In this document: piece by piece, positions 1 to 64,000 of the stretch | Numbering within the stretch: position 1 is the first letter of the stretch | How the letters are laid out: every line of letters starts with the position of its first letter | Assembly: GCA_030068145.1 (NCBI GenBank) | Contig: JAPJBO010000003.1 | Location: forward strand, 124,001-188,000 | Direction: 5' to 3' | Source of the DNA: Diplonema papillatum | Taxonomy: Eukaryota > Euglenozoa > Diplonemea > Diplonemida > Diplonemidae | DNA length: 64,000 nt | Notes under the pieces: model-generated | The model's database searches: none | Seen by the model: the letters and a program-made list of their open reading frames with translations, nothing else | What the model was told of the DNA's origin: nothing | Program-made: the position numbers and the translations under genes

Positions 1-579
1 CGAACCAGAACACGCTTTCCCTCACTACCCACTTGCTAAATGATCACTCTAATTGAGCGCTAATCTGGTCATGTAACAGGTGAACTACGGACACACAGTG
101 TTGGCCTTCTGTGTTTTTTTTGATGGAAAACGCCCACCCGCCAGCACAGCCCTGCCTTTCCCCCTCACGCGTTACTGCTTTCTTTTTCGTTTCTTGAACG
201 TTGCTCTTCTTTTTTCTGTACAAACCCCTCGTGTGCCTTCTACTGTACCGTTTACCCACGGTACCAATCACCACGATGCCAATTTCCCTGATTTCCGATC
301 ATAAAATTGGTCCTTTGCATTCTATCCGAGGGAGAGGGAGGGGATGCAAAATGCAGTTCAGACTGAAATAGAAGGAACACACACTTATCCGTTTCTTGAC
401 CTACGATGCCGTGTTATGAAAACTGTTGAGGGGCCCCTTCACAGGGGAAAACTCCCCTTGAAACCACGACTCAGAGGACCCTTGCCGTTGATACCTTAAA
501 GCCAGCACTAAGTGTCTGGTGCAACCAGGACTGGTTGACTTGTCTGGTTGGGTGGTACAGGCTGTCCAGGCTGGTCAGG
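1..579. other. No gene seen
   Basis: Short open frames on both strands have no recognisable domain or codon bias. The stretch ends where a 30-bp satellite begins. I see no RNA gene or clear repeat in it. Confidence 0.5.
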
Positions 580-830
580 GAATAAAATTCTTTTCCCGTG
601 GCTATAAGGGAATAAAATTCTTTTTTCGTGGCTATAAGGGAATAAAATTCTTTTTTCGTGGCTATAAGGGAATTAAAAAACATGGGGTGGCTGTAAGGGA
701 ATAAAAAGCATTGACGTGGCTATAAGGGAATAAAATTCTTTTTTCGTGGCTATAAGGGAATAAAATTCTTTTTTCGTGGCTATAAGGGAATAAAATTCTT
801 TTCCCGTGGCTATAAGGGAATAATAAGCAT
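580..830. repeat. 30-bp satellite (host of the nested insertions)
   Basis: About eight units of roughly 30 bp, of the form GGAATAAAATTCTTTTTTCG followed by TGGCTATAAG, repeat in tandem, with one shorter or diverged unit near 670-720. A matching piece, AATAAAATTCTTTTTTCGTG followed by actataa, reappears in the same orientation at 18,050-18,075. That is just beyond the far side of the nested cluster, which suggests that everything between was inserted into one array. Confidence 0.85.
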
Positions 831-832
831 TT

Positions 833-1050
833 ATTCGGCAAGATAATTTCCGTTTATTTTGCCGAGGTGTCGGTTTTAGTCCCGAGGGAGGCCCGAGTTT
901 TGCAACCCCGAGCCACGAGCGGAGCGAGTGGCGAGGGGTTGCAAACCCCCCCGAGGGCCTCCCGAGGGACTAAAACCGACACCGAGGCAAAATTGGCGGA
1001 AATTATTGCCGAATAAATGATTTTATTGGGAAAAATAAATTCCCGAGGAT
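833..1050 (-). repeat. Palindromic 3' end of a YR element, copy 1
   Basis: A long imperfect hairpin lies at about 860-993. Its arms carry GTGTCGGTTTTAGTCCC and the complement, around a G/C-rich centre with the sequence GCCACGAGCGGAGCGAG. The whole block reappears inverted at 17,564-17,815. It forms the outer end of the tyrosine-recombinase element whose broken gene lies at 7606-8271 and 16,365-16,540. The end next to 1050 runs directly into the PLE terminal repeat. Confidence 0.75.
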
Positions 1051-1051
1051 G

Positions 1052-1298
1052 GAAAGAAATGCGTAGTTTTGTTTTATTCTTTTACTTGTTAGTTGTCGAC
1101 AACTTGTTTTTGTGTTGAGGTGTCATTCAGATGTAAATCTAAAGCCGCCCACGTCAAATTTTGTTAAGCAGCGGCTGCCAAAACTTGCCGTGACACCTAT
1201 GATCAAAGTAAAGTGGAGAAGAGATGTGAAAACGGGTTTTTGCCTAGAGGCTTTTCGTGTGAGAATAGAAGGTTGTCTAAAAAAGAAAGGGGGGGGGG
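1052..1298 (-). repeat. 3' pseudo-LTR of the Penelope-like element
   Basis: The block from GAAAGAAATGCGTAG to a run of at least eight G residues is repeated almost exactly at 7026-7273. It contains the short palindrome GTTGTCGACAAC and an inverted pair GGTGTCA/TGACACC. I looked for a hammerhead ribozyme core, which many PLE terminal repeats carry, and found no CUGANGA...GAAA arrangement. Confidence 0.88.
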
Positions 1299-1358
1299 TA
1301 GTGAATATTTTTTGACCCTCGTAGCTCGCTGGGTCAGGCGCGCCAGGCAGGTGCTGGG

Positions 1359-4300
1359 CTAATTTCGGTCTGGGCTTGGACTTTGCAGTCCTCCCATATT
1401 CCTTTCGCAAGTCCTTTCGTGTACACCCACTCCAAACACGTTTGCGAACGGGTTGCCGGACCTTGTTGTTGTAACACCACAGTGGCGGCATTTAAGTAGT
1501 ACGTTCTGCTCTTGTGTTTGTGGGATGTTCGCGGGTGGACTGGCCTGCGAGTCTTGTGTTTGTGTTGGCGTCGACGGTCCTAGCGGGAGATCCGGTGTCG
1601 GCGTTCGCAGTTGCGCATTTGGCTGTTCCGGTGTTGCTGGACTAGCGGTTGGCTGTTCCGGTGATTCCGGTTGAGCGGGTGGCTGTGCTGCTGATTCCGG
1701 TTGTGCTTGCGGCTGCTGTTCTCGCGGGCGGACGGATTCCTCTGGGAGTGTCGAAGAGGCGGAAGAACTTTCCGGAGATTCTGCTCGAGGGTCGAGGAAC
1801 CTTTTTACCTGCATATTGGTGATCGTGCCTAACACTGGGATGTAGTGTACTTGGGCAATATAGCCGAGCAATATGAGAGGGCCTGTTTCGCCTACCGTTT
1901 GGGTGTGGAACTTATTCCTCTCATCGATTGTAAAAAGGCGGATTTGCACTTTTTTGAGTTGTGTGAAAGCTACGAGGGACAGGTAGTCACCCCAGCTGTA
2001 GTTCTCACGCAGCTTTTCGATGTATTGGGAAGTATCCAAATCAGGCAGGAAGGCTCGTAGGTCGTCTCTGTGTGCATCCCAGTAGTCTGCCAGTTCGTTG
2101 CGGAGGACCATTTGGTCTCCTTGTTCATAAGTCAAGCTCAAAAACAGGCAGTTTCCGTTACCGGCTACAGTTCGCGGCTGCAGTCCTATCTGTCTAAGTC
2201 TAGCTGTAAGCTTCAACTCGCGTTTGAGAAGTCTATCACGTGGGCCTTCTTGCTGGATGTTTGGGGGTCTGGCGGATGGGGAAAGAATTGGAGGTCTGGC
2301 GGATGGGGAAAGATTTGGAATGCAATTATCTCTCGAAAGCGAGGATACTACTTCACTTACTTTCTTTGTTCTTCTTCGGCCTACTCGTTTTTGTTCTTCA
2401 ATCAGCGGAAACCCCGCGTAGTATGAAACGATGCACTTTTGGAACCATTGTTTCAGAGACCGTTGCGACGCGCCGAGGTTAGGCAGACGTTCCTGCACTC
2501 CGTGGTGGAAGACTGTTTTCAGCTTCTGAATGCGGTGACCTCTATTCAGCAGCAGGTAGAGTACTAGCTGAATTTCCCTCAGTGCGTCGTGCCAGTTGTT
2601 GCACAGGTTGAGGCAGCGAATGAGCAAGTTTTTCAGTATGGCAGACCCCTGGTGGTCAGGGATTGTCGACCATTGGTGAACGAACCTTACTGGTTTGAAG
2701 TGCCAGTTCCTTGTTTTGTCATTGACTGAAAGTCTGACAAAGCTAAGGTGGTCGCTTGTGCTTTGCTCTAGCCGTATTCGAATACCTAGGTATTCCACGT
2801 CACCTTCTGCCAGGGTTGTTTCTTTGTATATCATTTTGTAAAGTGCCGCTGGGGGTGGTTCGACGAACCATGTAAGGAAGTCGTCCATATACCTTTTTGA
2901 GTCCCTGTGTGCTTTTGCCTTCGCCTCGTCTTCCTTCATGAGCTCGTCCACGTATCTGGACTCAACGTCATAGCAATATAAGTTTGCTAGATCGGGTGAC
3001 GCGTTGGCTCCAAGAGGAAGTCCAAATACCTGTCGCATGCAGATACCGCCCTGCTCTACGTAGCAGTTGTCAACGCATAAAGCTATGAGAGCCTCGATAT
3101 CTTGCTGGGTATAGGACTTTTCCTTTTTGGTGCCTCCAAAAAGTGTAAACTCGCTTGTCTTAGCGAACTCGAAGGCTTCTTTCACTGCATTTGCGACACC
3201 TTTTTTGAGGTCTTCTTGCGGAAGTTCGTTGAACATGGTTTTGAAGTCAAATGTTCGGGGAAGTTTTTTCCGAAGGTACCTATATCGTTGTTTGATTTCA
3301 GCAGCGACTTCATCGGCACTCTCGATAATCCAGTACCTGGATATCCCTTTTTCCGCTTTCAGAATGTCATCTTTAGCTTTCAGGAACTGCATCGTTAGTT
3401 TTAAGAGTTGTGAGAGTAGTGTATTTGCTTCTGTTGTCGCTGCTTTTGGTTTTCCTTTCGTAGGCTTCGTTTGGGGGGGCGGGGGTGCGGGAGGGGGCTC
3501 GTCGTCAAAGTCGAGGCCACTAGGTTCTTTCACACAGACAGGGGGGCTGCGAGAGGATACTCCTGCTATCCAGCGCATCCCTTTCTTTTCCTTGTGTAGT
3601 TTTGGGAGGCCGTAGAGGTAGGGTAGCTTACCTGTAGGGTTGAAACCCAGTGAGACGTTTATTGCTGCCAGAGTAGTGCGCAACTCGTCGGTGGCATGCA
3701 CTTCTGCATAACAGTTCGAACGAAGTTGGTTTTGCAGCATGCGGTGGTAGTGTTTTTTACACACAAATCCTACATCGTGCCTGCTCTTGTCAACTTTTGT
3801 CAGGATGAAGTGTGACTTTAACACTTTAAGAGAGTCGAGAACTTTCTTTGGAATGGTGTCTGGTGTGAGGTGTGGGTGTTGGGCGAACCTTGTTTTCATT
3901 TCTGAGACAATGGCGTCCGTTAGTTTCTCTTGTACCGAGTGAGAGCTTGCTTTAAAAGTGGACGTCACATATGCTGAAATGTCTTTTTCCATGTTCTCGA
4001 ACACATGGTCAATGTGGGAGGGTAGTCTGTATTTGAGGCCCATGTCGAAGAGGTGAAGCAGCTCTTCGTCCATTTTGATGTCGTGGGCCGTGCACATGAC
4101 ATGCCCTTCGTGAGTAACGTCGGCCGTGTTTTCTTTGAGGAATTGTGTACAAGGGCATGATTTTGTCAGGTCTTGGAAGTCTACTTGTTGTGTGTTGAGA
4201 CTTTCTTCAGTCACATTTAGCAGGAAGCTAGATGTGGGGGGACCCAATTTATTGCAAATACGCGTTTTGCTAAGAAGCTCGGGCGTAGGGCAAGCTTCAA

Positions 4301-5963
4301 CAACCTTCTGGCTGCGTAGGACTTGACCGAGCTGGATAGCATCTATCGTTTTATGCGAAAAGTTCAGTTTGAGCCATTTTATTGAAAAATCTTTTTTCCT
4401 TTGTAGTTTGTTTAGAGAGAAGGGCGTCAAACGTGAGATAAGTTTCCTTTCGAGTACTTCTACTTTCGATGTGAAGTACTCGCCAACCAGGAAGCGACGC
4501 ATGAACGATAAGACTCGTGTAACTCGGCGCAGCTGCCAGTTATCGAGATCGTATTCTGCTAACACTGCTTCATCCAGTTGAAAAAGGGCATTGAGGTGGC
4601 GTTTTATGCCTTTCCATCTGCCTTCCTCGATGAGGACGGGGGTAGTGCCTTGCAGTTCTCGAATCTGATCTGCGTTCTCACGGCGGTTGGCACGCTTCTG
4701 AGACGATGTGGCGGTCCTCTCTTTTTTAGGGGGGCGTTTTTTGTTTTTCCTGCTCCGTTTTCCTACAGCTGTTGAATACAGGCCTTTCTGGTTAAGAGGG
4801 GGGCTCAACTTGTTGATGTAGTGGTATTCGCGGGGGAGGGCTTGCCGGTGGAAAAGAAACTTGTTTCTTTTATTGGAGTTGGCTGACTCCGGGGTGAAAG
4901 CAACTTTTTCTAAGACAACTGCCAAGAGAGGTGATTGTCGTCGGATAAGGTGTTCTTCTATTTTGGTAGGTTGTTGTTGTCTCCGTTGTTTGCTGCGCGC
5001 GCTGGAAAAATGAGCCGATACCCTAGTGAACGCCTTCCCACTTGTTTGACCAACGTAGAGCAGGTTACCTGCTTCGTTGGAAAGGCCATAGATGACCCCT
5101 TTCTGCTCTAGGTCACCGGTGGCATGGGGAACATCCCACTTGTATTTCTCCTTGATCAACGTAAGAGCCTTGCTGCACGCGTTCAAGAAGACAGGCTTGT
5201 TGAACCGGCCGTTTTCGTGATACGATTTGATGTCGACGCGTTCGAAAGCTGCTTTGCTTCTGAGAACTTCGTACCTGTTGAAGGAAACAAGGAACGGGTC
5301 TGTTCTGACTTCGCGCCGGCCGTGGGGAACTCTGGTGGCTGTCGCACGAGCGGACTCTTGCCTCGTTTCTCTTCTCTTTGTATTCCGCGGTTTCTCCTTT
5401 GTCTGGGGAACTTCCTCTAGGATAAGGACTTGTGCCACCTTCAGAGGCGGCATTAAGCCTTGGCGGAGAGTGTTTTCCAATTTTCTGAATGGGACGAAAG
5501 CTCCGACCTTTTTGTTGTAGAGAACGGTAAGCTGGTCTCCTTGCCTTGTAGCGGCAGTAATCAGAAACCTTTTCGGTGAGAGCAAACCTGCTTGCGACAG
5601 AAGTTTGATTGTCAGGCCGGTCAAGTTCGTGGCTTGTTGTTTCTGGAAGTGAATGTCTTGCGCGCGGGATGGGTGGGCCGAGTCTGTACGGGGGTTGGTT
5701 CTGAAGACGCGTGTTTTGGGGAGGCTTTCAAAATGTAAGTTGGCTTCGAAGTCGACGTTGGTTGCTTTACCTTTTTTGCCCTTTTTTCCTTTGGAGGTTT
5801 TGCCAGAAGGTTTGCCTAGGTTGTTGCCCGTTTCATTCTGGAATGTCCTCTCTTTTGATCCTTTTTTCGAAAATGATTTCCCTTTTGTTCCTTTCTTGCC
5901 TGATGTTTTTGTTCCCTTGGTACCGGAGATACCGTATTTTCCTTCGTTAAATTTTTGCCACAT
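1359..5963 (-). CDS. Penelope-like ORF: GIY-YIG, reverse transcriptase, OTU protease, zinc knuckle
   Basis: The 1,534-residue protein begins with a Lys/Gly/Thr-rich tail (1-70). A GIY-YIG-type nuclease domain follows at about 288-393 (GVIYGLSN, LLYVGQT, KIEEHLIR, INKLSPPLNQKG). The reverse transcriptase of Penelope type spans about 715-1070: KVDK near 723, YGLPKLHK near 783, FDFKTMFNELP with Asp906, GLPLGANASPDLANLY near 981, and the catalytic YMDD at 1025-1028. At 1250-1385 an OTU-like cysteine protease is visible, with GNGNCLF (Cys about 1272) and a late His in QVHYIPV (about 1373). After a Pro/Gln-rich linker come Cys1492, Cys1495, His1515 and Cys1519, a C2HC zinc motif. Known PLEs pair RT with GIY-YIG; an N-terminal nuclease fits the Chlamys/Naiad-type arrangement, as far as I recall. 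The OTU domain is the unexpected part. The start is the first Met after an open leader and is not proven. Confidence 0.88.
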   Translation of the reverse strand: MWQKFNEGKYGISGTKGTKTSGKKGTKGKSFSKKGSKERTFQNETGNNLGKPSGKTSKGKKGKKGKATNVDFEANLHFESLPKTRVFRTNPRTDSAHPSRAQDIHFQKQQATNLTGLTIKLLSQAGLLSPKRFLITAATRQGDQLTVLYNKKVGAFVPFRKLENTLRQGLMPPLKVAQVLILEEVPQTKEKPRNTKRRETRQESARATATRVPHGRREVRTDPFLVSFNRYEVLRSKAAFERVDIKSYHENGRFNKPVFLNACSKALTLIKEKYKWDVPHATGDLEQKGVIYGLSNEAGNLLYVGQTSGKAFTRVSAHFSSARSKQRRQQQPTKIEEHLIRRQSPLLAVVLEKVAFTPESANSNKRNKFLFHRQALPREYHYINKLSPPLNQKGLYSTAVGKRSRKNKKRPPKKERTATSSQKRANRRENADQIRELQGTTPVLIEEGRWKGIKRHLNALFQLDEAVLAEYDLDNWQLRRVTRVLSFMRRFLVGEYFTSKVEVLERKLISRLTPFSLNKLQRKKDFSIKWLKLNFSHKTIDAIQLGQVLRSQKVVEACPTPELLSKTRICNKLGPPTSSFLLNVTEESLNTQQVDFQDLTKSCPCTQFLKENTADVTHEGHVMCTAHDIKMDEELLHLFDMGLKYRLPSHIDHVFENMEKDISAYVTSTFKASSHSVQEKLTDAIVSEMKTRFAQHPHLTPDTIPKKVLDSLKVLKSHFILTKVDKSRHDVGFVCKKHYHRMLQNQLRSNCYAEVHATDELRTTLAAINVSLGFNPTGKLPYLYGLPKLHKEKKGMRWIAGVSSRSPPVCVKEPSGLDFDDEPPPAPPPPQTKPTKGKPKAATTEANTLLSQLLKLTMQFLKAKDDILKAEKGISRYWIIESADEVAAEIKQRYRYLRKKLPRTFDFKTMFNELPQEDLKKGVANAVKEAFEFAKTSEFTLFGGTKKEKSYTQQDIEALIALCVDNCYVEQGGICMRQVFGLPLGANASPDLANLYCYDVESRYVDELMKEDEAKAKAHRDSKRYMDDFLTWFVEPPPAALYKMIYKETTLAEGDVEYLGIRIRLEQSTSDHLSFVRLSVNDKTRNWHFKPVRFVHQWSTIPDHQGSAILKNLLIRCLNLCNNWHDALREIQLVLYLLLNRGHRIQKLKTVFHHGVQERLPNLGASQRSLKQWFQKCIVSYYAGFPLIEEQKRVGRRRTKKVSEVVSSLSRDNCIPNLSPSARPPILSPSARPPNIQQEGPRDRLLKRELKLTARLRQIGLQPRTVAGNGNCLFLSLTYEQGDQMVLRNELADYWDAHRDDLRAFLPDLDTSQYIEKLRENYSWGDYLSLVAFTQLKKVQIRLFTIDERNKFHTQTVGETGPLILLGYIAQVHYIPVLGTITNMQVKRFLDPRAESPESSSASSTLPEESVRPREQQPQAQPESAAQPPAQPESPEQPTASPATPEQPNAQLRTPTPDLPLGPSTPTQTQDSQASPPANIPQTQEQNVLLKCRHCGVTTTRSGNPFANVFGVGVHERTCERNMGGLQSPSPDRN

Positions 5964-7025
5964 TTGGGAAGGGCTGTCCTCTGAAAAATTTGTAGTAGCA
6001 GGTTAAAAAGTTTGTGACTGAGGCCAAAGGGTGTTACGCCCTTGTTGCTCGGGAAACCCAGCCCGAGCACCCGTCAAACACCGATGAGTGTCCTTTATGC
6101 TTTAGGAGAGCGACCACTCATCACTAAGGGTAAAGACCCTTCTCTCCAACATTCAACGGCCGGTCGCCTAGGGAATTTAGGTGTCGTCGACCCCAGTTAT
6201 AACGCCGTAACTCCGTTGAACTGCTGTTTTAGTTGCCCATGGGGCTTTCGGCCAGGCCCTGGATACAGCTTCCCAGGTTTACGTTTTGCTACGTTTTATT
6301 GCTTCGACGTCTAGAGTGCGAGCGAATAGCGTTTTGTTTGCGCTGACGTCTAGCGACAGGCAATATAGTTGACATTTTACCATTTCTGAACGTAACGTAA
6401 CTTTCCTTTTTATGATAAGGGAGGAACAGGCAGGCAACCTAAGTGGCAGGTAAATTGGTTATTCGATGGTGATGGTTTGGGTTCTCATGTAAGCTTTTAA
6501 GCAGAATGAAAGTATCGACTTCGTAGCTTTCGGCGTAAGTAGAAGTTGGTATTGGGAATCCATTCTTTCTCAGAAGTCGCCGGCTTTGACCGTTCGTGCT
6601 CTTTCTCCTCCATGGCAACTAGCGGAGAGCTATTGAAAAGCTAGCTGCCTCTTGGACCATGGAGTTGGGGGGGCTAAGTGCAGGTAAAGCTGGGTTTTCC
6701 TGTTACAGACACTTTCCACGAGGTGTACTGGTGAGCATGTTCTGGAAGGTTGAATTCGTTCGCGCGTGGGGTTGGGAGGGAATTCCAGCTTTACTCTGAA
6801 ATATCAATTGGGTTGATGGAAAGGTCTTCTATCAAAGAAGTTTTTTCAGCGTGTTGTCAGTTTTCTCACATCCGCTAAAGAAGGGAATGCGAGGCACGTC
6901 GTCAGAACTTTCTGTTCCGCCACGTGGCTTTTGGGGACATATGATAGCAGTTCCGGAGAGGTGCATCAATGTTTAGCCAAATCCTCCACTGGTAGCTCTG
7001 ATGAGACCCATGTGGTAGATCGGTA
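5964..7025 (-). other. Leader region of the Penelope-like element
   Basis: This stretch lies between the 5' terminal repeat and the ORF and has no coding signal on either strand. A hairpin can form near 6,083-6,124 (GATGAGTG and CACTCATC arms). It probably corresponds to the 5' untranslated region, but no start site or promoter can be read. Confidence 0.5.
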
Positions 7026-7273
7026 GAAAGAAATGCGTAGTTTTGTTTTATTCTTTTACTTGTTAGTTGTCGACAACTTGTTTTTGTGTTGAGGTGTCAT
7101 TCAGATGTAAATCTAAAGCCGCCCACGTCAAATTTTGTTAAGCAGCGGCTGCCAAAACTTGCCGTGACACCTATGATCAAAGTAAAGTGGAGAAGAGATG
7201 TGAAAACGGGTTTTTGCCTAGAGGCTTTTCGTGTGAGAATAGAAGGTTGTCTAAAAAAGAAAGGGGGGGGGGA
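7026..7273 (-). repeat. 5' pseudo-LTR of the Penelope-like element
   Basis: Near-identical direct copy of 1052-1298. Its outer end (the G-run at 7262-7273) abuts AAAACCATACTGC, the continuation of the disrupted YR element. Confidence 0.88.
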
Positions 7274-7297
7274 AAACCATACTGCTTTGCAGTTATC

Positions 7298-7509
7298 ATG
7301 CAGGGTCAAAACCTTGTGTCTTTTTGAAAATGGCCAAAAAAAAAAAATTCCGGAAAAAAAATGGGGTTTTTGAATTTTAAAAGTTTGGAACAAACTCTGC
7401 AGCAATTTTTGAGGAAGTTGAGCAATTTTTTTTTTTCCAAAATTTTTTTTAGGGCTCCATCGGCCCCGCGGGAGCGTTTTAAAAAGACACAAGGTTTTGA
7501 CCCTGCATG
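7298..7509. mobile_element. Small TIR element (CATGCAGGG family), copy 1
   Basis: Inverted ends CATGCAGGGTCAAAACCTTG and its complement bound about 212 bp with an A/T-rich interior and an internal block like GCTCCCGCGGGGCC. It is flanked by a TTAT target duplication (7294-7297 and 7510-7513). The inverted paralogue near 17,545 has a single TTAT at the same place, so this is a true insertion. It has no coding capacity, so it must be mobilised in trans. Confidence 0.9.
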
Positions 7510-7605
7510 TTATGTTGGTGTCTAGCAGAAACGTTGCGTAGCAAATGTGCACGGCAGAACGTTGTGTAAGACGTTGAGCATATTGCTTTGCAGTTACGTT
7601 GGTGT

Positions 7606-8271
7606 TTAGCAGAACGTTGCGTAGCAAATGTGCGCGGCAGAACGTTGTGTGTCTGAGACATTGCGTAGCAGAACGTTGTGTAGGAGTGGAGTTGTTGTAA
7701 GTGACAGGTCACAGATCAATGTGCCTGGTTGTTCTGCTGCAACTGGGGGAGTCCCGGCAGGTTGACGTTGTAGTTCACAACATACGATGCTGCTTGCATG
7801 GGCGCTTGCATGAAGGACTGCACAGGTGCTGTCGTGCTGGGTAGGACTGTTGGATGAGCTGGAGTGGAACTCGGCCCTTGCATTGGTATACGCGGAGACG
7901 GTCGAGTAAAACGGCCCGTCACGAATGAGGAAGAAGTCGCGGACCACTTCACCCCTCTGCTTGCTGGGTGTAAACACCACCTTCAAGTATTTCTCTCTTG
8001 CTGGGGTTACACGTGGGATCACGTCTTCGGGAGAGATTGTCAGCACTTCATTTGCACGGAGGCTTCCACACCACTGGAGCGCCAGTGTCGCTTGTCTCAC
8101 CAGATGATACCACTTGTTGTCGTCTTCCTCCGGCTCACTCTCCATGAATGCAATGGCGTCTTCCTTGGACAGCCCAGGAGATTGCTTCGGCTTCTCGCCG
8201 CTGCGGAAGCTGCGCGCAAGATCGTACAACTCAGGGTACTCAACTGCAAGCTTCTGGCTATACTTTTGGTA
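7606..8271 (-). pseudogene. Crypton-like tyrosine recombinase, C-terminal fragment
   Basis: The minus frame resumes from the insertion at 8272 and reads through YYQKYSQKLAVEYPELYDLA, then a segment with SLRANEVLTISPEDV. The Arg there fits the first catalytic arginine of tyrosine recombinases. Further on the reading becomes Ser/Thr/His-rich and repetitive (NVLLRNVSDTQRS-type repeats). I see no HxxR box or tyrosine nucleophile, so the catalytic C-terminus is missing or frameshifted. The N-terminal half lies at 16,365-16,540, separated by an 8-kb nested insertion. The gene is therefore dead. Confidence 0.65.
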
Positions 8272-8442
8272 GTATCATGCAGGGTCAAAACCTTGTGTCT
8301 TTTTAAAACGCTCCCGCGGGGTCGATGGAGCCCTAAAATTGTTTTTGGAAAAAAAAAAATTTGCTCAACTTCCTCAAAAATTACTGCAGAGTTTGTTCCA
8401 AACTTTTAAAATTCAAAAAACCCATTTTTTTCCTGAATTTTT

Positions 8443-8668
8443 ATTATCGTGGTCAACTCTACATACTTGGGGGCGTGATTGAGCCCCTCAGGCTCGAATC
8501 ACTAAGCTGCGCATTGTAAGCGGTTCGTCCGTTCGAGAGTCTTCGGCTTGGGACTGCTCGTCTGCGATGGGAAAGATCGGGCGATACACAGAGCCTTTCG
8601 TGTTAGATATGCATCTGGTACGCTCCGACAATGAAATCCAGGTAGCCGACAGAGATGTTTCCATTCCC
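8443..8668 (-). repeat. B2 terminal repeat of the DIRS-like element
   Basis: The block starting ATTATCGTGGTCAACTCTAC is repeated at 9967-10,194 with a 2-nt length difference (GACAATGAAATCC here, GACAATGAGAAATCC in the other copy). It forms the downstream end of the element. Confidence 0.88.
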
Positions 8669-8678
8669 TGCAGTTGAC

Positions 8679-9818
8679 TCATTCGCTTTCCGTGTCTTGT
8701 TGGGCTATGGCTTCCATGCCTCTTTTATGGACTCTTGACCATTCAATGTACTCTTTAAAGGTTTGCGAGCTCCATCTCCCGGCCTTAAGGAGGATGCACA
8801 GCTCTGGGTTGCTGTCATTTATGTCCTGCGCGGCGCCCCTGCGGAAGCTATGTGTACCCCACCCTTGCACAGGCTGTTGGAACAGGGTGGCCTTCATTTT
8901 AACGGATTCAAGCATGTCTGGGTATGTCATGCTGAATATTTCCGCACCGGGTGCAACATTATCTCGGATGTGAGGCCACAGGTGATGAATGGGGCATAGC
9001 GCCCGCCATCCTTTCTTCCTCGCCTGCATGTTGCAAATGCAACCCCTAGATAAGGTGTCACCTTGTTGGTTGTTCTTTCTTGTTCTCAGAACAATGTAGA
9101 GTTCCTGTTGGAATTTAAAGACTGCGCTGTGTCTTTTCGTCTCTTTAACGTCCCGGAGTGCATTAACCGGCGAGTCAGTCTCAATTCCACGTCTCAGCGG
9201 GATCGCTTCGTCACCGGTGCGTAGCAAGTAGACGTACGATAGAACTGCCAATTGACGAAACTCGTTTAACGAACGGTTGGAGCCGGCAACAACAACAGGG
9301 GATGTATCGTCCACAATTTTATCGAGAAGCCGCGACGTGATCGCATCCATTTTACGTTTTCCGGTTTGCCTCCCTCTTATCCCTCGAATCACTTCCTTCA
9401 CCAAGGGATCTCTCAGCGGAGAATTGATCCCCAAGAACCGTTGGACTTTTTCGAGCGCTGATATTGTGCACTCTGCGGTATCCGCATTGGTGTGGATTGC
9501 TATGAACCCACGAATTTCTTCGGGGTCAATGGGGAAGTGGGGACATCGTTTGAGGTCCGCGTAGTGCGTCCAGGCCCTTACTGCGACGAAGTATTGGTGC
9601 CACGTCTCACCTTTGACCGAGGATGCCGTGAGCGATTGAACGGCTTGATCGATCGTCGCGCGAGCGGCCAGAGGTGGTAGCCCCTCGAGGTATTCCAACT
9701 TGCGCTTCCGACTCACAGTGAAGTCAGTTATCACCGACTCCTCGGTTGCATCGCGTTCCATCTCCGCTTTCAACATGGCGATGACCTCCGGTCCAGTCGG
9801 ATACTTGCGTCCAGACAT
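8679..9818 (-). CDS. Tyrosine recombinase of the DIRS-like element
   Basis: The chosen start (MSGRKYPTG) gives 379 residues; an upstream Met at 9980 would lie in the B1/A2 repeats and is less likely. An N-terminal SAM-like DNA-binding segment (about 45-150) is followed by the catalytic domain. Visible residues are Arg200 in YLLRTGDEAI, His323 and Arg326 in THSFRRGAAQD, and the likely nucleophile Tyr357 in FKEYIEW, so the R...HxxR...Y set is complete. It would cut and join the circular cDNA to the genome. The ORF lies between the A2 and B2 repeats and not before B1, so A2 may supply its promoter. Confidence 0.88.
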   Translation of the reverse strand: MSGRKYPTGPEVIAMLKAEMERDATEESVITDFTVSRKRKLEYLEGLPPLAARATIDQAVQSLTASSVKGETWHQYFVAVRAWTHYADLKRCPHFPIDPEEIRGFIAIHTNADTAECTISALEKVQRFLGINSPLRDPLVKEVIRGIRGRQTGKRKMDAITSRLLDKIVDDTSPVVVAGSNRSLNEFRQLAVLSYVYLLRTGDEAIPLRRGIETDSPVNALRDVKETKRHSAVFKFQQELYIVLRTRKNNQQGDTLSRGCICNMQARKKGWRALCPIHHLWPHIRDNVAPGAEIFSMTYPDMLESVKMKATLFQQPVQGWGTHSFRRGAAQDINDSNPELCILLKAGRWSSQTFKEYIEWSRVHKRGMEAIAQQDTESE

Positions 9819-9843
9819 TTTGTCAGTTGGGTGGGTGGGTGGG

Positions 9844-9965
9844 GGAAACTTTCTCTGTACGTGGTGTACGTGAGTTCTTCCGTCGAAGACGTTTCCTGAG
9901 CGGTCGTAGAGGTTGACTAATCGATAATAAAATACTTTCAGTTCTAAAGAACTGAAAGTTTTCTT
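9844..9965 (-). repeat. A2 internal repeat of the DIRS-like element
   Basis: A copy of the A1 end (16,192-16,312), with the shared block GGAAACTTTCTCTGTACGTG and the following 100 bp. It lies immediately next to B1, giving the B1-A2 junction expected of split direct repeats. Confidence 0.88.
9936..9961. repeat. 12-bp perfect hairpin at the A/B junction
   Basis: ACTTTCAGTTCT and AGAACTGAAAGT are separated by two A residues. The same hairpin closes A1 at about 16,286-16,311. Its place at the A-B boundary suggests a role in recombination of the circular intermediate or in transcript end formation; this is inference. Confidence 0.8.
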
Positions 9966-9966
9966 T

Positions 9967-10194
9967 ATTATCGTGGTCAACTCTACATACTTGGGGGCGT
10001 GATTGAGCCCCTCAGGCTCGAATCACTAAGCTGCGCATTGTAAGCGGTTCGTCCGTTCGAGAGTCTTCGGCTTGGGACTGCTCGTCTGCGATGGGAAAGA
10101 TCGGGCGATACACAGAGCCTTTCGTGTTAGATATGCATCTGGTACGCTCCGACAATGAGAAATCCAGGTAGCCGACAGAGATGTTTCCATTCCC
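9967..10194 (-). repeat. B1 internal repeat of the DIRS-like element
   Basis: Direct copy of B2 (8443-8668). The remaining 410 bp to the end of the RT ORF (10,195-10,605) hold no gene that I can support. Confidence 0.88.
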
Positions 10195-10605
10195 AACGCA
10201 GATCTCTGTCACTAGTTCCCATCGCAGAAGGAGAGATGCGTCGCAGGTTGTTCTCGAGGGCAATTTGTTGGTGTAAGGGAGATAGGGACCAACAACGTTG
10301 AATGTATTGTTCGTTGGAAGAAGGGTCACAAGAGCAAGCTGTAAACACCTGATTCAAGCGCAAGGATCGCATCCTTTGTTCAGCGTTTTAATTGAAGAAG
10401 CATCTTGTTAAGCTGGCCGAGTTTTCAAGCTCTAACTACGGCTGACTGTGAGAGGAGGAACGTGGAAAGGTACGTCATGCGTGGGCGTGGCTACGTTGTT
10501 CAGGTGCAGAAACGTTGGTGCGAAGATTGATCCGACTTGCATTTGGCCGGTGTCGGATACAGTGAGTTGGGAGATCGGAACACGGGACGATGGGTGAGAC
10601 TCAGC

Positions 10606-12723
10606 TTACACATCCCGCATTCTTCGGGTGAAGAGGACACTTTTGAAGTTTGGCACGTACTGGTACCCTCGTTCTTCGAGGTACCAAATGCGGCCCATTT
10701 GCCGGGAGGGAAGGTCGGCAATATTATGTGCTGATTCGACCCTCTCTAGCCACACCTCCATCGATCCTGAGGACACTGCCTCGAGCCAGAAGTTACGAAT
10801 CAAGGTATTAAATAACTGGTTCCGCGAGTATCCCTTTACGAGGGTCGCAAGAGAACAGACGTTATCAACGAAGAAATATTTCGGGATGTTTTTGAAGTCG
10901 TCTTCGAGGATAGAAACCGGAAAAAGGGTCTCGTGGAAGTCGTTCAAGTAACATTGAATCGAGACGACGACTTCTGTTTCGTACAGTTGGATGTTGTCGC
11001 GGTCGGCGGGATCGACGATATACTTATGGTGGTTCGTTCTGTCTACCGCAGAGAGTGCGTTTCCGTAAAATCGATGTTCTTTGTACGAAACGCAGAATCC
11101 GAGGGTGCCCAGCGTGGCGTCGGTGTAGATGATCATAGGCGTACGCGGTGACGATATGGCCTTGTAGTCGATGCGCCGATGAAATTGGGATCGAAGTATG
11201 GCTCCTTGCCACCACTCTAGGGCTGAACGTAGTCGTTCTCCCAGCTTTACCACGTTTACGGTCGAGTACTGCCTTGTTCGTATCGGGTGTATGTAGGCAC
11301 GTCCTACCGACCCGGTCATGCTCTGTTGAACAAAGCTGAGTTGACCAACAAGCTTTGCCGCTGCTTGTGGTGTCAGGCTGTCCTTCCGCAGGATCTCCTC
11401 GATGGTCGCCTTAAGTTTAGCCGACCTTTCGGTCGTGATAGCTAGGGAGGCCGATCCGGGAGACGAGACATCGATGCTCACGCCCAAATAGGATATGAGT
11501 TGCCCGATCCTCTTCTTCTTGTCACTGAAGATTAAACCGATGATGGTCGAGAAGAACTCTTGGAAGTCGAACGCCATCTGCTCGATGTCGTCGGCTCTTC
11601 CGAGTAGATGAAAGTCATCAAAATACCCGGATGCAGGAATACCCATGATTCTGCGCGCAGCTGCTGTTACAAACCGAGATAGGCAGTTGTAATCCAGAAC
11701 CGCCGACTCCGTCCCGAAGCAGAGCACGTTACTGAGGTACAGCTCAAGTTCGTGCGTTGCAGCATTGAGTGCGACGATCACTGCATACTTTCGTTGTGCT
11801 TTATCGGCGATCAACGATTTGTAAGCGTCCGACTGATCGAGGACGGCTTGTGCCTGCAGTACGACTCCGTTTTGAAACAAAGCAATAGCTGTCGCCACCA
11901 CGTTGTCAATGCCAAGAAGTGTTATTGGGGAGTGGATGCGGGTGACCTTATTCGTCGCTCGTCCGTTATCGCATCCACGGTGCTTCTCCCCTTGAACCAC
12001 GACGAACCTCCTGATCGGAATGAAGTGTTCCGTTGGGAGTGTCTCGACCGAGAAGGGACCCTCTAGCCATCCCTTTTCGACTTCTGCTTTCAACTGGGCA
12101 GAGATCTCGAGGAGATTCCCGTCACGTATGCTTTGTCGTCGGAGGGACTCCAGGAGGGGCTGCTGTTTGTTCTTCAGCTCTCTTTTCGTGGAGATGAACG
12201 ACTTTCGAGCGCTCCTGTTTTCAGGTTTCACGTCGAATACCCCTTCTTCGCACAAGTCATCGACAACTGGGAAACCAAACCCGAGTCTGTGAACGAATTC
12301 GTTCTTCACGCCCGGTTGTGCTGCTCCCATCAGCTCGAGAAGCTCCTCCACGACAGGTACGTTGATGCGAGACGCGATTGCTTTCGCAGGGTGATCCATA
12401 TCGAAGAACGAATTGAACCGCGCCGTGTCTTTCTTGCTACTCTTCGCTCTATCTTCCCAATATAGAAGACGGCTTGCTCGAAAGTTTTTGTTCTGTGCCG
12501 TCGAGTTCGTGGCGTAGATGAGCGTGCACTGGCGAAGGTCAGGATCGAGTTCTGCTGCGTCGAACGCTTGTGATTTGATTCGAGCTGTCAGCGCCACGTG
12601 GTCTTCCATTGATTTCGCCTGGAACGAGTAAAACACTCCCTTCTGTTTTTGATGGGGACGGTGCTCCTCGATGGATCGAAACGGCTGGGACTGTTCACGT
12701 TGATTCCCCGGTTCGCACCGCAA
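10606..12723 (-). CDS. Reverse transcriptase / RNase H of the DIRS-like element
   Basis: The 705-residue protein has RT motifs at about 225-415. Motif A contains DQSDAYKSL (Asp296/Asp299), motif B is LCFGTESAVLDYNCLSR, and the catalytic box is GYFDDFHLLGR (YFDD at 367-370). GQLISYLGVSID then follows, as in DIRS-type enzymes. An RNase H-like domain follows at about 525-680, with Asp535 in IIYTDATLGTLG, Glu582 in LYETEV, Asp620 in YFFVDN and Asp670 in HNIADLPSR. It lies 144 nt downstream of the gag-like ORF. No frameshift or stop interrupts it. It would copy the element RNA into cDNA. Confidence 0.88.
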   Translation of the reverse strand: MRCEPGNQREQSQPFRSIEEHRPHQKQKGVFYSFQAKSMEDHVALTARIKSQAFDAAELDPDLRQCTLIYATNSTAQNKNFRASRLLYWEDRAKSSKKDTARFNSFFDMDHPAKAIASRINVPVVEELLELMGAAQPGVKNEFVHRLGFGFPVVDDLCEEGVFDVKPENRSARKSFISTKRELKNKQQPLLESLRRQSIRDGNLLEISAQLKAEVEKGWLEGPFSVETLPTEHFIPIRRFVVVQGEKHRGCDNGRATNKVTRIHSPITLLGIDNVVATAIALFQNGVVLQAQAVLDQSDAYKSLIADKAQRKYAVIVALNAATHELELYLSNVLCFGTESAVLDYNCLSRFVTAAARRIMGIPASGYFDDFHLLGRADDIEQMAFDFQEFFSTIIGLIFSDKKKRIGQLISYLGVSIDVSSPGSASLAITTERSAKLKATIEEILRKDSLTPQAAAKLVGQLSFVQQSMTGSVGRAYIHPIRTRQYSTVNVVKLGERLRSALEWWQGAILRSQFHRRIDYKAISSPRTPMIIYTDATLGTLGFCVSYKEHRFYGNALSAVDRTNHHKYIVDPADRDNIQLYETEVVVSIQCYLNDFHETLFPVSILEDDFKNIPKYFFVDNVCSLATLVKGYSRNQLFNTLIRNFWLEAVSSGSMEVWLERVESAHNIADLPSRQMGRIWYLEERGYQYVPNFKSVLFTRRMRDV

Positions 12724-12867
12724 CCACAGCTTGTGAGTCAGATCTGCTGGTGGCGTCGACGAGGTGTAGAGAGCAGGATGAGATAGTATCGGGATGGTTG
12801 CGAAGGACGTTTGAGCAACTTCATGACGTTGGGGTGCTTGAGAATGGTGGACCGACAGCGGTGCTAG

Positions 12868-14133
12868 TCAGTTCTTCTGGCGCTTGCCCTTGAACCCGGG
12901 TTTGTTCGCCGTCGCACCTTTTCCGGAGGCCTTGCCGTAAGGTTCGTAGCGGTGCTGTTGTGGTGACGTCACGTTGCTGCTCCTTGTTTTAGCGGGTTTC
13001 GCTTGTTCGCGCTCGAGCTCAACTTTGTCTCTAAACCCTTTCAGCACCTCGCTGTCGATGTTCCCCATGAATGTTAGCGTATCCACGGTCGACACGTCTC
13101 GAGATAAGTCGGAAGCTTGCTTCAAAACGAAGTCCTCGTATCTGATCCCAGCTGCATAGGTGCCGCGCGAGGCTGTGTGGGATGCTGCCAGTGGCAGGAG
13201 TCCAACCACCATGACGATCAGACGCAATTGGTCCCTCTCCGGGACTGCATTGCATACTAGCAACGCAAGGGCATGACGAATCCGCATCAGCGTGTGAGTC
13301 GTGCCTGGCATGAAGTCTTTGTCGACTTTTGAGGACACATCGAGAAGGATTTTCTTGTGTGCTGTTTCTGCTGCTGCCTCCCCGAGATGGTCCTTGGCCT
13401 CTTGAAGGACCTCGTCGTTTAGGCGTGTGGTCATCGGAGAGAAGGCAATATTGTGTGCTTCGGCCCTGGTTGGGAAAAGCGGTGCTTTCTTCGGTGAGAA
13501 GTCAACAGGGATCTTGACCCCTGCCTCCATCTGGAGGAGTATCGCTCTGACTAGCGGGATATCGGGCTTCAATACCGTCGGAACATCATGCAGGTTTAAT
13601 TGACGCAGTCTTTGGTCAATGTTCACCATTCTGCGCGGTTCGCCCTTAATTTTTCCTGTTCCATCTTGTTTTGGTAGCCTCAGACCAAACGCGCGGATGA
13701 TCCCCGCGTTCGCGCAGCTCATCCCTCCCGCGATCAGGTCCGCGATTGGGATTGCGATTCCGGCCATCGTTTCCAGGTCAGGCATGCTCCATTTCTTCAG
13801 CGCTGCGTACAACTCCTTCACTTCCGTCACAGAAGGCGGGTCCATCCTTTCTTCTTTCACGGCACACAGTTCAAGGCTGATGATGGCAAGTGAGGCCCTT
13901 TTGACGGCGTCTGCGTCTGCTTCGGCCGATCTCACAAATTCATCATATAGATCGGCGGCATGCTGGTCGATTCCGGCTTCGACTGCGTCCGGCAAAGCCT
14001 TTTTAGCGGTGGCGGCGGCCCTCAGATCAGCCTTGTGCGCAATGATGAAGGAAACGCTGTCCATTCTTCTATTCTTTGAGAAAAGAATTCGAGCCTGGCG
14101 ATATGTCGATATTACTGGTATGGGAACTTCCAT
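12868..14133 (-). CDS. Gag-like ORF1 of the DIRS-like element
   Basis: 421 residues, rich in Ala, Lys and Asp, with no recognised domain and no zinc knuckle. The C-terminus is basic and Gly/Lys-rich (KASGKGATANKPGFKGKRQKN in part), typical of nucleic-acid-binding tails. Its position first in the element, before RT, and its composition argue for a structural Gag role. The start is the first Met on the minus strand after the satellite leader. Confidence 0.7.
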   Translation of the reverse strand: MEVPIPVISTYRQARILFSKNRRMDSVSFIIAHKADLRAAATAKKALPDAVEAGIDQHAADLYDEFVRSAEADADAVKRASLAIISLELCAVKEERMDPPSVTEVKELYAALKKWSMPDLETMAGIAIPIADLIAGGMSCANAGIIRAFGLRLPKQDGTGKIKGEPRRMVNIDQRLRQLNLHDVPTVLKPDIPLVRAILLQMEAGVKIPVDFSPKKAPLFPTRAEAHNIAFSPMTTRLNDEVLQEAKDHLGEAAAETAHKKILLDVSSKVDKDFMPGTTHTLMRIRHALALLVCNAVPERDQLRLIVMVVGLLPLAASHTASRGTYAAGIRYEDFVLKQASDLSRDVSTVDTLTFMGNIDSEVLKGFRDKVELEREQAKPAKTRSSNVTSPQQHRYEPYGKASGKGATANKPGFKGKRQKN

Positions 14134-14239
14134 AAGTATGGCCTGTCCAACAGACAGACAGCGGTGTGCCGCATGTACTTACAAGTAGTCTTATGGCGTG
14201 TCCCGCCCTACTACGATTCACAGAAGCTTGTTAATGTGT

Positions 14240-16130
14240 GTTGCCAGCCCAGCGGCACTTACGGCGGTGTCCTGCCCCATTGGGACTTACGGAAGTCTGG
14301 TGCCTGCCCAACGGACTTAAGGCGGTGTCCGCCTGCCACGGCATTTTCCTGCTGCTTCGGGACTTACAGAATTGTTGTGCGTCCACGGACATACGGTGTT
14401 GTCCTGCGCTCTCGGGACCTTGCCTGCCCGACGGACTTACGGACGGTAGTCTGGTGCCTGCCCAACGGACATACGGCGGTGTCCTGCCCCATTGGGACTT
14501 ACGGAAATCTGGTGCCTGCCAACGAACTTCGGCGGTGTCCTGCCCCATTGGGACTTACGGAGGTCTGGTGCCTGCCCAACGGACTTACGGCGGTATCCTG
14601 CCCCATTGGGACTTACGGAAGTCTGGTGCCTGCCCAACGGACTTACGGCGGTATCCTGCCCCATCGGGACTTACGGAAGTCTGGTGCCTGCCCAACGGAC
14701 TTACGGCGGTATCCTGCCCCATCGGGACTTACGGAAGTCTGGTGCCTGCCCAACGGACTTACGGCGGTATCCTGCCCCATCGGGACTTACGGAAGTCTGG
14801 TGCCTGCCCAACGGACTTACGGCGGTATCCTGCCCCATCGGGACTTACGGAAGTCTGGTGCCTGCCCAACGGACTTACGGCGGTATCCTGCCCCATCGGG
14901 ACTTACGGAAGTCTGGTGCCTGCCCAACGGACTTACGGCGGTATCCTGCCCCATCGGGACTTACGGTCGTTTGTTGCCTGCCCAACGGACTTACGGCGGT
15001 ATCCTGCCCCATTGGGACTTACGGAAGTCTGGTGCCTGCCCAACGGACTTACGGCGGTATCCTGCCCCATCGGGACTTACGGAAGTCTGGTGCCTGCCCA
15101 ACGGACTTACGGCGGTATCCTGCCCCATCGGGACTTACGGAAGTTTGTTGCCTGCCCAACGGACTTACGGCGGTATCCTGCCCCATTGGGACTTACGGAA
15201 GTCTGGTGCCTGCCCAACGGACTTACGGCGGTATCCTGCCCCATCGGGACTTACGGAAGTCTGGTGCCTGCCCAACGGACTTACGGCGGTATCCTGCCCC
15301 ATCGGGACTTACGGAAGTCTGGTGCCTGCCCAACGGACTTACGGCGGTATCCTGCCCCATCGGGACTTACGGTCGTTTGTTGCCTGCCCAACGGACTTAC
15401 GGCGGTATCCTGCCCCATTGGGACTTACGGAAGTCTGGTGCCTGCCCAACGGACTTACGGCGGTATCCTGCCCCATCGGGACTTACGGAAGTCTGGTGCC
15501 TGCCCAACGGACTTACGGCGGTATCCTGCCCCATCGGGACTTACAGTCGTTTGTTGCCTGCCCAACGGACTTACGGCGGTATCCTGTCCCATTGGGACTT
15601 ACGGAAGTCTGGTGCCTGCCCAACGGACTTACGGCGACTTACGGTCGTTTGTTGCCTGCCCAACGGACTTACCATGCAGGGTCAAAACCTTGTGTCTTTT
15701 TGAAAACGGCAAAAAAAAAAAATCCGGAAAAAAATTGGGTTTTTTGAGTTTTAAAAGTTTGGAACAAACTCTGCAGTAATTTTTGAGGAAGTTGAGCAAA
15801 AAAATTTTTTTCCAAAAAATTTTTTAGGGCTCCATCGGCCCCGCAGGAGCGTTTTAAAAAGACACAAGGTTTTGACCCTGCATGTTACAGCGGTATCCTG
15901 CCCCATCGGGACTTACGGAAGTCTGGTGCCTGCCCAACGGACTTACGGCGGTATCCTGCCCCATTGGGACTTACGGTAGTTTGTTGCCTGCCCAACGGAC
16001 TTACGGCGGTATCCTGCCCCAATGGGACTTACGGAAGTCTGGTGCCTGCCCAACGGACTTACGGCGACTTACGGTCGTTTGTTGCCTGCCCAACGGACTT
16101 ACGGCGGTATCCTGCCCCATTGGGACCTGC
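14240..16130. repeat. 58-bp satellite in the DIRS-like leader
   Basis: About 30 units of 58 bp repeat between A1 and the gag-like ORF; each unit contains GGACTTACGGCGGTATCCTG and a second ACTTACGG half-unit. Several units differ only at CATTGGG/CATCGGG or AAGTCTGG/TCGTTTGTT. Because units lack stop codons in three frames, long overlapping open frames arise; I do not regard them as genes. A small TIR element interrupts the array at 15,673-15,884. Confidence 0.93.
15673..15884. mobile_element. CATGCAGGG-family element inside the 58-bp satellite
   Basis: Inserted into a satellite unit, with a TTAC duplication at 15,669-15,672 and 15,885-15,888. The neighbouring units show TTAC once at this site, so the target duplication is exactly 4 bp and the ends of the element are CATG...CATG. 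Confidence 0.93.
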
Positions 16131-16191
16131 AGAGTTGTCAGATGCGGCGTCTTGTCCATACCTTTGGTGTGTTGATTAGCCTCAACAACCA

Positions 16192-16312
16192 GGAAACTTT
16201 CTCTGTACGTGGTGTACGTGAGTTCTTCCGTCGAAGACGTTTCCTGAGCGGTCGTAGAGGTTGACTAATCGATAATAAAATACTTTCAGTTCTAAAGAAC
16301 TGAAAGTTTTCT
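16192..16312 (-). repeat. A1 terminal repeat of the DIRS-like element
   Basis: Copy of A2 (9844-9965) ending in the same 12-bp hairpin. Its outer edge merges with the T-run of the split small element, so the last few bases cannot be assigned. Confidence 0.87.
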
Positions 16313-16364
16313 TTTTTTTTTGGCCATTTCCAAAAAGACACAAGGTTTTGACCCTGCATGGTAT

Positions 16365-16540
16365 GTCGATGCCAAGCGAGAAAGTATACTCGCGACCGAC
16401 GAGCCCTTCTGTGACTCGTGCAATTTGTCCAGGTACAGGACAAAGTCAGTTTTTGACGGCTTCCTCGTTTTGATTTTGGCAAACGTTGCGAACGCTTCCC
16501 ACTCCGCCTCGTACACAGGTGCACTTTTTGCGAGGGGTCT
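16365..16540 (-). pseudogene. Crypton-like tyrosine recombinase, N-terminal fragment
   Basis: The minus frame encodes YEAEWEAFATFAKIKTR and then VLYLDKLHESQKGSSVASI, consistent with the SAM-like N-terminal domain of a tyrosine recombinase. The frame is cut by the GTAT-flanked insertion and continues at 8271. Compared with the plus copy at 17,027 it lacks the first exon-like segment, a deletion at a GCAAAA microhomology near 16,530. Confidence 0.6.
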
Positions 16541-16905
16541 CCCCTACAGATTTCTGCCTACGACCTTATTTTGCGCCGCCAGCTATTTTCAGTCGGAAAA
16601 ATAAACGAATTTATTGGGAAAAATAAATTCCCTCTGGTGGAAATGGCTTGCGGAGCGTGACGATAAATTTCGTTTATTTTTTGACAGGATTCCGTTGTGT
16701 TTACACAGGCCGGACAAATAAACGAATTTATTTTTTTCCGATCTCGGAATTTATTTTGCGCCGCCAGCTATTTTCAGTCGAAACAAATAAATGAAATTTA
16801 TTGTCCCTAGGGAAATAAATTCGTTTATTTTTCCGACTGAAAATAGCTGGCGGCGCAAAATAAGGTCGTAGGCAGAAATCTGTAGGGGAGACCCCTCGCA
16901 AAATT
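16541..16905. repeat. Head-to-head inverted 5' regions of two YR elements
   Basis: GCGCCGCCAGCTATTTTCAG occurs inverted at about 16,571 and 16,840, and AGAAATCTGTAGGGGAGACC flanks it on both sides in opposite orientations. The spacer (about 16,606-16,800) is itself repeated inverted at 17,860-18,065. The arrangement puts two diverging copies of the same element back to back. Confidence 0.7.
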
Positions 16906-17026
16906 TTTTTTCTCCCTGTGGTGAGTGAAATCGCGTGTTTTGAGCTCGTTTTGAGTCTAATTCATCCTTTCTGATCCTGCCAACTGTGAAAACAGCCCAA
17001 GGACAGAGGAAGAAATCAAAATCCCG

Positions 17027-17452
17027 ATGCCGTCGAAGCGCCAGCGCGAGGCAGATGACTTTCTGAAGAACGCCAAGGTGCCTGCAAAAAGTGCACCTGT
17101 GTACGAGGCGGAGTGGGAAGCGTTCGCAACGTTTGCCAAAATCAAAACGAGGCTCGTCAGTGGCTATCAAGAACTCGACCGCAACACTTGTCAGCAGCGC
17201 TCATCCAACAGTCCTACCCAGCACGACAGCACCTGTGCAGTCCTTCATGCAAGCGCCCATGCAAGCAGCATCGTATGTTGTGAACTACAACGTCAACCTG
17301 CCGGGACTCCCCCAGTTGCAGCAGAACAACCAGGCACATTGATCTGTGACCTGTCACTTACAACAACTCCACTCCTACACAACGTTCTGCTACGCAATGT
17401 CTCAGACACACAACGTTCTGCCGCGCACATTTGCTACGCAACGTTCTGCTAA
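17027..17452 (+). pseudogene. Internally deleted copy of the YR element gene
   Basis: Begins MPSKRQREADDFLKNAKVPA and continues to FATFAKIKTR, matching the N-terminal fragment at 16,365-16,540. It then jumps directly to the Ser/Thr-rich tail (SSNSPTQHDSTCAVLHAS) that ends the fragment at 7606-8271. The whole catalytic core is missing. This is the expected form of a non-autonomous derivative. It matters because it preserves empty target sites for the PLE and for a small TIR element. Confidence 0.7.
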
Positions 17453-17563
17453 ACACCAACGTAACTGCAATGCAATATGCTCAACGTCTTACACAACGTT
17501 CTGCCGTGCACATTTGCTACGCAACGTTCTGCTAGACACCAACATAACTGCAAAGCAGTATGG

Positions 17564-17815
17564 TTTTCTTTCCATCCTCGGGAATTTATTTTTCCCAATA
17601 AAATCATTTATTCGGCAATAATTTCCGCCAATTTTGCCTCGGTGTCGGTTTTAGTCCCTCGGGAGGCCCTCGGGGGGGTTTGCAACCCCTCGCCACTCGC
17701 TCTGCTCGTGGCTCGGGGTTGCAAACCCCCCCTCGGGCCTCCCTCGGGACTAAAACCGACACCTCGACAAAATAAACGGAAATTATCTTGCCGAATAAAT
17801 GCTTATTATTTCGCC
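17564..17815 (+). repeat. Palindromic 3' end of a YR element, copy 2
   Basis: Inverted copy of 833-1050, with the same long hairpin around a GC-rich centre. Similarity to the left copy ends at GCTTATTATT, which marks the probable element terminus. Confidence 0.75.
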
Positions 17816-17817
17816 GC

Positions 17818-18065
17818 CAGCTATTTTCAGTCGGAAAAATAAACGAATTTATTTCCCTAGGGACAATAAATTTCATTTATTTGTTTCGACTGAAAATAGC
17901 TGGCGGCGCAAAATAAATTCCGAGATCGGAAAAAAATAAATTCGTTTATTTGTCCGGCCTGTGTAAACACAACGGAATCCTGTCAAAAAATAAACGAAAT
18001 TTATCGTCACGCTCCGCAAGCCATTTCCACCAGAGGGAATTTATTTTTCCCAATAAAATTCTTTT
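17818..18065. repeat. Inverted arm matching 16,590-16,840
   Basis: A/T-rich arm with AAATAAACGAATTTATTT motifs and the unique core TTGTCCGGCCTGTGTAAACA. It is complementary to the spacer between the two YR copies. It ends next to the residual 30-bp satellite. Confidence 0.7.
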
Positions 18066-18080
18066 TTCGTGACTATAATG

Positions 18081-18545
18081 GTGTGATCCATATAGTACGG
18101 TGAAACCATGGTAGAACTACGGAAGAACTACGGAAAACTGGAAAGGGGTGTCCAAAAATTATTTTTTCCGGCGCTCGGGATTTTTTCAGGAACCCGGGTT
18201 TCGGCTAGGGGGTAATGCTTTTCAGACGGGGTTTCCGCACCTTTTCATGCAGCCTTTTGATGACATTTGAGCACTGGGAGCGAAAGAAATGTGAAAACAG
18301 GGGTTCGCCAAGAGGAAATGAGAAGTGAACGGAGAAGTGAAGGAGGCTGACGATGTTGTTCGACCAGGCTCAAGCTTTGGCATCCGCGCATCCTGGACGT
18401 GACTGAGCTAGCTTTGCTGCCACCTTCTTTTGGTCCAAAAAATTTTCGGAATTTTTTCGGATTTTTTTTTTTGGCCAAATTTTTTTTGGAAAATTTTCGG
18501 ATTTTTTTTTTTGGCCTGAAAATATTTTCGGGAAAATTTGGTCAC
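18081..18545. other. No gene seen
   Basis: A/T-rich runs with TTTTTTGGCC patches near 18,440-18,530. No coding signal is visible. Confidence 0.5.
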
Positions 18546-18860
18546 AATCCCAAAAAAGGTAGAGATAAGGGCGCAAACCCCAAAAAAGGTCGAGATAAGG
18601 GCGCAACCCCCAAAAAAGGTCGAGATAAGGGCGCAACCCTCAAAAAAGGTCGAGATAAGGGAACAACCCCCAAAAAAGGTCGAGATAAGGGAACAAGCCA
18701 AAAACGGGCCAAAAAGGTAGAGATAAGGGTGCAGCTCAAAAAGGTAGAGATAAGGGCGCATCTCAAAAAGGTCGAGATAAGGGCGCAACCCAAAAACGGG
18801 CCAAAAAGGTCGAGATAAGGTCGCAACCCAGAAATGGGCAAAAGAGGTACCGATAAGGTC
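18546..18860. repeat. Satellite of about 30 bp (AAAAAAGGTCGAGATAAGGG units)
   Basis: About ten units of AAAAAAGGTCGAGATAAGGG with a variable tail. A related AAAAAAGGTCGAGTTGGCG unit forms another array at 23,530-23,690. Confidence 0.88.
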
Positions 18861-18944
18861 TCATGAGACGGTATCGGGACCGCCGCCTCATTCAACTGGG
18901 TGTCCATGGCTTCGTCGATTGCTTCAGTGGTGGTGGAAAGAAGT

Positions 18945-19975
18945 TCTTGGAGGCAGGTCTTTAGTCACAGTCGCACAAGGCATTTTACCAGGAAAATTCT
19001 TTAGTCACAGTCGCGATTGTGAGTCATGGCATTTTTCACTATGAAAATCTTTAGTCACAGACGCGATTGTGACCTTTAACATTTTCACTATGAAAATCTT
19101 TAGTCACAGTCGCAATGCAAAATTTTGCTTTACCTTGGAAAAACCTTTAGTCACAGTCACACAAGGCATTTTACCAGGAAAATTCTTTAGTCACAGTCGC
19201 GATTGTGACCCTTCACATTTTCACTATGAAAATCTTTAGTCACAGTCGCGATTGTGGCCCTTAACATTTTCACCATGAAAATCTTTAGTCACAGTCGCAA
19301 TGCAAAATTTTGCTTTACCTTGGAAAAACCTTTAGTCACAGTCGCACAAGGCATTTTACCAGGAAAATTCTTTAGTCACAGTCGCGATTGTGACCCTTCA
19401 CATTTTCACTATGAAAATCTTTAGTCACAGTCGCGATTGTGGCCCTTCACATTTTCACTATGAAAATCTTTAGTCACAGTCGCGATTGTGACCCTTCACA
19501 TTTTCACTATGAAAATCTTTAGTCACAGTCGCGATTGTGACCCTTCACATTTTCACTATGAAAATCTTTAGTCACAGTCGCGATTGTGACCCTTCACATT
19601 TTCACTATGAAAATCTTTAGTCACAGTCGCGATTGTGGCCCTTCACATTTTCACTATGAAAATCTTTAGTCACAGTCGCGATTGTGACCCTTCACATTTT
19701 CACTATGAAAATCTTTAGTCACAGTCGCGATTGTGGCCCTTAACATTTTCACTATGAAAATCTTTAGTCACAGTCGCGATTGTGACCCTTCACATTTTCA
19801 CTATGAAAATCTTTAGTCACAGTCGCGATTGTGACCCTTCACATTTTCACTATGAAAATCTTTAGTCACAGTCGCGATTGTGGCCCTTACATTTTCACTA
19901 TGAAAATCTTTAGTCACAGTCGCGATTGTGGCCCTTATGAAAATCTTTAGTCACAGTCGCGATTGTGACCCTTCA
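18945..19975. repeat. 49-bp satellite
   Basis: About twenty units built on CTTTAGTCACAGTCGCGATT followed by gtgacccttcacattttcactatgaaaat. The first third is less regular and contains a variant unit with GCAATGCAAAATTTTGCTTT. Internal order (unit types repeated in blocks) suggests expansion of multi-unit segments. Confidence 0.93.
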
Positions 19976-20013
19976 CATCGGACCTTGACTCCGCCGACCT
20001 TGACTCCGCCTAT

Positions 20014-20225
20014 CATGCAGGGTCAAAACCTTGTGTCTTTTTGAAAATGGCAAAAAAAAAATTTCCAGAAAAAAAATGGGGTTTTTGAATTTTAAAAGTT
20101 TGGAACAAACTCTGCAGCAATTTTTGAGGAAGTTGAGCAAAATTTTTTTTTTCCAAAATTTTTTTTTGGGGTCCATCGGCCCCGCGGGAGCGTTTTAAAA
20201 AGACACAAGGTTCTGACCCTGCATG
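20014..20225. mobile_element. CATGCAGGG-family element with CTAT duplication
   Basis: Complete copy flanked by CTAT at 20,010-20,013 and 20,226-20,229. The interior has the usual GC block and poly-A/T stretches. Confidence 0.9.
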
Positions 20226-20229
20226 CTAT

Positions 20230-20608
20230 CTTGACTACTCCGCGGGGTAAAGATCGCTAAAATCTTGGGCAAACTTTTGAATCTCTATCCCGCAGAGTAA
20301 AGGTCTGAAAAACTTGGTTCGAAAAAGGGAAGAGATTTGGGTTCAAAGTTTTGGTTCTAAATTTTTTCAGGAAAAAATTCAAGAAAATTTCTAAGAAAAT
20401 TTTTCAAAAAAATTTCTGATAAATTTTCTGAAATTTTTGAAAAAAAATCTCGGAAAATTCCCGAGTTTTTTGCACTGGGGCATGCCAAAATTCTCTATTT
20501 GGTAAAAAAAACGCGGCAGCCTTTCAGGAGACAGTTTCTGAAGTCAGTCACTTGTTCAGTTCATTCTTTTTCATTTCCTGTTCTACAGTTCAATCCTTTC
20601 CATTCATT
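20230..20608. other. A/T-rich spacer
   Basis: Low-complexity AAATTTTTC and AAAATTT repeats between the small TIR element and the 3' end of the second YR gene. No gene is visible. Confidence 0.5.
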
Positions 20609-21601
20609 TCAACTTTTTTTGTTCCCTCTACAATGTTCATCCTGCGCCATAGCAATCGGGTCGCCCCCATACCGGATTGTCATGTCGGAAAACCCTATCT
20701 TCTCTTGATGCTTTGCTAATCGAACCACTAGCCACTCTTGGAGGGGAACACCCCGAGACATTAACTTGAAAAGGAACGACACTGCTCCGCGTTTGATACT
20801 GTGGCCGGAAAACCGCCGCAGACGATGGTCTTTTTTCCACAATACGTTGAGCATGGCGGTGTCTACATGTGTTAGTTGCCGAAACACGCCCATGCCCTGG
20901 AAAAGAGTCGCTATCTCCGAGGTCAGATCGCCCGTTATGACCGTCCAACGTGAGGGGGAAAAGGGATTTGCACGTTTGCCCTTTGGGGTCGTGTCCCAAT
21001 CTATCACAACTTCCTCTTTCCGCACCAGTATGAATTGATGGTGCTTGAGAGCTGCGACCTCCCCCCACCTGCTTGCTGTCTTCCAAGCCACGAAAGCTGC
21101 TAGTCGTAGGGGTGGTTGCTGTTCTCGCGCCCACTCTAATAGAAGTGTTTTGCTTATCGGTAACGCTTGGTGGCTGGGAATATTTCCTCCAGTGGCTCGG
21201 AGAGCCCGAGCTAGATTCAAGATCGGGCGGTTGTCCAGCTCCAAGTACCCCAACATTGCTGAGATACCTTTGGCATACGACAACTGCGCTTGGGGACTGA
21301 CACGGGTTGCCATGACGAACAATGCCGCTGTGTCCGCATTGAGAGGCAGTCCCTGGGCCGATGTCCACCTCAGCAATCTGTTCCATAGACTCTGTCTTTG
21401 GGCCGTTGTGGAACGTGCCCACATTACTGATACAAGGTTTTGGAGCATATTCCCGGCTTCGTTTGCTGTCACCATTCCTTCTTTCGTACGTACTGTCTTC
21501 TTTCCAATTCCTTGAGCTAGATTTTGAAGTACTGCTTTGGCAAAAGTGTTTATTGCACCTTTTTGAAGCCGTGTTTCTATTGGAAATGCGACGGAGCGCA
21601 T
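20609..21601 (-). CDS. Second tyrosine recombinase (Crypton/DIRS-like)
   Basis: 330 residues from the first Met. An N-terminal helical SAM-like segment (about 45-135) precedes the catalytic domain. Arg178 lies in TASRWGEVAALK, the His box is GHSIKRGA (His267, Lys270/Arg271), and TIRYGGDP supplies the likely nucleophile Tyr311. The usual Arg of HxxR is shifted or replaced by Lys, which may matter for activity. It lies 120 nt downstream of ORF1 on the same strand. An alternative frame overlaps the ORF1 stop as ATGA at 21,725-21,722 and would need a shift to enter this frame. No RT is nearby, so this is either a Crypton-type DNA element or a degraded DIRS. Confidence 0.78.
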   Translation of the reverse strand: MRSVAFPIETRLQKGAINTFAKAVLQNLAQGIGKKTVRTKEGMVTANEAGNMLQNLVSVMWARSTTAQRQSLWNRLLRWTSAQGLPLNADTAALFVMATRVSPQAQLSYAKGISAMLGYLELDNRPILNLARALRATGGNIPSHQALPISKTLLLEWAREQQPPLRLAAFVAWKTASRWGEVAALKHHQFILVRKEEVVIDWDTTPKGKRANPFSPSRWTVITGDLTSEIATLFQGMGVFRQLTHVDTAMLNVLWKKDHRLRRFSGHSIKRGAVSFLFKLMSRGVPLQEWLVVRLAKHQEKIGFSDMTIRYGGDPIAMAQDEHCRGNKKS

Positions 21602-21721
21602 TTCTCGCGTTTGTTGACTTCGGAAGTCCAGCGACTTTTTGACAAAGCAGGTCTTCTGTAGGCCTAGCTGCGGGATGTAAATCGATGTGACTGGCTGAGG
21701 GGAAGGCAGAAAGACGGCCAG

Positions 21722-22732
21722 TCAATGCTGTCTCTCTGCCCTGACGTTTCCCTGCCCTTTAAATCCTTTGGCAGAAGCAGTGTACTGTCGCTTCCCTTTC
21801 CCCTTCTTGCCACCGAGTGCAATAGCAGCTTTCGCGACTTCGTCTGTGGAAGACTGCTCCAACTTCAACTTGTCCAACAGTGCACCTCGGGGCACTCGGT
21901 CTCGCACATGGTAGTGATGCACCCGCAAATTGCGGAGCAGCACATTGCCCAAGTCTAACAGGGGAGTCGACTCCCATCCCGCTGTCATGGCGCAACCAAT
22001 CACCCACAGACGAAGCTGGTCAAAAGCTGCTTCCAAATCTTTCCCGCCTTGCAATCCAGTCAAGCCGCTCACATACTGTGCTTGCAATGCAAAAATCAAC
22101 CCATCGGGGCTGCTCGATTCAAAAATTTCCTTCCACTCATGCACACTCTTCACCGCCGCTGGGTGAGACCATTTCTGTTCAGTGGCTCTCATCTTCGTCT
22201 GGGACTCTTGGTCTACATCAAACTCTTTCACGTTTTCTGGTTTATGTTGGAACTGCAATTGCTGTTCCAACCCCATCAGTCGTGCTTCCATCGTACTCCT
22301 CAAAAGATTCATCTCACGCTGAGCTGCCTCAGTTTGATGAACAGAAGCCTCAATTAACCGGTTGTAAACCCAATCTGGATCCGGGAGCAAGAATTCTCGC
22401 TCTGCACCATCGAATGGCGAAATGCCGTGCAGATAATTGAAGGCTTCGCTCAATCGCACACGAAAAGGTGTTTCTCCCTCCGCAACTTCACTGACTTTCC
22501 TCAACACTCCTGCATGCATGAGCCACCCGCTCGTGTCATTTTTACGTCTGCAGGAGTACACAACTAACTTTCCAAGAAGGGACTCTGCCTGATCCAGGAG
22601 CATACGCTCCGACATCTCGACTGGCGCTGGGAACCCCTGTCCTGCTGTTGCAGAGGGGGATGTCGCCCTTGCACGTGCAGTGCGCACTTCACTCAGTGTA
22701 AACGGGGCAAGGTTGGGTTCGGGGCTCGACAT
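21722..22732 (-). CDS. ORF1 of the second YR element
   Basis: 336 residues with no domain that I recognise. A likely coiled coil lies at about 130-165 (HQTEAAQREMNLLRSTMEAR and on). The C-terminus is Gly/Lys-rich (GGKKGKGKRQYTASAKGFKG), like the tail of the gag-like protein of the DIRS-like element here. It is followed directly by the recombinase on the same strand. A Gag or accessory DNA-binding role is inferred from position and composition only. Confidence 0.65.
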   Translation of the reverse strand: MSSPEPNLAPFTLSEVRTARARATSPSATAGQGFPAPVEMSERMLLDQAESLLGKLVVYSCRRKNDTSGWLMHAGVLRKVSEVAEGETPFRVRLSEAFNYLHGISPFDGAEREFLLPDPDWVYNRLIEASVHQTEAAQREMNLLRSTMEARLMGLEQQLQFQHKPENVKEFDVDQESQTKMRATEQKWSHPAAVKSVHEWKEIFESSSPDGLIFALQAQYVSGLTGLQGGKDLEAAFDQLRLWVIGCAMTAGWESTPLLDLGNVLLRNLRVHHYHVRDRVPRGALLDKLKLEQSSTDEVAKAAIALGGKKGKGKRQYTASAKGFKGQGNVRAERQH

Positions 22733-22979
22733 GATGCACTAAAAGAAGAGGAAAGGAAATAGAGGTTCAGAGTCAGCAAGGATCAAACAGTCTCTTCGCC
22801 TTCGGAAGCAGCAACGAACAGCTAGTTCGAGAGTGTCGCGGCAGACGTCTAGAAAACGAAGACGAGGCACGTTACCGTGAGGATCAACAAGTCGTCCTTT
22901 AAGCCGCCCCGACGTCCCGTTTCAAGAGCCTCGGCCAATATCTGCCTTCTCCTGCTTCGCTCGAAGAACGAAGGAATCA

Positions 22980-23200
22980 AAAGAACGGGGATCGAAGTGT
23001 ACACGTGACGCGTCACGTGTGATGCGTGACGCGTCACGTGTGACGGCGTGACGCGTCACGTGTGATGCGTGACGCGTCACGTGTGACGCGTGACGCGTCA
23101 CGCGTGACGCGTGACGCGTCACGTGTGACGGTGTGACGCGTCACGCGTGACGGTGTGACGCGTCACGCGTGACGGTGTGACGCGTCACGCGTGACAGGCG
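22980..23200. repeat. Array of TGACGCGTCA palindromes
   Basis: GTGACGCGTCACGTGTGA-type units repeat across about 220 bp; each core TGACGCGTCA is a perfect palindrome. Similar arrays lie at 25,620-25,835 and 31,730-31,805. The cores resemble bZIP-type half-site pairs, but no function is shown. Confidence 0.9.
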
Positions 23201-23314
23201 TGACACGAAAAAAAGTATGTCAGGAACAGGCGATTTTCCACCAAAAAAGTAGGTTTATGATCGGTGGGGGCCTATTGCACCGGAATGTACGTGTTTTTTT
23301 CCCCGGAGGAGAGG

Positions 23315-23510
23315 TCGAAAAAAGACACAAGATTTTGACCCTGCATGATATAGGGGTCATATAGGGGTCATATAGGGGTCATATAGGGGTCATATAGGGG
23401 TCATATCATGCAGGGTCAAAACCTTGTGTCTTTTTAAAACGCCCCGTGGGGCCGATGGAGCCCTAAAATTTTTTTTGGAAAAAAAAAAATTTGCTCAACT
23501 TCCTCAAAAA
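23315..23510. mobile_element. Two CATGCAGGG-family fragments around an 11-bp array
   Basis: A right end finishes at 23,347. Then come about five units of TATAGGGGTCA (23,348-23,406). A left end starts at 23,407 and stops abruptly at 23,510, without its right half. The satellite probably served as repeated target. Confidence 0.8.
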
Positions 23511-23524
23511 TGAGGTGTGGATGG

Positions 23525-23690
23525 CGTCTTGATTCAAAAGGTCCAAAAAAGGTCGAGTTGGCGTCCTAAAATTTATGAATCAAAAAAGGTCGAGTTGGCG
23601 TCCGAGAGGTGAATGAATCAAAAAAGGTCGAGTTGGCGTCCTATAGGTGGAATGAATCAAAAAAGGTCGAGTTGGCGTCCGAGTAGGACG
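23525..23690. repeat. Tandem repeat with AAAAAAGGTCGAGTTGGCG
   Basis: Four to five units of about 33-36 bp, related in sequence to the 18,546-18,860 array. Confidence 0.85.
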
Positions 23691-23711
23691 CCATCGGGAA
23701 CGGTGCCTGGG

Positions 23712-24060
23712 CTAGGTACTTTGGTGGCATGTGGGGTTTTTTGCACAGGTGCGCTCGTGGATTTCGACACCCCGTGCGTTGGCGAAAGATCCGCCGCTCA
23801 GTTTTTCGGTTGCCCCACAGTGGGAACATTCCAGTGGCTGAGCGTTACCTTGAGATGTCTTATCAACATCCTGGTCGGACCGTGTCTTCTTCGTGTCCGG
23901 TTTCCCGCTTGGTGACTGGCTGGCTGTTGGACTGGCTGTTGGCATGCGTGGGCGTTTTCGCGAGGTGGCGACTCGGGTTGCGACTGCGATAGGCCTTCAA
24001 GTACTTCGTTGAAGAAGCTTGACCCGTCCCCAGTGGGATTGGGAACGGGACCCATGTTCG
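23712..24060 (-). pseudogene. Tail of another Penelope-like ORF
   Basis: The minus strand encodes LECSHCGATEKLSGGSFA followed by NARGVEIHERTC. This matches, in spacing and residues, the C2HC zinc motif at the end of the complete PLE protein here (CRHCG...VGVHERTC). Upstream, Pro/Gln/Ser-rich reading in two frames (QQPVQQPASHQ) recalls the linker of the same protein but is frameshifted. Nothing of RT or OTU remains. It is a distinct family member, as the residues outside the motif differ. Confidence 0.7.
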
Positions 24061-24075
24061 ACGACCGGGTGATAA

Positions 24076-24287
24076 CATGCAGGGTCAAAACTGTGTGTCT
24101 TTTTAAAACGCTCCCGCGGGGCCGATGGAGCCCTGAAAAAAGATTTGGAAAAAAAAAAAATTGCTCAACTTCCTCAAAAATTACTGCAGAGTTTGTTCCA
24201 AACTTTTAAAATTCAAAAAACCCAATTTTTTTCCGGAATTTTTTTTTTTGCCCTTTTCAAAAAGACACAAGGTTTTGACCCTGCATG
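24076..24287. mobile_element. CATGCAGGG-family element with ATAA duplication
   Basis: Complete copy between ATAA at 24,072-24,075 and 24,288-24,291. The left end has a small change, AAAACTGTGTGTC in place of AAAACCTTGTGTC. Confidence 0.9.
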
Positions 24288-24506
24288 ATAAACCGAGTTT
24301 TTGTGTCATCGTTCATGTTGCCCTGGACTGGTATGAAATGCCATTGGGCAATGTGGCCAAGCAATTGGCGGTTAGAGCCGTTTCCTACTTCGCTGTACTT
24401 GTAATCACCCGCTTCCGTGATCTGGAAGATACAGAGTTGGGTGTCTCGCAGGCGGGAGAAGCCTCCAAGGGCGAAGTGGTCTCCCCACGCACCGTTCCGT
24501 AAACCT

Positions 24507-24973
24507 TCGAAAGAAGTGAGGGCTTTTTCTTTTTAAACACGCCTCGTATTGTTGGAAAAGGAAGCTTGCTTACTTTGAAGACTAATGATACTCCGACACA
24601 GTGGTGATAGCACACCAGGTTCCAAAACGAGACACGCCAACCCACCCTCCCCCCTATTGATTGAGTGAGACACTTTGGCACATCATCACACCTCTCTCTT
24701 CGATTCGCTCTATCCCACCTTCGCACGTGTCTGGAGGATATCATTATTTAGTAGTTGGCAGCGTCCCTCAACGCACCGAACACAACGTTTACCCACCCAC
24801 CCAACGTCTTCGTTCCGTCTCTGACGGCCCTCTTTTTACCTGTATGTTCTTCCCCATTCATCTGTTCCCCACCTTTTTCCCGTGGCTTCGACGGATGCCT
24901 CTCCTTTTGCTCTGCTGCAATAAACAGCTGGGAGATAGCGGAACAGCCAAGAACGGAGCCACATGCGTTCTAT
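24507..24973. repeat. Left arm of a 3.1-kb inverted repeat
   Basis: This arm is repeated inverted at about 27,190-27,650, with both copies reading the same 100-codon open frame. The region between holds small TIR elements and palindrome arrays. The arms could be the ends of a larger foldback element or the result of an inverted duplication. The intact shared frame has no recognised domain. Confidence 0.8.
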
Positions 24974-25202
24974 CATGCAGGGTCAAAACCTTGTGTCTTT
25001 TTAAACGCTCCCGCGGAGCTGATGGACCCCAAAAAAAAGTTTTGGAAAAAAAAGAATTTGCTCAACTTCCTCAAAAATTACTGCAGAGTTTGTTCCAAAA
25101 TTTTAAAATTCAAGCAAACTTTTTTTTTTCCAAAAAATTTTATAGGGCTCCATCGGCCCTGCAGGAGCATTTTAAAAAGACACAAGGTTTTGACCCTGCA
25201 TG
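24974..25202. mobile_element. CATGCAGGG-family element, no matching duplication
   Basis: Both inverted ends are present, but the flanks are CTAT on the left and ATAT on the right. The junction coincides with the inner edge of the inverted arm, so recombination between copies is likely. Confidence 0.8.
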
Positions 25203-25239
25203 ATATGGAGGTCATATAGGGGTCATATGGGGGTCATAT

Positions 25240-25450
25240 CATGCAGGGCCAAAACCTTGTGTCTTTTTAAAACGCTCCCGCTGGGCCGATGGCTCCAAAA
25301 AAAAAAAAAATTGGAAAAAAAAGAATTTGCTCAACATCATCAACAATTACTGCAGAGTTTGTTCCAAACTTTTAAATTCAAAAAACCCAATTTTTTTCCG
25401 GAATTTTTTTTTTTGCCATTTTCAAAAAGACAAGGTTTTGACCCTGCATG
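25240..25450. mobile_element. CATGCAGGG-family element with ATAT duplication
   Basis: Complete copy with ATAT on both sides, embedded in TATAGGGGTCA-like repeat units. Confidence 0.88.
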
Positions 25451-25476
25451 ATATGGGGGTCACATGGGGGTCATAT

Positions 25477-25618
25477 CATGCAGGGTCAAAACCTTGTGTC
25501 TTTTTGAAAATGGCAAAAAAAAAAAAATCCGGAAAAAAATTGGGTTTTTTGAATTTTAAAAGTTTGGAACAAACTCTGCAGTAATTTTTGAGGAAGTTGA
25601 GCAATTTTTTTTTTTTCC
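25477..25618. mobile_element. CATGCAGGG-family element, truncated
   Basis: Left end plus most of the body. It stops in the T-run at about 25,618, where the TGACGCGTCA array starts. Confidence 0.85.
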
Positions 25619-25619
25619 C

Positions 25620-25835
25620 ACATGTCAAACGTGACGCGTCACACGCCAAACGTGACGCGTCACGCGTCAAACGTGATGCGTCACGCGTCAAACGTGATGC
25701 GTCACGCGTCAAACGTGACGCGTCACACGTCAAACGTGACGCGTCACGCGTCAAACGTGACGCGTCACACGTCACATGTGTGACGCGTCACGACGTTTTT
25801 ACGCGTCACATACGCGTCACATGTGACGCGTCACA
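25620..25835. repeat. Second TGACGCGTCA palindrome array
   Basis: Units of the form AACGTGACGCGTCACGCGTC repeat about ten times, at roughly 20-bp spacing. Confidence 0.88.
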
Positions 25836-25839
25836 CCGT

Positions 25840-27189
25840 CACACGTATACATGTAATAATGCCAGGTACATACCGGGTTGATGATCGCAAGTCGAGGCCA
25901 CCACTTCAAGCTTCCGTGTCATCCTACCCCCACCCTTCCCCCCCTCCTTCTGGATGCGTGTAGAGTGTGCGTAGTAGTTGTTGCGGGCCGGGGCAGCAGT
26001 CAGGCTTAACTTGAAAGTGGTACAAGATCTGATGGGTGAGTAGCCACACCCCCAGAGAGGCAGTGCTCTGCCTAAACATTAACCTAAGATTTTCCCCCCA
26101 CAAGCGAGCTCCGTGGGCACATGCGACCGGACACTGTCGGGCAACGGTCCTTACGGTCGCGCCTGCACCTGAAGGAGTGGCGCCCTTTCCTGTACGAAGC
26201 CCGTAGAAGCAGTGCGGAGACGAGAGACCGACAGCCAGTCTAACTGCTACGCCCTCAATTGACGGCAGCCTTTTTCGCCTTCTCTTCTTCTTCTTGGCTC
26301 CACTAAGGTCCTGGACACGACGTTAAACTGTCTAAACTGGCTAAAAGCGGAACGGGACGGTTGCATGGGAAAATACTCGACGTCGCTGCCTTGACTCGAA
26401 CAGAAGGGGAATATGGCAGGGATTACAATTACAATCCTTTTAGCGTTATTTGTGGATTAGAAGGTCGGTATTTTAAAGTCTCCGGTTGACCGTAGAGGCT
26501 TGGGTATGGCGGGGGTTGAGAAAAGTAAGAGAGTGCAACTCGTTTCGGGTGTTGTGTCACTCCGTTGTGAAAAAAAAGTGTTCTGCTACGGTGTGAAAAG
26601 CCAGGAAGTTTCGACGCTAATCTTCGACTCTTGATTATGTTCACCGGGTTGCGTGCTCGTCAGGAAGATCCCGGTGCCTGGCTTTTCTTCTGGGTGGTTT
26701 CGTGTTGCTCGGCGGCTGTGTGCTACGAGGCATGCATGAGGGGAGGGAAAAAGGAAAAACTGGGGGAGAAAAAAAGGGGGGAAAATCTTAGTTTAATGTT
26801 TAGGCAGGACACTGCCTCTCATGCATGTTTGATGCTAGCATCAAGTCTTCTTCGAAGAGCGTGTAAAATAGAAAAGGGAAAAGGGGATAAGGGAAAAGGG
26901 GTCGCGGGGAGTGTGAGACTGGGGGGGGAGTTGGGGTTTTGAGGGTGTGTGGGAAGGGGGAGTACAAACAGCGGAGAGGGAAACGGCCTGGATGTTTGCG
27001 TAATACTACCCCTGTCCAACCTCTTAGAGAGTGGAAATAGGAGGCATCGCGTACGTCAAATGGTGGAAACGGAAAATGGGATTCCACTAGATGCGCCTTC
27101 GGCGCTCAAGCAAGCTTGCTAGTATGTGGTGTGTGTGTGTGTGTGTGTTGGAATCCCTTCTGTTTCTTCGCTATTCCTGGAGAGTCGAT
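25840..27189. other. Non-coding region with TIR-like blocks
   Basis: GAGAGGCAGTGCTCTGCCTA followed by aacattaacctaagattttccc at 26,055-26,105 is matched inverted at 26,765-26,830, which would bound an element of about 765 bp. A dispersed repeat (26,438-26,702) lies between them and is listed separately. A TG microsatellite lies at 27,127-27,148. I see no gene. Confidence 0.6.
26438..26702 (-). repeat. Dispersed repeat shared with 44,990-45,301
   Basis: AGAGTCGAAGATTAGCGTCG and the adjoining 260 bp occur in opposite orientation near 45,060. The two copies differ by small indels. Both adjoin other repeats, and neither encodes a protein that I can support. Confidence 0.8.
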
Positions 27190-27650
27190 AGAACGCATGT
27201 GGCTCCGTTCTTGGCTGTTCCGCTATCTCCCAGCTGTTTATTGCAGCAGAGCAAAAGGAGAGGCATCCGTCGAAGCCACGGGAAAAAGGTGGGGAACAGA
27301 TGAATGGGGAAGAACATACAGGTAAAAAGAGGGCCGTCAGAGACGGAACGAAGACGTTGGGTGGGTGGGTAAACGTTGTGTTCGGTGCGTTGAGGGACGC
27401 TGCCAACTACTAAATAATGATATCCTCCAGACACGTGCGAAGGTGGGATAGAGCGAATCGAAGAGAGAGGTGTGATGATGTGCCAAAGTGTCTCACTCAA
27501 TCAATAGGGGGGGAGGGTGGGTTGGCGTGTCTCGTTTTGGAACCTGGTGTGCTATCACCACTGTGTCGGAGTATCATTAGTCTTCAAAGTAAGCAAGCTT
27601 CCTTTTCCAACAATACGAGGCGTGTTTAAAAAGAAAAAGCCCTCACTTCT
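27190..27650. repeat. Right arm of the 3.1-kb inverted repeat
   Basis: Inverted counterpart of 24,507-24,973, highly similar throughout. Confidence 0.8.
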
Positions 27651-28365
27651 TTCTTTTCCCCTTCTTCGGCTTGGGGAGCTCCTCCTCACTCCCTCCTTGG
27701 GGACCCCCGACCTCCTCGAGCACCGCCACCGACGCCTCCGACACCGCCTCCATGGCCGCTCGTACCCCTGCCAGCTGCACGGAGAACTCCGCGACTTTCG
27801 CCTCTAGAGACGACAGCCGCGCCGCGGCTGTCGTCTCTAGCGACGAAAGTCGCGGTGCGAACGACGCCACGTCTCCGCACAAGGACATCGCCTGTGCGGC
27901 GATGGCCAAACCCACCTCGTGGTGGGCTGGGTGAGGGGGGGTTGCAGGGCCGGGGGGCGCGGGGGCTCGGGGGGCACGCGGCGCGTGCCAACGGGGGGCG
28001 GCGGGGGCCGGGGTCTCCCAGTGGGGTGCTTCTCTTTCCCACGAAGGGCTGCGCCGGCGGCGCTTCGGCGCTTCGGCGCTTCGGCGGGGCTTCTTTCGCA
28101 CGGAAGAAGAGTCGCAATCCTGCGACTCCTCTTCCGTGCTAACCCCAGCAGACGCTACTGTATCAATATTTTTTTTTTTTTTTTTTTCGTTTTCTCCCTT
28201 CCGCTTCTGCCTGCTCCGTCTCGCTCGCTCGGCGGCCTTCTCCTTCTCCTTCTCCGCCTTCTCTTTCTCGGCCTTCTCCTTGTCAAGGAGGTCGGGCTTC
28301 TCCTTTTCCTGCTCTCCTCTCTCCGCGACACACGCCGCGACTTCGGCGGCGGCAGCTGCGGCCAC
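27643..28365 (-). CDS. Lys/Glu- and Ala-rich hypothetical protein with encoded palindrome
   Basis: 240 residues: an Ala-rich start, a charged KEKAEKEKEKAAERARRS stretch that should form a long helix, a poly-Lys run, a Pro/Ala-rich centre, and a C-terminal helical part with a doubled RLSSLE motif and a basic end (KPKKGKRKK). A 63-bp near-perfect palindrome (27,791-27,853) lies inside the frame. The composition suits a Gag-like or nuclear protein; no domain is recognised. The ORF ends at the edge of the inverted arm and shares its strand with the 29,339-31,822 ORF upstream, so it could be part of the same element. Confidence 0.5.
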   Translation of the reverse strand: MAAAAAAEVAACVAERGEQEKEKPDLLDKEKAEKEKAEKEKEKAAERARRSRQKRKGENEKKKKKNIDTVASAGVSTEEESQDCDSSSVRKKPRRSAEAPKRRRRSPSWEREAPHWETPAPAAPRWHAPRAPRAPAPPGPATPPHPAHHEVGLAIAAQAMSLCGDVASFAPRLSSLETTAAARLSSLEAKVAEFSVQLAGVRAAMEAVSEASVAVLEEVGGPQGGSEEELPKPKKGKRKK

Positions 28366-28704
28366 GCGTTGGGCGGCCGCTAACCGCGCCGCGAGCGCGG
28401 TGGGTTGGGGTGGAGCGAGCGGCGGCGGAGGCCCGGCGGCGGCGGCGAGCGGCAGCGGCGGCGCCTCTTGCCTCTCGGGACTCTGTTTTGTGTGTTTCAG
28501 TGTCTGTACGCGAGAAGATGTAAACCGAAGAACCTAGCAGTACGGCAGCCTTAAGGGAGAGCTTAAAAAGGATCACACACACGCCGTGGAGTAAGAAAAG
28601 AGGAAATACACACCTGCGTCCTCCCCCTGGCCCAGTCGGTCCCGTCCTCCTCCCGGCCGCCCGTCTGTGGCTGCGCCATTTCTTTTTTGTGTTTTTTTTA
28701 GGGG

Positions 28705-28912
28705 GGTCCAGGGAAAGCCTGCTACGGGAGCCAAGCTTCACGTGTTCGGCGGTACTGCAGAGCCACGGGCCTACGGGTCAAGTGGCTACCGATTTCCCAA
28801 ACTAAAGCATCAAGGCGTGGCGCACCTTGGGGCTTGGCGCTTGCGCTGAACACAAGCTCGTCGAGACGGTCAGCCACAGGGCAGAGCGGACGGGGTTGTG
28901 GCACTGTGCTGT
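28705..28912 (+). repeat. SINE-like dispersed repeat, copy 1
   Basis: Shares AAGCTTCACGTGTTCGGCGG and about 200 bp with copies at 45,320-45,600 (minus), 52,120-52,400 (plus) and 54,545-54,822 (minus). Length and dispersal suggest a SINE or MITE. I did not find convincing RNA polymerase III boxes. Confidence 0.75.
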
Positions 28913-29057
28913 CTGTAAGTAGTAGGGGGTTCTCCTGTCTGCTGTCTTCCCTGGTTGGGTCTCCTGTTCTGCCCGTTCAGGCTTCTGGGTGTGCCAGGGG
29001 CTGGGTCCAGTCCAGCCCCTCACTCAGCTTGTCCACGTTGTGCACGCATGATACACG

Positions 29058-29206
29058 AAAACGGGGAAGAAGCAGGAAACGGATGCGCCAACAAGAAAGG
29101 AAACGTGGTGGTAAGCACCACCTCTCTTCAGGAAAACGGGGAAGAAGCAGGAAACGGATGCGCCAACAAGAAAGGAAACGTGGTGGTAAGCACCACCTCT
29201 CTTCAG
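29058..29206. repeat. 75-bp tandem duplication
   Basis: Two exact units starting GAAAACGGGGAAGAAGCAGG lie just downstream of the 827-codon ORF. Confidence 0.9.
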
Positions 29207-29338
29207 GAAGCCGTCGACGACGAGTTTCGGAGAGATGTGGGAGGTAGCATAATGGGGCGGCGGGCGGGGGGGAAATCTTAGTTTCGTGTTCAGGCAGGGG
29301 GGGGATAGTTGCTGGTAGTTCCTGCAAGGCACAAGAGT

Positions 29339-31822
29339 TTAGAGCAGAGGGGAGGGAGGGGTGGGAACCGAATACTTCTTCCGGAAGGCTTCTTCGCCAA
29401 AAGGATCGCTGTCCAGTTCGGTGAACTGCCGTTTCGCCGTGCAATTTACGCAACACATTTCTTTTTTGTGTTTGCTGCAGACGTACGAAGACACCCTCCC
29501 TCCCCACTTCCATCTGCAGTCCACGCACGTTCCCGGGCCTTGACACTTCAGGAGCGGTCGGCCGCAGGGTTGTTTCGTACACATCGCCCGCTTTTCTTCA
29601 GACTCCTGCTGGCGCAAGACGAAGTCGGGTTCGATGTCCGTCCTGCACTCGCGGTACTGCAGCTTTTCTGTCGAGCCTGCCCGCAAACACTTGCCCCAGT
29701 CTCCAGCAAAGCAATTGGGGCAGAAGCAGCTGAGGTCGCGAATGAGCGGGCGATCGTGCACCGCGGGGGCATTGCACCAGCTCCTGCTCTGGGAAATCCC
29801 GTCTGCACCGACGGCGATGACCTTTTCACGGATTTCCGTGGTGCGATCGGGGGTGAACGAGATGAAATCTCTTCCCGCCACAGTGTTCTTTGAGAACGCG
29901 CACGACGACGGGCGGCCCGAGCTTTCTTGCTCAGTTTGGGTGTGTGCAGCTGCCTCTGTTGCTGTGTACCTTCCTGGTAAGGGTACCTTCCGTGGCTTCT
30001 GGACTTCTCTTTTTGATCTTTTTTGGGGGGGGAGGTTTTTCCTTTCAGAGCGAGCTGCCGCTTCGGCTTCCGCCCGATCCCGGAACTGCGTCTCACGCCG
30101 TGCAAGGACTTGCTGAGACTGCTTGGCCAAGCATGCTGACTTGGGATCGGAGAAAGTGGCGGAACGAGACTCGACGCGGAGGACATCCTTTTGTCTTCCC
30201 CCTTCGGCATCCCAGTACCCCTTCCCGTGCGACGACTCCCAGAAGTTGACGGTCCAGTTGAAGGAGTTCCTCCACAGGTGGAGGGCCGTCAACATGAAAC
30301 GGTTCTTGAAGTGACTGCCTCCATCACTAAAGGAGAACAGTCCCCCCGCCCACATGTTCCTCACAACCCCGTACTCAAGAAAAAAGGTGTGGAGGGTTTG
30401 GACCGCCTGGAACGAGTCCTCTTTTGTGTCGTCACTCAGGTAGAAGACGCAATGCGAGCGGAACACTCGTTTGTCCGGCAGGTACGCAGGGTCCAGTTTC
30501 CTGATGATGAACACCAGCATCGACATGCGTTGCTGTCCATACGCAATCTGCTGCGGACCCTCGTGGATCTGAGAGATGTACTTCGCGGAGTAGTCGAAGA
30601 ACAGGATTGCCTGATCTACGCGCAGCCGCGTTTCCAGCTCCTTGAGGGAGGCCTTTTGATTGAGATCCGTGTCGTGATGGTCTTTGTACTTTTTCATTTG
30701 ATCTTTCAAGATCATCCGGTACTCAATCAGAGAGGCGCACCTCTCCTCAACTTCCCACACAGTTACGTCCTGTGGCTTCCCAGTTGTTTTGTTCTTTACC
30801 TTTTTTTTTTGGGCAACGAGGACTTTGTATGTCACTGTTTCCTCATCGGCAGGTGCAAAAGCCCCGTTTCCCTTCCCGATGAGCACTGGGGTTGTATCAT
30901 TTTCGTGTTCTTCTGGAGAGGTCGGTGGTGAGAGGGAGCGGGGGGTGATGGTTTCTTCTTGCTCTTCTTCTTGCTTGTCTTCTCCTTCATTGTCGTCGTC
31001 TCCGAACGCCAGCACCCGACTCACATCTGGCACATTGTCGAGACAGAGGAGGGGAAGTAATGCCCCGTCATCCAGTTGGTGCACGTCCCTGGCCGCGTTT
31101 GCGCATGAGTCACAGACGGCGGTGTGCTCTGAGAACTTGTCCCAGCGCGCGAACCCGTCGAGACAGAGTTGGGCTTCGTGGTGCCTGGGGCACCGAATCC
31201 GGGGATCCTTCGGTGTCTGGCAGACCCAGTGGGGACGAAGCCGCAAGAAGGTGGTCCTGCTGGCGATTCTCAGGTTACACCAGCCCTTGGCAGCTGCCTC
31301 CGCTTCCCACCAGTTGACGAAGTCCCTGTACAGGGTGCCAAATGGAACGGGGCAGAAGTGCTTGAGGACCCAACCCTTCTGGGGATCCTTCTCGTCTGTC
31401 GGGGCTTTCTCGCCTGTTTCCGCGTCATGCAGCCGAAGCCTGACTCCGCCCACAATCGGAACGGCATTTACCTCCCAGAACGAGGATATCACGCGCATCA
31501 CCGACACGCGCTCCACGCCGTCAGACACCAAGGTGCGAAGAAAACACTTCCGACTCTTCCCAAACTCGTTCACGTGCCTTCTCACCTCTTGCATGACGGT
31601 CTTCCGCTCTCGTTTGGAAGGAGGAAAGAGGTCAGCGACCGCGGCCGGAAGGGGGCGGGATCCACACGACTTGCGCTCAATTTCAATTTTTTTTTGGGCC
31701 CGGGTTTTGGCGGTTTTGGGGTCTGGTTTTCTAGTCACGATGTCACGTGTGACGGACCGTGACGTCACGCGTGACGGGTGTGACGTCACGCGTGACGGAC
31801 CGTGACGTCGATGGCAAAACAC
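29339..31822 (-). CDS. Transposase-like ORF of unknown family
   Basis: 827 residues. The first 30 derive from the TGACG palindrome array, so a later start is likely. The central part has acidic residues in a transposase-like order: ILFFDYSAKY, then GGLFSFSDGGSHFKNRFM, then ESSHGKGYWDAEGG. The SDG..HFK and HGKG..D..GG motifs recur in a widespread group of uncharacterised transposon-derived proteins; I do not know a firm name for it. An Asp/Glu-rich linker (about 275-310) precedes this part. The C-terminus is Cys-rich (CFCPNC, CVNC, CSKHKKEMCC), probably zinc-binding. The frame is uninterrupted. No terminal inverted repeats could be assigned with certainty. Confidence 0.6.
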   Translation of the reverse strand: MFCHRRHGPSRVTSHPSRVTSRSVTRDIVTRKPDPKTAKTRAQKKIEIERKSCGSRPLPAAVADLFPPSKRERKTVMQEVRRHVNEFGKSRKCFLRTLVSDGVERVSVMRVISSFWEVNAVPIVGGVRLRLHDAETGEKAPTDEKDPQKGWVLKHFCPVPFGTLYRDFVNWWEAEAAAKGWCNLRIASRTTFLRLRPHWVCQTPKDPRIRCPRHHEAQLCLDGFARWDKFSEHTAVCDSCANAARDVHQLDDGALLPLLCLDNVPDVSRVLAFGDDDNEGEDKQEEEQEETITPRSLSPPTSPEEHENDTTPVLIGKGNGAFAPADEETVTYKVLVAQKKKVKNKTTGKPQDVTVWEVEERCASLIEYRMILKDQMKKYKDHHDTDLNQKASLKELETRLRVDQAILFFDYSAKYISQIHEGPQQIAYGQQRMSMLVFIIRKLDPAYLPDKRVFRSHCVFYLSDDTKEDSFQAVQTLHTFFLEYGVVRNMWAGGLFSFSDGGSHFKNRFMLTALHLWRNSFNWTVNFWESSHGKGYWDAEGGRQKDVLRVESRSATFSDPKSACLAKQSQQVLARRETQFRDRAEAEAAARSERKNLPPQKRSKREVQKPRKVPLPGRYTATEAAAHTQTEQESSGRPSSCAFSKNTVAGRDFISFTPDRTTEIREKVIAVGADGISQSRSWCNAPAVHDRPLIRDLSCFCPNCFAGDWGKCLRAGSTEKLQYRECRTDIEPDFVLRQQESEEKRAMCTKQPCGRPLLKCQGPGTCVDCRWKWGGRVSSYVCSKHKKEMCCVNCTAKRQFTELDSDPFGEEAFRKKYSVPTPPSPLL
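31730..31805. repeat. Third TGACG(CG)TCA palindrome cluster
   Basis: TGACGTCACGCGTGACG-type units overlap the start of the transposase-like ORF. They could act as its promoter or as transposase binding sites; this is inference. Confidence 0.7.
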
Positions 31823-32071
31823 GAGAATGCGTTTTTCGCAAAACCTAATTTTGGGCTTAAGCCCGTCAATATCGAGCTTCGGAGCCCACCGAGGGTCGGA
31901 ATGAAAAGATCGGATTCAAAACAGTTCAAAAACGCCCTCGGACCAAAGAAAATGACGAGGGGTTGACCGCCAGATGATTTCTTCCATATTTGAACGGTCG
32001 CCAGGAGAATGACTGATATAACGTGATACAACGTTATATAACGTTATATAACGTTATCAACCGGCCATCTA

Positions 32072-32640
32072 TGATCTGAATGACACCTCAACAAAACAAG
32101 TTGTCGACAACTAAAGCCCCCCCCTTAGGTGAAAATCATCAGATATTTCCTGAAAAAGCTAAAAGTACACCCCCCAAACTTTCAGGGTGACTCGTACTAT
32201 TTAGCCACTATTTAACCACTATTTAACCACCATTTAGAACAAGAGAATCGGGGCTCAGCGTCATTTAGAGTGAGGTCTCACTCTAAGTGATGCTGAATGC
32301 TCTACTCTTTAGTGACACTGAAACGTCACTAAAGGTTAGCTTATTGGGTTTCTGCCGAAATCTTCCGTTTTTCTAATTCTTCTAAGTGACATGACCTGGA
32401 CGCGCTCTCTGTGCTGGATCTGCATGCTGTTACCTGTCCTTCACCTGCATCAAAGAGAAACGGGGAAGGGACGAGCGTGAGCTCTTAGCCGGAATTAAAA
32501 CTTAAAAGTCGTTGCAGCTAGGGGCACCACTTAAAACTTTTAAAAAACAACACTCGTACTATTTACGTACATAGTACGACTGCCTAAATGGGGGGGCTTT
32601 AACAAGTAAAAGAATAAAACAAAACTACGCATTTCTTCTG
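32072..32640 (+). repeat. PLE terminal-repeat remnant interrupted by a TA-targeted element
   Basis: CTGAATGACACCTCAACA and CAAGTTGTCGACAACTA on the left, with ACAAGTAAAAGAATAAAACA and AAACTACGCATTTCTT on the right, together rebuild part of the PLE terminal repeat in reverse orientation. The 486 bp between them are a separate insertion. Confidence 0.85.
32114..32599. mobile_element. TA-flanked MITE with AAGCCCCCCC ends
   Basis: Ends AAGCCCCCCC and GGGGGGGCTT are flanked by TA duplicates at 32,112-32,113 and 32,600-32,601. Comparison with the intact PLE repeats (TA once) confirms the insertion. The interior has GTACTATTTA and TTTAGTGA motifs but no gene. Confidence 0.87.
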
Positions 32641-34704
32641 CCACAGAGCTTGATCAGTCAGTTGTCAATTGAATAAATACTTTTTGCACATGCTTTTCTC
32701 AGCCAATTGCATGAGACTGGAGTAATTCCTTCACAAAACTGCTTGTCATGGATTGTACTTGTCATACACATGACAAGTACGTGGGGTGCGGTCGTGGTGT
32801 CGTGTGTCGTGGTGCGGTCGTGGTTCCCGTGGTGTGGTTGTGGTGCCCGCGGTGCAGTCGTGGTGTCCATGGTGTGGTCGGTGCAAAGGGTTCTAGCTGG
32901 TTGGACGTGCCGTGTCACGTCCGTGGAAATTTTGAAGGGGGGAGGCAATGTAGGCAAAACAACGAATCCTGGAGCAAAAAAACAGCAAAAAAACAAAAAA
33001 ACAAAAAAACGCAAAAAAACAAAAAAACAAGGCCTCCTGGTGAACCCAAATACTCGTGCACACCCGGCCGAACCTTGCTACACTGCACCTAGGCCACCAA
33101 AAAACGCCCAGCTTTTCACATTCTGCCTGCCAAGCCCATTCAGCTACTGCTCAACAATCCTGATAGTTCTGCAGACTGCTTCAAAAGCTTCTGATAAGTA
33201 CTCGAAATGCCACCTCACCAGACCGCTGGCCTGCATGTGGAAGACCCTGGCTCACCCGAGCCAGCAAGAGTGCACCAGCAGACCACCAGGGCAAAAAAAC
33301 ACAAACCTCCAGAGCAAAAAAACAGCAAAAAAACAAAAAAACAAAAAAAACAAAAAAATAGGTAGGGTGCCAACATTGGGGGGAGGGGGGGGGTTCTGGA
33401 GGGTTCGCGGCAAGTGTCTGTGGAACTCCAACCGATGCCTTCCCAACGATTTATAAATTAGCGGCCGATAAATTATAAACCACGCCTATAAATTAGAAGC
33501 TAGACGGTACCTCTACCACCTCTTCTTTCACGATTTCTGATGTAGATGTTCGCCTTTTGGCGACGTGCTGCAAGAACTCCTGACCAGAAATTGTGCTGGC
33601 ACGTCCACCCCAACTGACTTCCTTGAGAGTCATTCCTTTTCCTTGGATGGAGAGAGGCGTTTGGAGCAGGAAAGCCGTTTTTCGCACCTCGAGGCAGGAC
33701 AATCTTCACCATTGTCATCGCTGGCACCCTGGAAGCATGGCCTCAACAAAAGGCAACAAATCAACCAGTCGGCGTCCAAGTCGATGCGCGCTGCCACATG
33801 CGAGCGGACTGCGAGGAAGGCCGGCGGCAAGGTGCGCGCCGTGCCGAACTGCGCAGAATGAGCGCAAGCCGAGCGACCGGCACATGAGGACCGTGCGAAA
33901 TCGAAGAAATAATCTAAAAGCTATGCAACAGCACCGACGCTAGAGAGCATGCTTGACACAGCCGTGTCTTAAAGGTGAGATGAGAGGCATCAGCACACAC
34001 TGTCAACGGACCATACCAGTATCGGAACACGAGTCCCAAACGGATCAGAACTTGCAGTGGCTTGAAGTCAAGATCAAGGCCCACCAGGCAACGTAACGAT
34101 TAACGCATGCATCACCACTTGTTACCGTAGCCAATATTGCCTTTTGAATTTGTTCGTTGTACCTGTACGTAACCGAGCCAGGTGTTTGGCGCAGGGGCTC
34201 CATGAGAATTGCACAACGGACTTATTTGTCTAACGAATGCAATTTGCCAAGAACAAAAACCGATCGATGGCAGCGTACCATTCTCACCCCCGTTAGATGA
34301 AGCAAACAGGATTGAAGGAAGTGCGCAAACAAGAATGAACCGAAAGTGGAAATGCCTGCCGTTCATCGCGACGGCATTGACCTTTCTAACGTGAAGTGGA
34401 AGAACGTTGCCGCTGTTGAGCGGCCCGCTGACAAGCCAAAAGCCGAGGAGAAGTCCACGTGTATTCTACCACCCGCAAGTGCACACAAACAAAGGAAGCA
34501 CCAAATCCGTATTCTTTGGCAAACGAACCTTTTTTCGCACGATCTTTTGACCTTGCTGGCGGCCAAACCCCTGAGCGCAGGCCAAAAAAAGCTAGTCTGT
34601 CCCAAACATTAAACTAAGACTTCCCCTCCCTGCAGCGCCACATCGAAGGGCACCTGAAGTTTCAAAACCAATCTAGGAAAAAGTTGTGACCCCTTTCTGA
34701 CAAA
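32641..34704. other. Intergenic region upstream of the secreted-protein gene
   Basis: Two A-rich CAAAAAAAC arrays (about 32,975-33,030 and 33,295-33,355) share flanking sequence. A block at about 33,840-34,025 is related to 60,925-61,245, ahead of another gene. Small open frames lack support. The promoter of the gene at 34,705 should lie here, but no element can be named. Confidence 0.5.
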
Positions 34705-37700
34705 ATGAGCGCGCTGCCGTTCCTGACGCTCGCACTCAGTGTCGTCGGACAGTACGAGATGTTCGGTTACCAGATCCACTCCTGGAACGATTTCCGCCAG
34801 TGGCCCGCCGCCCAGGCACGGGCCAAGCTGGACCCCGGCTTCGTGAGGTTTAAGATTGACCCGAACTACGTCAACAACGAGGCCTTCTGCAAAAGGCATG
34901 GCTTCACGACGCCCGACTGCATCATCTTCTCCCACGACAACCCCGACCTGCAAGAGACGTACAACACATCCATCGAGTTTGCGATAGCTTTGCACATGAT
35001 CCCCTTTTCCGTCCTTGACCTGTGCATGAAATACCCAACGACTGACGACCCTTGCGGAAACCAAGGGTTTATCAACCGTACCCAGGAAATGTTCGATTCT
35101 CTGGCATCTGCTGTGGAGGCGCTCAAGATTACTCTCATCTTCGACGGCGTCCTCACTCCGACCAACCGGAGCTGCATGCTTTACAGGTACTCGCTTCACT
35201 ACATATGTAAAAAGTAGGGCTTTTTATCTAATAGCCACCTGCTAACTTTTTATTTAGCTTATAGCCACCTAAAGTAAAACTTTTTAATTAGCTTATAGCA
35301 CTTTCAAATCTTTTTATTTAGCTTATAGCCACAAAAAACTTTTTATTTAGCTTATAGCCACAAAAAACTTTTTATTTAGCTTATAGCCAGGAGGTCCTGA
35401 AACTTTTTTTTTAGCTTAAAGCCACCTGGTGAAAACTTGGTCGAACTTTTTGGTCAAAATTTTTCGGTCAAAAAATTGGCCAAAAAATTTGGTCAAAAAA
35501 AATCGGTCAAAAATTTTGGGTCAAAAAAAATCGTCAAAAAATCGGTCAAAATTTTGGCCAAAAATGTTGGTCAAAAAAAATCGGTCAAAAAATTTTGGTC
35601 AAGATTTTGGGTCAAATTTTTTTGGTCAAAAGATTTTGGCCAAAAAATTTGTTCAAGAAAAACCCCGGAGTTTCAAGCGAACTTTCACTCTAAAAATCGG
35701 TCAAAAATTTTGGTCAAAAAAGTTGGTCAATTGTTAGCCAATCTGAGAAAAATCACACACGGAATTCGAACCCAGAAAACCCTTTGCCGTGCTGTGCCAG
35801 CTACTGGAGTGGCCACACCTATTTGCACACGTTCATCTTCGCTGCAGGTAGGGGTTTTCGGGCCCACCCGGAGCGAGGCCAACCTTCTCCACGTCTTATC
35901 ATCTCATCACTCGAAACACCACCACGTCGTATCATCTTATCATTGCTTGAATTTTTGGAGTCTGATACTCGAAACAGTCTAGATAGGTCACCCACGTGTG
36001 TTTACGCCCGAAGGCTACATAAGAACCGACTTGAAAAATCGTCCACAAAGAGCTTGCCGCCGTTTGCGTTAAAGAGAGTGTCATCGAAAAGTACTCTGGT
36101 CTGAACTCTGCGAGCTATGTATCATGTTTCCCGGTTTCTCTTTCAGCACCCGTATGCTCGCAACATTTATGCCCGGTACTTCCAGTCTTTTAGCGTGTTG
36201 CACCCCTTGCTCCCACTACGGCCGTCCAGATGCCGCCGGGTTGCAGGAATCTGATAGTCCCTGTCACGAACACCGCCACGAACTCGCTGACGAAGAAGGT
36301 TGTTGGAGGTCAAGAGAGTTAACAACGCAATGGTTGCCAAAGTGTTGCGCCGCAAGTCGGCAGTCGCAAATCGGCAGAAAGGGGGTCCAAGTAAACGAGA
36401 CCTAAGCAAAGTTGAAATGGGATGAGATTAGACGCTACCCCAGAATCACCTTGACTCCCCCAAACGTATCCCACACATTGAAGCTTAAAACTTGCAACTT
36501 GAAATTGGAAACTTGAGTTCGAATCCAAATCGCACAGTTGTCACAGTCAATGGCTGGGTAAATGGTTCGAATCCGCCATGGGTGTGTTCTCAGGGATTGG
36601 AGTCTAATTGTCGACCAAAGAAATTGACCCAAAATTCGGCCAAAATTTTGACCCAAAAAAATCGACCAAAAAAACGACCGAAAATTTTGACCAAAATTTC
36701 GGCCAAAATTTTGACCAAAACAAATCGACCAAAAATCGACCAAAAAATCGACCAAAAGTTTGACCAAAAATTCGACCAAAATTTCGGCCAAAATTTTGCC
36801 AACTCAGAAAAATGACCAAAATTTTGCAAAATGTGGCTCGAAGCTAATAAAAAAGTTTTTTGTGGCTATAAGCTAAATAAAAAGTTTTTTGTGGCTATAA
36901 GCTAAATAAAAAGTTTCAGGCCCTCCTGGCTATAAGCTAAATAAAAAGTTTTTTGTGGCTATAAGCTAAATAAAAAGTTTCTTGGTGGCTATAAGCTAAT
37001 TATCCCTAAAAAGTATATGCAAATCCTTGACGCAGTAGTTGACTGGACCAATTGAGGTTGGCCCCTTTCGCGAGAGAAGGCGAACAAAATAAGAGACACA
37101 GTCGCAGAAGATAAGGTCTCACAGAAACCGGAGTCTTTGGGCGCAAATGGTTGAGTTTTGCTCACCACATCACCTTTTCCACCTTGCTCACAGGCCTTCG
37201 ACGTTCTACAATACTCAAGACCCGATCGCGGCAGCTACCAGCAACACTGGTTCGTATGCGCAATACGAAGCTAACGTGATTATGTGCTGCGAAGAAAACG
37301 TGAAGGTAATGAGTGAGCTGAACCCACCATACGGCAAGTTTGCCACCAATCTGCAGTACCCTCTGCAGTTGTGGGAACCTACGAACCAGAGCCGCGTTTT
37401 GGACACGGCCAGTTTGTTCAAAACGACCGGATACGGGAAGCAGAAGCTCCTCATGTCGATGAACGAAGACCCGATGCTCCTGAAGAACTTTCTTACCGAA
37501 GCCGAGGTCCCCGGCACAAACCGCGAGACACTGATCGCCACAGGCAACAGCGTGAACGGCTCGCTGTACTTTGCCCCCGGAAGTAGTAGCTGGGCAAACT
37601 GCTCCTTCTTCCCTACCTCTGATCGCACTTTTACCCTTTTCGAGTCATGCGGCGAGGCCATCGCCGGCTATGACTTGCAAAGTGACGAAATCATTGTGTC

Positions 37701-38403
37701 CGACCGAAAATGTACGAAGCTCCTGATGACCAAGCAGCACGCTTCGTCAGGCCTGAAGGGGGATCGTATTGTCTCCATGCAATGCTCCATTGCCGATTCG
37801 ACGAAGTTCGTGTTCATTTCGAGCGGCGGAAGCGTGGCCGATGTTCAAGGTGTCGTCATGAATCCGCCGCAGGACCTGAACGTTACCTCTGGGTACACGC
37901 TGCTTCCGCGCACAGACGCGACTTTTTACGCAGGAGGCAGCGACCCGAAGATCTATGCTCTGGCGGGGACTGTGGTGTCGGAGGTTGGAGTCGGCAGTTT
38001 CGTGCGGGGTGCGCACTCCGCCGGCGACGAAATCGTGTTGATCACGAAGGATAGCTACTGCTACAACTGCGAAGCGTACAACAAGCGGCCGACCCCTCGC
38101 ATGTGCGACCAGACCGCTGTGTCGATGCGCAACGTACTCAGCTACACCGTGGGCAACGTGTCAGCAATCATGCAGAGCCTCGCATCAGCGAGCTACCCAA
38201 TTATGCACGCATGCTCTGCACCTGTCATTCACAACTCGTTTGGAAGTGGCTACCGAGCAGCCCCCGTTTTCGAAGACAACCACGTCAACGTGGCATACGA
38301 GCCGATTAGCAGCACATCCGACTGCACCGAAGTGTGCGGCTGCCCGATCCCTCGTGCTGCTGACTCCCCACTGCACTCTTTCGCACTGACCCCAGAGCTG
38401 TAG
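34705..38403 (+). CDS. Secreted or lumenal protein of unknown function, two exons
   Basis: Exon 1 (34,705-35,186) ends at TTACAG|GTACTC and exon 2 (37,194-38,403) starts after CCTTGCTCACAG. Both are phase 2, so the joined frame reads CMLY-R-PSTFYN without a stop and encodes 563 residues. The first 20 residues (MSALPFLTLALSVV...) look like a signal peptide. There are many N-glycosylation sequons (NRT, NRS, NQS, NGS, NCS, NVT, NVS) and numerous cysteines, some paired as CC. The body has glycine-rich stretches such as FISSGGSVADVQGV and YAGGSDPKIYALAG, which could be beta-propeller-like, but I recognise no family. The roughly 2-kb intron is filled by a foldback element. A decayed partial duplicate of the 3' end follows at 38,555. 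Confidence 0.72.
35217..37005. repeat. Foldback element occupying the intron
   Basis: The left arm (35,217-35,720) has TTTTTATTTAGCTTATAGCC units and then GGTCAAAAATTTTGGTCAAA units. The right arm (36,605-37,005) has the same two blocks complementary and in reverse order. The centre (35,730-36,600) is unique and has box-B-like GGTTCGAATCC motifs near 36,560. The arms would form a large stem in the pre-mRNA. Confidence 0.85.
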
Positions 38404-38554
38404 CCCCCACGCCGTCCGTTGCTCGCAGAGTTCCCCCGCCCTCTTTTTCCACCTTCGGACGAAACAAGGTTGAGCAAAGCGCGCCTGATCCTGGACCGGA
38501 TGTATGGCCGAAAGAGCGAAAGAGCAAGCATGCGTGCTAGCAAGAACCAGTGCT

Positions 38555-38768
38555 CAGCACCGGTTCTTCCAAGTGGTGCCCGAGCGGCCCCCGCTTTCGA
38601 GCACACCAACGTCTCGTCAAACACAAACCCAGTATCAGTGCATACAGCTGCACCGAAGTGTGTGACCATCCCATCCTGCGCAGCGCTGAAACTTGCCGTA
38701 GGCTCCTTGATGAGTACAGGCGCAACGGCGGTGATGAACGTCCTTTTCCCGTCGGCCCCGAGCTAGTA
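38555..38768 (+). pseudogene. Decayed copy of the secreted-protein gene 3' end
   Basis: Matches 38,235-38,400 with many changes: TGGTGCCCGAGCGGCCCCCG here against TGGCTACCGAGCAGCCCCCG there, and SCTEVCDHPI in place of DCTEVCGCPI. The frame is broken. It suggests a tandem gene copy that was lost. Confidence 0.75.
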
Positions 38769-38799
38769 TTGACTTGGAGAACATACAGCTCAAAGTGAA

Positions 38800-39535
38800 C
38801 CCCTACCCGGCCTCCTGCAACACGTGCCAACAGACCGGTAGCACACATACCCGTGGCAAGGTTTTCGCTGCTGCGCGGGGCTCTGCAGCACCTACTCTTG
38901 TGGGTATCACCGTCTTCCGAGCCTCTTTCCTTCTCCCTCAATCTCCGATATGCTGTATCTGCTTCGGGAGCGTCGACGGTCAACCGCGGCGACTGGCGGG
39001 GTGAAGAAGACACGGCAGACCTTCCGTGAGCGGGTTGCACAACGTTTTCCCTCTTCCTCCTGTTTTCTGCTTTGCTTTTCACCATCGTGGTCGATTCTTT
39101 TCTCGAACACCCCCACTGCTCGCAGTGTACCGATCGCTACTGCAAAACGTTGTTTCTGCCTATCATCTGACTTTTCTGCATCCTCGAGAGCTACTTCCTC
39201 GCACAACTACTTTTTTACACGCCCAGCAGTTTCGGCTTCGGCACGATCGCAGGCGATCCAGGTGCAATCTCACGAAAATCACAGACACGGAGAAGGTTGG
39301 ATCTACCTGATCTTATTCAAGGGAGCGCCTTGTAGGCCTGCCCTTCTCGAGATACTTGAGGAAAAGACTGGCATCTTTGGTAGGGCGGTCTCCGCCGCCT
39401 CTTCGTGCATGAACACGATGAGCTCGTCGTATTTTTGTTTTATCCCTACTTGCTGATGCGAGTACACCCTGACCTGTAATTTATGGCCCTTTAGTTTGCG
39501 GAATTCTATTTTATGGCCATGCAATTTATGGACGA
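38800..39535. other. No gene seen
   Basis: Open frames here lack domains and codon bias. The stretch ends at the TIR of the 4.7-kb element. Confidence 0.4.
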
Positions 39536-41140
39536 ATTAAAGGGGGGGTAGACCTATTATCCACCCGATTTTTTCCGGAATTTCCACAAACATTAAAAGA
39601 CTAGTGGCGTTGAAAATTTGCTATTATCCAGGTTTTATCCAATGGTTATCCAAGGGCTATCCAGGCCTTACATTCAGCATGCTGAACGTACTGATTTCAG
39701 CACGTTACTTTTTTTTGATTTCTTTTGTACACATGCTGAATCAGTACGTGTACACATGCTGAAATCAGTACGTGTACACATGCTGAAATCAGGACGTTAT
39801 CAGCACGTACTACTTTTTTTTCTCTCCAGACACCGGTAGTACGGTCCGGTATCATGCAGGGTTAAAACCTTGTGTCTTTTCGGTAAGAGGGATTTAGACC
39901 AGTGCTCGCGCTAAGAAAAAAGCCGGTCATTTATGACTAAAAAATCCATCGCTGAAAATTGACCGGTCATTTATGACCGGTCATTCTTGGGTCAAAAGTG
40001 ACCAGCAGTGTTGCCGTGCCAGGGCGTAGGCCTTACCTGCCTCCACCTGGCTGTGTTTTCTTCCTGGTGTCACCGGTGTCAGTGGTGTTCCCGATCACTG
40101 CACGTGCCCCCTACCTATTTACCGTCCGGAGCCGAAACCCAGCGTGGTGTCGGTCGCAACAGTCGTTTTGCTAGCCAAAGAGAAAAAGAGCACCAGAGAG
40201 AAAAGAAAGATAACGTTATCTTCCGGAAAAGAAGGGTTACACCAGGGGACTTTGGAAACCCGGTTTCCCGGTTTCAGGAACCGGGTTTTTCCGGTTTCGG
40301 TTTTTCAAAAAAATAAAAATAATTTATAAATTATGATTTCAAGTGGCCCCTGTACTGTACTGTACTGTACAGTGACTGCAGATACATGGCGCGTCACGGT
40401 GTGTCACTGCAATTCGAAGCTTTTCACTTACCACTCCGTAGTTTGATAGACGTGCACACCACCACCACCGCAAGCTTATATCTCACCACCCCCCTCCGTC
40501 CCCTTGTTTACGTGCGCGGGGCGACGGTTCCAGGCACTCAGACACCCACAGGCACCGCAGAGCCCCAAAACCGGGTTTTTGGCTGAAACCGGCTTTTTTG
40601 CTCGGTCAGACAAAGAGCTATAGTCCCCTGGGTTACGCGAACCCCCGAAAAAAATAACATCAAAAAAACAAAGAAATCCGAAAAAATTAAAAACACAAAC
40701 CGACGAAGACCCCAAAAACCTTTTTCAACCTCTCCAATTCCCTTCAAGCTAGACCATTATACAACGACCCCTCCCCCCGGGGTTCTTCAAGACTCCTGGA
40801 GGTCATCCAGAGCTCATTCAGGTTTGCAAAGCTTTCAATTCCAACTGCCCTGACCCCGCCTTCGGATTTACCAACCTCATGGTTGCGATAGAGAATCATG
40901 TTTGCATCTAGCTACCGTCATCAATCCGACTGAGCTCCCCGTAGCCTCCCGTTGTGTCTGGCAGGGGATTGGGTGTTGCACTAGCTGCATACCGGCTTAC
41001 TAAATACTAAACGTGCTCAGAATTGATTTCTTGCCGAAGAATTGCTTAGTTGAGCTTTCCTCTTTTCTTGAAAAAAAAAATAGACTCCATGGATTTACAA
41101 AGATCTTTGCATTTTTCCACGTGTTTTTCAAAATTAACTA

Positions 41141-42301
41141 CCGTATTTCTAAAAATGTTGGCCGGAAATAAACCTGGCGCCCCCCCAAAAACCAGGCAAA
41201 ACCGCCAGGTTTATTTCCGGCCAACATTTTTGCAGGAGTTTTGGGTACTTAGCAGATTTCCCCCCCTCAACCACCCACCCCACCCCGCACACCAGGACGG
41301 CTGTAACCTTCGCGCACACCGTCCTCCTCCCCTGGAACGCAACGCACACGGAAGATAACCCGCCTCCCCAAAGCCAATATCCGGCTTTCTTTGTGATGCT
41401 AGAATCGCTCGCCGTCCCTACTCGGTACCCAGCTGGTGGTGGACATGAGGCTTGCGGAGTCGTGTCTTTGATGAACGTCTGACATGTCCCGGTCTATGCA
41501 ACCTTTTATGTTCGCAGCTGTCTTTGGTGCACAACACAGTTGGGGAATGGCGTACGCTTGTGCAACATGTTGGCGGGAACGCGAGAGTAGGACAAAGGAA
41601 GAAGTTCCTCTTTGATATGTTGAGTGTGCTGCACAGCCGCTGTTGGATCCGGGGTGCTCCTCCCAGAAGCCAAGTCCAGAACTCGTTGACTGGAGGTGGC
41701 AGCAACCCACGTGGTACCGGCCACTTCCGTAGGTCCATAGTCCCCCTTTTCGAAAGTCTTTTCCTGGAGAGTATTAGGCATGCAATATTTTTGATCGATC
41801 AACGTAATCGCTCGCGGGAGCGAGGTCGGGCGCGGTCGCTCGCGGGTCCTTCCACCGTGGCAAAAGGCTGCAGATCGAGTCGACCATGAGCATCATCACG
41901 GTAAGTTCGGCAACGACGTGGCTCCTCAACCGGATTCCCGCTCTTGCTCTCCAAGATCAAAGCTCCACTTGGACGTGCTTTTTGCTTGGGGTGGCCCTGG
42001 GAGGCTAAGAAGCCGTCGGTGATGGCGATCATGACGGCCCGTGTATCTAAGCCGTCGGCGATCCCAGCAAACCCTTGCGCTATCCCTGTAGGCGGGAGAA
42101 CAGGTTCCGGTGAAGGCCCTGCCTGACTAGGTGTAGTATGAAATCTGCTGAGTACAACTTGCTTTTACCAAAAAAAATGTTGGTTGGAAAAAATGTTGGC
42201 CGGAAATAAACCTGGCGCCCCCCCAAAACCGCCAGGTTTATTTCCGGCCAACATTTTTTCCGGCCAACTTTTTAGGGGGGCCAACATTTTTAGAAATACG
42301 G
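41141..42301. mobile_element. Mariner-like MITE
   Basis: Ends CCGTATTTCTAAAAATGTTG and its complement are flanked by TA (41,139-41,140; 42,302-42,303). Just inside both ends is a hairpin, CCGGAAATAAACCTGGC paired with GCCAGGTTTATTTCCGG. CCGTATTT ends and TA targets fit the Tc1/mariner/pogo superfamily. About 0.9 kb of unique interior has no transposase. Confidence 0.82.
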
Positions 42302-42319
42302 TACTTCTTTTTTACATCT

Positions 42320-42500
42320 TTGTGTAAAAAAGAAGGGTAAACTCCCTTATAATAATTATAAGGGGCATTTTGAAAATATGTTGGACATATAAGGGTAAGG
42401 TCAAAGATGTGTTGGGCATATAAGGGGCATTTTGAAACTACGATGTCAAAATGAAAATATGTCGGACATATACAGGGGATTTGAAACTATAGCCGGACAT
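42320..42500. repeat. Degenerate ATATAAGGGGCATTTTGAAA repeat
   Basis: Four to five degenerate units with ATATGTTGGACATATAAGGG and GGGGCATTTTGAAA motifs adjoin the mariner-like MITE. Confidence 0.7.
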
Positions 42501-44203
42501 TTAAGGTAGTTTGCCCAAAAAAGAAAAGAGAAAGATCTTGAAATTTTGTAAGAAATACTGACTGTGCGTTGTCCTTGTGAGTGGTGGTGTGTGGTCCTTT
42601 TTGAGGTGAATTGCGCCTGTCGTTGCCTCTCCCTTAAGGTTGCAGCCCAAGGAAACCAGCTGTGAGACAAAACTCGGCGCCAGTCTCGTCGGATTGCACC
42701 AGAAAAGAACTTCACGGGTTACAAAGCACCCGCCCAACACGAGACACGCGCCCAAGAACGTGCACAGCCACCGTAGCACCCGGAATCCTTTTTCGCTTCT
42801 GGTAGACTATAACCTACGCCAGTTTCACATGTAGGTAAGGCAACAGACTGAACAAGCCGACGACGCTTCTCAGCTTGGGTTGGTTCGACACACACGCTGC
42901 TCTCTCCACCCTGCTCGCGTTTCCGCTTCATTTCGAAACGGACAAGTTTGTCTGCCACCTCCGATGCAGTTCACTCCACTTCTTTGTGGCTAAAGCACGT
43001 GTCAGAGCATCCGTGGTAACAACAGATTTCGTCGCGGACCCGGAGCCCGAACACGAGCCTGAGGCACGTGAAGGCCCAATGAATCTTGAGGACCGTAACC
43101 TCGATGAGATACCGGAGGCCGCAAAGCTCTTCTGTGGCAAACCCCATCGCATGTATATGCGAAGGGGTAAGAAGCAGTGTCTGCAGGATGGAACCAGCGG
43201 ATTTCGAAACAGTGAGTCGGAATCATTGGTCCGAGACGAGATATAGGGGGGGTAGACCTACTATCCAGGGGGACCTATTATCCTAGGATAATAGGTCGAC
43301 TGGTTTTGGAGATAAATTTAACTTTTTAATTTTTCAGCGGCGAGTAAATTTTTTATGGAAGTGGGCCTACCCACCTGCTGTGAGTGTAACACCAGCATAC
43401 CAAGTGAGAAGAAGTGTGGAAACAGCATAGAATGTAAATGTTGCCAACAAGCAAAAAGAGAGAGTGAAAACAAGAAAAAAGAGCTGTTAAAACGGAAAAG
43501 AGGCTGATCAATGGTTTCTCAAGGCCGCGGTTTGGTGTAGTGTTTTGTGAACCAGCACACTCTGCCCCAGTGGGTGCGCTTTGCTTTGCTGGCGCTGTGA
43601 AGAGGACGGCTGAAGCGCCGGCTGGTGTGGACTAGTTTCTGTTGTCTCAGTGCACTCAGCATTGGTCGGACCCGGTGCAGGTGCAACTGGTGCAGATACG
43701 GCTGGTATGTCAACCTGTGGGTTGTTCGGTGGCACTTCTTCCTTGAATTCTACCGCATCCAGTGCAGGGAACGTCGGCCAGGCGGCAAAAGAACGGTCGT
43801 GGGAGTGCCTTGTGATATCGAAATCCCTCAGTTATGTTAGGGATGAAGCCAGAGGTGACAGAAAGATTTGCCACAGGGAAGGGGGCTTGTGGCAGCCAAG
43901 CGTTCATAGCAATGTTGCTTTTCAATCCTTCGATGTTGGCTCTTCCTAACCTAGACAAGCAGAATTGTCAAAGGGCACCCACCAACACTCGACCGGACAG
44001 GTTGGTTTTACCAAACAATAATCAATATCGCGCCGAAGGCGCGAAGGAAAAAAACACCACCCTGCAACAAAACCCTGGATAGCCCTTGGATAAGCATTGG
44101 ATAAAGCCTGGATTTTAGCAATTTTTAACGCCACCAGTTTTAATGTTCGCGGAATTTCCGGGAAAAAATTGGGTGGATAATAGGTCTACCCCCCCTTTAT
44201 ATG

Positions 44204-44985
44204 CTAATAGCTCTGTCGAGCCAACCCCACTTTTTAGGGGTCGGGGGCGAAGCCCGGGGGCACTTTTTTAGCCGACCGTCATACGCGTTTTTCTAGACTG
44301 TTTCGTTTTTCTAGTAGTCAATTCCCCCGCTCCGGGGTTTTCTCGATCCGTGACTCGGCACCGGGTATTTGCCGCACAATTCAGTCTACCAGAACTGAGC
44401 ATCGCCCGAACTTTGCTTCACCAGAAGTTTAGCTTCGCCCGAACTTTGCTTTGCATCACCACAACTTAGCAACTTCGTGCGCCCGAACTTTGCTGTATCG
44501 GCGCACATGTACTTTTTCTCCTGTGGTGTTTACGCACTTGCATCCGAGCGTTTCGTCTATTCATTACAGGGTGGGCGTTTGTTGCAGTAGAGTGATTGTC
44601 AGGCCTTCGACTACCCTGAGCAACGCACTGTGCACAGAGTCGGTGTCTACGTACACGGGTGAACGTCGTTGTGGGGTCGTGCCGTGCCGGCGGGTGTCCG
44701 CCGCTTCTTCTCACCGCATTTGCGGAGCCCTCGCCGAGCTTTATTGGCCGTGTGAGCAACCATTACAGCACAGAAACTGCAGCTACCACCTTGACGTTTT
44801 TTTCACAAAATTTCAAGATCTTTTTTTTTTCAAGATGTGAAAAAATGGGCAAATTCAACAACTTCTGAAAAGGAGTTTGTCAATCCATGTAATAGAAGAA
44901 GAAGAAAAAGAAAATTCCCCTCTCCCCCATTTCTTTTCCTTTTTTCATCCCCTAATCCATGCCTCGTAACACACAGCCGCCGATC
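44204..44985. other. No gene seen; short CGAACTTTGCT repeats
   Basis: GCCCGAACTTTGCTTCACCA-like units recur between 44,405 and 44,495. Remaining open frames are unsupported. Confidence 0.45.
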
Positions 44986-44989
44986 AACA

Positions 44990-45301
44990 CGAAACCACCC
45001 AGAAGAAAAGCCAGACACCGGGATCTTCCTGACGAGCACGCAACCCGGTGAACTTAATCAAGAGTCGAAGATTAGCGTCGAAACTTCCTGGCTTTTCACG
45101 CCGTAGCAGAACGACCACACCCTACCCAATCCCAAGCACCCCCTGAACGCGTTAGGGGACTTCACAAGGTTTCACAACGGAGTGACACAACACCCGAAAC
45201 GAGCTGCACCCTCTCACTTTTCTCAACCCCCGTCATACTCAAGCCTCTACGGTCAACCGGAGACTTTAAAATACCGACCGTCTAATCCACAAATAACGCT
45301 A
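44990..45301 (+). repeat. Dispersed repeat shared with 26,438-26,702
   Basis: Inverted relative to the other copy. It contains AACTTAATCAAGAGTCGAAG and the following 250 bp, with several point changes and an extra segment near 45,105-45,170. Confidence 0.8.
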
Positions 45302-45319
45302 GAAGAAGAAACAGAAAAG

Positions 45320-45600
45320 AAAAAGGCCGTTCCTGGTCCAGGAACGTGACGGTCAACCACAGCTTGCAAAGCTTGAGTCGGAGGCAGCACAGTGCCACAA
45401 CCCCGTCCGCTCTGCCCTGCGGCGGACCGTCTCGACGAGCTTGTGTTCAGCGCAAGCGCCAAGCCCCAAGGTGCGCCAAGCCTTGATGCTTTAGTTTGGG
45501 AAATCGGTAGCCACTTGACCCGTAGGCCCGTGGCTCTGCAGTACCGCCGAACACGTGAAGCTTGGCTCCCGTGCAGTAGGCTTTCCCTGGTACCCTGGAA
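45320..45600 (-). repeat. SINE-like dispersed repeat, copy 2
   Basis: Most of the unit is present, from GTTCCTGGTCCAGGAACGTG to CTTTCCCTGGTACC on the plus strand. It directly follows the 44,990-45,301 repeat. Confidence 0.78.
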
Positions 45601-45986
45601 AAAAAGTAGAAAATAGGGTTGCCAAGACGCCAGCTAAACGAGTCTTCTTCCTCGGAAGTCCTTCTACTTCATTCATCCTTCAGGAACTGGTTCTTTTCTG
45701 CAGCATTGAGTCGCTCTCTTTCCGACAGCCGAGAGAGCTTCACATCGCACCGATTGTACACCGGTGCCCCCAAAATGGACTGCAGATTCCAGCTGCCGCC
45801 CCAAACCCATCGGAAAATGCAATGGCGCCAACGCTGGCTCCAAGAGTGGGTTCAGGGGAAACAAGCAAACAAATACCCTACCCCGAAACACTCTAAATAA
45901 CTACGAACAATTGCGCCCGCCGTGTTAACATTATACCGAATACTTGCAGGGCGGGGGTGTCGGGGCGGGCCGCAGGGCTGGCTGGA

Positions 45987-48900
45987 ATGCCCAGTAAAAC
46001 AACCCCTGATAGGAGCCGGAAGGTCGGCCACTCGACGTCGCCGGAGAGCGAAGAATTGCCGAGGGGGACGCGCCCGGAGAGCAGGAGCGGGAGGGACCTC
46101 GCGAACCGAGAGCGGGCGCTGCGCGGTGCGCCGGACCTGGGGCCGGGCGGCGGCGACAGCAGGCCGGGGTCGGCTGCATCCGTGCGGAAGGCCGGCCGCT
46201 CCACATCGCCTCCGCAGGAGCAGTCGGCGCGGCAGAAAGGGTCATCGGGGAGCCACGCTTCCGACGGCCGGGAGCAATCACCGGCGCGGAAACCGCCGCG
46301 GGGGGGTGCAGAGCCACGGCATGAAAGCGAGTCGTCGCAGCGGCCGGACAGCAGAGAGGCATCCCTGCGGAAAGCCCCCAACAGCCGCGAGCAATCCCTG
46401 CGGAAAGCGCCGCAGGGAGGCGCGGAGGCAAGGAGTGAAAGAGAGCAGCCGCCGTGGAAAACACCCGACAAAGCGCTGCAGAGGCGTGCGGAGGCGAGGC
46501 ATGAAAGAGAGCCGTTGCAGCGGCCGGACAGTCGAGAGGCATCCCTGCGGAAAGCCCCTGACAGCCGCGAGCAATCGCTGCACAAAGCGCCGAGGGGGGG
46601 CGCGGAGGCGAGGAACGAAAGGGAGCAATCTCAACGGCCGGGCAGCCGAGAGCAATCGCTGCGGAAAACGGACAGCCACCAGCACTCGGACAGCCGAGAA
46701 GAATCCCTCCGCAGGCGACCGCCCCCGATCGCGGAGACGAGACGCGATGGCAGCGGCGGAAGACGAGCCTCCCTGGCATCGTCCAGAGGCAGTCCCGGAG
46801 TTCCGCGGGCACGGAGAAAAAAGAAGACGTCGGAAATCGACTCCGAGAAGCTCATCGTGGCCCTGCACGAAGGCGTTTCGAATAAGCCCGACGATCTCTT
46901 CGACCACCTGCGCGACGCTACCACGCTGCGTGTCGTGGCCGCGTTGTTCGCTTTGAGCAGGACCCTAACCTTGTCCCTCGTGCACACGCTTTTCCGGGTA
47001 ACCAGCAAGCGCCCCATCACCGACACCACAGTGCAGCACCTGCAGCGGACGTACGACATTAACATCCCGGAGCAGTATTCAGGCGGGAGATCTATTCCAG
47101 CGGTTGTCATCGCAGAATGCCTCAGTGAGAACATTGAAGTGCTCGAGAGCTTCCTTCGTGACGCGTTCCGGCTGACCGGCATCCTGCTCAAAAACAACGT
47201 GGTTCCCAGACCTGACTTCGAGGTCTTTTGCGCGAAGTACAAGCTCAGTGAGGTACTAGCATTTGACTTTAGTTGCTGACTACATCCACCTGTTCACTCA
47301 CAGGCGCCAAGTGCTAAATACATTCATCTGTTTATTCGCATGTCGGCCCAAGCGCTGTACATCCACCCATCTACTGACACAGCGTTGACATAAGTGCTGG
47401 ACACGTTACCGTACAAGTATTTGCCTGAATGCTGACAGCTGCAGTCCACTCTGTCCATTCACAGGCGTTGCCTTATGGGCTGCCTACATCTATCTAACAA
47501 GTGTTGGCCTCAGCGCTGAATACATCTAGTTACCCACTGACGAGTGGCGGCTTCTGTTCTGATTGCACATCTTTCTTATTTCAGGGTTTGACCTCAGTAT
47601 GGGGCACATCCATTCACTTACAAGGGTTGCTTACGTGCTGAAACCATACACCTATCCGCGTAAGTGCTCAATGCATACATCTATTGCATGTGCAGGAGCT
47701 GGCCTATGTTCTGTGTGGATCCATCTATTTACTTGGAGTCGGTCTGCGTGCTGAAGGCCAATCTATCCATTTGCTTTCTTTACAGTTGCCGATTACATTG
47801 TCTACCCCCATACAGGTGATGGCCGAAGTGCTGAACACGAGGGCACTCTCGACAGAGGAGCTGCAGGAGCGCAATCGGTTAGAATTAGCGGAGGCTCAAG
47901 ATCCGGACCACCCAAAGCTGTTTTACCACAGTGTGATCGTGTTGCACACGCACGCCGCTAAGGTGCAGCGCTCGTGGCGGGTCCGGAAGGCGAAGAAGGA
48001 GATGCGGCAGCGGGCTCTTATGCTCAAGCAAGGCTTGCTCTTCGCGTCCAACGACCCGAGCATGGACAAGAACCTACAGCGGGAAATCGCCTCCACCACC
48101 GGCCTGCAGTGGAAGCGGGGCAAGATGCGCAGAGTGCACCCAGCCGATGCCCACGGCGGCGTCCTGCGGTGGCTCAATCCCCAAAACGTGTACAAGGTCT
48201 TCTCAGAAAGCTGCTACCTGCTCCCGACTGTAGTCGCGCGTATCCTCGCAGTCGACGACCCGCGTGACCACTTGCAGGCTCGGCACGTGGTTTGGCTGCA
48301 GAGGGCGTATCGCGTAGACGTGCCCAGCAACACCACGTTGCTCATGGCTTGCACCATGTTCACGAAACTCAACGTGCAGTGCTTGTTGGATGACGCACTG
48401 AAACTCGCAGATGTGTCGTGGGCCAACGGAGGGTTGACCAGCGATGGCTTCATCGACTTCTTAGAGCACTTCGACATGGAGGAGGTGCTCCGAACTGAAC
48501 TCGCTGACTTGCAGCTTATCCCGAAGGACGGCTCCTTGAAGACCGGGATCTCGTATTTCCTGGCAGAGTGCGCCCGTGAGATGTTCAACAGAGAGCAGAT
48601 CGCCAGCACGGAGCAGCACGCCCGCTTCGAGTTGCAGCAGCGGGTGGCGACGTTCTTGTGGCAGCACACGCGGGCCCTGCACGCGAAGCACAGGCGCAAG
48701 GCGTCGAGGGCGGGGAGCTGCGACTACCAGCGCCCGCTGACCGACTTCAGCAGCAACCACGAACTCCTGCTGTACGGCGACCCCGCTGTGTTCGAACAGG
48801 TGCTGTTCTGCCAGAACTGCGTGCGCTCCTTCCTCTGCCGGCTGCGGTTCCGGCGGCTGGTCTTCGCCGCCCGCGCCGCGGTGACCATCCAGAAGAACTG

Positions 48901-51900
48901 GAAGCGGCTCATACAGCGCAAGAAGTACCTCGCCGCCTACGCGATCCACTGCGCCACTCGCGCGGCCGCAGCGACGCGCATCCAGGCCATCTGGCGCCAG
49001 AAGCTCTGCGTCACGGCTTTCGCCGTCGCGCGGCGGTCTCTGCTGGTGCTCCAAAAGGCCGGACGCGGCGCGAAAGGAAGGCTCGACACCCTGCTTGTCA
49101 AGCACGCCACGCGCCACATCAGAAAGGTCGCCCTCGCTTACGCGGGAAGGGCCGCGGCCGCGGCCAAGCGTATGGCTCGGCTCGAAAAGCGGCTCAAGAT
49201 TATATGGAGAACAGCGCTCGCAACCCGCGCGGTGATGCACGTGCGGATACGACGGGCTGCCGCCAGAGTGCTGCAGGGCGCCATCTCCGGGAACAGGGAC
49301 CGCTCGAGCCTGCGGAAGAGGAAGGCATGCGAGCGGCTGACAAGGATCGCTGACGGCTTTCGCGCGCGGATGCAGCTCAGGAACGCGCACCGCTGCCAGG
49401 GGGCGAGCGGTGCTTGCCAGCGGGCCTGGCGGTGCGTTCGCGCCAGGCGTGAGCTCATGAGGCGTCGGAGGTTGTGGCATGTCGCTTGCGTCGTGCAGAG
49501 CCACGCGCGGGCCAAGCTGGCCCTGATAACCGCCCGAGCGCGCGACGTGCGGCTGCAGGCCGCCGTCGCCCTGCAGGCAGCGGCGCGCTCGTGGCTCTCG
49601 GCGCGGGCCGCCTTCGTCCTCCGGCACCGCGGGTTCAAAGCGGAGGTGATCCAGCGCGCTTTCAGGTGCCATGCGGCGAGGGGAACGACCGCCAAGCGGC
49701 GGGGAGAAGCCGCGGCCAAGCGCAGGTGCGCCGCGCACCTCATCCGGGTGGGGAAGGCATACCGGGCCCGTCGGGGCCTCGGCGTGTTGTACGGGTACAC
49801 CTCGTCTCGCGCTCTGATCAACCGGCTGCTCGACGTCGGCAAAGGGTTCGCCTCACGGGCGGCCCTGCACAAGTCTCGGGTCGCGTCGAAACTGCAGCGC
49901 GCGGGCCGCGGGTTCCTCGGCCGCTCACCGCTCTGCGCGCTCTCCGCGCACACACGCGCCGCGATCGCCGTCCAGACCCGGGGGAGGGGCGCCGCCGCGC
50001 GGGCGTGGGTCGCCGGGCAGCACGCGGCCATCCGCTCCGCTCACCAGCGAATCGGGGGTGTCGCCTCGCGGGGCAACGCCACGTCGAGCGCAACCGCGCT
50101 GTTTCCCGCGGGTTTGCCGGGGGCCGCGTTCGCGGCTCCCGGCATGCTGCCGGACGTGTGGGCGGAGATCTTCGAGCAGGCGGCCCTCGGCCGCCGCGTC
50201 TTGGAGCGCGCCTGCCGGGTGCTGCAGAAGGCGGGCCGGCGGAGCAGCGCGATGCCGCCGCTGCGGCGCGAGTACGTTCGCAGAACGCACGCGGCGGCAG
50301 CCCTGCAGAGGCTCGGCCGGGCGTCCCTCAGTCGGCGGGCCGCCGGCGCGGCCGCCGCGCGCGGCGCGTTGGCCAGGGCCGCGGGGCTCGTCAAAGCGGG
50401 GCTGGCGGCGGCCGGCGTCTTGGCGAGGCTCCGCGCCGCGCAAGGGCTGCACCGGCGGCTGCGCGGGCGGCGCGGCGGGGCTTGGAGGGTGCAGCGGGTT
50501 GGACGGGGCGGGCGGGAGCGCGAGAGGATCCGGTGCTGGCTCGGCGCGGGTTGCCGGTTGCAGAGGATGGGCAGGGGCTTGGTGGACAGGGCGGCGATAC
50601 AGAGGGCGAAGCTGATGAGGACAGCAGCGGAGTGCGTGCAAAGGGGGTTCAAGTGCTTTCGGGCGAGAGTGAATGTAGGCTTGATCCGGAGAGAAAAGAG
50701 GTCTGTCACCACCTTGCAGAGAGCCGGCAGGGGCCGCGCCGGGCGGTGGAACCTGAAGCGAGAACAGGCGTCGCTGACCGTCCAACGCGCATGGCGATGC
50801 TACAATTCGCAAATGGAGCTCGTCACCCGGCGCGAGCTGCTCCGCCGCTCGCAGCAGGTGGCGCGCGTCTTCCGGTCGTACCAAAGCCGGCTCCACCTGG
50901 CCGTCCTGCGCCCTTCCAGCGCGCGGTTGCTCCAACGGGGGTTCCGGGGGCTTTCCGACCGTGTCCAGCTCCGTCTGCTGCTCGACGCGCGCAATAAGCG
51001 CACGTTGACTCACCTGCTGTCGCAAACGGCGTCCCGGCAGCGAGCCACCGCCTTCCACGACTTGCGGGTTTTTGCGGAGCGGCAGCAGAGGTCGCGGAAG
51101 AAGAGAGCCGTCAACGTCAACGTCTCGAAGCGGCTCCTCGCCCTGACAGACGTCCGGCTCGTGCGGCGGTACTACGCGCACTTGGGCGACGCGTTGATCT
51201 TCCGGACGAGGGCGCTTGTCCTGCAGAGGGTGAGCAGGGCGTATGCGATCCGCGCGGTGCTTGGCACGAACCGAGCCATCGCCGCGTCGCGGGAGGCCGT
51301 CCTCGTGTCGGCGGTGAAGGCGTGGTTCGACCGACGGAGGCTAGCCGCCTTGCAGCTCACGACCACGAGCATCGTGACGCTGGCTGCCGCGCTGCTGTAC
51401 GTCAGCGCCCGCCGCGTTCTCGTGGCCGCGGGCTTGCAGACCAAGAACCAGCGCATCCTGCAGGCCGAAGCTTTCGAGTGCCTTGCCGCCCGCAGGCAGG
51501 AGGCTCGCAGGCGCCGCCGGCAGGTCATCCGTCTCCTCAAAAATGTTGAAGCCGCGCACCTCGCCTCCCGCTACGACTCGTTGCAGCAGTTCACCCGGCG
51601 TCGGCACGTATGTGGGATCTGTCAGACACAAAGATAGCTCAAAGCATTTGCAAAATAACACGAAAAGCCTCTAGGCAAAAACCCGTTTTCACATTTCTTC
51701 TCTTTATGGCGGCACCTGATCTGTTGGAGGAAGCGAGACGCCCGTCACCGCAAACTGTGGCTAGGTTAACATGAAACCGATCAGGTGTTGTACCGAACAT
51801 GTTTCAGGACCCTTGTGACACTTTGTGCGGTCTGTGGTGCTCAAACCGGCAGTGTTGAGAGCGTGGGGATTCGGATACTCTTCAGGCCAGTTGTGACGCT

Positions 51901-53617
51901 GACGTCAGGCGCGGAGCAAGGTGCTAAAGGTACAACGACAAAAAAAGCCCGCGGCAGCGAATCTTTCCATGGTAAAGAAAGAAAACCCAAAATACCGTCA
52001 CTAAAATGCATGGAAAGACGCTGAAAGTAAATAGTGTTGTCGACAACGAAAAGCAAAATAATAAACCAAAACTACGCATTTCTTTCAGACAGCTCGCATG
52101 GCAGTGCTTTCACAAGAGTATGGTTGTATCCTTTAGGTACCAGGGAAAACCTGCAACACGGGAGCTAAGCTTCACGTGTTCGGCGGTACTGCAGAGCCAC
52201 GGGTCTACGGGTCAAGTGGCTACCGAATCCCAAACTAAAGCATCAAGGCGTGGCGCACTTTGGGGCTTGGCGCTTGCGCTGAACACAAGCTCGTCAGCCA
52301 CAGGGCAGAGCGGACGGGGCTGTGGCACTGTGCCTCCGATTCAAGCTTTGCAAGCTGTGGTTGACCGTCACGTTCCTGGACCAGGAGCGGCCTTTTCTTC
52401 TTCTTCAGGCAGCTCACGGACGGCCAGCACCCCAGGCCACCATCACCTTGTCGAAATTTCAACACATTTGACATGAATAGAGCTTCAGCCGTGACTTCTT
52501 TTGGTCCGAAAGAAAAACGAACGATAACCACTTCATTGGGGCACCCGCCTGAAACCCAGTGGTGAAAACGGTGAAAAACACAAAAAAACCCCGGTGTCTA
52601 CGTGAACTTGCACTCCAAATAAAACCCACCACGCAGGAGGGCCTGCAGAAGGCAGCCCAGCTCTACCGCCGGACGTGCGCGGCGCACAGCCGCCTGCTCT
52701 GGGCGCGGCTGTCGGCCTGGCACGGGGGCCGGCGCGCCGTGCGGGCTGCGACGCGGCGGCTGCTCGCGGTCGCCGGCTGCGTGTGGCACACGGCGGCGGC
52801 CGCGAAGCGGCGCTCGGCGACGGCGGCGCGGCTGCTCGCGATCTGCGGGCGGGTCGCGGCGGTGGCGGCCGCCGGTGCCATCGAGGCCCGCCGGGCGCGC
52901 GACGACAGGGCCAGGGGCGAGGAGGCCGCGCGCGAGGCCCGCCGCATCGGGCTGCGGAGGAGCGCGCAGCTGCTGCACTACACCGCGAAGGCGCATCTCA
53001 GGGCCCGCTACGAGCGGTGGTACGCGTACATGTGGGCGGCCGCTAACCGGCGCCGGGTCTGCGCCACGAACGCGACGCTCAAAAAAGCGAGGCTGCACGA
53101 CGCGGAGCAGACGGGCAGGTGGCGCCTGCAGCAAGACGAGCGAGCCGACCTCACCTTGGTAGACGACCTCCGCCGGGCCGGCCTACGGCGAGCGTGCGCT
53201 GCGGTGTGCGTGCGGCGGCTGGCGGAGATGGAGACGCGGGAGTCGAAAGGCCGCGTCGGCGTCAAGATGAAGGAAGACATCCTGCGCCACGAGATCGCCG
53301 GCGCGGCGGAGGCGGCGCTCCGCGGCTCGCAGCCGGCGGAGCCGGCCGGCGGCATGCCGACATTGAAAAACGCGCTGAGCGCGCGGCGCGCCCTGCAGGC
53401 GTGGGACGCGGCTTCGCCGGCGCCCCTCCCGGCGTCTCCCCAGTTCCTGCCCTCGCTGCCGCAGGCGCCCCGGGTGCAGCACACGAGGCTGCCGTCGGCG
53501 TCGACTCCGCCGTCGAACCCGCTGCGTTCCTTTTGTCCGTCGCCCGACACAAGCTCGGCGAGCCCGGACTTGCCGGCTACTCGTGCAAAGCGCTGCCACA
53601 CAACCGTTCTTCCGTAA
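45987..53617 (+). CDS. Large IQ-motif protein, three exons
   Basis: Predicted exons are 45,987-47,252, 47,816-51,607 and 52,637-53,617, all joined in phase 0 (GAG|GTACTA, CATACAG|GTG, CAC|GTATGT, ACGCAG|GAG), giving about 2,012 residues. Exon 1 has Arg/Ser-rich tandem repeats (PDSREASLRKAP, SREQSLRKAP) and then a folded domain (about 285-422). A homologous domain opens exon 2 (near RHVVWLQRAYRVDVPSN). Exon 2 then carries about 20 IQ-like calmodulin-binding motifs (TIQKNWKRLIQRKKYL, VIQRAFRCHAARG, ACQRAWRCVRARREL, LLQRGFRGLSDRVQL). Exon 3 is Arg/Ala-rich and ends in a Pro/Ser tail. Known IQ arrays of this kind occur in ASPM-like, myosin and flagellar or cytoskeletal proteins, so a microtubule or cilium role is a guess. 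The start could instead be Met at 45,957. Confidence 0.7.
47253..47815 (+). repeat. Intron made of degenerate copies of its own 3' splice junction
   Basis: The intron consists of roughly eleven degenerate units of 45-55 bp. Each has a CACAG|G-like acceptor, then GGCCTAAGTGCTGAA-like sequence, then ACATCCATCTATT. Exon 2 itself starts with such a unit (GTGATGGCCGAAGTGCTGAA). Several units keep a usable CAG|G, so alternative acceptors are possible. Confidence 0.7.
51645..52085 (+). repeat. PLE terminal-repeat remnant in an intron
   Basis: CACGAAAAGCCTCTAGGCAA and AACCCGTTTTCACATTTCTT at the left, and GTTGTCGACAAC with AAAACTACGCATTTCTTT at the right, match the outer parts of the PLE terminal repeat in reverse orientation. 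The middle diverges. It lies inside the second intron of the IQ-motif gene. Confidence 0.75.
52120..52400 (+). repeat. SINE-like dispersed repeat, copy 3
   Basis: Full-length copy in the second intron of the IQ-motif gene, in the same orientation as 28,705-28,912. Confidence 0.78.
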
Positions 53618-55053
53618 ACCGCAGGACACAGCCATAGCGGCCTCCGGAAGCCCGCACTTGTGCAACTGGGTGCATACGGTCATCACACTATCACGTCCTG
53701 TCGTTCACCGTCCTTCAACGCGATGCGGTATCGGGTTGCTGAACTAGGAAGGAACACTAGGAAGCAGAACTAGGAAGCAGCACAAGGAAGCAGCATCGTG
53801 GTACCCCCCTCAAAGCGTACTGCAACCTGTTGCCTGCGACTTTCGTTTTGGCGAACCGTTTCTCCTTCGGGGTGGGGATAAACTGCCAGCCCACAGTGAC
53901 CCATCTGTGCAGCGTCTTCATGATGCCGTGCCCGGGGCTGTCTCGAGCAAGTTGTCCCTGGGAAAAAGGCCTGCCCCCCCTAGCAAGAGTTCTTCAGGCT
54001 CTCGTCGGGGGGGGGGGGTCCGCGCCCTCCCGCTCATCCGTGCCTCCCTTCTTGCTAGCATCGCCGATCGTTTCCGCGCGCTTAGCGGGCTGCGGCTTTC
54101 CAGCCGGAGCAGCCTTTAAGCCTAGACATATGGAACCAGTGTTCGGTTACTTTCTTCAAAGAAAAATAACCTACGCCCACATAGCCCTTACTTGCTCCTA
54201 AGAGAACCCATTCCGCGAAGGTCACCCGGAGACCCTAAAATCCCGGAATCAGCAAACTTTAGCTCTAAAAATGAGGAGTTCGTTCGGATTCGAACCACTG
54301 CTCCGGTGGCAGCAACACTTTTGCAACGCTGCTCAAGGAAGTATTTGCCGGCATTTTATGTGCATTTCGATATAAAATTAGATCCCTCAAGCCACTCGTG
54401 TGTGTGTGTGTGTGTGTGTAGGGCCACCACGTCTTACCGTTCACTATTTACAATCGCATTTCCCCAGCAGAAGGAAGTCGATCTAGGTAGCGGGAAGAGG
54501 AAAAAAGGAAGGATTGCTTGCAGAACCACTATCCAGGAAAAAAGGAAAAAGGCCGCTCCGGTTCCAGGAACGTGACGGTCACCCGCAGCTTGCAAAGCTT
54601 GAGTCGGAGGCAGCACAGTGCCACAACTCCGTCCGCTCTGCCCTGTGGCTGACCGTCTCGACGAGCTTGTGTTCAGCGCAAGCGCCAAGCCCCAAGGTGC
54701 GCCACGCCTTGTTTGCTTTAGTTTGGGAAAGCGGTAGCCACTTGACCCGTAGGCCCGTGGCTCTGCAGTACCGCGAACACGTGAAGCTTGGCTCCCGTGT
54801 AGCAGACTTTCCCTCGTACCAAACCCCTTTTCACCACCATCCAACGAAAGGAAATATCAAGAAACGTCGAAAAGACACCTGACTGCACACCAACCTCGGT
54901 TGCTCGCCGGCAGCACAAAAAGAAAACGCCGAACGGACAAAAGAAGCCACCGACCTCCGGCGGTGAAACAGGAGGACAAAAGGGCACATGGCAGGCTGTC
55001 CGTCATGGTCGAAGGAAAAGGGCAAGCTGGTGCATTGCGAGTAGACTTAGGAT
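53618..55053. other. Intergenic region with a SINE-like copy
   Basis: Contains a GT microsatellite near 54,400-54,420 and a G-run near 54,009. Otherwise I see no gene. A GGATTCGAACC motif at 54,284 resembles a tRNA B box on the minus strand, but no cloverleaf folds around it. Confidence 0.5.
54545..54822 (-). repeat. SINE-like dispersed repeat, copy 4
   Basis: Antisense copy spanning GGTTCCAGGAACGTGACGG to CTTTCCCTCGTACC. It is closest to copy 2. Confidence 0.78.
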
Positions 55054-58000
55054 ATGCCGCGGGTTTCGCTGCTCGACCGCTGCACGAGCGAGCTGTTGAA
55101 AGCTCAGGCGGAGCAGTCGGGGCCGCCTGCTTTGTTCGGGGGCGACCCGCAGGCGCGCGACACGCCTACTTTGGCGCCTTCTCGGACGCTGTCCGTGGTG
55201 CCCCCGCCTCATCGCATCCACTCATTGTCCGAGCAGGACGGCCTCCTTTCCTTGGCACCGCACCGCGGGGGCAGGCATTCCTCTGGAACCACCCACCGTC
55301 CTGCCGGTCACCTCACTGCTGTGCCTTTTAGCCGGCCGGAGCCCCAGTGGCCTGGCTTGCTCGAACTCCTCCAAGGCCTGTACCCCAGCTGCCAATCCGA
55401 ACCAACGGCCGAAGGCGAAGATTCCAGCAGCGGCAGGGCGCACACCGCGCCGATACACTGCAAACCTCCAGCCAACGGCAAGCACAAGGCCGCCCTGCCA
55501 GCGAGGCTCCGGTACCAGAGGCCGGCGGGCGATCGTCCGTGCGACGAACCGGCGAGCAAGCCGATTCAGGGCACTGGCAGCGGGTTGCTGGCTGGGTTGT
55601 CCCCTGTCACGGCACCCGTTCTGACCGGTGTGTTCGACGACATACAGTCGCTCCAACAGGAGCTGAACGCGACGCAGCTGCTGGCGACCGCCCCCGAATC
55701 GCCACGGGACCGGCGGAGGCGCCGCACCGGCCGCCCGTGGACTTCGGTGACTTCTCCCACGCCCCCTGGCTCGCGCAGCGCTACTCAGGTATTCGCTTCC
55801 GTGTCGAACTCCTGGGACACAACACTGATCCGGTAGTTGCACCCGGAAGTGCTCAAAGGGGCCCATATATTTCTATATACCCTGGGGTAGCTGGTTACTC
55901 GGGTTGGTCATTTTTAGTAGTAACACCCTTGCGGGTTGCCCTTCAATGGATTGCGCAGGCTAAAAAGACGTAGGCAGCGTGTTTTGGTGGTTGATCAGAA
56001 TTCCTCACCTGAATATGCACAGGGTATATACAAGTGGGAAAACGATCAACCGGCACGCACATTTCTTTTCGCGCATCAACGGCATGCCGCCGCGACAACC
56101 AACTAATTCCGGGGGCTAATGGCAACACGTGCACAGTGCGCTGCTCAGGGTAGTTGAAGGCCTGTCAGCAGTCCCGAGGGACGATAGTACTAATGCAGTC
56201 TCTTCCTAAACTAATTGCGGGGAGTACGCCCTCGTCCTTTTGTCATTCCGTCGGGCACTGTTCTCTCGACACTGTGGGCCCGCGCTATCGGGTCACGCAA
56301 CGTTAGCAGCACGCGCGCCCTGCCGCCACCCCAAAACCTGTGGTAGTGGGAAACCCCGTGCGCACATACAGAGCTCAAAGCTGCCCGCATCACCACAGCA
56401 TCCACCCTCTGCCCCGCTATCCCCGCAGACCGCGCGAAGGGCAGCTGGATCGTCTCCATCGCCAACGCGGCACTCGGCACGTCCGAAACCGTGTCGTTCT
56501 GGGGTACCCCTGACACCGCGCCGACGGACGCGTGGATCGCCGGAACCAGAGTCGAGGCTCCGGCCGGGGACGTTGTAGCGGTGCTCGGCGCCGCACTAGC
56601 AGCTAGTGTGGTGTCGTGGTACCTACGTATCATACATGTAACCCCCGACAAATTTGTCGGGGAAGTCGGGGAAAATCGGGGGGGTTTCACTGTAGTGCAC
56701 CGGCTGGGAAAAGGTTTTTTTTCGGCCCATTGGCATGACTACCAATTGAAAGGCTGAGAAAGAAAATAGAATTTTGAGAAATGGCGAACGAATGGAAAAA
56801 TAAATGTTAGCCGAGGCACGTCTTGTGCGACCCGGTCAGCTTTTGTGGCTGCTTTGCGAGTATTTCGCTCAACGCCCGCGCTTCCTTGACAACTGCCGGG
56901 GTTGGCATTCGGACTGCTTTTAGTTGCGCGGGCTTTCGGTTCGACGCTGCGCTGCTTCCTTGTCGTGTCTTCGATAGACACCAGCTTCTTCTTTTTAGCA
57001 CTCTTATTTTCTGCGGGGCCGTCCTGCTGTCTTCCGAGGTGGTGAAGCAGCATGCAGAGTTTTGTTCAGCCAACGGCTTTCCGCTGAAGAACAAGGAAAT
57101 CCGGGACGGGCTAAACAGTCGGCGGCCACGATGAAGATGTTGTTATCTTCGACAGTTAGTGCACAGCTGTCTGATCGAAGTTCGACTTCGGCGCACTGGC
57201 CAGCCATGCATACCCAGAAGAACCCTGAAGAGGGCCTATACAGAGCACCCGAATTACGGCATCTTCATCAGTCTTCGGTTCCTTCACCCAGCAATGGTCC
57301 TCCTTGAGCGAACCAGACGGTGCCTCTATCGAGGCAATGTGTGCTCTGTTTGCCGCGAGCTTCGCCGGTCAGTGCTACGCTGACAAGCACCCGCGGTACA
57401 GCCCACGACTATTGGGCATCCTACACGGGGGAGCATCCGGCACTGCAGTGCTTCGCTAAAATGTGTCTCAAGCTTTCACCGACTGACACACGTGGATTCG
57501 GCCTTCAGTACACTGAACATACTCGGAGAGAATAAAAGACGCCGCCGGTTGAAGCCGGTGATCATCGCAATGCGCGGCACTGATGCGATGTCGCAGGTGG
57601 GATTCGCGAAGATGGTTGAGTATCTTCAGAGGAGTCGGACTTGGTGAGTAGGTGTCATGGCCCGTTAGAAATAGCCGGAGAAAAATTATTCTGAGAGTAT
57701 CCCAGTTTCGAAACACGTCGAAATAGTTATTTAATGCGATGTATGCACTTGTTTTCCCATCTCTTTGCCTTGCAGACAGGTAGTGTCCAACTATAAATAC
57801 CCGATTTCCCCCGAGTTTCCCCCGATTCCCCCCGATTTCCCCCCGATTTCTGTTGAGCCATCAGACCCCCGATTTTTCCCCGATTTCCCCCGACAAATTT
57901 GTCGGGGGTTACATGTATGACGGGCTTTGCCCTTACTGTAACCCACCCAGCAGAGCGATGTGGTCATCCATCAGTTGAACGTGCGGGCGCACCACCGACA

Positions 58001-59694
58001 GGCGGTGTGGAAGCGGCGGCTGGCGGCGCTGGATAGCGAGCAGCAGACCACCGCCGCCAAACGGCGGAGCGCCAGGGAGCAGGAGTACCGAGACCAGCAG
58101 CTGCGGCTGAAGCTCGACCTGCAGCGCCGCGTCAGCCTCTGGAGCTCGGCCGTGCTCTGCCTGCGGTTCTGCATCGGCACCCGCCTCGTGGCGACCGAGC
58201 AGCAGGCACAGTTGAAGCGGAGGGCCCGGGCTCGGGCTTGCCTGTCGTTTCAGAGGTTCTTCGTGCCGTTCTGGAAAGCGCGCCGGTTGGCGAAGCGGTC
58301 GAACGCGATGATGGGCGTCGTGAAGCTCGCGCTGCACCTCATCAGGTGGAGGAAGAAGCGGTTCTGCAGGCTGGTCGATGTCGTCAGACACTTCCTCGTG
58401 TACTTCGCCAGCGACAAGCTGCTCGCGGCGCGCAGGTACCCTACTTCGCTTTTTCACGAGTCTTTCGCTTCAGTCACATTGCTTTAACATAACGGTAGGA
58501 ACTGGATCCAAGCGCATGGCAGGATGCGCACACCTTCCGAGCCCACAGCAGGAGAACTCGGATGGGTTGAGGCGGGTCTTCTCGCCCCCTCTGATCTCGC
58601 CTGGTAGGACCATTGCCGGGGAATGAAACAAGTCGCAGGCTTGCAAAACGAACAAAGGGGGAAACCCGGCGGTTTTATTAGGTGGCCGGCTTCCAATCCC
58701 CCAGAATTAAGAGTGTCGGATTTACCGTCTTTTCTGCTTCCTCCGCTTCAGACGTTACCCAGTTTTAAGCTGTGCACTTAAAATACACATGCCCACGCGC
58801 AGATACTTCCACGTTGCTGTGCGAACCCAGCGCACATTCGCCAAGGCCGTCGCAGTGCGGCGTGCGCAGCTGGCGATGCTCGTCCGGTGGATCGAGCTCG
58901 TTGAAGCGTGGCTGCTGCAGAAGGAGATCAGCGACTTCGCCGACACCGACGCCGCGGTGGACGTGGAGGCGGCGGCTGCCGCGCTGCGGGCGCCGTGCGC
59001 CGGGCGGCCCGCCCGCTCTCTGCAGCAGCGCCTGGTTTGCGGCGAGGCCGCGCCTCTTCATACCGCGCGGCAGGCGACGGCTGAGTGGAGGGTGGCGACG
59101 CAGGAGGGCCTGCTTTCCTGCGCGCAAGCGCGGCACCTGTCTCCTTTCCGGCAGATGTGCGTCCTGCGGCGGTCGAACAAGCACGCCGCGATGCTGCGCG
59201 ACCGAGTCAGCAGGGCCCACGCTGCTGGAAGGCTGCACCAAACCGGGCCACCCAAAGGAGCATCCTACTACGCAGCGGCCGCGAAGTACGCCACACGAGA
59301 CCGCCGAGTCCCCTATCACTCAAACACCGACGACGCGGCACCCAGCACCCCCCGGCGGCTGTCCAGTCTTTCGCCGTCCGACGAACTGGAAAACGACCCC
59401 CTGCCGCCGAGGTTGCGGCGCATGCGGATGACCGGTGCCATGCGGGCGCAGATTGCCTCCGACTTCTTGGGTGCCCTCCGGAAAAGCGCGCACGCTGCGT
59501 ACCATTCGGAGCTGGTTGCGCACCGCTTGACCGTCAAGTTGACGGCGGCGTCCGCCGTGAGAAGGCTGCCGGCACCTGTCCCCGGGTTTGTTAAGGTGCT
59601 CGACGCGACTTCTGAGTCGGACCTTGTGCGCAGAGTCAGGAAGGGCTTGTGCACAATCTCTCTCGAGCGGAAGATTCTGCAATCGGAACGGTAG
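55054..59694 (+). CDS. Arg/Ala-rich hypothetical protein, about four exons
   Basis: Proposed exons are 55,054-55,788, 56,429 to about 56,640, 57,954-58,435 and 58,752-59,694. The last junction is well supported: phase 2 on both sides, CGCAG|GTACCC to CTTCAG|ACGT, giving LLAAR-R-YPVLSC. Exon 2 (RAKGSWIVSIANAALGTSE) fits exon 1 only if exon 1 ends in its second frame (VDFGDFSHAPWLAQRYS), which implies a frameshift or tiny missed intron near 55,715. Exon 3 is a charged helix-rich segment, and exon 4 ends LCTISLERKILQSER. Composition resembles exon 3 of the IQ-motif gene, so both could belong to one giant transcription unit. No domain is recognised. A TIR element sits in the intron after exon 2. 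Confidence 0.48.
56628..57930. mobile_element. TIR element with TCATACATGTAACCCCCGAC ends
   Basis: The left end TCATACATGTAACCCCCGAC continues into ACAAATTTGTCGGGG and GGGGAAAATCGGGG. The right end (57,840-57,930) is its complement. An array of CCCCGATTTCCC units lies inside the right end. No duplication or transposase was found. The element makes up nearly all of an intron. Confidence 0.75.
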
Positions 59695-59715
59695 CCAGGC
59701 GTTGGCCAAGGATAG

Positions 59716-60600
59716 CCGAGTCCCCTATCACTCAAACAACGACGACGCGGCACCAGCCCTTCCCGGCGGCTGTCCAGTCCTTCGCCGTCCGACGAACTGG
59801 AAAACGACCCCCTACCGCCGAGGCTGCGGCGCATGCGGATGACCAGTGCCATGCGGGCGCAGATCGTCTCCGTCTTCTTGGCCATTCGGAAGTTGACGGC
59901 GGCGTCCGCCGTGAGAAGGCTGCCGGCACCCGTCCCCGGGTTTGTCAAGGTGCTCGACGCGACTTCTGAGTCGGACCTTGTGCGCAGAGTCCGGAAGGGC
60001 TTGTGCACAATCTCTCTCGAGCGGGAGATTCTGCGATCGGAAAGGTAGCAAGGCGTGGCCAAGAATCTAGCCGGGTCAAGCAGGGAGCCGACAACGCCAC
60101 TTCAAGAGTCGGATTGGACCGAATTGCCTGTAAAGGCTTGCGCACAATCTTTCTCGTCTGCGATCGAAAAGATCGCCAGCGTGACCAAGGGTCCGGCCGA
60201 GTCAAGCAGGCTACTTCAAGTGTCGCCAGAATCTGCATTCGCCGCGTACCGCTTGACCGTCAAGTTGACGTCCGCTGTGAGAAGGCTGCCGGCACCCGTC
60301 CCCGGGTTCGTGAAGGTGCTCGACGCAACTTCTGAGTCGGACCTTGTGCGCAGAGTCAGGAAAGGCTTGTGCACAATCTCTCTCTCGAGCGGAAGATTCT
60401 GCGATCGGAAAGGTAGCCAGGCGAGGCAAAGGATCTGTCCAGCCGAGTCCTCCAAATGATCGGACCGAATTGCCTGTAAAGGCTTGCGCTCGATCCGCAC
60501 TCGAGCGGAAGATTCCGCGATCGGAAAGATAGCAGGCGTGACCAAGGGTCCGGCCAAGTCAAGCAGGACGGGTCCTGAGTAGTCTGGCCCCAGTTGTCCA
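59716..60600 (+). pseudogene. Decaying tandem copies of the upstream gene's 3' exon
   Basis: 59,716-60,048 repeats 59,300-59,694 nearly base for base, but lacks a segment (GGTGCCCTCCGGAAAAGCGC and on) and is out of frame at first. 60,240-60,420 is a third partial copy ending in the same LCTISL-type tail. Pieces at 60,110-60,235 and 60,455-60,600 are a related duplicated unit (TTGCCTGTAAAGGCTTGCG). Confidence 0.85.
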
Positions 60601-60603
60601 GTT

Positions 60604-61513
60604 TCCACCTCATTTACACTTCTGTTTACTTCTCCTTATACCCCGTTTTGTTTGTCAGCATACAAGCGAAACGAAGCCGTGCTACCAAGATCTTGCATCG
60701 CTTCTTACCTGGGCTTGCTAGGAGCCGTCTCAAGTTTTACGCCTTCTCTGTTGAAAGCGTGATGTTCGAAGCAGGGCCTCTAGTCCCGAAGGCCGCCTCC
60801 TAATATTGGAAAAGGGCCAGGTTTGCGAAACGGATCGACAAGGCCAGTTCACAACGGCACTTGCAGATCAGAGTCACAGTTTGCAGACGAAGTAGAGTCA
60901 TGCATGCAGCACGTGGTCAGGCAGGAGCGACGAACTGCGCAGAATGAGAGCAGGCCGACCACCAAGAGCAGACCGAGGAGTCCAAGAACGATGCAACAGC
61001 ACCGACATGGAAGCACAACCCGAGAACAGCCAAGCAGGCCTCCCAGGGCCGGGAAGAGCCTACAGCGGCAAGGAACGAAGCTCTCTCGAGTGTCCGATGA
61101 AACCCTCTCTCAATACCACCCAACGACTGTGACAAGCACGCTTCATGTCGGGCGCTAACATCCGACAAGGACATGCGTGACATGACACAGCCGTGTTTCT
61201 AGAGGTGAGGTGCGAGGCTCACTCTGTCAAAGGACAATACCACTAGCGCACCGAGGAAACTGAAGTGTTGCAGTACAAAGCCCCGCCGGATGGACCCACA
61301 TTTCTTTGCGTTCAACGAAAAACAATTCCTCCCCTCATAATTTTCCGGTTTCAACCGTGGTTAGCCAGTGACGCGTCTTATTTTTTTGCGAAACGATAAA
61401 CTCTTCAATGCAAAGAAAGCACAGTACGTTATGTGAACTGTCAAACATGCGCAACACAAACCCATTCTCCAGTTCACCACGATCCAGGTCACAAACCCGT
61501 CTGTGTAAAGACA
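60604..61513. other. Intergenic region with a 5'-flank module
   Basis: 60,925-61,245 resembles 33,840-34,025, upstream of the secreted-protein gene. Both have GAACTGCGCAGAATGAG, ATGCAACAGCACCGAC, GACACAGCCGTGT and then AGGTGAG, in the same order. No gene is seen. Confidence 0.6.
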
Positions 61514-64000
61514 ATGTCTCCGGGTGCTCTCCTGCCCGTCATCACAATTTATTTGGTAGTTGCGTCGTGCAGCGCGTGCGAGACGTCGGACTTGGTGCTC
61601 GCGGGCAGGAACTACTCGTGCTGTGCAACGACCGATATGGAATCGGTGCGGGTCCACTGGGACGACATCGGCCCCGACTTGAGGATGGCCGTGTCTAGTG
61701 GAAGCGGCGGGTGGCTCGGCGTCAGCTTTCCGGAGGTTCTCGGGTCGATGGTTCCGGCGATGGGGGTGATTTACAGCAGCGACGGGCTGCATGCGTACCG
61801 GCTTGAAGATCAGTGGAGTCCCACGGCGGCGCCCGTGCCGGACGAGGGGGTCGTGCGTGCGTTGAATATGAGTGATTTGTCGCAGTTGACCATCGTCGAT
61901 GAGTTGATCGTCTCCTTCACGCTGCCCAAGCCGCCGAGCGGGTCCATGGCTTTAAACTTCGCGGGCGGCCCCCGGCTGCGGCTGGCCCACCACGCCGCGA
62001 GGAAGACGTCGGGAACGCTCCACTTCGGCAACGCCACATGGGCCCCCGCCACCCTGTTGTCGCTGTGCGATAAGTTTCCCACCGCAAGCGCGGTAGACCA
62101 ACCCTTCCAGCCTTGCTCGCCCTCGTACCTCCCCGTTCAGACGCAGGGCTCCGCGCAAACCTACGCATGCATGACCGAGACACGCGGCATGCACCTGCAC
62201 TGGTCGCACTCAAAAAGCGAAGGCCTGGTCTCGATCGCCGTGTCGAGCAACACCAGCGGATGGCTCGCCGTATCGTTTCCGGAACGTCCGGGGTTCATGG
62301 TGCCGGCGACGGGCCTGTTGTACGCTGGTGGAGGCATGGGAACGGTACGACTGGCGTCGAAGAGCGTAGAAGGCATCCAGTTTGACACAGCTGTGGAGAC
62401 GGAGCTGGGAGTGACGGACATGGCAGTCTATGATGTGGAAGACATGCGGGTGCTGGCCTTCGTAGTTGAAGACTCAGACTTGAGTGAGCCGGTTGCGGTG
62501 AACGCAGCAAGAGGGACGTCATCCAGGCTCTCTGCGCACTTCAATAATCACGTGCACGTGATAATCGATTTCTTCGGAGCCCGGTGGAAGGAGGTGTCAC
62601 ACGGACTCAGCTGTGACGTTGATGAGGAGACGCCCGTACCAGCGGTGTCTGACAGCTGCTTGCCATCGTCTGTCGTCGATCCCCTTACCAGCCTGCCTTA
62701 CGATTGCGTTACGGAAACCACGCTGCAGGGCCTTTCGATGCACTGGCGCTTCTTAGACGACAGCCTGCGCCTTGCGGTATCGACGTCTTCCCCCGGTTGG
62801 TTCTCGCTGACGTTTCCTGAGGTGATCCCTTCGATGGGCCCGGCGTTGGGGGTCATTTTCGTGGACGGGTTTCTCTTCGGCGTCGATGTGCAGGGGAGAG
62901 GCAGCCAAAACGTGCAGTTCAACGCGACGGTGCTCGACGTCCTCGAGCTTTCGAATGTGAGCTACGCGAGCGAGGCCGGCGTTCAGGTAGTGCACCTGAC
63001 GCGGCCGAAGAAGTATTTTGAAGGGGACGTTAACTTGAACGTGGCCCGGCACTACACCGACGTGCAGTTCTCGAACCATTACAACGAGCGGCGGTCTTTT
63101 TCGATGAACTTCGCCACGGGCCGCGTGACGGCCGCGGGCGGCGACGCCGCGTACTGGAGGAGGCTGCACGGGGTGCTGATGGTGGTCGCCTGGTGTTACT
63201 GCGTCCCGGCCGCGATCTTCTTCAAGCGGTTTGGCCGCCCGTTCGGCCTGGGGAACAGCATTTCCGTCTTCCGGGTGGGATCCGCCTTCGCGCTCCACGT
63301 CGCGCACGCTCTAGCTGGCGTCGTGCTGGTTGCCGCAGGCGTCGTGATCGCGGGCACTCGGTTCGATAGCGGCGAGGGGGATGATGTGAGGAAGCATGTG
63401 GTGTTGGGATATGCCATCGCGTGGGCCACCCTCACGACGGCGCTGATCGGGGCGCTCGGCCCGCTGTTCATGCCGAAGCACGATTCCCCTGGGCGACGGG
63501 TCCTGCGCGTGGTGCACCCGTGGCTCGGACGATCTGTCGCTCTGCTCGCCGTCTTCCAGTGCTTTTCGGGCTTCGAAAAGCTCCGCCTCTCGGCGCCGGG
63601 CGACGCCGACACGCTGCGTACCGCATCGATCGCCGCCTTGGCGGCGGCCGCCTCCCTCGCCGCACTGCTGGTGCTCGTCACGCGGGTTTACCTCCTCGTC
63701 CCGAAAAAGGGCAGCCGGAAGGCCTGGCAGACCAACCGGATCAGCTGGTACGAGGTGACCGAGCACAAAACGGTCGATGACCCGTGGATCGTGATCGAAG
63801 GCCGCGTGTACGACGTGAAGGACCTGCTCCCCATCCATCCGGGGGGCAAGCAGCTGCTCGTGACGCGGATCGGCGACGACGGAACCGACGAGTTTCAGAA
63901 GCACAGCGACGAGGCCCGGCGCATGATGCAGCAGTTCTTCATAGGGGACCTCGAAGATGAGCGGATGGTGAGCTCCATCGACCTCGCGACGTGCATCGCC
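61514..64000 (+). CDS. DOMON-cytochrome b561-cytochrome b5 membrane protein (3' end outside window)
   Basis: The frame is open from ATG at 61,514 through the window end (829 codons). Residues 1-21 form a signal peptide (MSPGALLPVITIYLVVASCS). Three DOMON-like units follow at about 35-190, 215-375 and 395-525. Each begins with a Cys-containing strand (YSCCATTD, YACMTETR, YDCVTETT) and has a GW...SFPE...M.PA.G block. A multi-pass cytochrome b561 core lies at about 545-735, with likely heme ligands among His551, His594/597 and His667. The tail (about 745-829) is a cytochrome b5 domain with WIVIEGRVYDVKDLL and HPGG at 774-777; the second heme His is in EFQKHS. Such CYBDOM proteins move electrons across a membrane, often for ferric or monodehydroascorbate reduction; the fused b5 domain is an unusual addition. 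No introns are seen. Confidence 0.85.
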   Translation, partial: MSPGALLPVITIYLVVASCSACETSDLVLAGRNYSCCATTDMESVRVHWDDIGPDLRMAVSSGSGGWLGVSFPEVLGSMVPAMGVIYSSDGLHAYRLEDQWSPTAAPVPDEGVVRALNMSDLSQLTIVDELIVSFTLPKPPSGSMALNFAGGPRLRLAHHAARKTSGTLHFGNATWAPATLLSLCDKFPTASAVDQPFQPCSPSYLPVQTQGSAQTYACMTETRGMHLHWSHSKSEGLVSIAVSSNTSGWLAVSFPERPGFMVPATGLLYAGGGMGTVRLASKSVEGIQFDTAVETELGVTDMAVYDVEDMRVLAFVVEDSDLSEPVAVNAARGTSSRLSAHFNNHVHVIIDFFGARWKEVSHGLSCDVDEETPVPAVSDSCLPSSVVDPLTSLPYDCVTETTLQGLSMHWRFLDDSLRLAVSTSSPGWFSLTFPEVIPSMGPALGVIFVDGFLFGVDVQGRGSQNVQFNATVLDVLELSNVSYASEAGVQVVHLTRPKKYFEGDVNLNVARHYTDVQFSNHYNERRSFSMNFATGRVTAAGGDAAYWRRLHGVLMVVAWCYCVPAAIFFKRFGRPFGLGNSISVFRVGSAFALHVAHALAGVVLVAAGVVIAGTRFDSGEGDDVRKHVVLGYAIAWATLTTALIGALGPLFMPKHDSPGRRVLRVVHPWLGRSVALLAVFQCFSGFEKLRLSAPGDADTLRTASIAALAAAASLAALLVLVTRVYLLVPKKGSRKAWQTNRISWYEVTEHKTVDDPWIVIEGRVYDVKDLLPIHPGGKQLLVTRIGDDGTDEFQKHSDEARRMMQQFFIGDLEDERMVSSIDLATCIA

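Follow-up and report, generated by a model that had tools for sequence, protein, structure and literature searches.

An OTU domain in a Penelope-like retroelement of Diplonema papillatum and the USP domain of its sister families

The element and its copies

The window studied here is a stretch of 64,000 nucleotides from Diplonema papillatum (contig JAPJBO010000003.1, positions 124,001 to 188,000 of the forward strand). Its interval 1052..7272 is a mobile element. The features of the locus, counted from the first letter of the window, are the following:

1052..7272, minus strand: whole Penelope-like element (PLE) as inserted, both pseudo-LTRs included (247-bp end repeats, copy alignment, element-free site)
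7026..7272, minus strand: 5' pseudo-LTR (247 bp, 100% identical to 1052-1298)
1359..5963, minus strand: single ORF of 1534 aa with GIY-YIG, CxC-RT, OTU and C2HC (stop-free translation, Pfam, motifs)
4782..5102, minus strand: N-terminal GIY-YIG endonuclease (Pfam PF01541, 5.1e-5; GVIYGL at aa 289, YVGQT at 303, REYHYI at 378, LNQKG at 390)
2403..4157, minus strand: Penelope-like reverse transcriptase (RT), preceded by the CxC motif (CPC, aa 603-605) (motifs, 10-row alignment)
1764..2261, minus strand: OTU domain, modelled stretch aa 1235-1400, with Cys1272 and His1373 (Pfam, fold model, OTUD5 alignment)
1407..1490, minus strand: C-terminal C2HC finger, CX2CX19HX3C, at aa 1492 (like pattern in other PLE families)
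1052..1298, minus strand: 3' pseudo-LTR and 3' terminus (direct repeat, copies compared)
17199..17810, no strand assigned: paralogous site without the PLE and without the adjoining 220-bp repeat (flank matches)

The first-pass annotation had read the ORF as an N-terminal GIY-YIG nuclease followed by a Penelope-type RT with YMDD, an OTU-like region and a C2HC knuckle. The nuclease is borne out by a Pfam match at aa 288-336, N-terminal to the RT motifs (23.9 bits against a cut-off of 22.6), and the knuckle by its pattern, which is separated from the OTU domain by a proline-rich variable tail. Concerning the RT, the motifs are in place (CPC at aa 603, YGLPKLHK at 784, TFDF at 904, FGLPLGANAS at 980 and YMDD at 1025). 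RVT_1 is weak in 7 of the 10 rows (best 0.013) and was not found in the window RT, PDB profile searches with the RT gave no polymerase match, and the AlphaFold model (969 aa, 4-row alignment) had a pLDDT of 38 and was not used. Judging from its motifs, the RT would belong to the PLE clade. Both Cys of the CxC motif between nuclease and RT are invariant in all ten aligned rows. In PLEs with an N-terminal endonuclease (EN+; Naiad/Chlamys-like), such a CxC motif separates nuclease and RT, and the fingers domain has an insertion. The window element is best explained as a Penelope-like retroelement of this N-terminal GIY-YIG, CxC kind (Naiad/Chlamys-like).

Other copies align to the window element from about 1052 to 7198 and diverge outside this interval, with a 5' reach that varies among copies. 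Their 3' ends, visible in 13 of 15 loci, have an ending like ...ACTACGCATTTCTT in common with divergence beyond, the similarity lasting until about CGCATTTCTT and the flanks being different after it. Exact direct repeats of 247 bp lie at 1052-1298 and 7026-7272, and in 9 of the 15 loci compared, one of them the window copy, the first repeat ends with CGCATTTC and the full unit follows at once with TTTCTACCG, which makes a head-to-tail junction. Repeats arising in PLEs from such tandems are termed pseudo-LTRs in passages of PMC11167929, and the 5' pseudo-LTR at 7026..7272 is interpreted as the tail, truncated on its 5' side, of a tandem copy lying upstream. Pseudo-LTRs, head-to-tail tandem junctions and 5' truncation are all present in the PLE family of the window. 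At the element-free site, 17199-17810, two halves that match 819-1059 (96.7%) and 7504-7859 (99.2%) stand side by side; the flanks join at GGTTTTCTTTCCATCC, with the junction GGTTTTC/TTTCCATCC. Window positions 500-8000 have five Rfam matches with an E-value of 1 or less, none of which is a hammerhead ribozyme; N-terminal EN+ PLEs (Naiad/Chlamys-like) are not known to have a canonical one.

The assembly searched has 2910 contigs that total 271 Mb; neither RuBisCO nor LHC had a match in it, and a search for the telomerase RBD matched nothing, its controls included. When the PLE protein was used as query, the best 30 of 4978 candidates were scored, the window's own locus among them. The matches listed include five further loci that are 100% identical to the protein along its whole length or a part of it (L010, L011, L012, L015, L025), together with a subfamily of about 87% identity, one of 78% and one of 49%. 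The genome contains 310 matches to the DNA pattern for YGxxKLHK versus one for the reversed control, so that several hundred RT copies, intact or not, are likely. In one copy (L025), the match is interrupted by about 1.1 kb of other DNA near window position 4383. IMG/VR and GTDB contigs gave no relatives.

Several other repeats and ORFs are found in the window. Diverged repeats, for the most part at intervals of 30 bp, form an array next to the 3' end of the PLE (547-856). A MITE-like near-palindrome of about 220 bp (about 7293-7513) is repeated elsewhere, e.g. at 20011-20233, 24072-24291 and 15669-15887; its below-threshold Rfam miRNA matches probably reflect only its hairpin. Three consecutive ORFs on the minus strand at 8679-14133 are perhaps a DIRS/Ngaro-type element: the one of 433 aa ends with HSFRRGAAQDIN... 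and is tyrosine recombinase-like by eye, the one of 705 aa has a weak RVT_1 match (0.029) and the one of 421 aa has no match. On the plus strand, an ORF running past the window edge (61433-64000) has a DOMON-like domain (below cut-off) and cytochrome b561 and cytochrome b5 domains.

The OTU domain

The proposed fusion of a PLE ORF to an OTU domain holds: Pfam recognizes OTU at aa 1268-1358 (4.1e-8, 34.2 bits against a cut-off of 23.3), and the predicted structure is a confident OTU fold. The test set beforehand asked for a significant OTU match that retains Cys1272 and the His; the match is significant, both residues are present and they align with those of OTUD5. The segment is also present in relatives, which removes the case in which it would have been absent from all of them: the four OTU representatives all have a match that exceeds the cut-off (window 4.1e-8, L016 1.5e-8, L017 1e-8, L039 1.6e-5). 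Cys and His are kept in 19 of the 20 loci L009-L028, the window copy included, and also in L035, L036 and L039, which belong to the 49%-identical family (the names L039 and L035 denote a single locus). They were not found in L027, where the match stops at residue 1206, nor in the broken fragment L066.

The third catalytic residue of OTU proteases is an Asp three positions before the Cys, or an Asp/Asn two positions after the His. At these positions, all 19 window-family loci with the domain carry Asn (before the Cys) and Ile (after the His); the 49% family retains Asp at the first, but shares the Ile at the second. Since both usual acidic positions are altered in the window family, the catalysis of its OTU could be weak or lost.

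OTU domains are also found in high-copy LINE-like ORFs of the same genome (L003-L008, L029-L034; open frames of 1876-2130 aa). Exo_endo_phos was recognized in two (L005 and L029) of the three LINE-like ORFs scanned, and these resemble the PLE in having an OTU fused in a repeated ORF, but differ from it in that the OTU is N-terminal to Exo_endo_phos. In L031, a second OTU-like stretch (EEDGNCQF ... HGDH) is seen by eye downstream in frame, whereas Pfam gives one. In a tree of 10 OTU rows, two of them other OTUs, the PLE sequences (99/99) and four LINE-like sequences (94/99) form separate groups, and the nearest PDB chain is OTUD3 for the PLE OTU and OTU1 for the LINE-like L005. A borrowing of the PLE OTU from the LINE-like ORFs is thus not favoured, and both lines of evidence make it likely that the two kinds of OTU derive from two captures.

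The USP domain of the sister families

Other PLEs of the genome were sought through their nuclease. The GIY-YIG search gave 127 matches among the best 150 of 225 candidates, with ORFs in several size classes, and 12 PLE loci were fetched (five representatives, then L045, then six picked by motif variants). A USP/UCH domain above the Pfam cut-off lies C-terminal to the RT in 8 of these 12 loci: L040 (7.3e-14), L041 (3.8e-18), L042 (3e-15), L043 (5.7e-23), L044 (4.2e-18), L045 (1.5e-20), L062 (1.9e-9) and L063 (9e-12). L064 has a truncated USP stretch below the cut-off (0.0021), and L061, L065 and L066, short open pieces around the RT motif only, were left out of the C-terminal count. GIY-YIG itself passes its cut-off in the window, L016, L017 and L039-L044, but its match falls short of this value in L045, L062, L063 and L064.

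A PDB profile of six PLE USPs had USP36 as its best match (3e-24, positions 2-275 of 293). All six aligned sequences have the Cys (N-x-C-F) and the His (GH[YF]), with Asp at the third position in five of them and Asn in the sixth; from the length of the USP36 match and these residues, the PLE USPs look whole. Their single origin is neither shown nor rejected: with 14 host USPs, the tree in which they are held together had AU p-values of 0.418, 0.416 and 0.403, and the free tree splits them only weakly. One USP fetched as a host gene (L058, G000 C9:546011-546870) groups with the PLE USPs of L043 and L045 (100/100); it is therefore probably a PLE fragment, and it was counted among the PLE USPs in the single-origin trees.

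These sequences bear on the possibility that the window-family OTU is a pseudoenzyme that binds ubiquitin, which would tether or shield without cleavage. The Asn and Ile at the two acidic positions would fit such a protein, but its Cys and His are invariant in the window family, the related family retains the Asp, the sister USPs keep Cys, His and Asp/Asn, and some OTU-like proteases function with a Cys-His dyad. On balance, we regard a pseudoenzyme as unlikely.

One position for two folds

Among 16 PLE loci, 13 have a readable C-terminal part, of which four have an OTU, eight a USP, one a partial USP and none neither; these representatives were chosen by hand from the best-scoring matches listed and are no random sample. 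The proteins of the window element and L039, from OTU families, end in a finger whose spacing and residues are similar (G..F.....GL/GV..HE..C or a close variant), and a like finger stands behind the USP in L040, L043, L045, L062 and L063; none was found in L041, L042, L044 and L064. Because a like finger follows both OTU and USP, RT, deubiquitinase and finger appear, at the level of sequence, to be one plan with two unrelated enzymes.

A wider look at co-occurrence used 37 of the 127 GIY-YIG matches, picked by hand, and 23 OTU and 54 USP places among the matches listed. An OTU lies 2.8-4.1 kb downstream on the same strand of eight of the GIY-YIG places and a USP of 14; as the 37 were picked by family, this fraction is no estimate. 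Neither was listed for the remaining 15, a number that does not amount to absence, since two of these places (C524, C679), once fetched, carry OTU and USP. Ulp1 (C48), a SUMO protease carried by other mobile elements, has five genomic matches, of which two resemble each other, versus at least 150 and at least 149 scored for OTU and UCH, and none in the 13 PLE representatives scanned by Pfam.

In the RT tree, which is unrooted, a branch supported at 100/100 sets the four OTU families apart, and the USP families form three deep groups. The simplest reading of its midpoint drawing is that the USP came first and was then replaced by the OTU, although with an unrooted tree this is a reading and not a result.

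Selection on the module

The deubiquitinase module is under purifying selection. Among the window family and the 87% and 78% subfamilies, the three pairwise dN/dS values are 0.059, 0.094 and 0.068 for the OTU, 0.067, 0.038 and 0.042 for the CxC-RT, and 0.53, 0.24 and 0.28 for the tail. All of these are rough, because dS is near saturation (1.2-2.3 in the OTU), but the OTU clearly differs from the tail. Against the 49% family, dS is mostly beyond measure and the single OTU value is 0.23. At the protein level, the OTU evolves faster than the RT (85, 69 and 41% identity to the window versus 93, 87 and 59%). The same holds for the USP, whose dN is 0.17-0.31 versus 0.07-0.17 for the RT; its dN/dS values are 0.134, 0.113 and 0.162, versus 0.082, 0.067 and 0.086 for the RT and 0.53, 0.25 and 0.68 for the spacers.

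Proposed function of the deubiquitinase module

The PLE protein presumably nicks DNA by its GIY-YIG nuclease and then copies its RNA from the nick. It seems fairly probable that the module is an active ubiquitin-cleaving domain that serves the element, the strongest evidence for a ubiquitin-directed role being the USP in the same slot of sister PLEs. We infer its catalytic activity, its substrate and the step that it would help. The module, which sits between RT and C2HC finger on one chain, most likely deubiquitinates the protein of the element itself, or else factors located at the target site. If it meets its nearest targets first, it would deubiquitinate its own chain and complex, and the RT-nuclease complex would thereby be spared degradation until target-primed reverse transcription, which is to say that the RT would be protected from host turnover.

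Several other scenarios may explain the presence of the module. It could be directed at chromatin or repair factors of the insertion site, such as ubiquitinated histones or PCNA, and not at the element protein. The best PDB match of the USP profile, USP36, is a nucleolar enzyme. Passages of the Ginger paper also propose that transposon domains of such a kind act on repair factors (PMC2836005), but no sequence feature noticed in the PLEs points to a chromatin target, and we consider this scenario improbable. If the module is active, protection of the element protein seems more likely than a chromatin target. Still less probable is that the OTU is a polyprotein-processing protease which separates the RT from the finger, as viral OTU-like proteases can. 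It does lie between the two in a single long ORF, adjoined by the proline-rich variable tail; yet this tail is among the least conserved parts, and in sister families the slot holds a USP, a kind of enzyme that is ubiquitin-specific and not known as a polyprotein processor. Finally, it is very hard to believe that the OTU is a host exon taken up by chance which hitch-hikes neutrally, without a role: retroelements do capture host sequence, and passages of PMC6431247 describe transduction by PLEs, but dN/dS is well below 1 across three subfamilies, the OTU is also present in a family 49% identical over the ORF, and a second type of deubiquitinase occupies the same slot in sister families. Ubiquitin cleavage is the common property of both folds, which makes self-processing or chance capture less likely.

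Beyond an active module that serves the element, a more tentative proposal is that ubiquitin removal is a needed step in the life cycle of this PLE clade in this host, in which case the slot would have been kept while its occupant was swapped between OTU and USP without loss of the element. The carriage of unrelated OTU and USP domains in one place suggests that ubiquitin removal helps these elements to spread.

Relation to known systems

N-terminal GIY-YIG Penelope-like elements of the Naiad/Chlamys type were reportedly described by Craig et al. in 2021. The elements studied here resemble them in the N-terminal GIY-YIG, the CxC linker, the YGxPKLHK of the RT, pseudo-LTRs, tandem junctions, 5' truncation and the lack of a hammerhead match, but the window and sister PLEs add a C-terminal OTU or USP and a C2HC finger. 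The Naiad/Chlamys clade is not known to have an OTU or USP module, and no PLE with either domain appeared among the papers listed in literature searches, in line with the earlier statement that no described PLE with an OTU was known. Chlamys-group PLEs of Ectocarpus are new to TSAR (PMC12477816), in a text that contains neither the word OTU nor the word ubiquitin, and the passages of PMC3482391 mention PLEs once, for their nuclease.

Proteases of this sort are carried by other mobile elements. According to passages of Bao et al. 2010 (PMC2836005), related Ginger1 DNA transposons have a C-terminal OTU or Ulp1, one or the other; the authors propose that ubiquitin plays a part in transposition, and they also point to a protist in which a C19 domain accompanies a transposase. 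Ginger1 elements are, on the same passages, DDE cut-and-paste transposons that alternate OTU and Ulp1, whereas the PLEs are retroelements that alternate OTU and USP. Helentrons carry an OTU-like cysteine protease whose residues are said to be kept (passages of PMC4067079; OTU is also named in those of PMC6431247), but they are rolling-circle DNA elements with the OTU as an extra ORF, unlike its fusion in the single ORF of the PLE. In passages of PMC4640811, NeSL/Utopia LINEs carry a Ulp1-like protease; like the PLEs, they are retroelements with a cysteine protease for ubiquitin or ubiquitin-like proteins, but they are non-LTR elements and their Ulp1 is N-terminal and not a deubiquitinase.

The presence of two unrelated deubiquitinase folds at the same position of related retroelements is a natural experiment that points to ubiquitin as their shared substrate. 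Few eukaryotic retroelements are understood less well than PLEs, and their control by host protein turnover is little known. If the proposal of a needed step with a swapped occupant is true, these PLEs would be, as far as we know, the first retroelement group with interchangeable deubiquitinases, and single Cys mutants offer a direct test of the ubiquitin idea. The parallel between OTU/USP in these PLEs and OTU/Ulp1 in Ginger1 suggests that ubiquitin handling may be a recurrent need of mobile elements across mechanisms.
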